DNA from: Pseudomonadota bacterium
GTDB lineage: Bacteria > Pseudomonadota > Alphaproteobacteria > Rhizobiales > Hyphomicrobiaceae
Direction: 5' to 3'
Assembly: GCA_018242255.1 (NCBI GenBank)
Contig: JAFECH010000356.1
Location: forward strand, 1-44,007
DNA: 44,007 nucleotides
Below, piece by piece: positions 1 through 44,007 of the stretch. The notes under the pieces were generated by a model that made no database searches, was not told where the DNA came from, and saw only the letters and a list, made by a program, of their open reading frames with translations. How positions within the stretch are numbered: the first letter of the stretch is position 1; each line of letters opens with the position of its first letter. A program made the translations under genes and the position numbers.

Positions 1-1622
1 CGCCCTCCCGCAGTCAGCGAAAGCCGATCAGTCACGTCAAAGGTGTCAGAGAAGAAGATGCCGTAATAGGTGTTGGTCGTCGTGATATCGACCGGTGCGA
101 TGTCTGAGTTGGCGACGATCTGGCCGTCGCCCGTTACCGTGAAATTGGGGCCGATGCTTCCGATCTCGGCATCGGTCTGATAGCCGACACGGCCGTGATC
201 GACGCTGCCACCCAAAAGGAATTGGTTATTGTGGTCGAAGACTTTCGCTTTCTGAACGCCCTGTAAAGACGCGCCATAACTTTCAGCCTGTTGCGACGTG
301 CGGTCGATTTCGCCGACGTAGTTGTCGCCACCAGCCGGCGTTAATACAGGATTGCCGTTTTGATCGAAAAGCTGAACGGTCGTACCGTTTAGGTTGTCGA
401 AGCAGAGAACACTTTCATCGCCGGAGCAGGGCGCCGCTTCGGAACCGTTGGCATCAACGTGATGTTGATTGAACCGCCGATAGTAGCTGACGCCCGAGAC
501 CTTCAACGTATTCGTGACATTCACGGCGCCGTTGACGGATCCCATAGCCATGTCATTCTGGGTCGTCTGCGGGTTCGTATAGACAGCGCTATAACTCTGA
601 TCCAGCAGCTGGATGGGAGAGGCTGTAACGGCGCCGACGAAGTTATCCGCGCCTGTGAAATTGGCGTGGAATTCGGCATCCCGATTCTTGAACCCGATAT
701 CAGCAAACGTGCGGCGGATATCTGATGGCGAGAATTGCCGCCAGCCGCCGTCGTGAATATCTTCGATAGCAATATAAGCGGCATAGTTGCCAACCTGCTG
801 TCCGGCCTGCACCGACCCTTGGATGCGCCCGAACGATCCGCCGCGGATGTCGGTCTCGACGCCCTGGAAGTTAAATCCGTCCTTCATCGATATGCTAATG
901 GAGCCACCGAGCGCATTGAGGCCGAATGCTGGATTGTTAGTCATGACGGCGATGTCGGCGATCGCAATCGACGGTAGGAAGTCCCAATTGACGACGTCTC
1001 CGAATGCCTCGTTGATGCGGACGCCATTTTCATAGACCGCCAATCCCTGAGGAACGCCGTCGAGAGGCGATGCTTCGAAGCCGTGGAATTGCACGTTCGT
1101 TTGGAATTCATTGCCCTGCAGGTCGTTCACGATGACGCCGGGAATACGGGATTGGAGAACATCCTGGACCGCCATCACGCCACTGCGCGTGACGTCCGAC
1201 GACGAAACTGTGCCGACAGACCCCGGCACCTTCGCTATCGGAATCTCGCTTCCACCGACCGGCGACATCTGGACGACTGTAGGTTCGGGAACAGTGGCTC
1301 CCAATTCTGGAGGTGTCGGCTGGGCGGCGACCGGCACTTTCTTCGGCGTGGTCTTGGCCGCCTTCTGAATTTTCTTCGGCGTAACAGGCTTAGCCTGCTG
1401 CTCGATGACTTGAACTTCGGGAAGTTGGACTTCGTTCGGCGACGATGACGGGGCTGGCCCGGTGCCGTTCGCAGGCGGCGTTGGGGTTGGCGATGGGCTT
1501 GCGGCCGGTGGCGACGTCGAGTTGTCTGTCGTCCCACCGCTTGTCTGCGCAACCGCGCCTCCGGCGGTGCCCATGACCGCAAGCGCAGCGGCAAGCGCTG
1601 CGGCGCGATGGAAGCTGATCAT
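1..1622 (-). CDS. TonB-dependent receptor, N-terminal part (cut by left window edge)
   Basis: This frame is open from an ATG at 1622 to the left edge, giving 540 codons without a stop; the C-terminal barrel strands lie outside the window. It starts with a signal peptide (MISFHRAAALAAALAVMG, cleaved near AVAQ), followed by a Pro/Ser/Lys-rich linker of about 90 residues, then a TonB plug domain with the typical SDVTRSGVMAVQDVLQ and IPGVIVNDLQGNEF segments, VYENGVRINE and ALGGSISISMK, and then beta-barrel sequence. An AGGGGA ribosome site lies about 8 bases before the ATG. Such receptors import metal chelates or other large ligands across the outer membrane with energy from TonB-ExbBD. The ligand cannot be told from sequence. 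The long Pro-rich linker before the plug is unusual and could be a periplasmic interaction region. Confidence 0.9.
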   Translation of the reverse strand, partial: MISFHRAAALAAALAVMGTAGGAVAQTSGGTTDNSTSPPAASPSPTPTPPANGTGPAPSSSPNEVQLPEVQVIEQQAKPVTPKKIQKAAKTTPKKVPVAAQPTPPELGATVPEPTVVQMSPVGGSEIPIAKVPGSVGTVSSSDVTRSGVMAVQDVLQSRIPGVIVNDLQGNEFQTNVQFHGFEASPLDGVPQGLAVYENGVRINEAFGDVVNWDFLPSIAIADIAVMTNNPAFGLNALGGSISISMKDGFNFQGVETDIRGGSFGRIQGSVQAGQQVGNYAAYIAIEDIHDGGWRQFSPSDIRRTFADIGFKNRDAEFHANFTGADNFVGAVTASPIQLLDQSYSAVYTNPQTTQNDMAMGSVNGAVNVTNTLKVSGVSYYRRFNQHHVDANGSEAAPCSGDESVLCFDNLNGTTVQLFDQNGNPVLTPAGGDNYVGEIDRTSQQAESYGASLQGVQKAKVFDHNNQFLLGGSVDHGRVGYQTDAEIGSIGPNFTVTGDGQIVANSDIAPVDITTTNTYYGIFFSDTFDVTDRLSLTAGG

Positions 1623-2246
1623 TTTCGTTCCCCTGCCCGACAAGACCTTAGATGGTCGACACTTTCCGGCCGACTCACCCCCCGACTCGGGAAATATGCC
1701 CTTTCTTATTGGGGCAGATAATCCCCCTATCGACATTCCATAATTCCCGACGGGAATAAAGGTCACAGTCGTGTCCAATTGGATGCCTCGGGGTTCCGAC
1801 CGCTGAGACACAAGGGATTGAAAATATCGACCTTTCTGGGCGATTCACTTGACGTTGCTCCGGATCTCTGGCGGCACATCGAACGCCCCCCAGCCGACAC
1901 CGCAATGTCCAGAACAGACAAGATCGAGCAGGATCGCGCGTCCTTCGTCGAGGAATGCTCATGGAATCAACTGCGCGTGGTCGAGAAGGGCGAGCACAAC
2001 TCCGATCTTGTATCTGCGAGAAAGAGATGCAGCTTCCTGCAATTAGGATGCTCGACGGCGATGCGCGCCATCAGCTATGCGCACGTCTGTCGGAAGTGCG
2101 TGACGTTTTCTTGGCTATTGAGCAGGCAAGGTCGGCAGGCACTTAAATGGAGATGAAGCGTCCGTAAGCGGTCAGCCATAACCTAATTTTTCAAGGACCT
2201 TCGGATTTTGGTGCAGGGCCAATTGCCCACCAACGCTCCTTACCCA
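1623..2246. other. Intergenic stretch, no convincing gene
   Basis: About 620 bases between the TonB receptor start and the SET-domain gene stop. Several open frames cross it on both strands, but none has a ribosome site with a recognisable protein or coherent composition. The first 100 bases presumably hold the receptor promoter. I see no tRNA, strong hairpin or repeat here. Confidence 0.5.
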
Positions 2247-2738
2247 CTACCGAGAACAATTCGCGCAACGGCATTTCCCTGCCAAATGCATCTCGAAATA
2301 TTCCTCACCGTAGTCGTAGAAAAGTTCTTCACCAGGCTCGATGTCGCGAAGCGCGAAGATATATACGCGGCGCTCGCAGATATCGATCTCGCAATTCGGC
2401 GCGCAGGAGTGATTGATAAAGCGAGCCGTATTTGCCGGTATGTTCCCGTCGATCATCGACGTATCGCTGGTCCAAAACAGGTACTTCCCGCTATTCTCTT
2501 TTATCTGCTTAGGCGTTGCCGGGCGTCCGATGTATTCGATGACGCATGAACCCTCAGGTATGCATTCCTGAGTGAAAAGACCTCTGCCACTGAATGACCG
2601 ACGGACTGCCAGGCGGAAAGGTTCAGGTACGAAGCTTCGGTTCATAGGGTAGCGATACCATTTTTGATGTTCTTTCGATCCGGCGTCCATCTGAAGAGCA
2701 TTGTGAGCCACATCGAGCGGAAAATAGACGGGCCACAT
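2247..2738 (-). CDS. SET-domain protein (putative protein-lysine methyltransferase)
   Basis: A 163-residue protein that is almost entirely one SET domain. Visible motifs are GRG at 51-53 in the segment VRRSFSGRGLF, EYIG at 68-71, the pseudoknot motif ARFINHSCAPNC at 105-116 (the SAM and lysine-binding NHS) and ELFYDYGEEY at 138-147 with the conserved tyrosine. The tail ends KCRCANC, a CxCxxC post-SET motif (C156, C158, C161) which with C112 could bind one zinc as in eukaryotic SET enzymes. SET proteins transfer methyl from SAM to lysine side chains; bacterial ones are known but uncommon and substrates are mostly unknown. The ATG at 2738 is used; an internal Met at residue 32 (MNRSFVPEP) is a possible alternative start. 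It stands alone, with no operon partner. Confidence 0.85.
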   Translation of the reverse strand: MWPVYFPLDVAHNALQMDAGSKEHQKWYRYPMNRSFVPEPFRLAVRRSFSGRGLFTQECIPEGSCVIEYIGRPATPKQIKENSGKYLFWTSDTSMIDGNIPANTARFINHSCAPNCEIDICERRVYIFALRDIEPGEELFYDYGEEYFEMHLAGKCRCANCSR

Positions 2739-3112
2739 TTGCTTTCTTTTTCAGCTTGATCGCGATGTTGCGAGCGCATCAGACGAGTCCTAGCAATCCG
2801 GAAACGCTACTACGGCTTGGAGCAAGCTGACGCCTGTACCGAACAGCGTGCGTGTAGAAGTCCGAAACAGGCTTTCAAAAAGGCTATCACTCAAGCAATC
2901 GAATTTAGTTCCAATCATCCTCAGTGTCTCTACGGAGGTGTTCAACCGGGGCCTTATCGTTACACGCCTGTTAACGGCCACTGATGACCTGCTCGTACTG
3001 GGCAATCGAACGAGGAATGCACGTCAGCACTCTGCTGCCTTGCTCGCGTCGATAACCGGGAGCCGCGCCGCTGCGCGCGGTGAGGGGGTTTCTTCAGGGG
3101 AGAATTCAACGT
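2739..3112. other. Divergent intergenic region between SET gene and porin
   Basis: About 370 bases between two divergently oriented genes, so it should carry both promoters. No open frame here looks like a protein. I could not place a confident -35/-10 pair. Confidence 0.4.
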
Positions 3113-4519
3113 ATGGCCTACCGCATCGGCAGAGCGCGATTGGCTCTTTGCACTATATTTGGTACTGCGGCTTGTGCATCGACTGGTGCCTTCGCCGCAG
3201 ATCTTTCGTATCCGAACGTTCCCGATGACGAACAAGTCGTGACGGTCATGCCGAACGGCACTATTCGTCTTGGTGCGATCAAACTGAAGTTTGGTGGTTT
3301 CAGCGAATTCGCGACGTTCTGGCGCTCTCGCAACGAAACAGCGGATATCGGCAGCTCGTTCGGCGGAATTCCATTCGGCAATAGTCCGCTGGCGCACGAG
3401 CACGAAACACGCTTTAGTGCGCGTCAAAGCCGCGTCGCAGCGTTGGCCACGGGTGATCTCGACCAGTACACGCATCTGTCGATGTATGTCGAGTCGGACT
3501 TCCTCGCTGCGGGAACGACGTCGAATTCCAACGAGAGCAACAGCTACACGCCTCGTATCCGCCATTTCTACGGCGCCTACGACAATGACCTTTCGGGTTG
3601 GCACGTTCTCGCAGGTCAGACTTGGAGCCTGCTGACCACGAATACGAAGGGTATCCAGGCGCGCAACGAAGACATCCCGCTAACGATCGATGCGCAGTAC
3701 GTCGTTGGCTTCAATTGGACGCGAAATGCGCAGTTCCGCGTAGTGAAAGATCTCGCGCCTTGGCTATCGGCCGGCGTTTCTATCGAAAGTCCGTCCACCC
3801 AAATCGCCGGCCCTGTGCCGACGGGAGTCGATGCGAACCATCCGGGCGGATCGCTGCTCAACAGTACGGCGAACTACAGCAACGATGTTATGCCAGACGT
3901 CGTAGGAAAGCTCGCATTCGATCCTGGCTGGGGGCACTACGAAATCAAAGGTATCGTCCGCGGCTTTACGGATCGTGCGGACCACAACAATAATACGATT
4001 ATTGCCGGCGGTGGCGGCGCTTCGGCGTCGTTACCCATCATTCCGAAAGCGCTTGAGCTGCAAGCAAGCTTCATGGCCGGAAATGGCATCGGCCGCTACG
4101 GCTCCGGGCAGCAGCCGGACGTTACCTTCAACCGCGACGGCGACTTCGTTGCAATTCCGGCGGTGCAATTACTGACGGGGCTTGTCGCGCATCCGTTTAA
4201 GGGCGACACCGCTTATGCCTATGGCGGCCTCGAGCAGAACTTTAAAAAGGTCGACGGCAACGTCGGCTATGGCCGCGATACCGTCGACAATTCGGGCTGC
4301 GATATTGAAGGCGGAACGTGCCAGGCGCAGACCAAACGTCTTTGGGAAGTTACCGGTGGCGTGTGGCAAGATATTTATAAAGGCTCATTCGGTCGCGCGT
4401 CTGTCGGCGCGCAGGCTGAATATATCAAGCGCGAAGCTTTCAATAGCGACAACGGCGGGGCACCTACGACAGATGATATGATCGTGCTCGGATCGTTTCG
4501 CTACTATCCCTTTCAGTAA
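3113..4519 (+). CDS. Outer-membrane porin, DcaP-like
   Basis: A 468-residue outer-membrane beta-barrel protein. The ATG at 3113 is preferred to one 33 bases upstream because AGGGGAG lies about 10 bases before it. The N-terminus has a signal peptide (positively charged MAYRIGRARL, then a hydrophobic stretch ending AFAADLSYP). The mature part is rich in alternating aromatic/polar strands with family-like segments such as KFGGFSEFATFWRSRN, the conserved RFSARQSRVA and HFYGAYD, and ends in YYPFQ with an aromatic near the C-terminus. DcaP-type porins allow diffusion of small anionic solutes. The gene has its own terminator and looks monocistronic. Confidence 0.8.
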   Translation: MAYRIGRARLALCTIFGTAACASTGAFAADLSYPNVPDDEQVVTVMPNGTIRLGAIKLKFGGFSEFATFWRSRNETADIGSSFGGIPFGNSPLAHEHETRFSARQSRVAALATGDLDQYTHLSMYVESDFLAAGTTSNSNESNSYTPRIRHFYGAYDNDLSGWHVLAGQTWSLLTTNTKGIQARNEDIPLTIDAQYVVGFNWTRNAQFRVVKDLAPWLSAGVSIESPSTQIAGPVPTGVDANHPGGSLLNSTANYSNDVMPDVVGKLAFDPGWGHYEIKGIVRGFTDRADHNNNTIIAGGGGASASLPIIPKALELQASFMAGNGIGRYGSGQQPDVTFNRDGDFVAIPAVQLLTGLVAHPFKGDTAYAYGGLEQNFKKVDGNVGYGRDTVDNSGCDIEGGTCQAQTKRLWEVTGGVWQDIYKGSFGRASVGAQAEYIKREAFNSDNGGAPTTDDMIVLGSFRYYPFQ

Positions 4520-4550
4520 AGCGCACTCACTATCACCGTCTCCACACTCC

Positions 4551-4580
4551 AGGCGCTGCTTCGGCAGCGCCTCCTTTTTT
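4551..4580 (+). terminator. Rho-independent terminator of the porin gene
   Basis: A perfect 9-base stem AGGCGCTGC/GCAGCGCCT with a TTCG tetraloop is followed by CCTTTTTT, 31 bases after the porin stop codon. This is a textbook intrinsic terminator. Confidence 0.95.
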
Positions 4581-4814
4581 GATGCCGCTTCGCCTTAGAC
4601 AATAGCGTTTCAGAGACGTAGCGACGTCAGTATTTACGCGGATGTACTTCTGCTTTCGTTAATTGGCTGACGTCACCGAGCGGAATAACGTTCCATCAGC
4701 GATCCATCTAAATTTGTTTGCACGCAATCGTATTGCGGCGGTGGCTGCGTTCGCACTCTTCCATTTGCGACTTGCGAGCACCGAACTTTCAAACTTCCGG
4801 ATGGAGCGTCCGCA

Positions 4815-5099
4815 ATGTATAAATTTCCACTCGCAGTGTCTGTCTCATTGCTAGCGCTTGGCTTTGCAACGGCAGCCAGCGCCCACGCACGGTGCGATGG
4901 TGATTTTCAATTTGTCGATGGCAGCTGGGTCGCAACACGATATTGCCAGCGGCAAGAAGCCGAACATGTCGCGAGGGCGGAACATACGCATATCACGCGT
5001 CATACGGTGAGTTCGTCAGACGAGACGCCGGACGAGTTCTGTCGCTGGCATAACGGTCAGATTGAGACGGACACCTATTGCTCCAGCTACAACGACTGA
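4815..5099 (+). CDS. Small secreted protein, function unknown
   Basis: A 94-residue protein with a good signal peptide (MYKFPLAVSVSLLALGFATAASAHA) and a short mature part of about 70 residues with four cysteines, histidine- and acid-rich, which could form two disulfides. GGAG lies 8 bases before the ATG. I do not recognise a family. It is followed by a stable hairpin and sits alone between the porin and the convergent regulator gene. A periplasmic or envelope role follows from the signal peptide only. Confidence 0.7.
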   Translation: MYKFPLAVSVSLLALGFATAASAHARCDGDFQFVDGSWVATRYCQRQEAEHVARAEHTHITRHTVSSSDETPDEFCRWHNGQIETDTYCSSYND

Positions 5100-5121
5100 T
5101 AGAATCCAGGCAGCGCATCGT

Positions 5122-5151
5122 CGGCGTTGTTTGCGACTGCAAACGGCGCCG
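5122..5151. terminator. Hairpin between convergent genes, probable terminator
   Basis: A 13-pair stem (CGGCGTTGTTTGC with GCAAACGGCGCCG, including two G-T wobble pairs) closes a GACT loop. It lies between the stop of the small secreted protein and the stop of the convergent response regulator. There is no T-run on either side, so it may work with Rho or simply protect mRNA ends. Confidence 0.55.
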
Positions 5152-5185
5152 GCGATGTGGAGTATCTTGCGTTGCGTAATGAGGA

Positions 5186-5854
5186 TCAGGCGCTTTCGAT
5201 GTTATTATGGTGCCGATTTTTATCGGCACGGATCGGAAGCATCATCTCTTCGATGCGCACTGCAATTCGTACGAGATCGGCGATGTTGCGAGCGCCTGTC
5301 TTTTCCATCACCCAAGCGCGATACGTTTCGACGGTGCGCGGGCTGATCTTCAATGTCAAAGCGATTTCCTTGTTTGAAAGGCCCTTGACCGCAAGATCCA
5401 TCACTTGCCGTTGACGATCCGACAGCTCGTTGACGCGTGTCGCAAGCTTCACGGCTTCCTGGTCGTGGTTGCGCTGATTTTCGGTCTCATAGATTGCCGA
5501 GGAGATGCTCGCGATCAGGCGGTCGGGGGAGAACGGCTTTTCGATAAAGTCGCGAGCGCCGGCTTTAAGCGCTGCCACGGCCATGGCGACGTCGCCGTGC
5601 CCGGTAATGAGCACGAGCGGAATCATCGGCCATTTCTTTGCGAGTTCCTTCTGAAGCTCTAGGCCCGACATTCCGGGCATACGGATGTCGCACACGATGC
5701 AGGAAGGAAGCTCGTTTGCTTGCAGGGCAGGCAGAAACTGTTCCGCCGATGCGAATGAGCAAACGCCAAAGCCGTGATTGCTGAGCATCAGAGACAAGGA
5801 ATCTCGGACGGGTTCATCGTCATCGATAATCGCGACGGCTGATGCGAGTGTCAT
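5186..5854 (-). CDS. FixJ-family response regulator (receiver + LuxR-type HTH)
   Basis: A 222-residue two-domain regulator. The receiver domain (about 1-120) shows the acidic pocket DDDE at 11-14, the phospho-acceptor D56 in VCDIRMPGMSG, the switch Thr in VLITGHGD and the conserved Lys in FIEKPF. A LuxR/FixJ HTH follows (about 140-205: LSDRQRQVMDLAVKGLSNKEIA, then RTVETYRAWVMEKT). It is encoded downstream of, and overlaps by ATGA, the sensor kinase gene, so the pair is translationally coupled. Phosphorylation by the kinase should let it bind DNA. The divergent RND efflux operon is the obvious candidate target, which is inference from position. Confidence 0.95.
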   Translation of the reverse strand: MTLASAVAIIDDDEPVRDSLSLMLSNHGFGVCSFASAEQFLPALQANELPSCIVCDIRMPGMSGLELQKELAKKWPMIPLVLITGHGDVAMAVAALKAGARDFIEKPFSPDRLIASISSAIYETENQRNHDQEAVKLATRVNELSDRQRQVMDLAVKGLSNKEIALTLKISPRTVETYRAWVMEKTGARNIADLVRIAVRIEEMMLPIRADKNRHHNNIESA

Positions 5855-7491
5855 GATACGTTACCCCCTGGAAAAGAATTCAAACGAATGAGAACGAGGG
5901 CACCTTCGCCTTCGTTTTTGAGGATGAGCTCGCCGCCGTGTCCTTCGACGATCGTTTGGCTGAGCGAAAGGCCTACTCCTAGGCCGTCTTTCTTGCTGGA
6001 CGAACGAATCCCGGACTTTCTGAGGTTGAAACCAGGTGGAAAGCCGGGACCGCTGTCTTGAACCTGGATTTCGATGCGATTGCCATCGATGTTGTTGGCA
6101 CTGATGCTGATCAGGCGATCCTTCGACGGATAATTTTCGCTCATCGCGTCTATAGCGTTGGAAATGATATTCATGAGGACCTGCTCAATCTGAAGCCGAT
6201 CAACGGCTGCGTTGCGGATATCGCGTGCGATTGCTACCTTTACCGAAGCGCCCGTTCGTTGCAGGTTTGGTTCCAGGAGGTCGAGCGCTTCTCTGATTAA
6301 GAGGTGAGGTGATTGCTCGCCAATCTGCCGACGCCCCAATCTGATGAAGTCGCGAAGGTTGCGGACGACGGCTGCGGTGCGGTCCACTTGACTTGCGACC
6401 TTCGACGCCGCTTCGATGGCAATCTCGCGATTGCCTTCGCCCGTCATAAGATACTCCTGCACCAGCTGCGTATAGTTTGAGATGGCGGTCAAAGGCTGGT
6501 TGATTTCATGCGCGATGGCGGTCGTGACTTCCCCGGCACTGCCCAGGCGAAAGATCTGCGAGACCGAATCCTGATTGAGGCGCAGGTCCTGTTCGAAGCG
6601 GCGTCGGTCGGTCACGAGGCCGCCAATCGCCAAGCCGGTGAAGGCCAGCACGAGCATCAGGGACTGATAGGTTGTCACGCCGGCAAGCTGCGGTCCTGAT
6701 ATCAGCAGAGCGATGATCAGCCCGACCTCCGTCACGACGAGGGCATACGTCGCGCCCTTCAGGCCGTGGCGGAGTGCAATCCAGATGATGGGAAAAAACA
6801 TCACGTTGAAGAGACGGAAATGGGGAAGGGTGCTGAAGCCGAATGCAAAGATAAGCGCTGCGGCGATCGCCAGCCCTTGAAAGCACGTCTCTAGATTTGG
6901 TTTCTCGATTCCTCCCGTACCAGCCACGATCAGAATAAATGGCGTGATGATCGAAACGCCGATGAGGTCGCCGACGGCATACCTGAAAATATTGTAAGGA
7001 ACGGCGGGAGCCGTCAGAACTCCTGAGGCATAAAGGAGCATTACGGAGGCGGTGGCCACGAGAGCAGAGCTGACAATCGCGGTTGCCTCAAGCAGCAAGA
7101 CATCGCGCAGCGTTCCCAGTCTGATATCGAATTGCCATCGCGAACGCTGGACCCACTTCAACGCGATCGCGTAGCCGCCGCCTACGATGATGGGTGAAAG
7201 GAGTTGCGCAAAAAGCGGCAAATCGCGGCGCAGAATCACGTTGGAGGCTGCTACGGCGAGCAAGAGATACGGCCAGAATCGCGTTCCAAACATAAGGTAC
7301 GCTGCAAAGGTCAGGCCTATTTCGGGACTCCACGGAACGATGTCGAACGACGGCGTGGATGAGATGATGCTCAGCCATCCCAGCACGACGTAAGCGATGA
7401 TGTAGGCGGGGCCAATCAACCAAATCGGGGCAGCTTGCATTCGGGCCATACGATTCGCATGCGTTCTTTCTGTTACGACCACTTGCGACAT
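5851..7491 (-). CDS. MASE1-domain sensor histidine kinase
   Basis: A 546-residue membrane kinase. The ATG at 7491 (MSQVVVTERTHAN) is chosen over an upstream start because AGGA lies about 8 bases before it. The N-terminal half (about 20-290) is an integral membrane MASE1-type sensor with roughly eight hydrophobic segments and the signature VPWSPEIGLTFA. The kinase core has H328 in the H-box AIAHEINQPL (FixL-type), an N-box NAIDAM, DSGPGFPPG and the G-box GLGVGLSLSQTIVEGHGG. No PAS domain is seen, so sensing must be through the membrane region. It shares four bases with the downstream response regulator and is divergent from the RND operon across about 300 bases. Confidence 0.93.
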   Translation of the reverse strand: MSQVVVTERTHANRMARMQAAPIWLIGPAYIIAYVVLGWLSIISSTPSFDIVPWSPEIGLTFAAYLMFGTRFWPYLLLAVAASNVILRRDLPLFAQLLSPIIVGGGYAIALKWVQRSRWQFDIRLGTLRDVLLLEATAIVSSALVATASVMLLYASGVLTAPAVPYNIFRYAVGDLIGVSIITPFILIVAGTGGIEKPNLETCFQGLAIAAALIFAFGFSTLPHFRLFNVMFFPIIWIALRHGLKGATYALVVTEVGLIIALLISGPQLAGVTTYQSLMLVLAFTGLAIGGLVTDRRRFEQDLRLNQDSVSQIFRLGSAGEVTTAIAHEINQPLTAISNYTQLVQEYLMTGEGNREIAIEAASKVASQVDRTAAVVRNLRDFIRLGRRQIGEQSPHLLIREALDLLEPNLQRTGASVKVAIARDIRNAAVDRLQIEQVLMNIISNAIDAMSENYPSKDRLISISANNIDGNRIEIQVQDSGPGFPPGFNLRKSGIRSSSKKDGLGVGLSLSQTIVEGHGGELILKNEGEGALVLIRLNSFPGGNVS

Positions 7492-7791
7492 CGTTCTTTT
7501 CCTACGCTGCCTAGCGCACCGCCACTCCGTACGGGAACGGAGGCTTAGCCACGGACGGTGTGCCACGCAAGCGCACAGCCGGAATTTCCCTCGATGATGA
7601 TGCCCCGAATATACGCTGCCGTCGCGGCTCATTCCGTGCGGCGCGTCGCAACATGACATGGTTGTAATCAAAGACGGGTGTCGAAGATCGGCGATGTCTC
7701 GCCGCGAAGAGAAATGGCGGTCGGCGTTCGCCGAGGCCGATCGCAGTTGATCAGGTAACGGCGGACTGAGCCGCCGAGGAACATAGAACGC
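7492..7791. promoter_or_regulatory. Divergent control region, kinase/regulator versus RND operon
   Basis: Three hundred bases separate the start codons of the sensor kinase and the RND pump, so promoters of both operons must lie here. I could not pick a reliable operator or core promoter by eye. A FixJ-like binding site would be expected here if the two-component system controls efflux. Confidence 0.4.
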
Positions 7792-10700
7792 ATGTCGCTG
7801 CCAAAATTTTCCCTAACTCACCCACATTCGGTGGCTGCGATCATCATTCTGATTTGCCTGCTCGGTTTCGGCGCGGTGTCGCGCATGCCGACCGATATTT
7901 TTCCCGAAATCAACATTCCGGTCGTTAGCGTCGTGTGGACGTATAGCGGAATGAGCGCGGAAGAAATGCAGGATCGCATTCTCATCAAGCATGAGCGGCA
8001 AATGGCGTCGCTCGTCGATGATATCGACCGCATCGAGGCCAACAGCTATGCCGGCGTCGGAGTCATCAAGGTCTATCTTCACGAGGGCGCCGACGTCAGT
8101 CGCGCTATCACACAGCTATCGAGCTGCGCGCAGACCGTTCTTAAAAGCATGCCGCGCAACATAACGCCGCCGCTCATCGTCCGTTACAGTGCGACGGACG
8201 TATCTGTGATCCAGCTTAGCCTTGCGAGTAAATACCTGCCTGACTCACGCTTGACCGATCTCGGGCAGCAGGTGCTCAGGCCCAATCTCGCGGTCGTGCA
8301 CGGCGCGCAGGTTCCCTATCCCTATGGCGGCAAAATCCGGGTCATCATGGTGGATCTCGATCCGAACGCGCTGCAGGCGCGCGGCCTGACGCCGGCCGAG
8401 GTTTCGGATGCTTTGGCGAAACAAAACATCATTGTGCCGTCTGGTGACGTGAAGGTCGGTCAGAACGACTATCCGGTCGCCATGAACAACACGCCCGACG
8501 CCATCGCGGCGATCGAGAATTTTCCGTTGAAGCAGATCGACGGCAAAACGATCTTCGTGCGGGATGTGGCGCACGTTCACGATGGGCATCAAGTGCAGAC
8601 CAATTCGGTCAGCCAGAACGGCGCTCCCGGTGCGCTGATGCTCGTGCGCAAGACCGGCGGAACATCGACGCTCGACGTTATTAATGGGGTGAAAGCGGCT
8701 TTGCCGGGGCTGCAGCGCATGATGCCGAAAGGCGTCACTATCAAGGCAATCTTCGATCAGTCCATTTTCGTCAAGGCGGCGCTCAATAGCGTTGTGATGG
8801 GCGGCCTGATGGCGGCCGGTTTGACGGCGCTGATGATCCTTCTGTTTCTCGGCAACTGGCGATTGACGATCATCATTTTGGCCTCAATTCCGCTGTCCAT
8901 CATCACTGCGTTGCTGATGCTGTACCTTGCCGGACAGACGCTCAACACCATGACGCTCGGAGGCTTCGCGCTGGCGGTCGGCATACTCGTCGACAACGCA
9001 ACGGTCGTGATCGAGAACATAGAGCGGCACGTAGGGTTGGGTGAGGAAATCGAGGAGGCGATCCTCAACGGAACGTCGGAAGTCGGTATTCCGACACTCC
9101 TATCAACGCTGTCGATCAGTGTTGTCTTCGTGCCGGTTTTCCTTTTGACCGGAACCGCCAAGTATTTGTTCTCCCCGCTGTCGCTATCAGTGATCCTGTC
9201 GCTGTTTGCGAGCCTGCTGCTGTCGTTCACCCTCGTGCCTGTACTCTTCATGTATTTGATGCGGTCGCAGGTCGGGAAGCATGGCGGAGGGCACGGCCAA
9301 GGGCACAAGCCGTCGCGCTTCAATCCGTTCAGCATGATCCATCGAGGCTTCGAAAACGGCTTCAGCGCGTTCCGCGAGATGTATCGCAACGCCGTATCGT
9401 GGTGCGTGAACCATCCCGTTCCAACGACAATGTTCTTTGCGGCGCTTCTTGGCGCTACCGTGTTGCCTTTGATGAATCTAGGAATGGATTTCTTTCCGCA
9501 GATCGATGCCGGGCAGATGCGGCTTCACGTCCGTGCGCCGCCGGGAACGCGTATCGAAGATACGCAGAGAGACTTCAGTGAAGTCGAGCAGGCGATACGC
9601 AAAATCGTGGGCAACGATCAGATTGACGTCATTCTCGACAACATCGGTCTGCCGTACAGCGGCATCAATATCGCCCTCAGCGATACGGCAACCGTCGGTC
9701 CGATGGATGGCGAAATTCTCGTCTCGCTGAAAGAAAAGCACACTTCGACACCAGCTCATGTTGCCGAACTCCGTCGCAAGTTGCCGAGAATGTTTCCGGA
9801 GCTTCAGTTCTTTTTCCAGCCGGCCGATATCGTCAATCAGGTTTTGAATTTCGGCCAGCCCGCGCCGATCGATGTTCGGATTTCCAGTCGTAACGCGGAG
9901 AAGGCGTATGCTCTGGCCTCCAAGATCGCGCACGATTTGAAATCCGTGCCGGGTATTGTCGACGCGCATGTCTTCCAGGTGCCGGATGCGCCGGCCATCA
10001 AAGTGGACGTCGATCGCACGAAGGCGAGGGATCTCGATCTCGATCAGCATGGCTTGGCGAACGACGTGCTCGTCACGCTAAATTCCAGCGCTCAGGTCTC
10101 CCCGAATTTCTGGCTCAATCCGCACAATAACGTGAGCTATCCGCTGGTCGTCCAGACGCCTACGTATCGCGTCAAATCAACGAATGATTTGTGGACGCTT
10201 CCGGTCACGGCGCCGAACGGCACGCATTCTCAACTTCTGATGAACGTCGCCAAGTTCGGACGGACGAAGGTGCCGATGGTGGTGTCGCAGTTGAATATCG
10301 CGCCGGTATTCGATGTTGACGCCGACGTTCAAGGCCGAGATCTCGCGTCGGCTGCCAATGCCATCGACAAGGTGCTCGCGAAAGACCGGCCGCCGGTGAC
10401 GAGCGGCATTAAAGTGAAGCTCAGCGGACAGATCGAAACGATGCGGCAAAGCTTTGCAGGCTTGTTCGGCGGTATGGGCTTGGCCGTCATTCTTGTGTTC
10501 CTATTGCTGGTCATCAACTTTCAAAGCTGGCTCGATCCAATCATCATACTTCTTGCCGTGCCGTTTGCTCTCGCCGGCATCGTCTGGATGCTCTTTCTGA
10601 CGGCAACGCATATCAGCGTTCCGGCGCTGATGGGCAGCTTGATGTGCATCGGATTGACGACTGCTAATGGCATTCTTGTTCTGACATTCGCCAATCAGCA

Positions 10701-10986
10701 GGTCGAACTGGGGATCGAGCCGATGCACGCCGCAATCGAAGCTGGCTATACGCGGCTTCGACCGGTTTTGATGACCGCTGGGGCGATGATCCTGGGCATG
10801 ATCCCGATGGCTCTGGGTGTGGGCGAAGGCGGCGAGCAGAATGCTCCGTTGGCCCGCGCCGTCATTGGCGGTCTTTTGCTGGCGACAGTCGCCACACTCA
10901 TTTTTGTTCCAACGATGTATCGGCTTTTGCGCCGTGACACTTCTCGAAAAACCGCAGACGGGAGGATGCCCCTTGCGCATGCTTAA
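7792..10986 (+). CDS. RND efflux pump, inner-membrane permease
   Basis: A 1064-residue RND-superfamily permease, the normal length for AcrB/MdtB-type pumps. It begins with the typical FSLTHPHSVAAIIILICLLG first membrane helix and PTDIFPEINIPVVSVVW, has two large periplasmic loops and two repeats of membrane helices (around 335-500 and 875-1045). The TM4 proton-relay motif reads VGILVDNATVVIENIER, that is Asp-Asn where AcrB has Asp-Asp. The pump uses proton motive force to export substrates through the adaptor and outer-membrane factor encoded next. Substrates cannot be predicted; the TM4 sequence fits neither classic heavy-metal (CzcA) nor AcrB types exactly. It is the first gene of a three-gene operon. 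Confidence 0.95.
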   Translation: MSLPKFSLTHPHSVAAIIILICLLGFGAVSRMPTDIFPEINIPVVSVVWTYSGMSAEEMQDRILIKHERQMASLVDDIDRIEANSYAGVGVIKVYLHEGADVSRAITQLSSCAQTVLKSMPRNITPPLIVRYSATDVSVIQLSLASKYLPDSRLTDLGQQVLRPNLAVVHGAQVPYPYGGKIRVIMVDLDPNALQARGLTPAEVSDALAKQNIIVPSGDVKVGQNDYPVAMNNTPDAIAAIENFPLKQIDGKTIFVRDVAHVHDGHQVQTNSVSQNGAPGALMLVRKTGGTSTLDVINGVKAALPGLQRMMPKGVTIKAIFDQSIFVKAALNSVVMGGLMAAGLTALMILLFLGNWRLTIIILASIPLSIITALLMLYLAGQTLNTMTLGGFALAVGILVDNATVVIENIERHVGLGEEIEEAILNGTSEVGIPTLLSTLSISVVFVPVFLLTGTAKYLFSPLSLSVILSLFASLLLSFTLVPVLFMYLMRSQVGKHGGGHGQGHKPSRFNPFSMIHRGFENGFSAFREMYRNAVSWCVNHPVPTTMFFAALLGATVLPLMNLGMDFFPQIDAGQMRLHVRAPPGTRIEDTQRDFSEVEQAIRKIVGNDQIDVILDNIGLPYSGINIALSDTATVGPMDGEILVSLKEKHTSTPAHVAELRRKLPRMFPELQFFFQPADIVNQVLNFGQPAPIDVRISSRNAEKAYALASKIAHDLKSVPGIVDAHVFQVPDAPAIKVDVDRTKARDLDLDQHGLANDVLVTLNSSAQVSPNFWLNPHNNVSYPLVVQTPTYRVKSTNDLWTLPVTAPNGTHSQLLMNVAKFGRTKVPMVVSQLNIAPVFDVDADVQGRDLASAANAIDKVLAKDRPPVTSGIKVKLSGQIETMRQSFAGLFGGMGLAVILVFLLLVINFQSWLDPIIILLAVPFALAGIVWMLFLTATHISVPALMGSLMCIGLTTANGILVLTFANQQVELGIEPMHAAIEAGYTRLRPVLMTAGAMILGMIPMALGVGEGGEQNAPLARAVIGGLLLATVATLIFVPTMYRLLRRDTSRKTADGRMPLAHA

Positions 10987-12289
10987 AAAGAGCGAGACTG
11001 ATCTGAAGGCCTTCCAAACGGAGCCTTGCGAAGCTGATCCGCTTGCGCCTTCAGACTTTCCGGCGAGCGAGGCGCTCGGCGACATCGCGAAAGAAAAATA
11101 TTCGAAATCGACAGGGCGTTGGATGACGACGATCGCGATCGTCGTCGGACTAGGCCTGACCGCCGGCTTTGTCGAGGTCAGCAGGATCAAGGCCCAGGCA
11201 GCTGAGAACCTTACGCGAGAAACGCAAAGAAGCGTGGCTATGCTTCCTCTGGTCGACGTGGCTGTTGCCCAGTCGGGGCCCGCATACAAATCTCTCGTAC
11301 TACCAGGGGACACAGCCTCCTGGTATCGGACAACTCTGTACTCGCGCGTGAATGGCTACCTGGCGGACTGGAAAGTCGATATCGGGGACAAGGTGAAGAA
11401 AGGGCATTTGCTGGCCACAATCGACACGCCGGATTTGGATTCGCAGTTGGTTGCCGCGCGAGCCGAACTGGAGGCGGCTAAAGCGGAAGCTAAAGTCCGG
11501 CAGGCAGATGCCGACTTCGCGAAAAGTAGTTACGATCGTTGGCGTGATTCGCCAAAGGGCGTCGTTTCCGATCAGGAACGAGAAGAAAAGAAGGCCGCCA
11601 ATGACAGCAGTCTCGCGAAGCTCAATGCCGCGATTGCGCAGGTGGCGGTCGATCAGGCCAAGGTTGATGGGTTGATGACGCTCACACAGTATAAAAATGT
11701 GACGGCGCCGTTTGACGGCATCATCACAGATCGCCGCGTCGATCCCGGCGATCTTGTGACAGCGGGCAGTTCAGCCAATACGTCACCGCTTTTCGTCATC
11801 CAGCAGACCGATCGGATCCGGATCTTTTCACGTGTTCCGCAGGGGGTAGCTGAGCGGCTTGCGCTTGGCTCCGCGGTGAAGGTGATGACGGCGGACGGCT
11901 CGGGTCGGTTCTACGAAGGCAAGATTGTGCGAACGACAGGATCGGTTGATCCGCATGCGCGCACGATGCTGGTGGAGGTCGTTCTGCCAAACAAGGATTA
12001 TGTGCTTTCGCCGGGCATGTATGTCCAGGCCGAATTCCAGGTCGCGCAGTCGAAGAGCGTCGTCGTGCCGGCTGCTGCGATATTATTCCGGGGCAAGGGT
12101 CCGCAGGTCGCAGTGGTCAAGGACGGACGGGTTGCGTTTAAAAATGTTTCCATCGCTACCGACGACGGCGACAGCGTCGAACTGGCATCAGGCATCAAGG
12201 TCGGAGATCACGTGGCACTCAACATCAACAATCAGATTTCCGACGGAGACAAGGTCGAGGTCAACAATTCGGGGAAGGCCCAAAGCTGA
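10979..12289 (+). CDS. RND efflux periplasmic adaptor (membrane-fusion protein)
   Basis: A 436-residue HlyD/AcrA-type adaptor. The ATG at 10979 overlaps the pump gene by 8 bases; a TTG two codons earlier sits at a better distance from GGAGG and could be the true start. An N-terminal membrane anchor (WMTTIAIVVGLGLTAGF, about residues 41-57) is followed by a lipoyl half (YSRVNGYLADWKVDIGDKVKKG), an alpha-helical hairpin rich in Ala/Lys/Glu (about 155-230), the second lipoyl half (VTAPFDGIITDRRVDPGDLV) and beta-barrel domains. It links the permease to the outer-membrane channel. Its stop codon overlaps the start of the next gene (TGATG), so translation is coupled. Confidence 0.95.
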   Translation: MLKKSETDLKAFQTEPCEADPLAPSDFPASEALGDIAKEKYSKSTGRWMTTIAIVVGLGLTAGFVEVSRIKAQAAENLTRETQRSVAMLPLVDVAVAQSGPAYKSLVLPGDTASWYRTTLYSRVNGYLADWKVDIGDKVKKGHLLATIDTPDLDSQLVAARAELEAAKAEAKVRQADADFAKSSYDRWRDSPKGVVSDQEREEKKAANDSSLAKLNAAIAQVAVDQAKVDGLMTLTQYKNVTAPFDGIITDRRVDPGDLVTAGSSANTSPLFVIQQTDRIRIFSRVPQGVAERLALGSAVKVMTADGSGRFYEGKIVRTTGSVDPHARTMLVEVVLPNKDYVLSPGMYVQAEFQVAQSKSVVVPAAAILFRGKGPQVAVVKDGRVAFKNVSIATDDGDSVELASGIKVGDHVALNINNQISDGDKVEVNNSGKAQS

Positions 12290-13824
12290 TGGTAAGACGG
12301 GGGGGGCTGAAATTTCTCCTGCCGATCCTAGCCGGGGGGCTTACGGGTTGTGCAGTCGGGCCGGATTATCTGATACCGCATATAGGTGCGCCGGGGATGT
12401 TTACGACCGGAAGCCTGGGCGGAAGCTCGAGCGCTTCTGTGGCGGTGGCGCAATCGGATTCACCTGCGATTGTCAGATGGTGGTCGCTTCTTCGGGATCC
12501 GCAGCTTGAAACGCTCATTCAGCAGGCGGTCGTTGCAAACCCGGACATCGAAATCGCTGCCAATCACATCCGAGCGGCACGCGCCAACGAAGTCGCAGTT
12601 CGCGGACTGGCACTGCCGATGGTTGAAGCGAATGCTGCGGCTGGCCGGGGCTCCGGCACAAATTCGACGAAGGGGCGAGTCGCCGGCCCGCTGAATGCTG
12701 GGACGAGCACCAACGGCCTCGAAGAGATCACCCACGTCGCAGGCTTCGATGCAGCGTGGGAGCTGGATCTCTTCGGAAAGAACAGGCGCGCATACGAGGC
12801 GGCACAATATTCGACCGATGTTGCTATCGACCAGCGCCGTGCGGTGCTGGTCTCGGTCGTTGCCGAAGTTGCGAGGGCCTATGTCGAGACGCGCGGCATT
12901 CAAGCTAAGATCAAGGTTTCTAGAGAGAACGTTGCGCGTGCGCAGAAGATCTACGATCTGATGAAGACGCGCTTCGATCGTGGACTGACGAACGAACTCG
13001 ACGTCAAGCTCGCGTCGCGTCAACTCGCGATACTCAAGGCGGAACTGGCGCCGCTCGGGAGCGAAGAATATGCCGGATGTTCGCGGATCGCTGTGCTGCT
13101 CGGCACCTATTCCGGCGGCGTTTGCCAGCAACTCAGTTCCTACCGACAAATTCCGATCACGCCGAGCCGTTTGAAAACGGGATTGCCGGCAAGCGTGATC
13201 CGGCGTCGGCCGGACGTCCGCGCGGCGGAGCGTCAGCTTGCTGTTGAGACGGCGAGGATTGGTGTTGCGGTTGCGGATCTTTTCCCGCGCGTCGAGATTA
13301 CTGCGGGCGGCGGATTGCAGGGGCAGGGTATCGGTGTCGTACCTGTGGTCACCAAGAGCATCTATTCCGTGGGGCCTTCGGTCTATTGGCCGCTGCTGGA
13401 TTTCGGGGCACTGGATTCGCTCGTCCACATTCAGCAACTGCAGGCGGACTCACAGTTCCTCACGTATAAGCGCATCGTTATTTCGAGCGTAGAAGAAGCG
13501 AATGTTGCGCTATCGCGCTATCGCGCGGCGATGGCCACTCTCAAATCGCTGGGCATCGCGGCCAAGGAGAGCAAGGGGGCGGTCGATCTTGCGACAGAGC
13601 GCTACGATCGTGGCGTGACGGATTCACTCAACGTACTGGATGCCGAGCGGCAGGATGATGAGCTTCAGCTCCAGTACGTCCAGGCAAAGGCCGATGCGGC
13701 CACGGCGTTCATTGCGCTCTACAAAGCTCTGGGCGGTGGCTGGGAAATGTTCGAGCAGGATCTTCCTGCGCCGCGCGCAAGGCCAGCAGTTCTTGCCGCG
13801 TTCGATCACTTGCACGATCACTAA
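12289..13824 (+). CDS. RND efflux outer-membrane lipoprotein (NodT/OprM family)
   Basis: A 511-residue TolC-like outer-membrane factor. The N-terminus carries a lipobox (LAGGLTGCAVGPDY, lipidated Cys at about 21), followed by the family marker WWSLLRDPQLETLIQQAV and two outer-membrane-efflux repeats with long helices (for example DVRAAERQLAVETARIGVA in the second). It completes the tripartite pump as the exit duct. The start overlaps the adaptor stop by one base. The C-terminal tail after the second repeat is short, without an extra domain. Confidence 0.95.
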   Translation: MVRRGGLKFLLPILAGGLTGCAVGPDYLIPHIGAPGMFTTGSLGGSSSASVAVAQSDSPAIVRWWSLLRDPQLETLIQQAVVANPDIEIAANHIRAARANEVAVRGLALPMVEANAAAGRGSGTNSTKGRVAGPLNAGTSTNGLEEITHVAGFDAAWELDLFGKNRRAYEAAQYSTDVAIDQRRAVLVSVVAEVARAYVETRGIQAKIKVSRENVARAQKIYDLMKTRFDRGLTNELDVKLASRQLAILKAELAPLGSEEYAGCSRIAVLLGTYSGGVCQQLSSYRQIPITPSRLKTGLPASVIRRRPDVRAAERQLAVETARIGVAVADLFPRVEITAGGGLQGQGIGVVPVVTKSIYSVGPSVYWPLLDFGALDSLVHIQQLQADSQFLTYKRIVISSVEEANVALSRYRAAMATLKSLGIAAKESKGAVDLATERYDRGVTDSLNVLDAERQDDELQLQYVQAKADAATAFIALYKALGGGWEMFEQDLPAPRARPAVLAAFDHLHDH

Positions 13825-13843
13825 AAGATGGCGTGATCAGGTC

Positions 13844-13868
13844 CTGCAGGCGATGGATGCGCCTGCAG
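13844..13868. terminator. Hairpin between convergent genes, possible terminator
   Basis: A 9-pair perfect stem CTGCAGGCG/CGCCTGCAG with a 7-base loop lies 20 bases after the efflux operon stop and 20 bases before the stop of the convergent TPR gene. It lacks an adjacent T-run, so intrinsic termination is uncertain. Confidence 0.5.
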
Positions 13869-13888
13869 AAGGATTGCAAGCAGGACTT

Positions 13889-14680
13889 TTATTTAGTTGT
13901 TGTCGCGATTGATTGGCGAAGCGTCTCGTGGGACGGCTTTTCGCGCAGTTTCGCGAGTGCGAGCTTATTGGCGATCGCGGCATTGTTCATCGGATCGACG
14001 GCGAGGACACGATCAAAGTCGGCCTCAGCATTTTTGAAGTCGCCGTCCGCGGCACGCGTGTTTCCGCGCGCGATGTAGGCATTCAAGAAGTTTCCGTTGA
14101 GCGCAATGGCATAATCGTAATCATGGATGGCATCTTTCACGCGACCGAGTGCGCGGAGCGAATTTCCACGGTTGAAGTAAAGCGTCGGCTCGTTTGGTGA
14201 TAGCTCGATGGCGCGATCGTAGCTTGCGAGTGCGTCCTGCAGCCGTCCCTGGGCTTTGTACACATTACCAAGGTTGTTATACGCCCGCGTGCTCAGTGGA
14301 TCGATGTCGATAGCCTTTCGGTTATCGGCAATGGCATGTGTGTAGTCGCGCTCCGAGACGAAGACGATGGCACGCGCTTCTTATGCACCGACATCCCGCG
14401 AATTCAGCGCCACAGCATGATCAAAATCGGCAATGGCATTCGGAAAGTTCTTCGTTGCAAAATATGCGAGGCCGCGATTGACGTAGGCGATCTCGACTTT
14501 CTGAGAGTCCGATGCGCCTTCTGCGATGACTGCAGTGCATGCGAATATGTGCAGTGCAGGCGTCGGAGCATCAGCGCATTGGTCGGTGCCCGCAGCGAAT
14601 GCAGACGGCGCCGTCACCCATAGCGATGAGGCGGCTATCGCGACGGCGAACATGCTTATCGTTGTACGCGAGAAGATCAT
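13889..14680 (-). pseudogene. Secreted TPR-repeat protein interrupted by an in-frame stop
   Basis: One reading frame encodes a signal peptide (MIFSRTTISMFAVAIAASS, cleaved near AFAAG) and a row of tetratricopeptide repeats, but a TAA codon at 14383-14381 cuts it after SRDVGA. Past the stop the same frame goes on without any shift into a normal repeat (EARAIVFVSERDYTHAIADN, then IDIDPLSTRAYNNLG) and three further repeats to the stop at 13889. A single base change of Tyr (TAT or TAC) to TAA would explain it, since a Tyr is expected at this place of the TPR helix. Product if repaired: about 263 residues, periplasmic, protein-protein scaffold. The downstream piece has in-frame starts, so re-initiation is possible. 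A sequencing error is the main alternative. Confidence 0.8.
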
Positions 14681-14917
14681 GGCGTTCGGTCTCCGACGTG
14701 TTGGCAATCGGGACAGCGCAGCGGCGATACGAGATGCCGCTATTGTTTCTCGAACGCCCCGAAAAAATCCCCACGAACGGTCTCCTGCCGGCCTGCATCC
14801 GGCTTTCCTAGATCCGTATGAATACGGACCAGCCATCACCGATGTGATTTCCCCGACGCGACGGTTGCGATACTTTAGCGATATAGCTTACCGGATATAT
14901 TCATTCGGGGGACGGCA

Positions 14918-15883
14918 ATGGGGACAGCTAAAGCGCTTGGAATGACGATCGTTTTTTTGGGCGCCGGCGTCATTCCGGCCGCTGCGGGCGATTTGCTGCA
15001 AACATCGACGAATGTCAGCTCATTTCTTCACGATTTGAAAATGCCTGCGCCTAGCTATCTCGGTGCGACGTCGTCTGATGAGAACGCGGGGGACACTATC
15101 CATGACTTCTTTCAACATTGGCAAGAGATCGCGCACGCCGCAAAAGCTTCGCAACCGGATTGGATGACGCCACTCGCTACCGTGACGCCGCGGTTGGAAC
15201 AGGAGTTTCGATCGGATCAGTTTTTTGAGCAGATGGGTAATGGCACTCGTCAGAACGCCTACGACGGCGGTAAGGGGTTCGAGTTCATTCCGACGATGAC
15301 CAATGAAGTGTTGATCAACTTGCCGCCGTACGAAGAGCGTACGCACGCGAAGCAGGCGTCCGGTTGGGGAGATTGGCCGGCTGTCACTATCAAGCAGCGG
15401 CTGATCAGCGCCAACAAGGAAAATGGCGATTACATCGTGTCGGCGTTTTTCGGTGTGCAGGCTCCGACAGGCGACGATCCCTTTACCAACGATGCCTGGG
15501 TTGTGACGCCGACACTAGCGGCGGGCAAAGGTTGGGGCGATTTTGATATTCAGGCGACTGTCAGCGTTCCCATTCCATTAGAACGCGAACGCGAGATCGG
15601 CACCTCGGTCGTTACGAACGTCGCATTTCAATATCATCTTGCGAAATATTTCTGGCCCGAGTTTGAGGTCAATTACACGCATTGGGCCGATGGCGAACGG
15701 AGCGGCAAGGACCAGGTCTTTTTGACGCCTGGTCTCATCCTCGGCCGTTTCAAGCTTTGTGACGAGAGCAATCTGATCATCGGCGCGGGCTATCAGTTCG
15801 CAGTCTCGCCGAAAACGACATCGCCGATTCTCACGCCGACTTACGACAGCAACTGGATCGTCACGACACGGCTTTCGTTCTAA
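14918..15883 (+). CDS. Putative outer-membrane beta-barrel protein
   Basis: A 321-residue protein with a signal peptide (MGTAKALGMTIVFLGAGVIPAAAG) preceded by a GGGGGA ribosome site. The mature part shows alternating strand patterns (YIVSAFFGVQAPTG, NVAFQYHLAKYFWPEFEVNY, LIIGAGYQFAVS) and ends in TTRLSF, an aromatic C-terminus typical of BAM-assembled barrels. It resembles the meta-pathway phenol-degradation transporter-like outer-membrane family, but I am not sure of the assignment. It is monocistronic with a strong terminator. The role could be small-molecule passage across the outer membrane. Confidence 0.65.
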   Translation: MGTAKALGMTIVFLGAGVIPAAAGDLLQTSTNVSSFLHDLKMPAPSYLGATSSDENAGDTIHDFFQHWQEIAHAAKASQPDWMTPLATVTPRLEQEFRSDQFFEQMGNGTRQNAYDGGKGFEFIPTMTNEVLINLPPYEERTHAKQASGWGDWPAVTIKQRLISANKENGDYIVSAFFGVQAPTGDDPFTNDAWVVTPTLAAGKGWGDFDIQATVSVPIPLEREREIGTSVVTNVAFQYHLAKYFWPEFEVNYTHWADGERSGKDQVFLTPGLILGRFKLCDESNLIIGAGYQFAVSPKTTSPILTPTYDSNWIVTTRLSF

Positions 15884-15969
15884 CGACGTAGAACTACGGA
15901 GGGGCTTGCCGGGCATTTAATTCGATCGCAGTTTGCTCAATAGTCTCGGAGTTACAGACCTTAACTTTC

Positions 15970-16005
15970 GGCCCCGGCTTTTACCCGAAGCTCGGGGCCA
16001 TTTTT
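15970..16005 (+). terminator. Rho-independent terminator after the barrel gene
   Basis: GGCCCCG pairs with CGGGGCC, continued by an inner GCTT/AAGC pairing with one bulged base, and is followed by ATTTTT. It lies about 90 bases after the stop at 15883. Confidence 0.9.
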
Positions 16006-16294
16006 AAATCATCGTCGGTTTTGGATCCGAAGTCGCTTGGACTGCGATGCGACAGCTCCTCTAGCTGTGGGTGACCTTGCCCTTCCGCTCCTCAAACGCC
16101 CTGCGGCGGCGCGAGCAAGTTTCGCTTTAAATGGGAAGACGTCGCTGGCAGTCACGGTTGTAGAGGGCTGCCCACCGTTCGATGTCAGCTGTCAGCGCCG
16201 GCTCATCATTCGGCGTCTAGAGTTGCCGCCCCTAGCTTGATCGTGGCCGCCGCTATTCAATAATCGACGGACATAAGGAAGATCACACTGACGC

Positions 16295-17947
16295 TTACGG
16301 TGAGCGCGCAAAGCCGAACTTATAGGAACCTTGCACCAGAAGCTGGGCCTGCTCGGCACTGTAACGCATGGGGACGAGCTCTCCCGTCCCGCCGAAGTCG
16401 ACTTCGCCGCTCGTGGTCCACATCGACAAGTAGCGGCCGCCGACGCCGATGCTTAGCGCGTCGGTCAACGCATAGGACAGCGTTGCCTCGAGCTGCATGC
16501 CAACCCCATGCCCGTCCTCAGGCGACAGCAGCGATCTCAACACATGGTCGTCCGTTCCGGAAAACTGCACGTAGGGAAGGTAGGCGGCCTCGCCAGCCAG
16601 CGTGAGCCGCGGTGCGAGCGCGATATCGATGGCCGTTCCGAGACGCAGCGAACGCCAAGTATCGTCCTCGGTGATGACATGCACGCTCGTTGGGATGACG
16701 CTGCCGCAATCGGATGAAGGGTTGGCGATTTGCTCGCAGCCCAGCCCCACCATGTTCTGTTGGAAATGGCTGTATCCTACAAACGGTGCGATTTTGTAGG
16801 TTGCGCCCCGCCACCAGTCGTATCCAACATCGACCGTCCAGTACTCGATCCGATCGTCTACCGATGAGATCGTATTGGAGTAAGGAATAAACGTCGGCTC
16901 GAATTCCAAGCCCCAGTCCTCATCGTTCAGGCGCCCCCCGCTGCTGGCGCCGCCGACGAAGCCTTTCACCATGAGACCGAACGAGGTGTCGATGCGCGCA
17001 AAGGCTTCCGCGCCATCGACGCCGGGGCTGTCGTAGGTCAGCCTTGAGGCGAGAGAGCCGACGCCTTGGCCGCGTATGCCAAGGTCCTTGTGGAACTGGC
17101 CCCATCCGTGAACGTAGCGCACGCCGGCCTTGTACTCGGTCCTGTTTACAGGGACGTGCTCGTCTGGAAGCGGGCGCGGGGCCTCCTGGTCGAAAGAGTT
17201 ATCGGCGCCGAACCTGTAATTCACGCCGATCTTGAACACATGAATGTCCTGAGACACGCTCGTGCCGGTTGCCGGTGTGGCCGTGAGCTGTCCGCCGGGA
17301 GGAGTCTCCTGCGCCAGGCTTGCCGGCTCGGTAAAACGCTCGTCGTCGAAACCAAGGAAGTCGTATTCGGCTTTGACGGTCCAACGCGGCGCGACGGCGC
17401 GTTCTACACCCGCGCCAAGCGTCCAGCCCCAGTGCCAGTTGCTTGTACCGGTCCCTGCCAAGCCGGCCCCGCTGTTGGGAACCGCATCGATTTCGCTATG
17501 CGCCGTCGCAATGCCGGCTTTGCCGAAGATGAGCGTGCGGCTGTCGAATGGCAGCGCCCATCCGAGCCGTCCCGAAATGGTGCCCAATGCATCGATGTGA
17601 GCTGTGCAGTTGGAACTGATAAACATTCCTGAATTGGCGAAGCAGGAGTTGGTGCCATCCATGTCGGCCCAACTCATGTCCGCCTCGACGCCAAACACGG
17701 CTGCGCCTCGCTGCCAGTTATATCCAAGCTGGCCACCCGCCAAGGGACCGGGAGTGCGAACGGTGCCTCCGAAGATCGAGGAGCCGTTCGGATTGCCGAC
17801 GTCAACTAGGCTAAGCGCACCGCCGCTATGGGAGCCGATATACCAGCCGCGCCAGTCGAATGGCACAGCTTCCCCGGCGGCCAACGGTGAAACCGCGAGC
17901 CACGGCGCAATCGTCAAAAGCATGAAAGAAAGGGTGCGCCCGCTCAT
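16295..17947 (-). CDS. Double-barrel outer-membrane protein: Omp25/31-like domain fused to an omptin-like domain
   Basis: A 550-residue protein with a signal peptide (MSGRTLSFMLLTIAPWLAVS, cleaved near AAG); the ATG at 17947 is preferred to a TTG 12 bases upstream. Residues about 30-250 are an Omp25/31 (opacity-type) eight-strand barrel: FDWRGWYIGSHSGG, GAGVERAVAPRWTVKAEYDF and the closing HVFKIGVNYRFG. After a short Pro/Asp-rich linker, residues about 258-550 form a second barrel of about 295 residues that fits the omptin protease family. DEDW at 342-345 matches the OmpT D83/D85 site and DDH at 466-468 matches D210/H212; the spacing (124 residues against 127 in OmpT) and the domain length also agree. 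Omptins are outer-membrane aspartate/histidine proteases that cut basic peptides and need LPS. The fusion is not something I know as described. Protease activity is inferred. Confidence 0.75.
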   Translation of the reverse strand: MSGRTLSFMLLTIAPWLAVSPLAAGEAVPFDWRGWYIGSHSGGALSLVDVGNPNGSSIFGGTVRTPGPLAGGQLGYNWQRGAAVFGVEADMSWADMDGTNSCFANSGMFISSNCTAHIDALGTISGRLGWALPFDSRTLIFGKAGIATAHSEIDAVPNSGAGLAGTGTSNWHWGWTLGAGVERAVAPRWTVKAEYDFLGFDDERFTEPASLAQETPPGGQLTATPATGTSVSQDIHVFKIGVNYRFGADNSFDQEAPRPLPDEHVPVNRTEYKAGVRYVHGWGQFHKDLGIRGQGVGSLASRLTYDSPGVDGAEAFARIDTSFGLMVKGFVGGASSGGRLNDEDWGLEFEPTFIPYSNTISSVDDRIEYWTVDVGYDWWRGATYKIAPFVGYSHFQQNMVGLGCEQIANPSSDCGSVIPTSVHVITEDDTWRSLRLGTAIDIALAPRLTLAGEAAYLPYVQFSGTDDHVLRSLLSPEDGHGVGMQLEATLSYALTDALSIGVGGRYLSMWTTSGEVDFGGTGELVPMRYSAEQAQLLVQGSYKFGFARSP

Positions 17948-18255
17948 CTCGCCCCGCAAGTGTAACTAACGCTTCAGTTATGCGGTGATTCGCGCCGTGT
18001 GACCGACGTCGGGCGGCCTTCTGCAACATCGGATGTGGATGAGCCCGGATAAGCCCGAACCGCGGCACTTGGGTCCGCAGTCTTGAGCAGCGGCCTTAGG
18101 GTGTCCGCTTGGCTGCGGAAGCGGCACTCCCAGGAAATGGGAAATTAGCGCTAGCGCGAGTCGTCGTCATATCGGATGTCTGCCTTTCGGGATGAAGCAG
18201 ACCCCCTGTTCTCTGCAAAGCAACCGTTCAGCGCTTGTCAAACGTTGCGATCCAT
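17948..18255. other. Intergenic stretch, nothing recognised
   Basis: About 300 bases between the double-barrel gene start and the di-heme gene stop. It contains one weak inverted repeat (GTCTGC at 18178-18183 with GCAGAC at 18197-18202) that may serve as end signal of the di-heme operon. No gene is supported. Confidence 0.4.
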
Positions 18256-19467
18256 TTAATTCGAGATCAAACGCTCGTAACTCTTGTCCGTTAAGGTTTT
18301 CAGAAAAGCGACAATCGCGTCTATGTCTGCGTCGGAGAGCATCCGCATCCCGAGCTGGGCTCGAGCAATGTTTGAAGCCACCTCGGGACGCCGCCATTCG
18401 CTGTTCGTCTCTGGATTGACTTTAGAACCGTCGCTTTCCGAAAATCTTAGATGGAACAGAACAGCGGTTCGAAGTTCCTGAAAAACACCGTTATGCATGT
18501 AAGGCCCGGTGATCGCGACGTTACGCAACGTCGGAACTTTGAACTCGCCGTCAAACGCAGCAACGTTCGCCTCAGGATTTTGCATGAGGCCGTGATCAAC
18601 GCGGCGAACGTCGCTGCCATTCTGAGCGCGAACAGAGATATTTTCGGGAACACCCAAATTGAAGTATCGGAAGTTCGTAAAAGCGTCGTGATGTGAACCT
18701 GAGACACCCACGCTCGAATGGCAGCGGGAGCACCCTGCGCCGTCCGTGTTGAAAAACAGGTCTCGTCCTTTAGCTTCATTTGGCGAGAGTGACGCCTCAC
18801 CTCGCAGTGAACGGTCATACTTAGAATCGAACGGCGCGAAATCGGTTGTTTTCAAATACGCAGCCAACGCGGTTTGAAGTGCTGCAAACGCCTTTGGCGT
18901 ACTTTCTAGTACACGAGGCCCGAAAATTGCCGGAAACGCGGCTCGGTACTCGGTGCTTTCGAGCAGGCGCGCCACGACGCTTGCCTCGTCTGGCATACCC
19001 ATTTCTATAGGATTGAGAATCGGCTCGCGTACTTGATCCATTATGGTCCGGGCGCGGCCATCCCAAAACATTCCGCCTATCGCCGCGTTTTGTGCCGAGA
19101 GATTAAAAGACGGGGTCATCATAACGTAGGTAAGCGACGGTGAATTCCTGTCACCGAGCGATAGACCGTCTCCTCCTCTGGAAACTGCCCCTTGGACATC
19201 CCCTAGCGCTCGCGGGTCAGTGAACGCCAACTCAGGCGAATGGCAACTCACACAGTTCTGCTTGCGACTGAGCGAAAGGTTTCGATCTCCGAAAAGCGCT
19301 CGACCAAGCTCGATCGGCGTACGCAAGCTTTCGGCGGCGGCGGTTCTGAAAATTGCCGCGCTCGCGACCGATGCGGCCGCCATGACGCCAATGAAAACCA
19401 GTCGTCGACCGGCGCGATACGCGCTTATGCTGCGGGACGCTTTCACTTCATTTTTTTTCCGAGGCAT
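18256..19467 (-). CDS. MauG/CcpA-like di-heme c-type protein
   Basis: A 403-residue periplasmic protein of the di-heme cytochrome c peroxidase/MauG superfamily. It has a Tat- or Sec-like N-terminus (basic MPRKKNEVKAS, then a hydrophobic helix), two heme sites CVSCH at 72-76 and CSRCH at 246-250, the inter-heme Trp region GGMFWDGRA (W135), NPIEMGM and the family segment VPTLRNVAITGPYMHNG. Members either reduce peroxide or, as in MauG and MbnH, oxidise Trp residues of a partner protein. It is the last gene of a TonB receptor/periplasmic protein/di-heme operon and overlaps the gene before it by 20 bases, which argues for a job on that partner rather than general peroxide removal. That role is inference. 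Confidence 0.88.
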   Translation of the reverse strand: MPRKKNEVKASRSISAYRAGRRLVFIGVMAAASVASAAIFRTAAAESLRTPIELGRALFGDRNLSLSRKQNCVSCHSPELAFTDPRALGDVQGAVSRGGDGLSLGDRNSPSLTYVMMTPSFNLSAQNAAIGGMFWDGRARTIMDQVREPILNPIEMGMPDEASVVARLLESTEYRAAFPAIFGPRVLESTPKAFAALQTALAAYLKTTDFAPFDSKYDRSLRGEASLSPNEAKGRDLFFNTDGAGCSRCHSSVGVSGSHHDAFTNFRYFNLGVPENISVRAQNGSDVRRVDHGLMQNPEANVAAFDGEFKVPTLRNVAITGPYMHNGVFQELRTAVLFHLRFSESDGSKVNPETNSEWRRPEVASNIARAQLGMRMLSDADIDAIVAFLKTLTDKSYERLISN

Positions 19468-19984
19468 GGATTGTGAGCCTCATTAATTTATCCGGCGCGC
19501 CGCTGATCTGAACAATCATTGGCCCCGCGCCAAGATCGTACCGGACGCTTTTGTGCAAGCCTGCGCAATTCTTATCGCCAGAAAATGCGGTCGAGGGAAC
19601 CAACGCATTATTCTGCACCACATCGATCCAGGCATGGTTGGGAATGGTGATTTGATAAGTCCCTGGTTTGCCGACCTCGGCGATCGAGAACCAGCCTGAG
19701 AAGCTATTTTTTGCTATGGCCTGTTTCTTGATACCGGGCATAGCCGGTAGTTTAACTGATGGTGAATGTTCGAGCGTCAGCTCGATTGCCTTATCAGGGA
19801 TCGACGCGATGCTACCTCCTGTTGCCACCGCTTCGGCGTCCCGCGCTGCGACCCAACTCAATTCCGTTGCAACCGACCATTGGAAACCTGTGCATGTCTC
19901 GGCGGAGGACGCCGCGCCGGCAAACGCTGCAGCCAAAATCGTAATGAGCAAGAGAGCTTTCACGTGCATGAAATCGCGCGTCAT
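19448..19984 (-). CDS. Periplasmic protein, putative partner of the di-heme enzyme
   Basis: A 178-residue secreted protein. The ATG at 19984 lies 6 bases after GAGGA; another ATG two codons upstream is too close to that site. The signal peptide (MTRDFMHVKALLLITILAAAF) is cleaved near SSAET. The mature part is a small beta-rich domain with C31 and C140 and four Trp (W36, W44, W98, W119), and segments such as SGWFSIAEVGKPGTYQI, PNHAWIDVV and CAGLHKSVRYDL. I do not recognise a named family. It lies between the TonB receptor and the MauG-like protein, overlapping the latter, so it may bind the receptor's metal cargo or be the substrate of the di-heme enzyme. It lacks the four-Cys pattern of MbnP. 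Confidence 0.75.
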   Translation of the reverse strand: MTRDFMHVKALLLITILAAAFAGAASSAETCTGFQWSVATELSWVAARDAEAVATGGSIASIPDKAIELTLEHSPSVKLPAMPGIKKQAIAKNSFSGWFSIAEVGKPGTYQITIPNHAWIDVVQNNALVPSTAFSGDKNCAGLHKSVRYDLGAGPMIVQISGAPDKLMRLTIHASEKK

Positions 19985-20043
19985 CACCATTCCTCATCAA
20001 GACCAGAGCTAACGAAGCTCCGGATTTATGCTGAATTCATTAG

Positions 20044-22278
20044 CTAGAATTGGGTACGCATGCCGACATAGAAGTTGCGGCCCTGCTCGGGATAACCGTC
20101 CGTCAGGATGTAGTTCTCATCTGTCAAGTTGCGTGCGTTGAAGATGAGGCTTGTCTTGTCGTCAATGTCGTACTCTGTTTGGAAATTTGCCAGCGCGAAT
20201 GCACCCGTCTCGTAGTACACCGTGCCGGCGGTATTTACCGTCCAGCGATCAGATGCAAATTCGACGTTCGGCGTGATGCTCCAGGCGTTGGTGATCTTGT
20301 ACGTGGCATAAGCTATACCCTTTACCGCCGGCAGACCTGTCAGCTCGAAGGACGGGTTGTCCGGGTTGTGTACGTCACGGCGGATCCAAGTGATGTTACC
20401 GCCGATAAGCAGCGAATCGTTCAGCGCATAATCGAGCGAGTATTCGATGCCATAGTAATGGCCATCACCCACATTCTGGCTCTGCGTAACGGCTTGCCCT
20501 TGATAGATGAAAGGCACCGATTGGATAAGATTGGTGACATCGCTGTAGAATACAGCCGCCGACATCTGGCTGTTACGTGCGAAATTATTGGCCCAACCCA
20601 CTTCGTAATTAATAGAGCGCTCAGGCTGCAGTCCCGGGTTGGAGGTGGCGCCGCCGAAGCGCGAGCTGAAACGCTCGAAGATCGTCGGGAACCTTGTTCG
20701 GTCGGAGACACTGGCGTGGACCGTGCCGGTATCATCGTACCGATAGACCAAGGCCGACTGCCAGTTAAGGGCGTCAGTGTCCTTCTTGGGATATTCGAAC
20801 AGACCGTTAGCTGTCGTGAACTCCTGAGCCTCGTAAAGTTTGCGCCAATCATAACTGATGCCTGATACGATATCGACGCGATTGGTGGCGCGGAGTGTGT
20901 TCTCGAAGGCAACGGAATAAGTGTCTTCAAGATCGGTTTGATCAGGCTCCAAGAAACAAGGCGTGATCTTACCGCAAGATACACCCTTTACGTTGTAACC
21001 TTGTGACTCGGTGTGGTTGTCTCGACGATAAAGGAAGGACGATTTCAGCGTATCCCACGGCGTGATGTCGAGGCCGTACAAAATGCTGCCCCCGCCCGCC
21101 CAGTCGTCATAATTACTATCGAATGCCTTCGGCGTCTTCTGCGTCGTCTGAGCCGCATCGTCGTAGCTCATCAGGTTATCGCTGAAAGTCGTATAGTAGA
21201 CTTTCGTTTCGACAAAGGACGCTAGCGATAGTTTCGTGTGCGAAAGCCAATAGATGTTTTGCTGAGTAGTATCCGGCCAATCCCAATAGCGCTGCGTTGC
21301 GACAGGATCCGTAACGTGATACGGCGCGCCCTTGGAATTATTCATACGCACATAGTTGATCGAATAATCGTCGGTCGCATTCGGGGTTAAGCCGACTTTG
21401 GCATTGACCTCCCAATTACTCTTGTTGGAATGGTCGCGCTCTCCGCCGTTTTCGACCGATGTCGGCTTGAAATTGTCCGACAAATACCAGCCATCCAAAT
21501 CCAAGACTGCGCCGCTGACTTGCGCATAGTATCCGCGCTGGCGCGTTCCAAATGACCCGTAGGTTCGGTAGCCTTCGTATTGTCCGTCGCCGCCGAACAT
21601 CATGCCGCCCTCGATCTGACCTTCGAAGGGCTTGGTCGGCTTTTTGGTCACCATGTTGATCCAGCCGCCCATACCGCCGGGGCCGTTGAGAACCGATGTG
21701 TAACCTTTCGCGATCTGCACCTCGGAGAGATTGGCGGTCAAAAAGCTTGCGAAATCGATGCGGTTGTCGGCAGGACGGTAAATCGGGATACCGTCCATCG
21801 AGATCGGAACCTGCCAGCGGTCAAAGCCGCGGACGAAAATCAGCTGTTCATTGCGCGAGCCGCCTGAATTCGACGCGGCGACACCGGGTGCCAGCGACAA
21901 GGACTGATCCAAGGTTGCCTTGGAGAACGTCCACATTGCGTCGTTCGTGATCGCGGTTCCGCCGACCATGTCGATCTGGCCGAGGGTGAAGACACCGGCC
22001 GATCCCGGCAGACCCTGACTGGACGCTGCCTTATCGGTGCCTCCGTCTGCTTTTTTTGACTGGCTGGCTGTACCTTCCGACTTGGCGGCGTCGGTGCCCG
22101 CAGACGTAGAGCTGGGCTTTTGCGAAATGCGCTGTTTCGGAGCTGCGATTACGATGGGAGGCAAGGCGACGGAAGACGCATCCTCAACGCTTTGCGTGAC
22201 TTGTTGAGCTTTCAGATTTCCAGCTGATGACATTGCAAATGCGGAGAACGCTAACGCACGAACTGTTTGCCGGCACAT
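20044..22278 (-). CDS. TonB-dependent receptor heading the di-heme operon
   Basis: A 744-residue outer-membrane receptor. After the signal peptide (MCRQTVRALAFSAFAMSSAG) come a TonB-box-like stretch (VALPPIVIAAP), a low-complexity Ser/Ala/Lys linker of about 40 residues, the plug domain (SLSLAPGVAASNSGGSRNEQ, VRGFDRWQVPISMDGIPIY, YTSVLNGPGGMGGWINMVTK) and a 22-strand barrel ending NFYVGMRTQF. GGGAGG lies about 14 bases before the ATG, a long spacing. It is followed after 59 bases by the periplasmic protein and then the di-heme gene, all on the same strand. This composition resembles metal-uptake operons such as the methanobactin mbnT-P-H set; the ligand here is unknown. Confidence 0.9.
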   Translation of the reverse strand: MCRQTVRALAFSAFAMSSAGNLKAQQVTQSVEDASSVALPPIVIAAPKQRISQKPSSTSAGTDAAKSEGTASQSKKADGGTDKAASSQGLPGSAGVFTLGQIDMVGGTAITNDAMWTFSKATLDQSLSLAPGVAASNSGGSRNEQLIFVRGFDRWQVPISMDGIPIYRPADNRIDFASFLTANLSEVQIAKGYTSVLNGPGGMGGWINMVTKKPTKPFEGQIEGGMMFGGDGQYEGYRTYGSFGTRQRGYYAQVSGAVLDLDGWYLSDNFKPTSVENGGERDHSNKSNWEVNAKVGLTPNATDDYSINYVRMNNSKGAPYHVTDPVATQRYWDWPDTTQQNIYWLSHTKLSLASFVETKVYYTTFSDNLMSYDDAAQTTQKTPKAFDSNYDDWAGGGSILYGLDITPWDTLKSSFLYRRDNHTESQGYNVKGVSCGKITPCFLEPDQTDLEDTYSVAFENTLRATNRVDIVSGISYDWRKLYEAQEFTTANGLFEYPKKDTDALNWQSALVYRYDDTGTVHASVSDRTRFPTIFERFSSRFGGATSNPGLQPERSINYEVGWANNFARNSQMSAAVFYSDVTNLIQSVPFIYQGQAVTQSQNVGDGHYYGIEYSLDYALNDSLLIGGNITWIRRDVHNPDNPSFELTGLPAVKGIAYATYKITNAWSITPNVEFASDRWTVNTAGTVYYETGAFALANFQTEYDIDDKTSLIFNARNLTDENYILTDGYPEQGRNFYVGMRTQF

Positions 22279-22758
22279 TTAAATTAACTCAACCTCCCTG
22301 ACGTCACGATATAGCCAAGTGACTACTTCGAGAGACAAAGGGCTTCAATATGAATATTCGGTCGCTAAACGACTCTGGTTCGAGGTGTTGCTTGTCGGTA
22401 TCTGCATGTCGCAGACCCTACAAAGTCCGATTGGCTGTGCGTCCGGCTTCGATCACGCGCGGTTCGAGCGCGTCGACGTCAAAGGACGACGTGGCGGAGT
22501 GCATCTGAGCGTGGCTTGATGAAAATCAGAACTCGGAAACTTTCATCGGCGGCCGACCTGAGCGAGTGCGGCACGGCCTAATTCTCTACGACTGCTGTGC
22601 AGAGAGGCGGACATCAGGCGGTCCGTGATCTGCAGACAAATAGACTTCTTCTGCTTTGGCTTTGTCGTCGCATTCAACGTTCGGCCAACGATGATGCTGT
22701 TACTGCTGGTCCACTATTGAAATCGTTGGTGGACCTGAGGCGGGCCGTATCGGGCACA
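22279..22758. other. Intergenic stretch upstream of the TonB operon
   Basis: About 480 bases without a convincing gene. The first part should hold the promoter of the TonB receptor operon. A 66-codon frame on the plus strand has no ribosome site or recognisable features. Confidence 0.4.
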
Positions 22759-23070
22759 TCACGCCAAGCTCCGTCCCAAAATCTTCTCGAAGATATTATC
22801 GAATAAGGAAAAGGCACGCTTCTCGATATCGGACGCATGGTCGTCTGCGTAGTTCAAAGCCTTCGCACGAGATATCTGGATCCTCTTCGGGCATGGCATT
22901 TCGATATGCGCGCCAGTCTTTAAGAACCGCATTTTAGACTTCGGGATGAAATTGGACGCCCACGGTATTGCCGTATTCGAACGCTTGCACGGTGTCGTTA
23001 TCTCTCGCCCGTCTCCGCTAATGGCTGAGAGAATGCGCGTATGTATTGCCATGACGATAATTGGGTAAAC
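22759..23070 (-). pseudogene. Relic of a class I glutamine amidotransferase-like gene
   Basis: Reading the minus strand in three frames gives pieces of one GATase C-terminal region: AFSQPLAETGER in one frame, then DNDTVQAFEYGNTVGVQFHPEV in the next, which ends at a stop, then AVLKDWRAY in the same frame past the stop, and finally a tail ending FEKILGRSLA in a third frame. GVQFHPE is the class I amidotransferase motif with the catalytic His and Glu. At least two frameshifts and one nonsense codon are needed, and no N-terminal part with the nucleophile Cys is seen. This is a decayed gene end, not an active enzyme. Confidence 0.6.
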
Positions 23071-23227
23071 TTACCGCACATTCGAGCAAAGCCGGCGGTT
23101 GTGACAAGGCTAAAATATATGCCGCAACGGCTACATGGAAATGTAGATGAAGACCGAAGTATGGATGGGGGCGTCAGCCGTGCGAGGAACCGACGCCTGA
23201 TGGTGTTTGCGTCAGCGGGTGTTTGCG

Positions 23228-23704
23228 CTAATCGGACAACTCTAACTTGCCCTTAAATCTTCCGCCAGAAAGTGTGTCCGTCAGGTTTTCGTAGAAATAG
23301 GTGCCCCCGCCCTTCGCACCCTTATATTTTCCGGTCCCTCCGGTGTATTGGTACGGAAATGCTTTCAGATCCGATCCTTCCTGCCAGGCGCTGTTGAGTT
23401 TGTCACCCGTTTTGTCACCCATGAAGGTGATAACGCAAGTGCCGCTCCCCTTATAGCTCTGGTCGGGCATGTACTCGTACTTGCCGACACACTCCTCGGA
23501 AGATTTCGATGCCGCTTGATCGTCCGGAACATCGACGCATCGGCCAGCATAGTCGACCAGTTTATGTCCCTTCTCTAGCTCCTTCTCATCCCACTTGTCG
23601 TTGATGCATACTATTGCGCCTGCTTCTTCTCCGGCGTTCGCCCCGCCGCTTCCGAGAACGAGGAACGCTGCGGGCATGCCGACTAAAAATTTCATAAGTT
23701 TCAT
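23228..23704 (-). CDS. Small secreted protein with Gly-rich beta segment, function unknown
   Basis: A 158-residue protein with a signal peptide (MKLMKFLVGMPAAFLVLGSGG, cleaved near ANAGE) and AAAGGA about 9 bases before its ATG. The mature part has four Cys and a C-terminal region YTGGTGKYKGAKGGGTY that resembles the repeating turn of allene-oxide-cyclase/lipocalin-like barrels. The composition and start signals support a real gene. No operon partner; function unknown. Confidence 0.7.
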   Translation of the reverse strand: MKLMKFLVGMPAAFLVLGSGGANAGEEAGAIVCINDKWDEKELEKGHKLVDYAGRCVDVPDDQAASKSSEECVGKYEYMPDQSYKGSGTCVITFMGDKTGDKLNSAWQEGSDLKAFPYQYTGGTGKYKGAKGGGTYFYENLTDTLSGGRFKGKLELSD

Positions 23705-24647
23705 GCTGACGTCCTTTCTCGCGGTTCGATTTTTTGGACTTTACATCTGATGCAAAAAGCGTTGCCCTCGCGCTTTGATAGCGCCCGGCACGCGAGGGGC
23801 GCTCCATCGTCGTACACGGGCGTTTAGCTTAGGTCGTTAAAAACAACGTACAGAGACGAATAAATCGTCAGTACACTGTGTTCTTATTTCAAGCCGCTGC
23901 TTCGCTGAAGAGGAACACGCGCTGAAGTTCTTTGCGCAGTTCGGCGGGGAATTGGTTGCTGTTGAAGACAGACCGAATTGGCCGGGGAGAGCGGGACGAA
24001 AGTAGTCATCAATCACCGGCTGCGATTGCATCAGACCCGCCGATCGGTCGCGGGCGCTGTATTTCATCGGCTCATTCGAAGCATATAGCCGCCGCGATAC
24101 GGATACGCGGCTAACAGATCTTGGCGTCTTGGTACTCAGTTTGTACCCAGCGCTAGATTTTCGATCTTAAAACGAGACGGCCAATTTGCAGAAAATCTAG
24201 ATTTTGCAATTGGTTGCGGGGGTGTGATTAAGCCTTTGCAGTTCTTGCCGTCGATCAAGTTCCCCGCATAGCTCGCATCGTCCTAACTACCTGTTTTTGC
24301 AATCGAAAATGTCGGCTTTGCCGAGAAAGCGGACATCGAGTTGCCTCCACTTCCCCTTTCACTTTCGATCCAACGGCATGACCGCACCTACCTGAAGAGC
24401 GGACGAAGTCTCTTCTTCCGCTAAGGGCCAAAGGCTGACCTGGGCAAACGCAACATGATGTAGAGGTGGACGCTGCTTCGCAGAGAAAGCAGTCCGACTC
24501 TATTAAATATAGCAGGCCCATGTCGGGTGCACGTCTGCAGTTCTTTCCTGAGCGGACACTAAGCTTTTGCCCTAATGTAAGACCGTGATCTAAAGCGATA
24601 GGAAATTAAACTCTGCCGTATCCACGTCATGGATTTAGATGGATGAT
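23705..24647. other. Gene-poor stretch at the left edge of the catabolic island
   Basis: About 940 bases with no supported gene. On the minus strand near 24000-23890 a short frame ends ELRKELQRVFLFSEAAA before a stop, coding-like but without a start or known family, perhaps a gene end left by rearrangement. At 24210-24222 lies a copy of the tRNA-Met 3' end (listed separately). The remainder, including phrases such as TGTCCGCTTTC also found near 39390, looks like decayed sequence. Confidence 0.45.
24210..24222 (-). repeat. Direct copy of the tRNA-Met 3' end (candidate att site)
   Basis: TTGGTTGCGGGGG here is identical, in the same orientation, to 39893-39905, the acceptor stem and CCA end of the initiator tRNA gene. 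The similarity weakens but continues for about 10 bases (GATT and CC shared). A chance 13-base match to this specific site in 44 kb is unlikely. It marks the distal end of a possible tRNA-inserted island of about 15.7 kb. Confidence 0.6.
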
Positions 24648-25370
24648 CTATCGCGGCAAGCGTTGCGCTGTAGAACCGGCTTCTATCTCCTCATTCAAAC
24701 TTCCTATCAACCGGCTGGCGGATGAGGCGAACGCGCGACATTCCTGCAAATTAATGACCGTTTTTGTTGCATTTTTCAAACGATCTACAGCTCGTGAATA
24801 GAAGGGCAGGATCGCCGTCACGGCATCCGAAATGCGGATGCGCGCAACCATCCAATCCAGTTTGGCCTGCGCTTCGTCGAATGTGAAAATTCCCTTGTTG
24901 ACCCATTCGACGGCAAGCCAATCGAATGTTTCCAGAAACGAGAGCGAGTCGGCAGCTTGGAGAATGTCTTCTTCGTGATTGCCGCCAATCTCATGCCGAA
25001 GGATTAGAGTGCGAACCCGACGCGCAAAGCGATCGTCGCCGTTAGGCACCTCGGACTTAAGCCACTTATCAACGATATCCGCTGATCTCGTCGAGTGGAG
25101 GAATAAATAATCGGGATTATCGAAGCCGTCCGATGGCGTGCTCGAAGGGCCTCCTGGAAAGAAGCGCTCCGCGTCGTGCACCAGCGCTGCAAACTTCAGT
25201 TCAGGAGAGGCTGAACCCGCAAGCTGGATCGCCCACTTCCGCGCAGCAAGAAGGTGCTCAAGTTGATAAAACCCATCAAGCCATTTTATGGCCTTGAGTT
25301 CAAGTGGACTGAGACTCGCGTCAGCGTACGGAGGTTGTCGATCGGTCGTGCTATTCGGCAGCGTGTTCAT
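24648..25370 (-). CDS. HD-domain protein, last gene of the hydroxypyridine operon
   Basis: A 240-residue soluble protein with an HD-type metal-site pattern: H39 in YQLEHLLAARKWA, H65-D66 in AALVHDAERFFPGG, H92, H126 in LILRHEIGGN and D141 in LQAADSLSFLE. This looks like the DUF4202/HD group, part of the HD phosphohydrolase superfamily. The ATG at 25370 is used; it overlaps the stop of the molybdenum subunit gene by 20 bases, so the two are probably co-translated. A TTG 36 bases further upstream is a weaker option. The function is not known. Because the operon also encodes an aryl-phosphate-forming type kinase pair, a phosphatase acting on a phosphorylated pyridine intermediate is a reasonable hypothesis. 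Confidence 0.75.
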   Translation of the reverse strand: MNTLPNSTTDRQPPYADASLSPLELKAIKWLDGFYQLEHLLAARKWAIQLAGSASPELKFAALVHDAERFFPGGPSSTPSDGFDNPDYLFLHSTRSADIVDKWLKSEVPNGDDRFARRVRTLILRHEIGGNHEEDILQAADSLSFLETFDWLAVEWVNKGIFTFDEAQAKLDWMVARIRISDAVTAILPFYSRAVDRLKNATKTVINLQECRAFASSASRLIGSLNEEIEAGSTAQRLPR

Positions 25371-27798
25371 AAGGCTTTGTCTTGCGCTTCTCTGATTGGT
25401 TTTCAAGTGACGAAGACGTCTTAGCAGCTCGCAACGCTCGCCAGACGGCCTCCGGCGTTAGCGGAAGCTCGGAGATCTCGACACCAAACTCGGCGAGCGC
25501 GTCACAGATTGCATTGGCTATGGCGGCCGCCGGCGGAATGGTCCCGACTTCGCCAACGCCGCGCACGCCAAATGTCGTCACGGGAGAAAGGACCTCCGTA
25601 TGCAGAAGTTCGATCGGCGGAATGTCGGCCGCTGTCGGGACAAAATAATCGAGCATGCTTCCGCTCAACAGCTGACCCGTTTCCCGGTCGTAACGCAGCT
25701 CTTCGCCAAGAGCGGCACCTAGCCCCTGCACGAGCGCGCCGCGGACCTGTCCTTCAACAAGCATGGGATTTACGCTCTTCCCGCAATCATGGACCATCAC
25801 GAAGCGTTCGACAGCGAACTCCCCGGTCTCAGGATCGACCGCGACGACAGAAGCGGCGGTGCCGAAAGAAAATGCGGCGTCGGTAGGCTCGAAAAATGCT
25901 GTGGCCTCCAGGCCAGGGGCATCGCTCGCTGGGATACCTTGGCCGAGTATGGCACGCCGGAAGATTTCCTTCGTCGAAACGGCGCGGGCGTGATTGGATC
26001 TCAAAACGACCACATCACCCTGAATATCTAGGTCTGCCGGACTGGCTTCAAGAATGGCGGCGGCTATCTTGAAAGTCCTTTCTCGGAAGAGCAGCGCAGC
26101 TTTGTTTATAGCGCCCGCCGCGGCGATGAGTGTTCTCGACGCAAATGCGCCGGTATTCAGGGGTGATGCAGCCGTATCGCCCGCGTGGACGTGGATCTTC
26201 TCGTAATCCACGCCGAGAACGTCGGCGCAGATTTGTGCGAAAGCCGTTTCGCTCCCCTGGCCGAACGTCGACACTCCCGTATAGAGATCGATTGATCCGG
26301 AACGATTGGCACGAAGCGTTACGCTCTCGTGCGCGCCGAACTGCGATCCGCGATTGGCGAGGAAGCGTGCGCTTGCGTATCCGGTGCGCTCAACGAATGA
26401 AGACAGACCAACGCCGACGAGCCGACCGTCCGCCCTTGCTGTTCTCGGTCGTGCTCGATGACCAGTATAGTCTACGGCATCCGCCGCGATTTTCAGCGAC
26501 TGCAGATAATCACCGCTATCGTAGATCGCACCGCTCGGAACGCGCCACGGCAAATCAGTGGGCTTTAACATATTCATGGCGCGGAGATCGTAGGGGTCTA
26601 TCGCTAGTTGCCGCGCCAGGCGATCAACGAGAACTTCTAGCGCGAAATTGACCTCGGGCTGGCCGTAACCACGATAAGCTCCGATCGGGGTCTTGTTCGT
26701 GATCGCGACGCTTCTCTTGACACGCGCATCGGCGACTTTGTACGGACCTGTGAAAACTACACTGGATAGCTGAGCTGATCCAAAAGATGAATTCCAGCCT
26801 CCTAAGTCCGTCGTGTAGTTGTTCGTCAATGCCGTGATGCGGCCCGTTCGCTCCGCCGCGACTGCAAAATCGTGCACGGCTTCCCTGCCGTGCGTGCTTG
26901 CCCGAAAGTGCTCCATGCGGTCTTCAACCCATTTCACGGGATGACGCAAAGCCATTGCGTGCAAGCAAGCCAGAATGTCCTCGGGATAGGCCCCGAGCTT
27001 CAATCCAAATGCCCCGCCCACATCGGAGGCCACAACGCGGATCTCGCCTTCGTCGAGCCGTAGCGACTCGGCAAGTTGCTTTCTCACAAGGTGAGGAACC
27101 TGCGTAGACGATTGAACCGCGAGTTCACGCGCACCCGGACGCCAAGACGCCAAGACAGCTCGACCCTCCATCGGGAATGCCGTCACACGGTTGATGCGAA
27201 AGCGGCCGGTCAAAACGACATCGGCTTCGGCCATGATGGCGTCCGGTTTCCCGTTGCTATCGATATTCGATGCCAGCAGATTGGATTCGAGTACGTCCGG
27301 ATGGAGGAGCGGCGCGGCGTCGGAGAGCGTTTCAAGCGTATCGACGACGTGCGGCAATGGCTCGTAGTCGATTTCGATTTGCTCGATGGCGTCTTCGGCA
27401 ATCGCACGGCTTGTCGCGACGACACTGACGACGGCTTGGCCTTCGTGTACTGCAACATCCTGGGCGAGCGCATAATACGGTAGCGGCGGTGCACCCGGCA
27501 CTGGTCTCAAGACCTGTATCGGTTCGCTCAATTTCTTGACGTCAGAACCGACAAGGATGTGCCTGACGCCAATCATCTCCGATGCACGCGAAACATCTAT
27601 GGCGCGAATTCTGGCATGCGGAAACGGACAGCGGCCGACGGCCATCTCGAGCTGATGGGCAAGATCTATATCGTCGACAAAACGTCCGTCTCCCCGCAAG
27701 AGACGATCATCTTCCTTCCGCGGAAGACTGCGCCCGATGAACTCGCTTCCCGATTTGCGCTGGCGTTGAGAGGCATTGCCGCTCACATATTCATTCAC
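25351..27798 (-). CDS. Molybdenum hydroxylase large subunit (CoxL/xanthine-dehydrogenase family)
   Basis: An 815-residue molybdopterin-binding subunit. It has the N-terminal aldehyde-oxidase a/b hammerhead (RKEDDRLLRGDGRFVDDI) and the Mo-site segments DVGGAFGLK at 259-267, AYRGYGQPE at 374-382 and GVRGVGEVG with catalytic E750. The AYRxxGQPE form lacks the active-site Cys of true CO dehydrogenase (AYRCSFR), so it should hydroxylate an aromatic or aldehyde substrate with water as oxygen donor. Context points to hydroxylation of a hydroxypyridine to 2,5-dihydroxypyridine. The start is GTG, overlapping the 2Fe-2S gene stop (GTGA). Partner subunits are the 2Fe-2S protein just upstream and the FAD and CoxG proteins further up the operon. 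Confidence 0.92.
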   Translation of the reverse strand: MNEYVSGNASQRQRKSGSEFIGRSLPRKEDDRLLRGDGRFVDDIDLAHQLEMAVGRCPFPHARIRAIDVSRASEMIGVRHILVGSDVKKLSEPIQVLRPVPGAPPLPYYALAQDVAVHEGQAVVSVVATSRAIAEDAIEQIEIDYEPLPHVVDTLETLSDAAPLLHPDVLESNLLASNIDSNGKPDAIMAEADVVLTGRFRINRVTAFPMEGRAVLASWRPGARELAVQSSTQVPHLVRKQLAESLRLDEGEIRVVASDVGGAFGLKLGAYPEDILACLHAMALRHPVKWVEDRMEHFRASTHGREAVHDFAVAAERTGRITALTNNYTTDLGGWNSSFGSAQLSSVVFTGPYKVADARVKRSVAITNKTPIGAYRGYGQPEVNFALEVLVDRLARQLAIDPYDLRAMNMLKPTDLPWRVPSGAIYDSGDYLQSLKIAADAVDYTGHRARPRTARADGRLVGVGLSSFVERTGYASARFLANRGSQFGAHESVTLRANRSGSIDLYTGVSTFGQGSETAFAQICADVLGVDYEKIHVHAGDTAASPLNTGAFASRTLIAAAGAINKAALLFRERTFKIAAAILEASPADLDIQGDVVVLRSNHARAVSTKEIFRRAILGQGIPASDAPGLEATAFFEPTDAAFSFGTAASVVAVDPETGEFAVERFVMVHDCGKSVNPMLVEGQVRGALVQGLGAALGEELRYDRETGQLLSGSMLDYFVPTAADIPPIELLHTEVLSPVTTFGVRGVGEVGTIPPAAAIANAICDALAEFGVEISELPLTPEAVWRALRAAKTSSSLENQSEKRKTKPYEHAAE

Positions 27799-28301
27799 GG
27801 CAGCTGTTCCATTCCGTTTTTGGCGACGCAGGTTTTCAACAAATATTCTTCGGCAGCCCTTATGATCCCCTCATATCCAGTGCAGCGACAGAGAACACCG
27901 CTGATCTCTTCTCGGATCTCATCCCGCGAGGGAGGCGAGGGCCGGTCTGCGAGGCTCGTTATCAGCATCAGGAAACCCGGCGTGCAATATCCGCATTGCA
28001 GGGCATGATTGCGCTTGAACGCTTCTTGCAGCTCATTCAATTGATCGCCAGCGGCAAGCCCTTCGACTGTCTGTACCTGCGTTCCTTCAAGCTGGGCCGC
28101 AAGCATAAGGCAGGATTTGACCGCTCTGCCGTCGACAATGATCGTGCAGTTTCCGCATACACCCTGCTCGCAGCCGACATGCGTTCCGGTTACGCCCACG
28201 CGATGGCGTAGGAAATCCGCGGCATGCATCCGAACAGGAACGTCGGCGTTGACCTCTTCGCCATTTACTTGGAGAGTGATTTCAATCTCGTTCGTTCCCA
28301 A
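27795..28301 (-). CDS. Molybdenum hydroxylase 2Fe-2S subunit
   Basis: A 168-residue two-cluster ferredoxin-type subunit. The plant-type 2Fe-2S site is C44, C49, C52 (CEQGVCGNC) and C64; the second, all-helical cluster site is C103 and C106 (CGYC) with C138 and C140 (CRC). It passes electrons from the Mo centre to FAD. The likely start is TTG at 28301: AAGGAAGG, which overlaps the nicX stop codon, lies about 9 bases before it and there is no earlier ATG. The stop overlaps the large-subunit start. Confidence 0.93.
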   Translation of the reverse strand: MGTNEIEITLQVNGEEVNADVPVRMHAADFLRHRVGVTGTHVGCEQGVCGNCTIIVDGRAVKSCLMLAAQLEGTQVQTVEGLAAGDQLNELQEAFKRNHALQCGYCTPGFLMLITSLADRPSPPSRDEIREEISGVLCRCTGYEGIIRAAEEYLLKTCVAKNGMEQLP

Positions 28302-28315
28302 GCTGCTGACCTTCC

Positions 28316-29353
28316 TTAGGCCGCTCGTTTGGCGGCAGGACGCATTTCTTTGACGACAACATCTCCGTTCAGCACGATCGGCTCATCGTCGAGGAAGAGG
28401 TTGCAATCACGCATTGGAATATCGAGGTGGCAGGCCGTGTCGTTCGGACCGCCAAGCTCATTGTTCGGTCCGGTCGAAAACATGACGTTGCCAAAAAACG
28501 ATCTGAGCTCCATCCCCATTCCGCCGGGGAACTGCGTCAGTCCGTGCCACTTTGCGCGCTCATCGAGCCCCCATCCGACGTGGGACATGCCGAATCCACG
28601 CGGATCGTTGAACGTCGCCATGTACGATTTGATTAGCTCCGCGTCGAGGCCGCCGCGAATGTCCTGGATCACCCCTTGTTCGATCGTGTAGGTGACCGGC
28701 TCTCGGACATAAGTATTGAACGGCAGCAGAACGTCCCCTGGCGCCAGCACGATCTTGCCGTCAACACCATCATCAGCCCCACCGGTGAATACGAATGCCG
28801 CCGGCCAATGGTCCCAACGGCCTGGCGTGTCGGTATATCCATACTCGCTCATCGTCGGATACATGCCGATTTTGTAAACGACGTCGGTGCCGTGCTTGCT
28901 CGTTATGCGAATCGTCTTCGCTTTCGAGAGCAGTTCAGCGCCAACCTCAACGCGCTCGCGCAGATCGCGCGTCGGAATAAGTCGCGCGAGAAGTGGTGCT
29001 GGTTCGACGGCGGTGAGAACCCTAGCGCCGGCTGCCTGGATCGCCATCTGCTCTCTGCTAAACAGCAGGAAGATCAGATCTACGACCATGTCTGCTTTTT
29101 TTAGCGCTTCTACTGCCTCTGGAAGCTGAGCGAGCTGCGAAACTCCAACCTCCCACGAGCCTGATGTCGGCGACGGCGCCGGGAGCCTCATGTGATAGGC
29201 GCTTGAACCCAACTCCCGGGCAGCTGCCAAAAAAGCGTCTGCATAATCGAGACGCTCGTCACCTTGCGAAAGAATGACAACCTTCTGCCCCTCCCGCACC
29301 GCGCTGAGTTCCAGTTGAATCTTGCAGATCGCGGTCAAAGCATTTCTGTCCAT
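28316..29353 (-). CDS. nicX: 2,5-dihydroxypyridine 5,6-dioxygenase
   Basis: A 345-residue protein closely resembling NicX of Pseudomonas putida throughout (EYGYTDTPGRWDHWP, SHVGWGLDERAKW, ACHLDIPMRDCNLFLDD). The Fe(II) ligands are expected at H258, H309 and D311, matching the His/His-Asp spacing of NicX. The enzyme opens the ring of 2,5-dihydroxypyridine with O2 to give N-formylmaleamate; it is cytoplasmic. The ATG at 29353 has AAAGGAGAG 8 bases upstream and gives the family length, so the longer open frame (to 29563) is rejected. It lies between nicD and the 2Fe-2S gene; this placing joins the ring-hydroxylating and ring-opening steps in one transcript. Confidence 0.93.
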   Translation of the reverse strand: MDRNALTAICKIQLELSAVREGQKVVILSQGDERLDYADAFLAAARELGSSAYHMRLPAPSPTSGSWEVGVSQLAQLPEAVEALKKADMVVDLIFLLFSREQMAIQAAGARVLTAVEPAPLLARLIPTRDLRERVEVGAELLSKAKTIRITSKHGTDVVYKIGMYPTMSEYGYTDTPGRWDHWPAAFVFTGGADDGVDGKIVLAPGDVLLPFNTYVREPVTYTIEQGVIQDIRGGLDAELIKSYMATFNDPRGFGMSHVGWGLDERAKWHGLTQFPGGMGMELRSFFGNVMFSTGPNNELGGPNDTACHLDIPMRDCNLFLDDEPIVLNGDVVVKEMRPAAKRAA

Positions 29354-29387
29354 ACGACGGCTCTCCTTTAGTTTTCTAGGAGCTTCA

Positions 29388-30215
29388 TCACGCGGCTTGT
29401 TGAGCACGCGGAATGAGGCGGACGAGAATTTTGAAAAAGTCCGTAAAGTTGTCCCACGGAACCATGTGTCCTGCGTTCGGTACGGATACGATTGGAATGA
29501 GTGGGTTCGCAGCAGCGAGCTCCGCGGCAGCGGCCGGCGGCACCATCGGGCTAAGCTCGCCACGAATGAGTGTGGCGGGCCGTTTCAAGGCCGACCACAG
29601 AGGAAAGAAGTCCTCCTGATCGAACCCCGCATGTGTCTCCACGATCGCGGTTTCATCGCAGCTTGCGAGAACATCAGCGCGCAACTGCAACTCCCGGGTT
29701 TGCCATTTCGGATAGAACTTGCGAACCTCCTCGGCCGTCGTTCCGCGCTTCGCCGCATGCAACTGTGTGAGGAAAGCTTCTTTGCTTGTCGGATAAGAGC
29801 CGCGCCCGGGTCCAGACGTCGGTGGATCGACGATCACAAGCATCCCATGATCGTCCGGGCAAAACTGCGCGGCATACGCCGCAGCGATCCGAGCGCCTAA
29901 AGAATGCCCAATGATATGGGGACGAACGAGGCCAAGAGCTGAGATCAGGCCGGCGATATCGGATGCGTAATCGGTCAAGCGGTAATGGCCTGATGGCGGC
30001 GTATCAGTTTGCCCTCGACCTCTCAGATCGGGCACGAAAACATTAAATCCCAGAGCTGCCAACGGCGAGGCGATGAAATCCGCCGTCGCAGCCGGACTGG
30101 TAATCCCAGGAACGATCACGACGTTGCCCGCCGCCCCGCCGGTGTACGTCAGAAGGTGGTGGCGGAGCCCATTCGCAGCTATTTGGCTGGAGCTGCCTGA
30201 GATTGCAATGCTCAC
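29388..30215 (-). CDS. nicD: N-formylmaleamate deformylase (alpha/beta hydrolase)
   Basis: A 275-residue alpha/beta hydrolase. Nucleophile elbow GHSLG with S105, acid D130 in VIVDPP (after strand 6, the unusual position reported for NicD) and H250 in NAGHMVPW form the triad; VPDLRGRGQTD is the usual oxyanion-side segment. In the pathway it splits N-formylmaleamate, the NicX product, to maleamate and formate. The start overlaps the nicE stop (ATGA) and the gene is followed after 34 bases by nicX. Assignment to NicD relies on context plus the triad positions, which match the known enzyme within a few residues. Confidence 0.88.
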   Translation of the reverse strand: MSIAISGSSSQIAANGLRHHLLTYTGGAAGNVVIVPGITSPAATADFIASPLAALGFNVFVPDLRGRGQTDTPPSGHYRLTDYASDIAGLISALGLVRPHIIGHSLGARIAAAYAAQFCPDDHGMLVIVDPPTSGPGRGSYPTSKEAFLTQLHAAKRGTTAEEVRKFYPKWQTRELQLRADVLASCDETAIVETHAGFDQEDFFPLWSALKRPATLIRGELSPMVPPAAAAELAAANPLIPIVSVPNAGHMVPWDNFTDFFKILVRLIPRAQQAA

Positions 30216-30973
30216 GCTGCGGCCTCCATCGTCTCGGAAGCGAGTGCGGCCCCGGCGTTTGGCAGGCTCGGTGAGAGGCCGAGCGCCAAAAGTATTTCGC
30301 GCGTCGTCGCCGTTGCCGCCGTCACGACTGGCAGCCCGGTTGCATCCTGAACCAACTGCACCGCGGGAAGCGACGGCATCTGAACACAGGCGCTGAGGAC
30401 GATGCCATCAACGCCGGACAGATCGAGCTTTTGCACGTATCCGGGAAGAGCCGCAGGATCGAGCCGTCCAACCATGAGATTGTCGGAAACAGCAAGACTG
30501 ACGCTATCGAGGACCGAAACTCCGGAGTCTTCGATATAGCTGATAACGGTTCGCGTGAGCTCGGGCATGTAAGGCGCCACCAGCGCCACCTTGCGTAGCC
30601 CAAGACTCTTCAGCGTTCGCGCAAGCGCGCCTGCGCTGCTGACGATCGGGGGAGATGTACCGCGATCTGCCGTGATGACATCAGAAAATCGCTTCTCCGT
30701 CGCGATATGTGCGCCGGCACCGCGCGACATGAGGGCAACGAGGCAAGCATAAGCAACGACATCGACGTCTGCGTCACCGACCTCAACCGCGCAACGCTCG
30801 CCATCATCGACCATGCGCGCCAGCGACGCGATATCGACCGTGTGAAGCCGCGCGCGGCTGGTGTGAAACGTAAAACGGGTTCCGTGTTTCTGAGAATGTC
30901 TTGCGAGCATCTCCGGAATTTCCGTTTCCATCGTCGTGTTGGAGCTCGGGACGATCAATCCGATGCGGTGCAT
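30212..30973 (-). CDS. nicE: Maleate cis-trans isomerase
   Basis: A 253-residue member of the Asp/Glu racemase-like maleate isomerase family. PSSNTTMETEIP near the N-terminus, C77 in VAYACLVAL and C196 in VLSACVQMPS are the two active-site cysteines and substrate-binding loops. It converts maleate to fumarate, which enters the TCA cycle, the last step of the route. The ATG overlaps nothing upstream (95-base gap to the CoxG gene), and its stop overlaps the nicD start by 4 bases. Confidence 0.92.
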   Translation of the reverse strand: MHRIGLIVPSSNTTMETEIPEMLARHSQKHGTRFTFHTSRARLHTVDIASLARMVDDGERCAVEVGDADVDVVAYACLVALMSRGAGAHIATEKRFSDVITADRGTSPPIVSSAGALARTLKSLGLRKVALVAPYMPELTRTVISYIEDSGVSVLDSVSLAVSDNLMVGRLDPAALPGYVQKLDLSGVDGIVLSACVQMPSLPAVQLVQDATGLPVVTAATATTREILLALGLSPSLPNAGAALASETMEAAA

Positions 30974-31068
30974 GAAACTTTCGGAACTCCCATGATTGTT
31001 TTTTGGTTTTTGACTTGGAGCATCGCCGCTCCATATCGCGAGTGTGATGTCATTCGTGGGGGCCTATC

Positions 31069-31713
31069 TCACGGCTGCACTCCGAGACGCCAAAGAATGA
31101 CGAGACTCAAGACGACCGACAGGGCGCTGAACACCGCTGAGGCTTTGGACCAGAGGTCTCCTCTTAGGGCCATTCCCGCTGACGCCATATCGAGTCGCGG
31201 AGAGGGCTTTGGCAGAGAACCGCGCGATAGCAATTTTTGAGCACCGTCCGCCTTCGCGGCCAGGTCGCCGCCGGAGAGCACAAGCGCCAGATTTTGCGCA
31301 AACTCGGCCGTCACTTTGTCCGCCTGCTTCATGATGATCTTCTGGCCGACACTGCCGAGCATGCCGGCGAGCACCACTTCTCCCTCCACGGTGACACGGG
31401 TGCGATCGCCGATCGGTTCGAGGCTGACAGTATTCGTCGCGCGAAAATTTCCGACCGCGCCACGAATTGCTTTGCCCGTTGAAGAGAATTGCAGGCGTTC
31501 TTCGGAAACTCTCTCCGTGATATGAACTTTGGATTCTAGGGTCGCGCTGATCGGTCCGACTTTTTGCGTAGCTCGAACGATGAGTGTGTCCGCGTCCACG
31601 ACTTGGACCGACTCCACACCCGGGATGCAGGTCGCCACACGATCGGGCTGTTCGAAGAAAGCCCAAATGCGGCCGATCCGATCGCTAACTTCGAATTCTT
31701 GTCGAAACTTCAC
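31069..31713 (-). CDS. CoxG/SRPBCC-family subunit with C-terminal membrane anchor
   Basis: A 214-residue protein. Residues 1-145 are a CoxG-type SRPBCC domain (VSDRIGRIWAFFEQPDRVATCIPG, VGPISATLESKV, MLGSVGQKIIM). A variable linker follows and a C-terminal membrane helix (SKASAVFSALSVVLSLVILW). In CO dehydrogenase systems CoxG recruits the enzyme to the inner membrane; in the published 3-hydroxypyridine dehydrogenase an SRPBCC protein is a required separate component, and this gene fits that role. The start is GTG with GAGG 6 bases upstream. It follows the FAD subunit gene by 9 bases. Confidence 0.9.
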   Translation of the reverse strand: MKFRQEFEVSDRIGRIWAFFEQPDRVATCIPGVESVQVVDADTLIVRATQKVGPISATLESKVHITERVSEERLQFSSTGKAIRGAVGNFRATNTVSLEPIGDRTRVTVEGEVVLAGMLGSVGQKIIMKQADKVTAEFAQNLALVLSGGDLAAKADGAQKLLSRGSLPKPSPRLDMASAGMALRGDLWSKASAVFSALSVVLSLVILWRLGVQP

Positions 31714-31722
31714 GAAGTGCCT

Positions 31723-32598
31723 CTAATTCAATGAACTGGGGGAAGCCGACGTCCGGAATTCACGCAGCAGCCGCGGGACGTGGACGGAAACAAGGTGACG
31801 GCGGTATTCTTCGCTTGCTCGCATATCGCTTGGTGGTGAAATAGCTCGGCCCGCAGCCTCGGCCGCCGCCGCGATATCGCTGTCATCCAAAAGTGATCCG
31901 TCGAGGTGCGCGCCTGCCTCTTCGACAATAATGGGCGTATCGTGGACCCCGCCCAAACCAATCCTTACGTTTGACCAACGACCCTCTTCGTCGCGATCGC
32001 CGACTATGGCGATGGACAAGACTGCGAAATCGTTGTGTCTCCGATTGAGTTCGCGAAATGCATGATGGATCGGATGACGCGGAAAGATGATCTCAACCAA
32101 AATCTCGTCTGGGGCGATCGCCGCCGCGTACGATCCTTCGTAGAAATCCTGCATCGGAATTTCGCGGGCCTTGCCATTGCTGATCACACGCACGCGAGCG
32201 CCAAGCACCAAACATCCGAGCGGCATTTCTCCTGTCGGGTCGGCCTGGACTAAACTTCCGCCGATCGTCCCGCGGTTGCGCACCTGACGATCGGCAACGT
32301 GCCGGATCATTCGCGCAAGCAACGGAAGGCGTTCTGCAACAAGACTGGAGGTCTCGACGGTAACATGACGGACCAAGCCACCCAATACTGTTTCAGAACC
32401 ACGAACCTCAATTCGGCTCAGTTCTTCGAGCCCGTTAATATCGATAAGGGCAGCAGGGCGCAGCAGACGCATATTTAGCATCGGGACAAGACTTTGCCCG
32501 CCCGCCAAGATGCGCGCGGTTCCGTCGTAGTCGACCAGAAGGCGGAGAGCCTCGTCGATCGAATGTGCACGATGATAAATGAAGTCTGCAGCCTTCAT
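31723..32598 (-). CDS. Molybdenum hydroxylase FAD-binding subunit (CoxM-like)
   Basis: A 291-residue flavoprotein. The two FAD-pyrophosphate motifs are AGGQS at 32-36 and TIGG at 111-114 (RNRGTIGGSLVQADP), followed by a CoxM-type C-terminal domain. It accepts electrons from the 2Fe-2S subunit and passes them on. The ATG at 32598 overlaps the stop of the PEP-synthase-like ATP-binding gene (ATGA), so the longer open frame starting at 32745 is not used. The FAD subunit is thus split from the Mo and 2Fe-2S genes by five genes, while staying in the same operon. Confidence 0.92.
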   Translation of the reverse strand: MKAADFIYHRAHSIDEALRLLVDYDGTARILAGGQSLVPMLNMRLLRPAALIDINGLEELSRIEVRGSETVLGGLVRHVTVETSSLVAERLPLLARMIRHVADRQVRNRGTIGGSLVQADPTGEMPLGCLVLGARVRVISNGKAREIPMQDFYEGSYAAAIAPDEILVEIIFPRHPIHHAFRELNRRHNDFAVLSIAIVGDRDEEGRWSNVRIGLGGVHDTPIIVEEAGAHLDGSLLDDSDIAAAAEAAGRAISPPSDMRASEEYRRHLVSVHVPRLLREFRTSASPSSLN

Positions 32599-33692
32599 GA
32601 ATTTGCCGATTTGGCGACCGGCTGGGAGACGCGAATCCCCGAAAGCCGTGCCAACACCTGATTGACCGGGGATGCCTGCGCCGAGACAACGCGAGCTGCC
32701 GCCTTGCGGCTCCAAACCGTTTCGGGCCGTACCTGAAGCACGCAAATATCACCCTGGTGGCTGACGCCCCATTCGATGTCCTGCGGCGCGCCGCGGGCGA
32801 CCTCGATCTGCTTCGCAAGCGTCGCTAAACGAACAACATGGTCATCATCGAGGCAGAGTTTATCCTGCCGGTCCTGTTCGATCGGCGTTAGCCCGACGCC
32901 GCCAAGCGATGGATCGAACCGGTATTCTTCGAGCTGAGTTACAGGCTTCTTCCGCGTGATTTCGAATGTGACCTTGTCGACGGCGAATTGACTGGGAGTG
33001 ATGTCGCCCTTGACGACGCCTTCGCCGAGCCCCCAGCACGCCTCAAGAACGATTTTCGAACGATCTCCATTAATCGGATCGAGCGTGAACATCACGCCCG
33101 CCGCGCGTGCCTCGAGCATCTGTTGGACTCCGACGCATATACCGAAGTCGCCTTTCGAAATTACAGTCTCGCCATCCTGGCGATAGGAGAGAACGGCGTC
33201 ACCAAACATTCCCGCCCAACAGGCGCGCATATTGCGGAGAACCTCGTCAATCCCGCAAATCCAGAGGAACGTCTCGTATTGTCCGGCGAAGCTCGCGCCG
33301 GCGAGATCTTCGGATTCGCCCGACGAGCGCACCGCAACTGGCACACCCTGTCGCTGCGTTCGCGTTTCCAGGAGCGCATAATTCTTCCGAATCTCATCTT
33401 CCAAATCGGCCGGAAGCGGTGCCGTCTTTATTCCGTTGACGAGTGCAGTCGCCTCTTCCTTGATTTCGTGAAGCGCAAGCTTGGGTGCAATTTCACGCAC
33501 TCGCCTCGCCTCATCGACCAGGCCCGAGGCTGCCATGAAATACCGATAGGCTGCCGTCGTAATTCCAAAACCGTGCGGAACCGAAAGACCGGCTCCGACC
33601 ATCTCGGCCAGGCTCGCAAACTTGCCTCCAAGGAGTGGATTGCCGACCGAAGTGGGATCGTCGAGCCAGAGTACATAAGGCATTGTTGTCAA
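32595..33692 (-). CDS. PEP synthase/PPDK ATP-binding-domain protein (phenylphosphate synthase small subunit-like)
   Basis: A 365-residue stand-alone pyruvate-phosphate-dikinase N-terminal (ATP-grasp) domain: NPLLGGKFASLAEMVGAGL, VAVRSSGESEDLAGASFAGQYET, VMFTLDPINGDRSKIVLEACWGLGEGVV and ICVLQVRPETVW. It lacks the His-carrier and PEP-binding domains, which are respectively on the next-door gene and absent. The 40-kDa size and split layout match PpsB of phenylphosphate synthase, which uses ATP to charge a His on its partner. The likely start is TTG at 33692 (GAGGAGA 8 bases before, overlapping the partner's stop as TTGA); an ATG three codons in is the alternative. Confidence 0.88.
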   Translation of the reverse strand: MTTMPYVLWLDDPTSVGNPLLGGKFASLAEMVGAGLSVPHGFGITTAAYRYFMAASGLVDEARRVREIAPKLALHEIKEEATALVNGIKTAPLPADLEDEIRKNYALLETRTQRQGVPVAVRSSGESEDLAGASFAGQYETFLWICGIDEVLRNMRACWAGMFGDAVLSYRQDGETVISKGDFGICVGVQQMLEARAAGVMFTLDPINGDRSKIVLEACWGLGEGVVKGDITPSQFAVDKVTFEITRKKPVTQLEEYRFDPSLGGVGLTPIEQDRQDKLCLDDDHVVRLATLAKQIEVARGAPQDIEWGVSHQGDICVLQVRPETVWSRKAAARVVSAQASPVNQVLARLSGIRVSQPVAKSANS

Positions 33693-35572
33693 CGCGGGCT
33701 CTCCTCGATTACGCGAACGGTACCAACGTAACCATCAACTTCGATGATATCGCCGGTTCGGATGGTAGATGTCGCGAAGCCCGTTCCAACGACGGCGGGA
33801 AGCCCGTATTCGCGGGAGATGATTGCCGTATGCGCCATCATCCCGCCGACATCGGAGATCGCTGCCGAGATCCGCGTAAAGACTGGCGCCCAGCTCGGGG
33901 CCGTCACCCGGCAAACTAGAATGTCGCCTTGGTCGATTTCATATAGTTGCGACGGCTCGGTAATGACGCGTGCCTTGCCCGTTACCTTGCCAGCTGAAGC
34001 TGCGACGCCTTTCAGCGTCTTCCCCGTGGCCGACGGGTCAACGCCCAGCCATTCTTGAACGGTTTCTTGAGTAATACCCCAGAGCATAACAGTCAGCGGT
34101 TCCGTAATGCTTTCCGGCGGCAAGCCCAGTGCTGGCGGTGGCGACCACTTGGCGAGCGTGTCGCGAATTTTTCGCCGTTCGGCGATGATCGGCTTCCAAT
34201 AGATCTCGCCGCGCGGCTGTGACCCTGTCGCCCAACCAATCAGGAGATCATAGAGTGCGTCGTAGATCTCGTGGCGGTGCAGATAGAAAATGTCTTCGCG
34301 ATCGTTGAAGAACTTGTGAGCGACGAAGACATCTCCGAGTTCGCGTACCTTGGCCCAAAAGATCGAATGGTGCCAATGCTCAACGTAGAAGTTATGATCC
34401 TCGACATAGGGAAAAACCTTGCGCGTCAGCTCGATGAGCCCGTCGAATGCAGCGCGATCGTCGTCTGTCGGCAGCAGGAGACGGTACTCCGCCGTGACCC
34501 GCGTCCGCTTCTCAAGGATCTGTTCGAGCGGTCGGCGAATTTCCTCGCCCCGCCGAAGTGCCTCGATGTAGCCCCGGATCGCCGTAAACGGCAGTCGCAG
34601 ATCATCCATCCAAACCGGATCGGAATGCGTGTATCCGACGCCCGTGGAGAACCAGAACCAAGGATCTTTCGCCTTTTCAAGCGCCTCGAGCCAAGCCGCT
34701 CCGCTCGGCGCTGCCTTTAATTTGTCAAGGACCGCATCGGGGTGGTCATCCGCCACGAGCAGATCGGCGATGTTTAGTTCGACTGCGAACTGCGCTAATC
34801 GGCGTAATTCGTCGTCAGGCCGGAAGAGCAGGATGTCGATACCCGACACCATGCTCGTAACGGTCTGATCTGTGATGCCAGGGAATGCGTGCTGGCAAAA
34901 TTCGCGGAAGGTTAAGTACGCGCCGTAGCCGAGATTGAGCATCTCGAAATGGTAAGACCCCATCTCGAGCATGTTCTCAATGAGCCGGCTATAGCTCGTC
35001 AGCAAATCGAACGACGAGTAAACGCCGCGATGCTTGAATACACTTGCATCAGGTTCGTATTGCGGCAGCGGTTTAAACGACAAGGCCTTCAGACGATCGA
35101 TGCAGTCGACCGCCTTCTTCTTCCACTCAGCGTAGATCGCGTCCCAATTCTCGAAATAATGTCCGGCCCGCTGAGCGAATATTTCCTGCCTTTCGGCCAC
35201 GACGGATGGGTCCGTAACCGCGTTCGGACTAATGTAGAGATAGCCGTTGATGACGCGGTGATCGATGCCCATCGCCGGCGGGATGGGCCATACCCGGCTG
35301 GTCATTAGGCTGGCCGCAACCCACCAGTTTTCGGTCATGATCGTATCGAAGGGATAGAGCGGCTCCGGATTATGCATCCCGTCGAAGAACCAGAACTTTC
35401 CCTCTTCGAGTTCCCGCCTTTCGGGGCTGATCAGAGCATAGTAGGGGAACATCTTCTCCCAGCCCTCGGCACCCGGCGGCGTCGCCACGTCAAATGGGCT
35501 CGCAAATCGGTTCTTCTTCTCGGCGCCGCCAGAATCGTCTTGAGCTGGCTCGACCTTGTTCACGATATTCAC
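33689..35572 (-). CDS. PEP-utilising-enzyme mobile-domain protein (phenylphosphate synthase large subunit-like)
   Basis: A 627-residue protein. The C-terminus has the swivelling phosphohistidine domain with H581 in GGMMAHTAIISREYGLPAVVG. The first 500 residues have no PEP-binding TIM barrel but an alpha-helical region with many Trp and aromatic residues, as in the 70-kDa PpsA subunit, which binds the phenolic acceptor. GTG at 35572 has GGAGG 6 bases upstream and leaves a 46-base gap after nicF; the longer frame from 35656 would overlap nicF and has no ribosome site. Its stop overlaps the ATP-binding partner. The pair was reported as needed for 3-hydroxypyridine dehydrogenase activity in Ensifer adhaerens HP1; phosphoryl transfer to the hydroxypyridine is my inference. 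Confidence 0.87.
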   Translation of the reverse strand: MNIVNKVEPAQDDSGGAEKKNRFASPFDVATPPGAEGWEKMFPYYALISPERRELEEGKFWFFDGMHNPEPLYPFDTIMTENWWVAASLMTSRVWPIPPAMGIDHRVINGYLYISPNAVTDPSVVAERQEIFAQRAGHYFENWDAIYAEWKKKAVDCIDRLKALSFKPLPQYEPDASVFKHRGVYSSFDLLTSYSRLIENMLEMGSYHFEMLNLGYGAYLTFREFCQHAFPGITDQTVTSMVSGIDILLFRPDDELRRLAQFAVELNIADLLVADDHPDAVLDKLKAAPSGAAWLEALEKAKDPWFWFSTGVGYTHSDPVWMDDLRLPFTAIRGYIEALRRGEEIRRPLEQILEKRTRVTAEYRLLLPTDDDRAAFDGLIELTRKVFPYVEDHNFYVEHWHHSIFWAKVRELGDVFVAHKFFNDREDIFYLHRHEIYDALYDLLIGWATGSQPRGEIYWKPIIAERRKIRDTLAKWSPPPALGLPPESITEPLTVMLWGITQETVQEWLGVDPSATGKTLKGVAASAGKVTGKARVITEPSQLYEIDQGDILVCRVTAPSWAPVFTRISAAISDVGGMMAHTAIISREYGLPAVVGTGFATSTIRTGDIIEVDGYVGTVRVIEESPR

Positions 35573-35618
35573 CGTGGACCTCCACACATCTCGTTTGCTG
35601 CGCCCAAATTTCCAACTC

Positions 35619-36263
35619 TCATTTCTCTCGAGCCTCCAAGGATTCGAGATATTCAAGTGTCTCGCTCAAGGGGATGACGTCGGCATATTTCTGACGAATG
35701 TCGAAAAGATTGGCCTCGTGCGGAGCGGTCGCTCTATCCGCGACGCATTCTTCCGGGACGAGAACGTCATAGCCCGACTGGACCGCATCAACGACGGTTG
35801 CGCGAACGCAACCGCTCGTCGTCGCTCCCGTGACGATCAAGGTGTCTGCGCGCCACGACGCGAGCAGGGTTGGCACGTTGGTGCCGAAGAATGCGGACGC
35901 ACCTAATTTGACTACGATCGGCTCGCGATCATCGCGCTGAAGTCTGCCGTCGATTTCAACAAGACGCGACCCGGACTTCAGAGCCGTCAATCCAACCGAT
36001 TTTCGAAGCCAAGGCAGCGAGTCGATGTGGGCCGCCTCGTAGCTGATCGTCGTGAATGCGATGGGCACGCCCTTTCGACGAGCGCATGTGAGCAGCTTCG
36101 CCGTCGCATCTATAGCACCGTCTGCATCAGTGGCGGTCGGATATGTAGCGTCCGTAAATCCATACGAAAAATCGACGACTAATATCGCCGGTCGCTGACC
36201 GCGCGTGACGCTCCGACCAAATCCGGCATCCCGATAAACGTCCGCAACGGCAAGCCTATTCAT
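35619..36263 (-). CDS. nicF: Maleamate amidohydrolase (isochorismatase family)
   Basis: A 214-residue cysteine hydrolase. Catalytic triad D31 (LVVDFSYGF), K119 (VVKLGASAFFGT) and C152 (ATTSGCVRATVVDA), with the cis-peptide segment before the Cys. It hydrolyses maleamate, the NicD product, to maleate and ammonia. The ATG at 36263 is used; a TTG nine codons upstream lacks a ribosome site. It is the first gene of the catabolic operon, with a promoter and a GntR-type operator about 75-120 bases upstream. Confidence 0.9.
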   Translation of the reverse strand: MNRLAVADVYRDAGFGRSVTRGQRPAILVVDFSYGFTDATYPTATDADGAIDATAKLLTCARRKGVPIAFTTISYEAAHIDSLPWLRKSVGLTALKSGSRLVEIDGRLQRDDREPIVVKLGASAFFGTNVPTLLASWRADTLIVTGATTSGCVRATVVDAVQSGYDVLVPEECVADRATAPHEANLFDIRQKYADVIPLSETLEYLESLEAREK

Positions 36264-36336
36264 ATAGCTTCGTGCCCATTTTATTGCCAATCCGGTCCCG
36301 CGAAACGGTCTTGAACGGCGCCCTCATTCGGCATAC

Positions 36337-36354
36337 TGGTATACCGGTATACCA
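36337..36354. promoter_or_regulatory. GntR-type operator, perfect 18-base palindrome
   Basis: TGGTATACCGGTATACCA is identical to its reverse complement and fits the TGGT...ACCA style of FadR-group GntR operators. On the minus strand it sits directly downstream of a -10 element, where a bound repressor would block the catabolic operon. A near copy lies upstream of the gntR gene at 38180-38196. Confidence 0.75.
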
Positions 36355-36383
36355 AAATAAAAAAGGCGACAAGCGTTTTGCAA
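36355..36383 (-). promoter_or_regulatory. Putative sigma-70 promoter of the catabolic operon
   Basis: Reading leftward, TTGCAA (36383-36378) and TTATTT (36360-36355) are separated by 17 bases. The palindromic operator begins at the next base, so the start of transcription would fall inside it. The -35 is a moderate match and the -10 is weak. Confidence 0.5.
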
Positions 36384-36503
36384 GTGCTCTCAGAAAATGA
36401 TCGCGAAAAGCGACAATCGAACTTGGGCCTCGGGAGAAATCGGCTCGATTGATTTCAATCGAATCCGCAGCAGGAGTTTCCACGATGAAGGGGTACGCAC
36501 GCC

Positions 36504-37880
36504 ATGTTTGTTGAACAATTGAAGCTTGAAAATCTGACTTTCGCGTTCGTCTACGCGGTTGGAGCCGTTAGTGTGCTCTTTGTCGTCATGGGGCTTGGCC
36601 TCATCGATATGGGCTTGGTGCGCGCGCGCAACGTGCTCGATACGTGGGTGCAAAAGTTCACGGCGGCCATTATCGCAGGATTTGGCACGCTTTTTATCGG
36701 TTATGCGATTTGGCAATATCAGTTCTATATCGCATTCGCCGTTCCCGATCCCCTTATTCAGGCATTCAAGGACTGGTGGATCGGCGGTGGCGCAGCCAGC
36801 TCTCTCTCCGTCAAGCTAGATCCCAAAGTCGTGCCGGAGGCGGACATCCAGCAAATCTTCTTGGTATTCTTTGTCACGTTTTCGATGGCGACCGCGGCTC
36901 TCATCCACAGCAGCGTCATTGAACGAATTAAGGGCGTGCCGTTCTGCGTGATGGCGTTCCTGATCGGATTGGTCTTCTCACCCGTCGTCGGCTATCTCTG
37001 CTGGGGACCGCTGTCGCCGCTGACGAATTCGGGCACACACGACTTCGAAGGGGTCTTCCCGCTCTACATCTTCTCCGGAACATGGGCGCTCGTTCTCTCC
37101 TGGCGTTTAGGACCGCGCCTTGGCGCTCTCAAATCGCATCCCGACGGCGTAAAACCGACGCCGAGCAATCAGGCTCTCGTAGCTCTCGGCGTTCTTTTCA
37201 TTTTCATCGCCATTCCGTTCGTTTCGATCGGTTCAACGTGGGTTCTGCCAGACAAAGGGGTCTACGGGATCTCGATGACGCAGACCGGCATTGGACTGAT
37301 CCTCATCAACATCTTTAGTGCCATGCTGACGGGCGGCGTCATCGGTGCTCTCATCGGCTGGACCCGTAAGGACGTCTCGTGGGTGTTTCTCGGACCGATC
37401 GCCGGTGCTGTCATCAGCGGCACGCTGTTCGACATCGGAACGCCGCTCCAATGCATGGTATTTGGTGGGTTGGGTCCGATCGTCGCCTTCGCTACGAGCC
37501 GACTTGTGCATGGGCTCGGCATCGAGGAGCCTAAGGTCGTGCCGCTTGCGCTTGGCCCGGGCATCGTGGGTGCCATTCTGGTCGGATTTGTTCATTGGGG
37601 AACGCCGACCGGCGGTTTCCCTGGATTGGAAGGCGCATTGGCTGCCGGACACGCGACGATCACACCGTATTGGCAGCTTATGGGTGTGATTGCGACTATG
37701 GTCGTCGCAGGCGTCCCGGCGCTTCTCCTTTGCTTCTTCTTCGAGATGACGACTGGCTTGCGCGTCTCGACCGAAGCTGAACTCAAAGGGCTGGATGATA
37801 CAAACTGGGGTGCCAGCAATTTCGGGGATGACCTTCGTGGCACCAGCCTCGCGACGGCGAGTCATATCCCGGCTGAGTGA
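36504..37880 (+). CDS. Amt/Rh-fold membrane transporter lacking the twin-His motif, probable hydroxypyridine uptake protein
   Basis: A 458-residue protein with about 11 membrane helices. It aligns along its length with AmtB: D180 and W167 match AmtB D160 and W148, and the tail GLRVSTEAELKGLDDTNWG matches GLRVPEEQEREGLD. However the pore His pair is gone: Y188 (FPLYIFSG) replaces H168, and A349 (VPLALGPGIVGAI) replaces H318. Ammonium conduction by the standard mechanism is therefore doubtful. It is divergent from the catabolic operon and shares its operator region, so import of 3-hydroxypyridine or a similar neutral heteroaromatic is a good hypothesis. AAGGGG precedes the ATG by about 10 bases. 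Confidence 0.82.
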   Translation: MFVEQLKLENLTFAFVYAVGAVSVLFVVMGLGLIDMGLVRARNVLDTWVQKFTAAIIAGFGTLFIGYAIWQYQFYIAFAVPDPLIQAFKDWWIGGGAASSLSVKLDPKVVPEADIQQIFLVFFVTFSMATAALIHSSVIERIKGVPFCVMAFLIGLVFSPVVGYLCWGPLSPLTNSGTHDFEGVFPLYIFSGTWALVLSWRLGPRLGALKSHPDGVKPTPSNQALVALGVLFIFIAIPFVSIGSTWVLPDKGVYGISMTQTGIGLILINIFSAMLTGGVIGALIGWTRKDVSWVFLGPIAGAVISGTLFDIGTPLQCMVFGGLGPIVAFATSRLVHGLGIEEPKVVPLALGPGIVGAILVGFVHWGTPTGGFPGLEGALAAGHATITPYWQLMGVIATMVVAGVPALLLCFFFEMTTGLRVSTEAELKGLDDTNWGASNFGDDLRGTSLATASHIPAE

Positions 37881-37887
37881 CGATACT

Positions 37888-37912
37888 GTCGCCGCCCACG
37901 TCGGGCGGCGAC
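37888..37912 (+). terminator. Hairpin after the Amt-like gene, probable terminator
   Basis: A perfect 10-pair stem GTCGCCGCCC/GGGCGGCGAC with a 5-base loop starts 7 bases after the stop codon. Only a weak pyrimidine run follows, so termination may be partial. Confidence 0.65.
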
Positions 37913-38179
37913 CTCCTATACGAAAGCCTCCTACAGCCGCCGCCAGGCCCACCCCTTCCGGCTTCCGGATAACGGCTCTCAGCTAACGGTTTTGCTGTGG
38001 GACGTCTTCAGCCCCGATTAGGCGGCGCGCCATTGTGGCGTCTTCGGCATAACTTGTCATCGATCGACCAAAAAAACGCGAAAACTGCGGCTTACCTGCG
38101 TATGCCTTAGGTTTCACTTGATGGCGTCCAACGGCGGATGAGCCCGAATAGCTTAAAAATACAATAGTATCCGAAAATA

Positions 38180-38196
38180 GTATACCACCATACCAA
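38180..38196. promoter_or_regulatory. Second GntR-type operator, upstream of the regulator gene
   Basis: GTATACCACCATACCAA matches GTATACCGGTATACCAA at 36339-36355 in 14 or more of 17 positions; only the central three bases differ. It lies about 150 bases before the gntR start in an AT-rich stretch, which suggests autoregulation. Confidence 0.65.
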
Positions 38197-38344
38197 TATT
38201 CCGGCTGTAAACTCGATTTCGAAGTCAAACACCTTTAAGCAGCGCCAAGAGGGTGGCGAGAAATGGCGCAAACCGGCTCCCTCAGTGATGTCTTCAGGAC
38301 AGCAAGCCGCCATCACAAGAGCAAATTCAGTGGAGACGCCTTAA

Positions 38345-39073
38345 ATGACCGACCTGTTGGGTGATTTAATCGACGGGCCGATCGCAGTTCGGACGAGCGA
38401 GGGCATTGCGCATGTGATTCGCAGGGCCATTCTGGCAGGCCGATTGGTCCCAGGTACAGAATTGCCCGAACGCAAGCTGGCGGAAGAACTGTCGGTAAGC
38501 CGTACTCCTGTCCGGGAGGCTTTATTTGTGCTTCAAGGCGAGGGGCTGATCGACCTCGTCCCGGGGCGTTGCGCGCGCGTTCGCGAAGTATCTACGAGTG
38601 AAATCGAAGAGATTTTTGTTCTCAGGCGGTTGCTCGAAACGCACGCGGTGAAGCGCGCGGCTAAGTTGAGAAATTCGCCGAAGATCAGTAAAATCGAAGA
38701 TGCCTTGGCCCAACAGAAGCGCCTGGGGCAAGCAGGCACCATCTTGGAGCAGGCGCAGGCGGATCTCGCATTTCACGAAGCCATCGCCGATGCGGCAGGC
38801 AGCCAGCTTCTGGTGACGCTGGTCCGTCGTGTGTTTGCGATTACCGTAACGTATCGCTTCGCTTACAAATATTCCGCGCCGCGCACGTCACGCGTTTTTA
38901 AGCAGCACAGTGCGATACTTGAGGCGATCACATCTGGCGAAGGCGCTGAAGCGGAATCGCTTATGTCGCAACACATCAAGGAATCGAGCGAACTCGTCTT
39001 GAAGAATGTGAGAGGGAATCAGGAATTCAAAGATAAGATGCGCGAAGATGTCGAGGTGGACGTCGACGCCTGA
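38345..39073 (+). CDS. GntR-family (FadR/FCD) transcriptional regulator
   Basis: A 242-residue regulator. The winged HTH is at about 15-80 (GRLVPGTELPERKLAEELSV, then SRTPVREAL). The C-terminal FCD domain carries the usual metal and ligand residues: D and H in QADLAFHEAIADAAG, H in FKQHSAILEAI and H in SLMSQHIKES. GGAG lies about 9 bases before the ATG. FCD regulators release DNA when a pathway acid or intermediate binds, so this is probably the repressor of the hydroxypyridine operon, acting at the two listed operators. It is the right-most gene of the cluster. Confidence 0.92.
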   Translation: MTDLLGDLIDGPIAVRTSEGIAHVIRRAILAGRLVPGTELPERKLAEELSVSRTPVREALFVLQGEGLIDLVPGRCARVREVSTSEIEEIFVLRRLLETHAVKRAAKLRNSPKISKIEDALAQQKRLGQAGTILEQAQADLAFHEAIADAAGSQLLVTLVRRVFAITVTYRFAYKYSAPRTSRVFKQHSAILEAITSGEGAEAESLMSQHIKESSELVLKNVRGNQEFKDKMREDVEVDVDA

Positions 39074-39892
39074 GATGTCTTTCCGAGCTCCTGGATTGTC
39101 CTCCTCGCTCACGGCCCCCATCCATCGTTCGCCTAGGATACCGTAACTTCACTCCCTCGCGGCACCGTCACAGCTAGGTCGCCTTACCGGCTTGTTTGAA
39201 GACGGTCTCATGAGCGCCGACGAAATTGTTGTCAGTCAAGCGACATAGTTCACGCTACAGGGAAGTGAGTGCTATTGCTTGGTGAGCGGACATCGCCGAT
39301 GGCGACCGTTCATCCGTTTGATTCGCGATATCGATGTCGGCTTGTGGGATGTTCACCGAAGTGCGGTGCAGTATGCGCTCGCACCTCTTTGTCCGCTTTC
39401 TCTGCACTGCTGACTCCACCGCTCGGGTATGACGGCGAACCCAGATGTCTGTAACGCGTCACGAGCAGACCTCGCTCTAATATCAGCGGAGGCCGCTTCG
39501 TCCACAAAAGTGGACGTCGCCCAACGCATGCCGAGCTGTGAGTCTGCATCGGACACAGATGTCTGCAATTGGGATAAAGCGGTCGTCAGGCTGTCCCCTG
39601 CCCTTTCAGCTTTGCACCGCCTAGCGGATCAGCCAGATCGCCCTCGAGCACACCCGGAGCAATTCGGAGGACCATCTTTGAAAAAAGAACCGCAGAGAAA
39701 ATTTTGACGTTCGAGTTCTGGCTAAAAGGAGGGCGGAAAATCACGAGCGAGAGCTACTAATCAAAAAATTCGGTCACTACCTCGAAGGCGATTCCGAGCG
39801 CCGAACCCTCCATTGGTTCAAATCACCCTACTTCATGCAGATTCTTTGTTGTTTCTATCTAATAACTTGATCTAAAACGTTTTTTTTAATTT
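39074..39892. other. Gene-poor stretch between regulator and tRNA
   Basis: About 820 bases without a supported gene. Short open frames have no ribosome site and unnatural composition. The phrase CAGATGTCTG occurs twice (about 39443 and 39556). This is where an integrase would be expected in a tRNA-inserted island, but I see no tyrosine-recombinase motif. Confidence 0.5.
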
Positions 39893-39893
39893 T

Positions 39894-39970
<77 letters not shown>

Positions 39971-40198
39971 TCACCAAAAAACGCAAGGTCTTCAAGACAT
40001 CTGCGCTTCGCCGGATAAACAATGCCGCTCGTTAGAGCGGCAGGAGGGGCCGTATAGCACAAAAAAAACCTCTGGGAACCCCCAACTTCGAAATTCTTCG
40101 ACGTTCTGTTGAGAAGCCCCGAATTTACAACCGGTTCGCTCCCTGCACGGCGGCATGGCGGCGGCACAGGGCGCCGTCTGCGCCTCTTCTTGATGGGC

Positions 40199-40576
40199 TT
40201 AGGGTATGTGCTCGAGACGGAGCGTGTTGATCGTCAAGCCCGATTGGTCGAGCGCCTGTGCGATCAGATACTTCGGCGAATCTCGGCGGTTCGGCTCATA
40301 GGCGACGGGCTGGACCGTTGCCGCCCGGCGGCGCGTCGAGCGATGCGCCGTCCGGGTAGACTTCGCGGATCTCTCCGCCTTTGCCTGACGATGGCGCTGG
40401 CGATGCTCTATCGCGCGTCCGAGATTGCCTCCCAATCCCATGTAGCCAGTCGACCAATCGGCGGATAAGGCCAGCGAACCGGCGTCACTGAGGCTTTGAG
40501 CTACGCCCGCTTGAGCGCCCGAAAGCGAAATCGCTACGGATAGGACAAGAGTGGGGAAAAGCCGGGGTATTTTCAC
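40199..40576 (-). CDS. Small secreted basic protein, function unknown
   Basis: A 125-residue protein with a signal peptide (GTG start; MKIPRLFPTLVLSVAISLSG, cleaved near AQAGVAQ) and an Arg/His-rich middle (HRQRHRQAKAERS). The start lacks a clear ribosome site. The signal peptide and the frame extending through a compositionally consistent mature part make it a plausible gene, but no family is recognised. Confidence 0.5.
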   Translation of the reverse strand: MKIPRLFPTLVLSVAISLSGAQAGVAQSLSDAGSLALSADWSTGYMGLGGNLGRAIEHRQRHRQAKAERSAKSTRTAHRSTRRRAATVQPVAYEPNRRDSPKYLIAQALDQSGLTINTLRLEHIP

Positions 40577-40798
40577 GGGTTTAATCCGATGCGTAAAAGA
40601 AATCCGTTTGAGTTTGAGTCCGCAGTGTTTCGGTTAACAAAAGATTAATTTCAATTCATTTCATTACAATTGAGCGATAAAAAATTTTTTTTATATTCGG
40701 CTCCTTATTTTGGCTGCCTATTTTTCGCGAGACTGCAATCTGAGATTCCATCCGCTCCGCCGCACCCGCTATGGTTTTTTGGTTTGTCGCCAAATGAA

Positions 40799-41989
40799 CT
40801 AGCGCCGACGATTCGCCACAAAGAAAATCAACAACAATAGAATTCCTATTGCGACTCCGGTCAACGCCGTCGTCGACCACCCGCCCCAATGCAGCGTTAT
40901 TGTTCCCAGTACGGACCCGATTGCCCCGCCGATAAAATTGATCGTCATATAGATCGCATTGACGCGACCGCGCACTTCCTGGGGCGCGGAAAAAATAATA
41001 CGCTGACTGGTGATCTGATTGGTTTGAATAGCTGCATCAAAGAGAATTGTGATCACCACAAGGGCTGCGAGCCATTGCCAAGCCACCGCCAAATCTGCCG
41101 CATAACAGGAGGCGGCAAGAACAGACATGGCGCCGATCGTCATGATGCGCGTATGGCCGCGGTCGGCAAACCGCCCTGCGATTGGGGCGGCCAAGGCACC
41201 ACCAGCGCCCGCCAACGCAAAAAGCGCGATAGTCTGCTGGCTCATGCCGAATTGACCGGCGAGCATGATCGGGGCTGCAGTCCAGAACATGTTGAATGCG
41301 GTGAACATCAGCGCTTGATACAAGGCCCGCTCCCGCAGCATGGGCATGGCGCGAAACAATCCAACCATCGACCGCAGAATGTGGAAATAATGCTTGCCGC
41401 TTTCTGGTCGATGGCTCGGCATTATTCGAAACAGAGTCGAACCGATTGCAAGCATCAAAACCGCCGAAAACCAAAAGACGGCGCGCCAGCCGAAATGCGC
41501 CGAGATAAAAAGCGCGGCTGGACGCGCCAACATAATGCCCGTCAGGACTCCGGCCATTACGTTCCCCACGATACGGCCTCGCTTTGCTGCGGGAACGAGA
41601 TGGGCAATGAACGGCAAGAGCACTTGCGCGGCGCTCGAGCAGACGCCAACAACGAACGATGCCACGAAAAACGGAAATGCCGACTCCGATGTGGCCGCGC
41701 CGACGAGGCCCGCCGTCGTCAAAATCAGAAGCGTCAGCACCAACCGCTTGTTTTCAACGAGATCGGCCAATGAGACGAGTAGAAACAGGCCGACGCCATA
41801 TCCTATCTGAGTAACGCTCGATATTGAGCCGGCAAGATCAGGGGTAATGCCGATCTCTTTACCGATCTCGGCGATCAATGGTTGCGCATAATAGAGATTG
41901 GCGACGAGCGCTCCGGTCGCAACAGCAAATATTGTGATGAGCGTGGCCGATGGCTCAGCTGTCCGCTCTTCTTTAGTATTGGCTTTCAA
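40799..41989 (-). CDS. MFS transporter
   Basis: A 396-residue major facilitator with 12 predicted membrane helices. The first helix is followed by NLYYAQPLIAEIGKEIG, the family motif of the YnfM/NepI-like group of drug/sugar-efflux type transporters; loop 2-3 holds LVSLADLVENKRLV, and loop 8-9 GRFADRGHTRIM. No ATG is available near the N-terminus, so a TTG at 41989 is taken, without clear ribosome site; this start is uncertain. Substrate unknown. It stands alone. Confidence 0.88.
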   Translation of the reverse strand: MKANTKEERTAEPSATLITIFAVATGALVANLYYAQPLIAEIGKEIGITPDLAGSISSVTQIGYGVGLFLLVSLADLVENKRLVLTLLILTTAGLVGAATSESAFPFFVASFVVGVCSSAAQVLLPFIAHLVPAAKRGRIVGNVMAGVLTGIMLARPAALFISAHFGWRAVFWFSAVLMLAIGSTLFRIMPSHRPESGKHYFHILRSMVGLFRAMPMLRERALYQALMFTAFNMFWTAAPIMLAGQFGMSQQTIALFALAGAGGALAAPIAGRFADRGHTRIMTIGAMSVLAASCYAADLAVAWQWLAALVVITILFDAAIQTNQITSQRIIFSAPQEVRGRVNAIYMTINFIGGAIGSVLGTITLHWGGWSTTALTGVAIGILLLLIFFVANRRR

Positions 41990-42458
41990 AGGGCAACTCG
42001 TCGGTCTTGAATTTTCGACGACAATGGAGCCCGAGCGTCGTTTGTTTTAGGCGACGGCCGGAATGGTCCAGAATCCAGTGCGGAAATTCACGAAAGGTTG
42101 GAAGGTGGAGATAATGATCTCGGCAAGCGGCAGCGACGTTCGGACAGATAATCTGGCGGCGACACTGAAACAATGTGACGAATTTCGCCTCCAATGGGAG
42201 ACATACGCCAGCATAGAGTATTATGCCGGATAACTCGAATACGGCATTCGGATTCCGCGGCATTGTCCTCATGACAAATTCGAGGCTGGTACTTCCTTCA
42301 TCGGCCGCGTTTCGCAAATCCCCACCAGACGCGCTGTGCCAACTGCGGATGCGCAAGAGATCGGCGCATCACCAATTTGGCGGGCGACTTTAAAGCCGAT
42401 GGACGCTGCTTCAGCGTTTTATTACAGCAGGTCACAACAGCAGCCTAAAAGGACGAAC
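41990..42458. other. Divergent intergenic region, MFS gene versus alcohol dehydrogenase
   Basis: About 470 bases between divergent genes. Frames crossing it (for example on the minus strand up to 42356) have no family features. It should hold the promoters for both genes. Confidence 0.4.
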
Positions 42459-43514
42459 ATGCAGACCAAAGCCTATGCCGCGGCGGCAGCGAAGGCACCG
42501 CTTGGGCCTATCGCGATCGATCGCAGAGATCCTGGACCAAAAGACGTTGTGATCGACATCCTTTTTTGCGGAGTTTGCCACTCAGACCTGCATACCGCGC
42601 GCGGCGAGTGGCCTGGCATCCTTTATCCTTGTGTTCCTGGTCACGAAATCGTCGGCCGGATTACGGCGGTCGGCAAGGACGTCCAGAAATTCAAGGAGGG
42701 CGATATCGCTGCAGTTGGCTGCATGGTCGACAGCTGCCGGACGTGCGAGTCCTGCGAGCATGATCTGGAGCAATATTGCGAGGGCCCGCACAGCTTCACC
42801 GGCACCTATAACGGGGCTGCCAAGGGCGGGCTGCCAAATACGTTCGGCGGATACTCGAAGCAGATCGTCGTCGATGAGCACTTCGTTCTAACGGTTCGCC
42901 ACACCGAGACTCAGCTTGCGGGGGCGGCGCCACTGCTTTGCGCGGGCATCACCACCTGGTCGCCGCTGAAGCATTGGAACGTCGGGCCGGGCAAGAAAGT
43001 CGGCATCGTCGGTATCGGCGGCCTCGGCCACATGGGCGTCAAGCTCGCGCATGCGCTCGGCGCGCATGTCGTCGCCTTTACGACATCGGACTCGAAGCGG
43101 CAGGCCGCTCTCGATCTCGGCGCCGATGAGGTCGTCGTCTCGAAGAACGCCGACGAAATGGCGGCACACGCCGACACCTTCGATTTCATCCTGAATACGG
43201 TAGCGGCGTCACATAATCTCGATGCGTTCACGAACCTGCTCAAGCGGGACGGTGCGCTGACGCTTGTCGGCGTGCCTGAGCATCCGCATCCCTCGCCGTC
43301 GGTTTTTCCGCTTATCTTTGGCCGGAAGTCGATCGCCGGTTCATTGATTGGCGGCATCGCCGAAACGCAGGAAATGCTGGATTTTTGCGCCGAACGGGGC
43401 ATCACATCTGACGTCGAGATGATCTCGATGAAGGACATCGATCACGCTTACGATCGCATGCTCAAAAGCGACGTCAAATATCGCTTCGTCATCGACATGG
43501 CGACGTTCGACTGA
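42459..43514 (+). CDS. Zinc-dependent NAD(P) alcohol dehydrogenase, YahK/cinnamyl-alcohol type
   Basis: A 351-residue medium-chain dehydrogenase. Catalytic zinc ligands C40 (FCGVCHSD), H62-E63 (VPGHEIVG) and C in LLCAGITTWSPL; structural zinc C93, C96, C99, C107; Rossmann GIGGLGHMGVKLAHALG. This is the YahK/Adh aldehyde reductase group, usually NADPH-linked with broad aldehyde range. The ATG at 42459 has AAAGGA 7 bases upstream; the open frame from 42336 adds a non-homologous N-terminus and is not used. It is convergent with a LysR regulator. Confidence 0.93.
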   Translation: MQTKAYAAAAAKAPLGPIAIDRRDPGPKDVVIDILFCGVCHSDLHTARGEWPGILYPCVPGHEIVGRITAVGKDVQKFKEGDIAAVGCMVDSCRTCESCEHDLEQYCEGPHSFTGTYNGAAKGGLPNTFGGYSKQIVVDEHFVLTVRHTETQLAGAAPLLCAGITTWSPLKHWNVGPGKKVGIVGIGGLGHMGVKLAHALGAHVVAFTTSDSKRQAALDLGADEVVVSKNADEMAAHADTFDFILNTVAASHNLDAFTNLLKRDGALTLVGVPEHPHPSPSVFPLIFGRKSIAGSLIGGIAETQEMLDFCAERGITSDVEMISMKDIDHAYDRMLKSDVKYRFVIDMATFD

Positions 43515-43521
43515 CGTGCAT

Positions 43522-43546
43522 GGCGCCGGGCGGTCAAGCCGGCGCC
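43522..43546. terminator. Hairpin at the convergent gene ends
   Basis: An 8-pair stem GGCGCCGG/CCGGCGCC with a 9-base loop starts 7 bases after the dehydrogenase stop and runs into the end of the LysR coding region. No T-run on either side. Confidence 0.35.
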
Positions 43547-44007
43547 AACGCCTTGCTTTCCGCAATTGTCGGCATGTTGTTGGCGCGGAAGAAATCGATC
43601 ACCGCGCGCACGGCGGCCGACATGTCCCTCTGGCGAGGATAGGTGAGGTACCAACCGGGAAAGTGCGGCGAGAACTCTTCCAGCATAGGAACAAGCTTGC
43701 CCCTTGCGATCAGAGGTCGAACGTCCGACTCGGTCCAGAATGCAATGCCGACGCCCTGTTCTGCGGCGTGGATCGCGATTTCGGCGCATGAGACCGTTAG
43801 CGGGCCGTTGACGGAAACCGACGTCCAGTGACCGTCCTTGAAGAACTCCCAGTTGTAGATTCCGTGCCGTCCACCCCAGCGCCAATTGATGCAGCGGTGC
43901 TTATGGAGTTCGCTTAGATCTCTCGGAATGCCGTGCTTCGCGATGTATTCAGGCGATGCAACGGCGCACATGCGAAGATCGTTGCCCAGCTTGATCGCGA
44001 CCATATC
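43534..44007 (-). CDS. LysR-family transcriptional regulator, C-terminal part (cut by right window edge)
   Basis: About 157 codons are inside the window; the N-terminal HTH and first half of the effector domain are beyond the edge. The visible part is the LysR substrate-binding domain of the group that reads RMCAVASPEYIAKHGIP, then LHKHRCINW, AAEQGVGIAFWTESDV, GKLVPMLEEF and FPGWYLTYPRQRDMSAAVRAVIDF. Such regulators typically control a neighbouring divergent or convergent operon; the effector is unknown. The alcohol dehydrogenase next to it is a possible target only by position. Confidence 0.88.
   Translation of the reverse strand, partial: DMVAIKLGNDLRMCAVASPEYIAKHGIPRDLSELHKHRCINWRWGGRHGIYNWEFFKDGHWTSVSVNGPLTVSCAEIAIHAAEQGVGIAFWTESDVRPLIARGKLVPMLEEFSPHFPGWYLTYPRQRDMSAAVRAVIDFFRANNMPTIAESKALAPA

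Follow-up and report, generated by a model that had tools for sequence, protein, structure and literature searches.

Why an operon that oxidises a pyridine should need two genes resembling parts of PEP synthase is the question raised by a gene cluster in the window, i.e., the entire 44,007-nucleotide stretch of contig JAFECH010000356.1 (Hyphomicrobiaceae, assembly GCA_018242255.1) analysed here. The report of Wang et al. 2020 (AEM 86:e01313-20), the title of which names a 3-hydroxypyridine dehydrogenase catalysing the first step, reportedly found two kinase genes to be needed for dehydrogenase activity and left their function open; it is not known to mention an HD protein. This published 3-hydroxypyridine dehydrogenase cluster is very probably of the same type as the one in the window.

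The kinase pair and its relatives

The two kinase genes lie side by side on the minus strand and encode a separate ATP-grasp subunit and an acceptor-plus-swivel subunit. As judged from the open frame, Pfam, NCBIfam and a fold model, the large subunit (33689-35572, 627 amino acids) consists of an acceptor-binding domain and a phosphohistidine swivel domain, while the small subunit (32595-33692, 365 amino acids) is the ATP-grasp protein PPDK_N (Pfam, residues 19-336, E 9.3e-87), with HpeI, of the characterised kinase HpeHI, as its best match in the PDB (9goj_A, E 1.3e-67). The two lengths and the ATP-grasp assignment are those given in the original prediction, as is the phosphohistidine H581 (codon 33830-33832, minus strand), which is placed by translation and alignment. 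It lies within DVGGMMAHTAIISREYG (translation of 33689-35572) near the C-terminus, where SDVGGMMAH represents the T/SxxGGxxxH phosphohistidine motif, and is invariant across all 46 aligned large subunits. The PEP-utilisers swivel domain (residues 546-617, E 7.4e-22) is the sole Pfam domain of the large subunit at E <=0.001, and the protein is placed in PRK08296 and matches NF006153 of NCBIfam with 815 bits against a cut-off of 578. The two kinase genes share 4 nt (TTGA), provided that translation begins at the TTG, and the end of the small kinase gene in turn shares 4 nt (ATGA) with the gene for the FAD subunit of a molybdenum hydroxylase; these overlaps suggest translational coupling between kinase and hydroxylase genes. 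Because the whole block is syntenic in a congener, with proteins 71-89% identical, it is not a chance assembly.

The AlphaFold model of the large subunit (pLDDT 89.5) matches rifampin phosphotransferase over its full length, and this enzyme occupies all of ranks 1-6 in a Foldseek search (611-623 columns, E 1.1e-13 or better), the first match after these entries reaching only E 3e-4. Pyruvate kinase, PPDK and enzyme I, which also appear in the Foldseek list, do not exceed a TM-score to the query of 0.16, and the large subunit is thus predicted to lack a PEP barrel, as had been claimed. With the large subunit of an Azoarcus pps/ppc cluster it shares 46% identity over 611 columns, and with that of a cre-type cluster 45%. 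Gene order and annotation, rather than assays, place these two comparison proteins; about 45% is typical among known dikinase large subunits. Sequence, predicted fold and phylogeny agree, so that assignment of the pair to the two-component phenolic dikinases of the PpsAB/CreHI/HpeHI subfamily is well supported, bearing out the earlier view that it is of the phenylphosphate-synthase type. It differs from phenylphosphate synthase proper (PpsABC), which includes the CBS-domain subunit PpsC: a tblastn search of the window with an Azoarcus PpsC found no match below E 0.06, in agreement with its reported absence. The missing PpsC is not a weakness of the assignment, because among 93 loci with kinase relatives searched in the same way (E 1e-3) PpsC matched its own source locus alone, the anaerobic phenol cluster.

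The molybdenum hydroxylase and the lower pathway

The hydroxylase genes, all on the minus strand and identified by Pfam, encode a FAD subunit (31723-32598), the ATG of which overlaps the stop of the small kinase gene, a 2Fe-2S subunit (27795-28301), a molybdenum subunit (25351-27798, also by PDB match and alignment) and a CoxG/SRPBCC protein as a separate subunit (31069-31713). A CoxG homologue is also noted for the 3-hydroxypyridine dehydrogenase cluster of 2020 in a citing paper. The enzyme belongs to the xanthine oxidase family, as indicated by its three cofactor subunits and by the catalytic glutamate of the GxGE motif, E750, found in all 22 clade rows of the molybdenum-subunit alignment. 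Residues 20-790 of the molybdenum subunit can be aligned with quinoline 2-oxidoreductase QorL (PDB 1t3q, E 3e-149) and with other molybdenum hydroxylases, from which it differs by its constant kinase neighbours and by clade-specific arginines at positions 299, 362 and in a loop around 471-483. Arginine occupies positions 299, 362, 471, 478 and 483 in 22 of 22 clade rows. In a background of 33 rows (28 from relatives' genomes, three from other kinase loci, two solved enzymes) it is present at 299 in one row, at 362 in none and at 483 in one; for 471 and 478 only the commonest letters are tabulated, arginine being visible at 471 in one row (L129). The four sister rows (L045, L046, L047, L053) have arginine at 299 in 4/4, at 362 in 3/4 and at 471 in 1/4, whereas 478 holds arginine once and lysine three times, and 483 arginine once and histidine three times. 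The molybdenum subunit of a Thermomicrobium cluster lacks the arginine-rich loop in the alignment. This loop presumably lines the substrate channel, by alignment with the region of Phe1009 in xanthine oxidase. The arginines are suggestive only, a pattern that shared descent alone could also produce. A survey of 41 related genomes found 19 with a match to the molybdenum subunit, of which 17 lack a kinase match at E 1e-40; such hydroxylases therefore do not generally need a kinase.

Further minus-strand genes correspond to a lower pathway: a NicX-like 2,5-dihydroxypyridine 5,6-dioxygenase (28316-29353; PDB 7cn3, E 1.7e-91), an alpha/beta hydrolase (29388-30215, Pfam) and an isochorismatase-family hydrolase (35619-36290), which from the pathway context are probably N-formylmaleamate deformylase and maleamate amidase, respectively, and a maleate isomerase (30212-30973; PDB 4fq7, E 1.2e-63). 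NicX-like genes are present in all eight clade genomes tested. Since these downstream genes encode the breakdown of 2,5-dihydroxypyridine, 3-hydroxypyridine is the likely substrate, and a pathway based on a dioxygenase is aerobic. As far as the accessible part of the report on Agrobacterium DW-1 goes, LC-MS revealed 3-hydroxypyridine, 2,5-dihydroxypyridine and maleic or fumaric acid and no phosphorylated intermediate is reported, in a strain which may or may not carry such a cluster (PMC6525221). On the plus strand, a divergent ammonium-transporter homologue (36504-37880), identified by homology, adjoins the cluster in many relatives, and a GntR/FCD protein (38345-39073) may, from its position, regulate the cluster. 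Distance correlations between subunits reach r 0.74-0.95 over 23 loci; for want of a null for shared descent, they are not taken as proof.

An HD-domain protein associated with kinase and hydroxylase

Overlapping the molybdenum-subunit gene is a further minus-strand gene (24648-25406, possible ATG at 25370), overlooked in the original prediction and recognised by alignment, fold model and genome survey as encoding an HD-domain phosphohydrolase-like protein. Of the 34 genomes in the large-subunit clade defined by the tree, 33 have it, counting the window, 27 loci with the gene on the same stretch and five of six others with the gene elsewhere in the assembly; it is also present in a truncated clade member (L075) and in the congener. 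No HD homologue was found for L031, and the gene is present in none of the nine genomes of other kinase clades. It follows the molybdenum gene in Proteobacteria and the CoxG gene in Actinobacteria, and the association persists across the clade despite this differing position. When the HD protein alone was searched against 72,556 plasmids (tblastn), one record matched (E 1e-5): a Thermomicrobium cluster (56118-65556) in which the HD gene lies between those of the kinase small subunit and the FAD subunit, close to a divergent kinase large subunit and to molybdenum and 2Fe-2S subunits, and in which the HD protein keeps all 21 residues checked of the 32 invariant in the alignment. The Thermomicrobium kinase at L008 (762835-764631) and the molybdenum genes there were not counted as a linked pair, as an opposite-strand accC intervenes. 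The clade survey, the absence from other clades and the plasmid search rule out a random neighbour, and in the samples searched the HD gene is tightly associated with, and almost confined to, these kinase and hydroxylase clusters. The association is not universal among molybdenum-linked clusters: HD homologues are missing from the genomes of L047 and L053, both of the sister lineage with kinase, hydroxylase and CoxG, and a Pfam search of nine L053 frames gave no phosphatase family (three of the nine had no family at all).

The metal-ligand pattern H51, H77-D78, H104, H138 and D153 is invariant in 29 of 29 family members, and the model is all-helical. Its top fold neighbours are HD proteins (E 0.012 or worse), and the matches include an enzyme other than a phosphatase, cyanamide hydratase. 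The match to Pfam PF01966 scores 17.1 bits, under the gathering cut-off of 22 bits, and five of the 29 members match this family at E <=0.01. Because BLASTP against the HD protein at the place of creD in cre-type operons gave nothing and hhalign a weak match (E 0.0018, probability 14.8), kinship to the CreD-type protein is claimed at the superfamily level only. We propose that the product belongs to the HD-domain phosphohydrolase superfamily and is a putative phosphatase. The earlier suggestion of a pathway via a phosphorylated pyridine thus gains indirect support and is better founded than could be known at the time, since a phosphohydrolase-like gene accompanies the pair in this clade.

A proposed phosphorylated route and its alternatives

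The split kinase and the phosphohistidine are shared with PpsAB(C) of anaerobic phenol degradation, from which the present system differs by its dioxygenase-based pathway and the lack of the PpsC subunit; unlike the Ppc system, it shows no gene for a UbiD-type carboxylase among those identified in the operon. CreHI and HpeHI are closer functional precedents than PpsAB. In the 4-cresol pathway of Corynebacterium glutamicum, CreHI, the P450 system CreJEF and CreD reportedly act in this order, and kinase, oxidising enzyme and phosphohydrolase share one operon as they do here, with a P450 in place of the molybdenum hydroxylase. Rhodococcus cre-type operons carry an HD-domain protein at the place of creD, a superfamily parallel and not a close relative of the HD protein described here. 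The hydroxyphenylethanone pathway of Rhodococcus rhodochrous GD02 likewise starts from a two-component dikinase: HpeHI phosphorylates the substrate, HpeCBA carboxylates phosphorylated compounds only, and the dedicated phosphatase HpeD prefers the carboxylated product (PMC12167813; PMC9618137). The logic proposed here is the same, whereas the middle step of the Hpe system is catalysed by a biotin carboxylase, HpeD is NagD-related and the substrates are benzenoid phenols.

By analogy with these systems, it is fairly probable that the ring is phosphorylated, hydroxylated and dephosphorylated in turn. We infer substrate, order of steps, phosphatase activity and chemical reason as follows. The ATP-grasp subunit would bind ATP, H581 of the large subunit would take the beta-phosphate (yielding AMP and Pi), and the swivel domain would transfer this phosphate to the hydroxyl group of the natural compound 3-hydroxypyridine, so that 3-pyridyl phosphate forms. 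On this product, the molybdenum hydroxylase would hydroxylate the carbon that adjoins the ring nitrogen and lies para to the phosphate. An electron-donating oxyanion disfavours nucleophilic attack on the unphosphorylated ring; phosphorylation would do away with it and provide an anionic handle. Finally, the HD-domain protein would release 2,5-dihydroxypyridine, to be opened by NicX and led to fumarate by deformylase, amidase and isomerase. If true, this would account for the need for two PEP-synthase-like genes in an operon for pyridine oxidation, give a chemical reason, in that an electron-rich ring is made attackable, and correct the pathway by two intermediates, for which we know of no search. 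The enzyme would also be, to our knowledge, the first molybdenum hydroxylase to require a phosphorylated substrate. Against this route stand the 2020 title, which gives the first step to the dehydrogenase, the Agrobacterium DW-1 analysis with its unphosphorylated intermediates, the genomes of L047, L053 and L031, the weak family and fold scores of the HD protein, and the partial conservation of the arginine-rich loop in the sister lineages.

Alternatively, the kinase might merely hold 3-hydroxypyridine in the cell as its phosphate, from which the HD protein frees it for a hydroxylase acting on the free compound. This would account for kinase and HD protein equally well, yet kinase and phosphatase, if not separated from each other, would run a futile cycle at the expense of two phosphoanhydride bonds per turn, and the idea leaves the kinase requirement unexplained if the reported hydroxylase assay holds and was cell-free. 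The authors of the HpeHI study do suggest scavenging of diffusible phenols by trapping (PMC12167813), whereas in the same Hpe system the carboxylase depends on the phosphate and the phosphatase favours the carboxylated product (PMC9618137), and we regard such trapping as rather unlikely here. The phosphate route might also be right with the HD protein serving as hydratase, nucleotidase or regulator, a general cell phosphatase ending the pathway; the lack of an HD homologue in L047 and L053, the cyanamide hydratase among its structural neighbours and a likeness to the CreD-type protein too slight for transferring function would fit this. Its near confinement to these clusters and a superfamily that includes the protein at the position of creD make it quite unlikely.

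The pair might also phosphorylate another target, either an intermediate further down the pathway or some protein or cofactor required for maturing the molybdenum enzyme. In the case of maturation, hydroxylase activity would likewise depend on the kinase, and the acceptor specificity of the clade is itself a prediction. Such a target seems very unlikely in view of the predicted rifampin-binding fold of the acceptor domain, of the small phenols used by the characterised subfamily members in the cited literature (a more distant one using aniline), and of the 17 genomes mentioned above that have a molybdenum subunit without the kinase. Most far-fetched are ordinary PEP synthase or pyruvate dikinase parts supplying PEP or energy: PEP synthase is the best NCBIfam model of the small subunit, under its cut-off, but the large subunit, assigned to PRK08296, matches rifampin phosphotransferase and not PEP synthase outside the swivel domain, and this fold without a PEP/pyruvate barrel contradicts such a role.

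Returning to the phosphorylated route, it appears somewhat probable that phenol-type dikinase, molybdenum hydroxylase and dedicated HD phosphatase form a three-part module in which a transient phosphate opens hydroxypyridines to oxidation. Its two forms, that of the 3-hydroxypyridine clade and that of the Thermomicrobium cluster, would be very distant from each other, and the module would be one case of a wider rule combining the dikinase with an interchangeable enzyme and a matching phosphatase, so that a partner enzyme and a small phosphatase may be looked for beside this dikinase. As a partner was not identified with the markers used in 20 of the 88 rows of the kinase tree, the rule is not universal as tested. 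Combinations found in other kinase clades are kinase, P450 and an HD protein at the place of creD (two loci), kinase, biotin carboxylase and HAD (two loci), and kinase, UbiD and HAD (22 of 24 loci).

The kinase pair and its operon

The open reading frames of the large (33689-35572, minus strand, 627 aa) and small (32595-33692, minus strand, 365 aa) kinase subunits agree with the positions and lengths of the original prediction, and the H581 it named in the large subunit proved to be correctly placed. The only Pfam domain of the large subunit is a swivel domain (residues 546-617), that of the small subunit an ATP-grasp domain (residues 19-336), and the large subunit belongs to NCBIfam family PRK08296 (NF006153; 815 bits, cut-off 578). 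In BLASTP comparisons, it is 46% identical over 611 columns to the large subunit of the anaerobic phenol (pps/ppc) cluster of Azoarcus and 45% identical to that of a Rhodococcus cre-type (4-cresol) cluster, while the best PDB match of the small subunit is 9goj, a structure from the HpeI paper. As described there, a subfamily of two-component dikinases includes HpeHI, with H581 of HpeH being essential and HpeH, CreH, and PpsA sharing ~45% identity with one another (PMC12167813). A structure model of the large subunit, built with 38 sequences (pLDDT 89.5, pTM 0.90), matched rifampin phosphotransferase at ranks 1-6 (611-623 columns, each with an E-value of at most 1.1e-13). Lower in the ranking came pyruvate kinase, PPDK, and enzyme I, at E 3e-4 or worse with TM-scores to the query of at most 0.16, which bears out the predicted absence of a PEP barrel. 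As judged from the sequence relatives and the model match, the pair is a phenol-type kinase and not a PEP-making enzyme. Its kinase family is already known.

The small kinase gene shares an ATGA overlap with the next gene, coding for the FAD subunit of a molybdenum hydroxylase, within a run of minus-strand genes extending from 36290 down to 24648. These encode, in order, an isochorismatase-family hydrolase (match to PDB 4l07, E 9e-69), the large and small kinase subunits, the FAD subunit, a CoxG protein, a maleate isomerase (PDB 4fq7, E 1.2e-63), an alpha/beta hydrolase, a NicX-like dioxygenase (PDB 7cn3, a 2,5-dihydroxypyridine 5,6-dioxygenase; E 1.7e-91), the 2Fe-2S and Mo subunits, and a 252-residue protein without a clear family assignment. 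The identities of the dioxygenase and the isomerase, taken from solved structures, let the lower route begin at 2,5-dihydroxypyridine, and a molybdenum hydroxylase ahead of the breakdown of this compound makes 3-hydroxypyridine the likely substrate. Bacterial conversion of 3-hydroxypyridine to 2,5-dihydroxypyridine has been reported (PMC6525221).

Beside the cluster lies a divergent ammonium-transporter homologue (36504-37880, plus strand; 120 bits against the TIGR00836 cut-off of 343), matched over more than 300 residues in 16 loci of the kinase clade containing the window. At the position of the first channel histidine of ammonium transporters, all 17 aligned rows have a tyrosine instead (Y188), so the cargo may be other than ammonium, perhaps hydroxypyridine. 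Further minus-strand genes lying close to one another at 16295-22278 code for an outer-membrane beta-barrel, a MauG/MbnH-type di-haem protein, and a TonB-dependent receptor; they resemble a group of their own for the uptake of a metal or cofactor.

Relatives of the kinase and their partner enzymes

A scan for the large subunit with six peptide patterns, covering one genome for each of 84,980 species, matched 197 relatives, the best 80 of which were retained and yielded 79 loci. The tree of 88 large subunits was calculated by a quick method with SH-aLRT and no bootstrap; it includes the window and leaves out six of 93 extracted rows (L001, which duplicates the window, three remote, and two truncated ones). 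The window falls within a clade of 34 large subunits (SH-aLRT 99), whose loci share their FAD, CoxG, 2Fe-2S, and Mo genes with the window to the limits of each stretch, except that no CoxG match was found on the stretch of L042. Molybdenum hydroxylases also occur in the sister pair L045/L046 and the deeper pair L047/L053. Scored with markers from annotated relatives, other kinase groups showed different partners: a UbiD-type carboxylase with a HAD protein (22 of 24 loci), a biotin carboxylase with a HAD protein in two loci, and a P450 with an HD protein in two more. The markers identified no partner enzyme in 20 tree rows labelled "other", some of which (L062, L071, L074) contain a CreD-type HD gene. 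The entire block is syntenic in a congener (71-89% identity). The kinase occurs in one of 21 other congeneric species from the same sample, so the block is an accessory island.

L053 and L047 represent an Acidimicrobiia sister lineage with kinase, CoxG, and molybdenum hydroxylase, L053 also carrying ABC-transporter genes, a second FAD-type subunit, and a nitrilase-family gene. The archaeon Haladaptatus salinisoli (L013, NZ_CP085331.1) has a kinase pair with genes for a Rieske ring-hydroxylating dioxygenase and a metallophosphoesterase in its vicinity, which may be a further partner-plus-phosphatase combination. The species label of L093, a MAG recorded as Bifidobacterium breve, is probably wrong, because its kinase clusters with those of uncultured actinobacteria.

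The HD protein accompanying the kinase

The 252-residue protein is encoded by the last gene of the operon (24648-25406, minus strand), which overlaps the Mo gene (25351-27798, minus strand). On its own, it gives weak matches to DUF4202 and HD; an alignment of 29 HD relatives shows invariant H51, H77-D78, H104, H138, and D153.

This HD gene is found in 33 of the 34 genomes of the window's kinase clade. The window and 27 loci have it on the same stretch as the kinase, and five of the remaining six have it at another place in the assembly (L015, L021, L026, L042, and L044, the last with one internal stop). A search of the sixth, the MAG L031, did not find it. The gene is also present in the truncated clade member L075, in the congener, and on the stretches of L045 and L046. 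No HD homologue was found across the genomes of L047 and L053, indicating that a kinase and hydroxylase cluster can exist without it, or in nine genomes with kinases of other clades (E 1e-5). Among 398 sampled genomes of the phylum, three gave HD matches (E 1e-10), namely this genome and two weak, distant cases adjoining other kinds of genes; none of the five other kinase-positive genomes, apparently of the same sample, was among them. In Proteobacteria the gene comes behind the Mo gene, in Actinobacteria behind the CoxG gene, so it was retained through rearrangement. In L017, L018, L022, L024, and L030, kinase, hydroxylase, and HD genes stay together with most lower-pathway genes located elsewhere, and NicX-like genes were found in each of these genomes.

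With the HD protein as sole query against 72,556 plasmids, a single record matched, from Thermomicrobium roseum (37% identity, E 9e-16), where the gene, annotated as hypothetical, is flanked by those for a small kinase subunit and a hydroxylase FAD subunit. The cluster as a whole (NC_011961.1, 56118-65556; L148, 2119-11557) also codes for a large kinase subunit that is divergent (27% identical), for Mo and 2Fe-2S subunits, and for cyclase-family, fumarylacetoacetate-hydrolase-family, and GntR proteins. The T. roseum HD protein keeps all 21 checked residues of the 32 invariant in the alignment. This is a second, distant cluster of kinase, molybdenum hydroxylase, and HD protein, which the kinase search of the plasmids at E 1e-40 did not recover.

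Distant HD relatives in L150 (1653-2222) and L151 (5162-5863) adjoin a fused nucleotidyltransferase/CDP-alcohol phosphatidyltransferase gene, with an inositol-phosphate-synthase-like gene nearby in L151, neighbour names being readings of the translations; they may be phosphatases of a di-inositol-phosphate type pathway.

A proposed route through pyridyl phosphates

By analogy with related pathways, the most likely order of events would be phosphorylation, hydroxylation, dephosphorylation, and ring opening. The kinase pair would convert 3-hydroxypyridine to 3-pyridyl phosphate, the molybdenum hydroxylase would form 6-hydroxy-3-pyridyl phosphate, the HD protein would release 2,5-dihydroxypyridine, and NicX would open its ring. 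Initial phosphorylation would be chemically sensible: the carbons targeted by molybdenum hydroxylases are electron-poor and adjoin a ring nitrogen, and such a carbon becomes electron-rich when the 3-oxido group is free. In the hydroxyphenylethanone (Hpe) pathway, the kinase catalyzes the first step, the carboxylase takes the compound only in phosphorylated form, and the phosphatase HpeD favours the carboxylated product (PMC9618137). The gene order of the cre operon of Corynebacterium glutamicum includes creD, coding for a phosphohydrolase (PMC7764795), at the place taken by an HD protein in the Rhodococcus operons. A more distant kinase pair phosphorylates aniline (PMC7500099).

Against the phosphate route counts the published name of the 3-hydroxypyridine enzyme, which, going by the title of the report, has the hydroxylase open the pathway, as does the available part of the account of a 3-hydroxypyridine degrader, which gives no phosphorylated intermediate (PMC6525221). 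The assignment of the HD protein as phosphatase is weakened by its score under Pfam's cut-off, the unproven homology with the CreD-type protein, and the presence of a non-phosphatase among the fold neighbours of its model (pLDDT 87.6), the top ones being HD proteins at E 0.012 or worse. The literature searched, which comprised few subscription papers and left the 2020 3-hydroxypyridine paper outside, contained no report of such a kinase with a molybdenum hydroxylase, nor of a dedicated HD protein or a phosphorylated N-heterocycle intermediate.

The Mo subunit contains clade-specific arginines at positions 299, 362, 471, 478, and 483 (22 of 22 rows). Three of them lie in a loop that, by comparison with xanthine oxidase, presumably lines the substrate channel, and the sequence pattern weakly suggests an anionic substrate. 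The sister rows retain this set only partly, and the Mo subunit of Thermomicrobium lacks the loop arginines.
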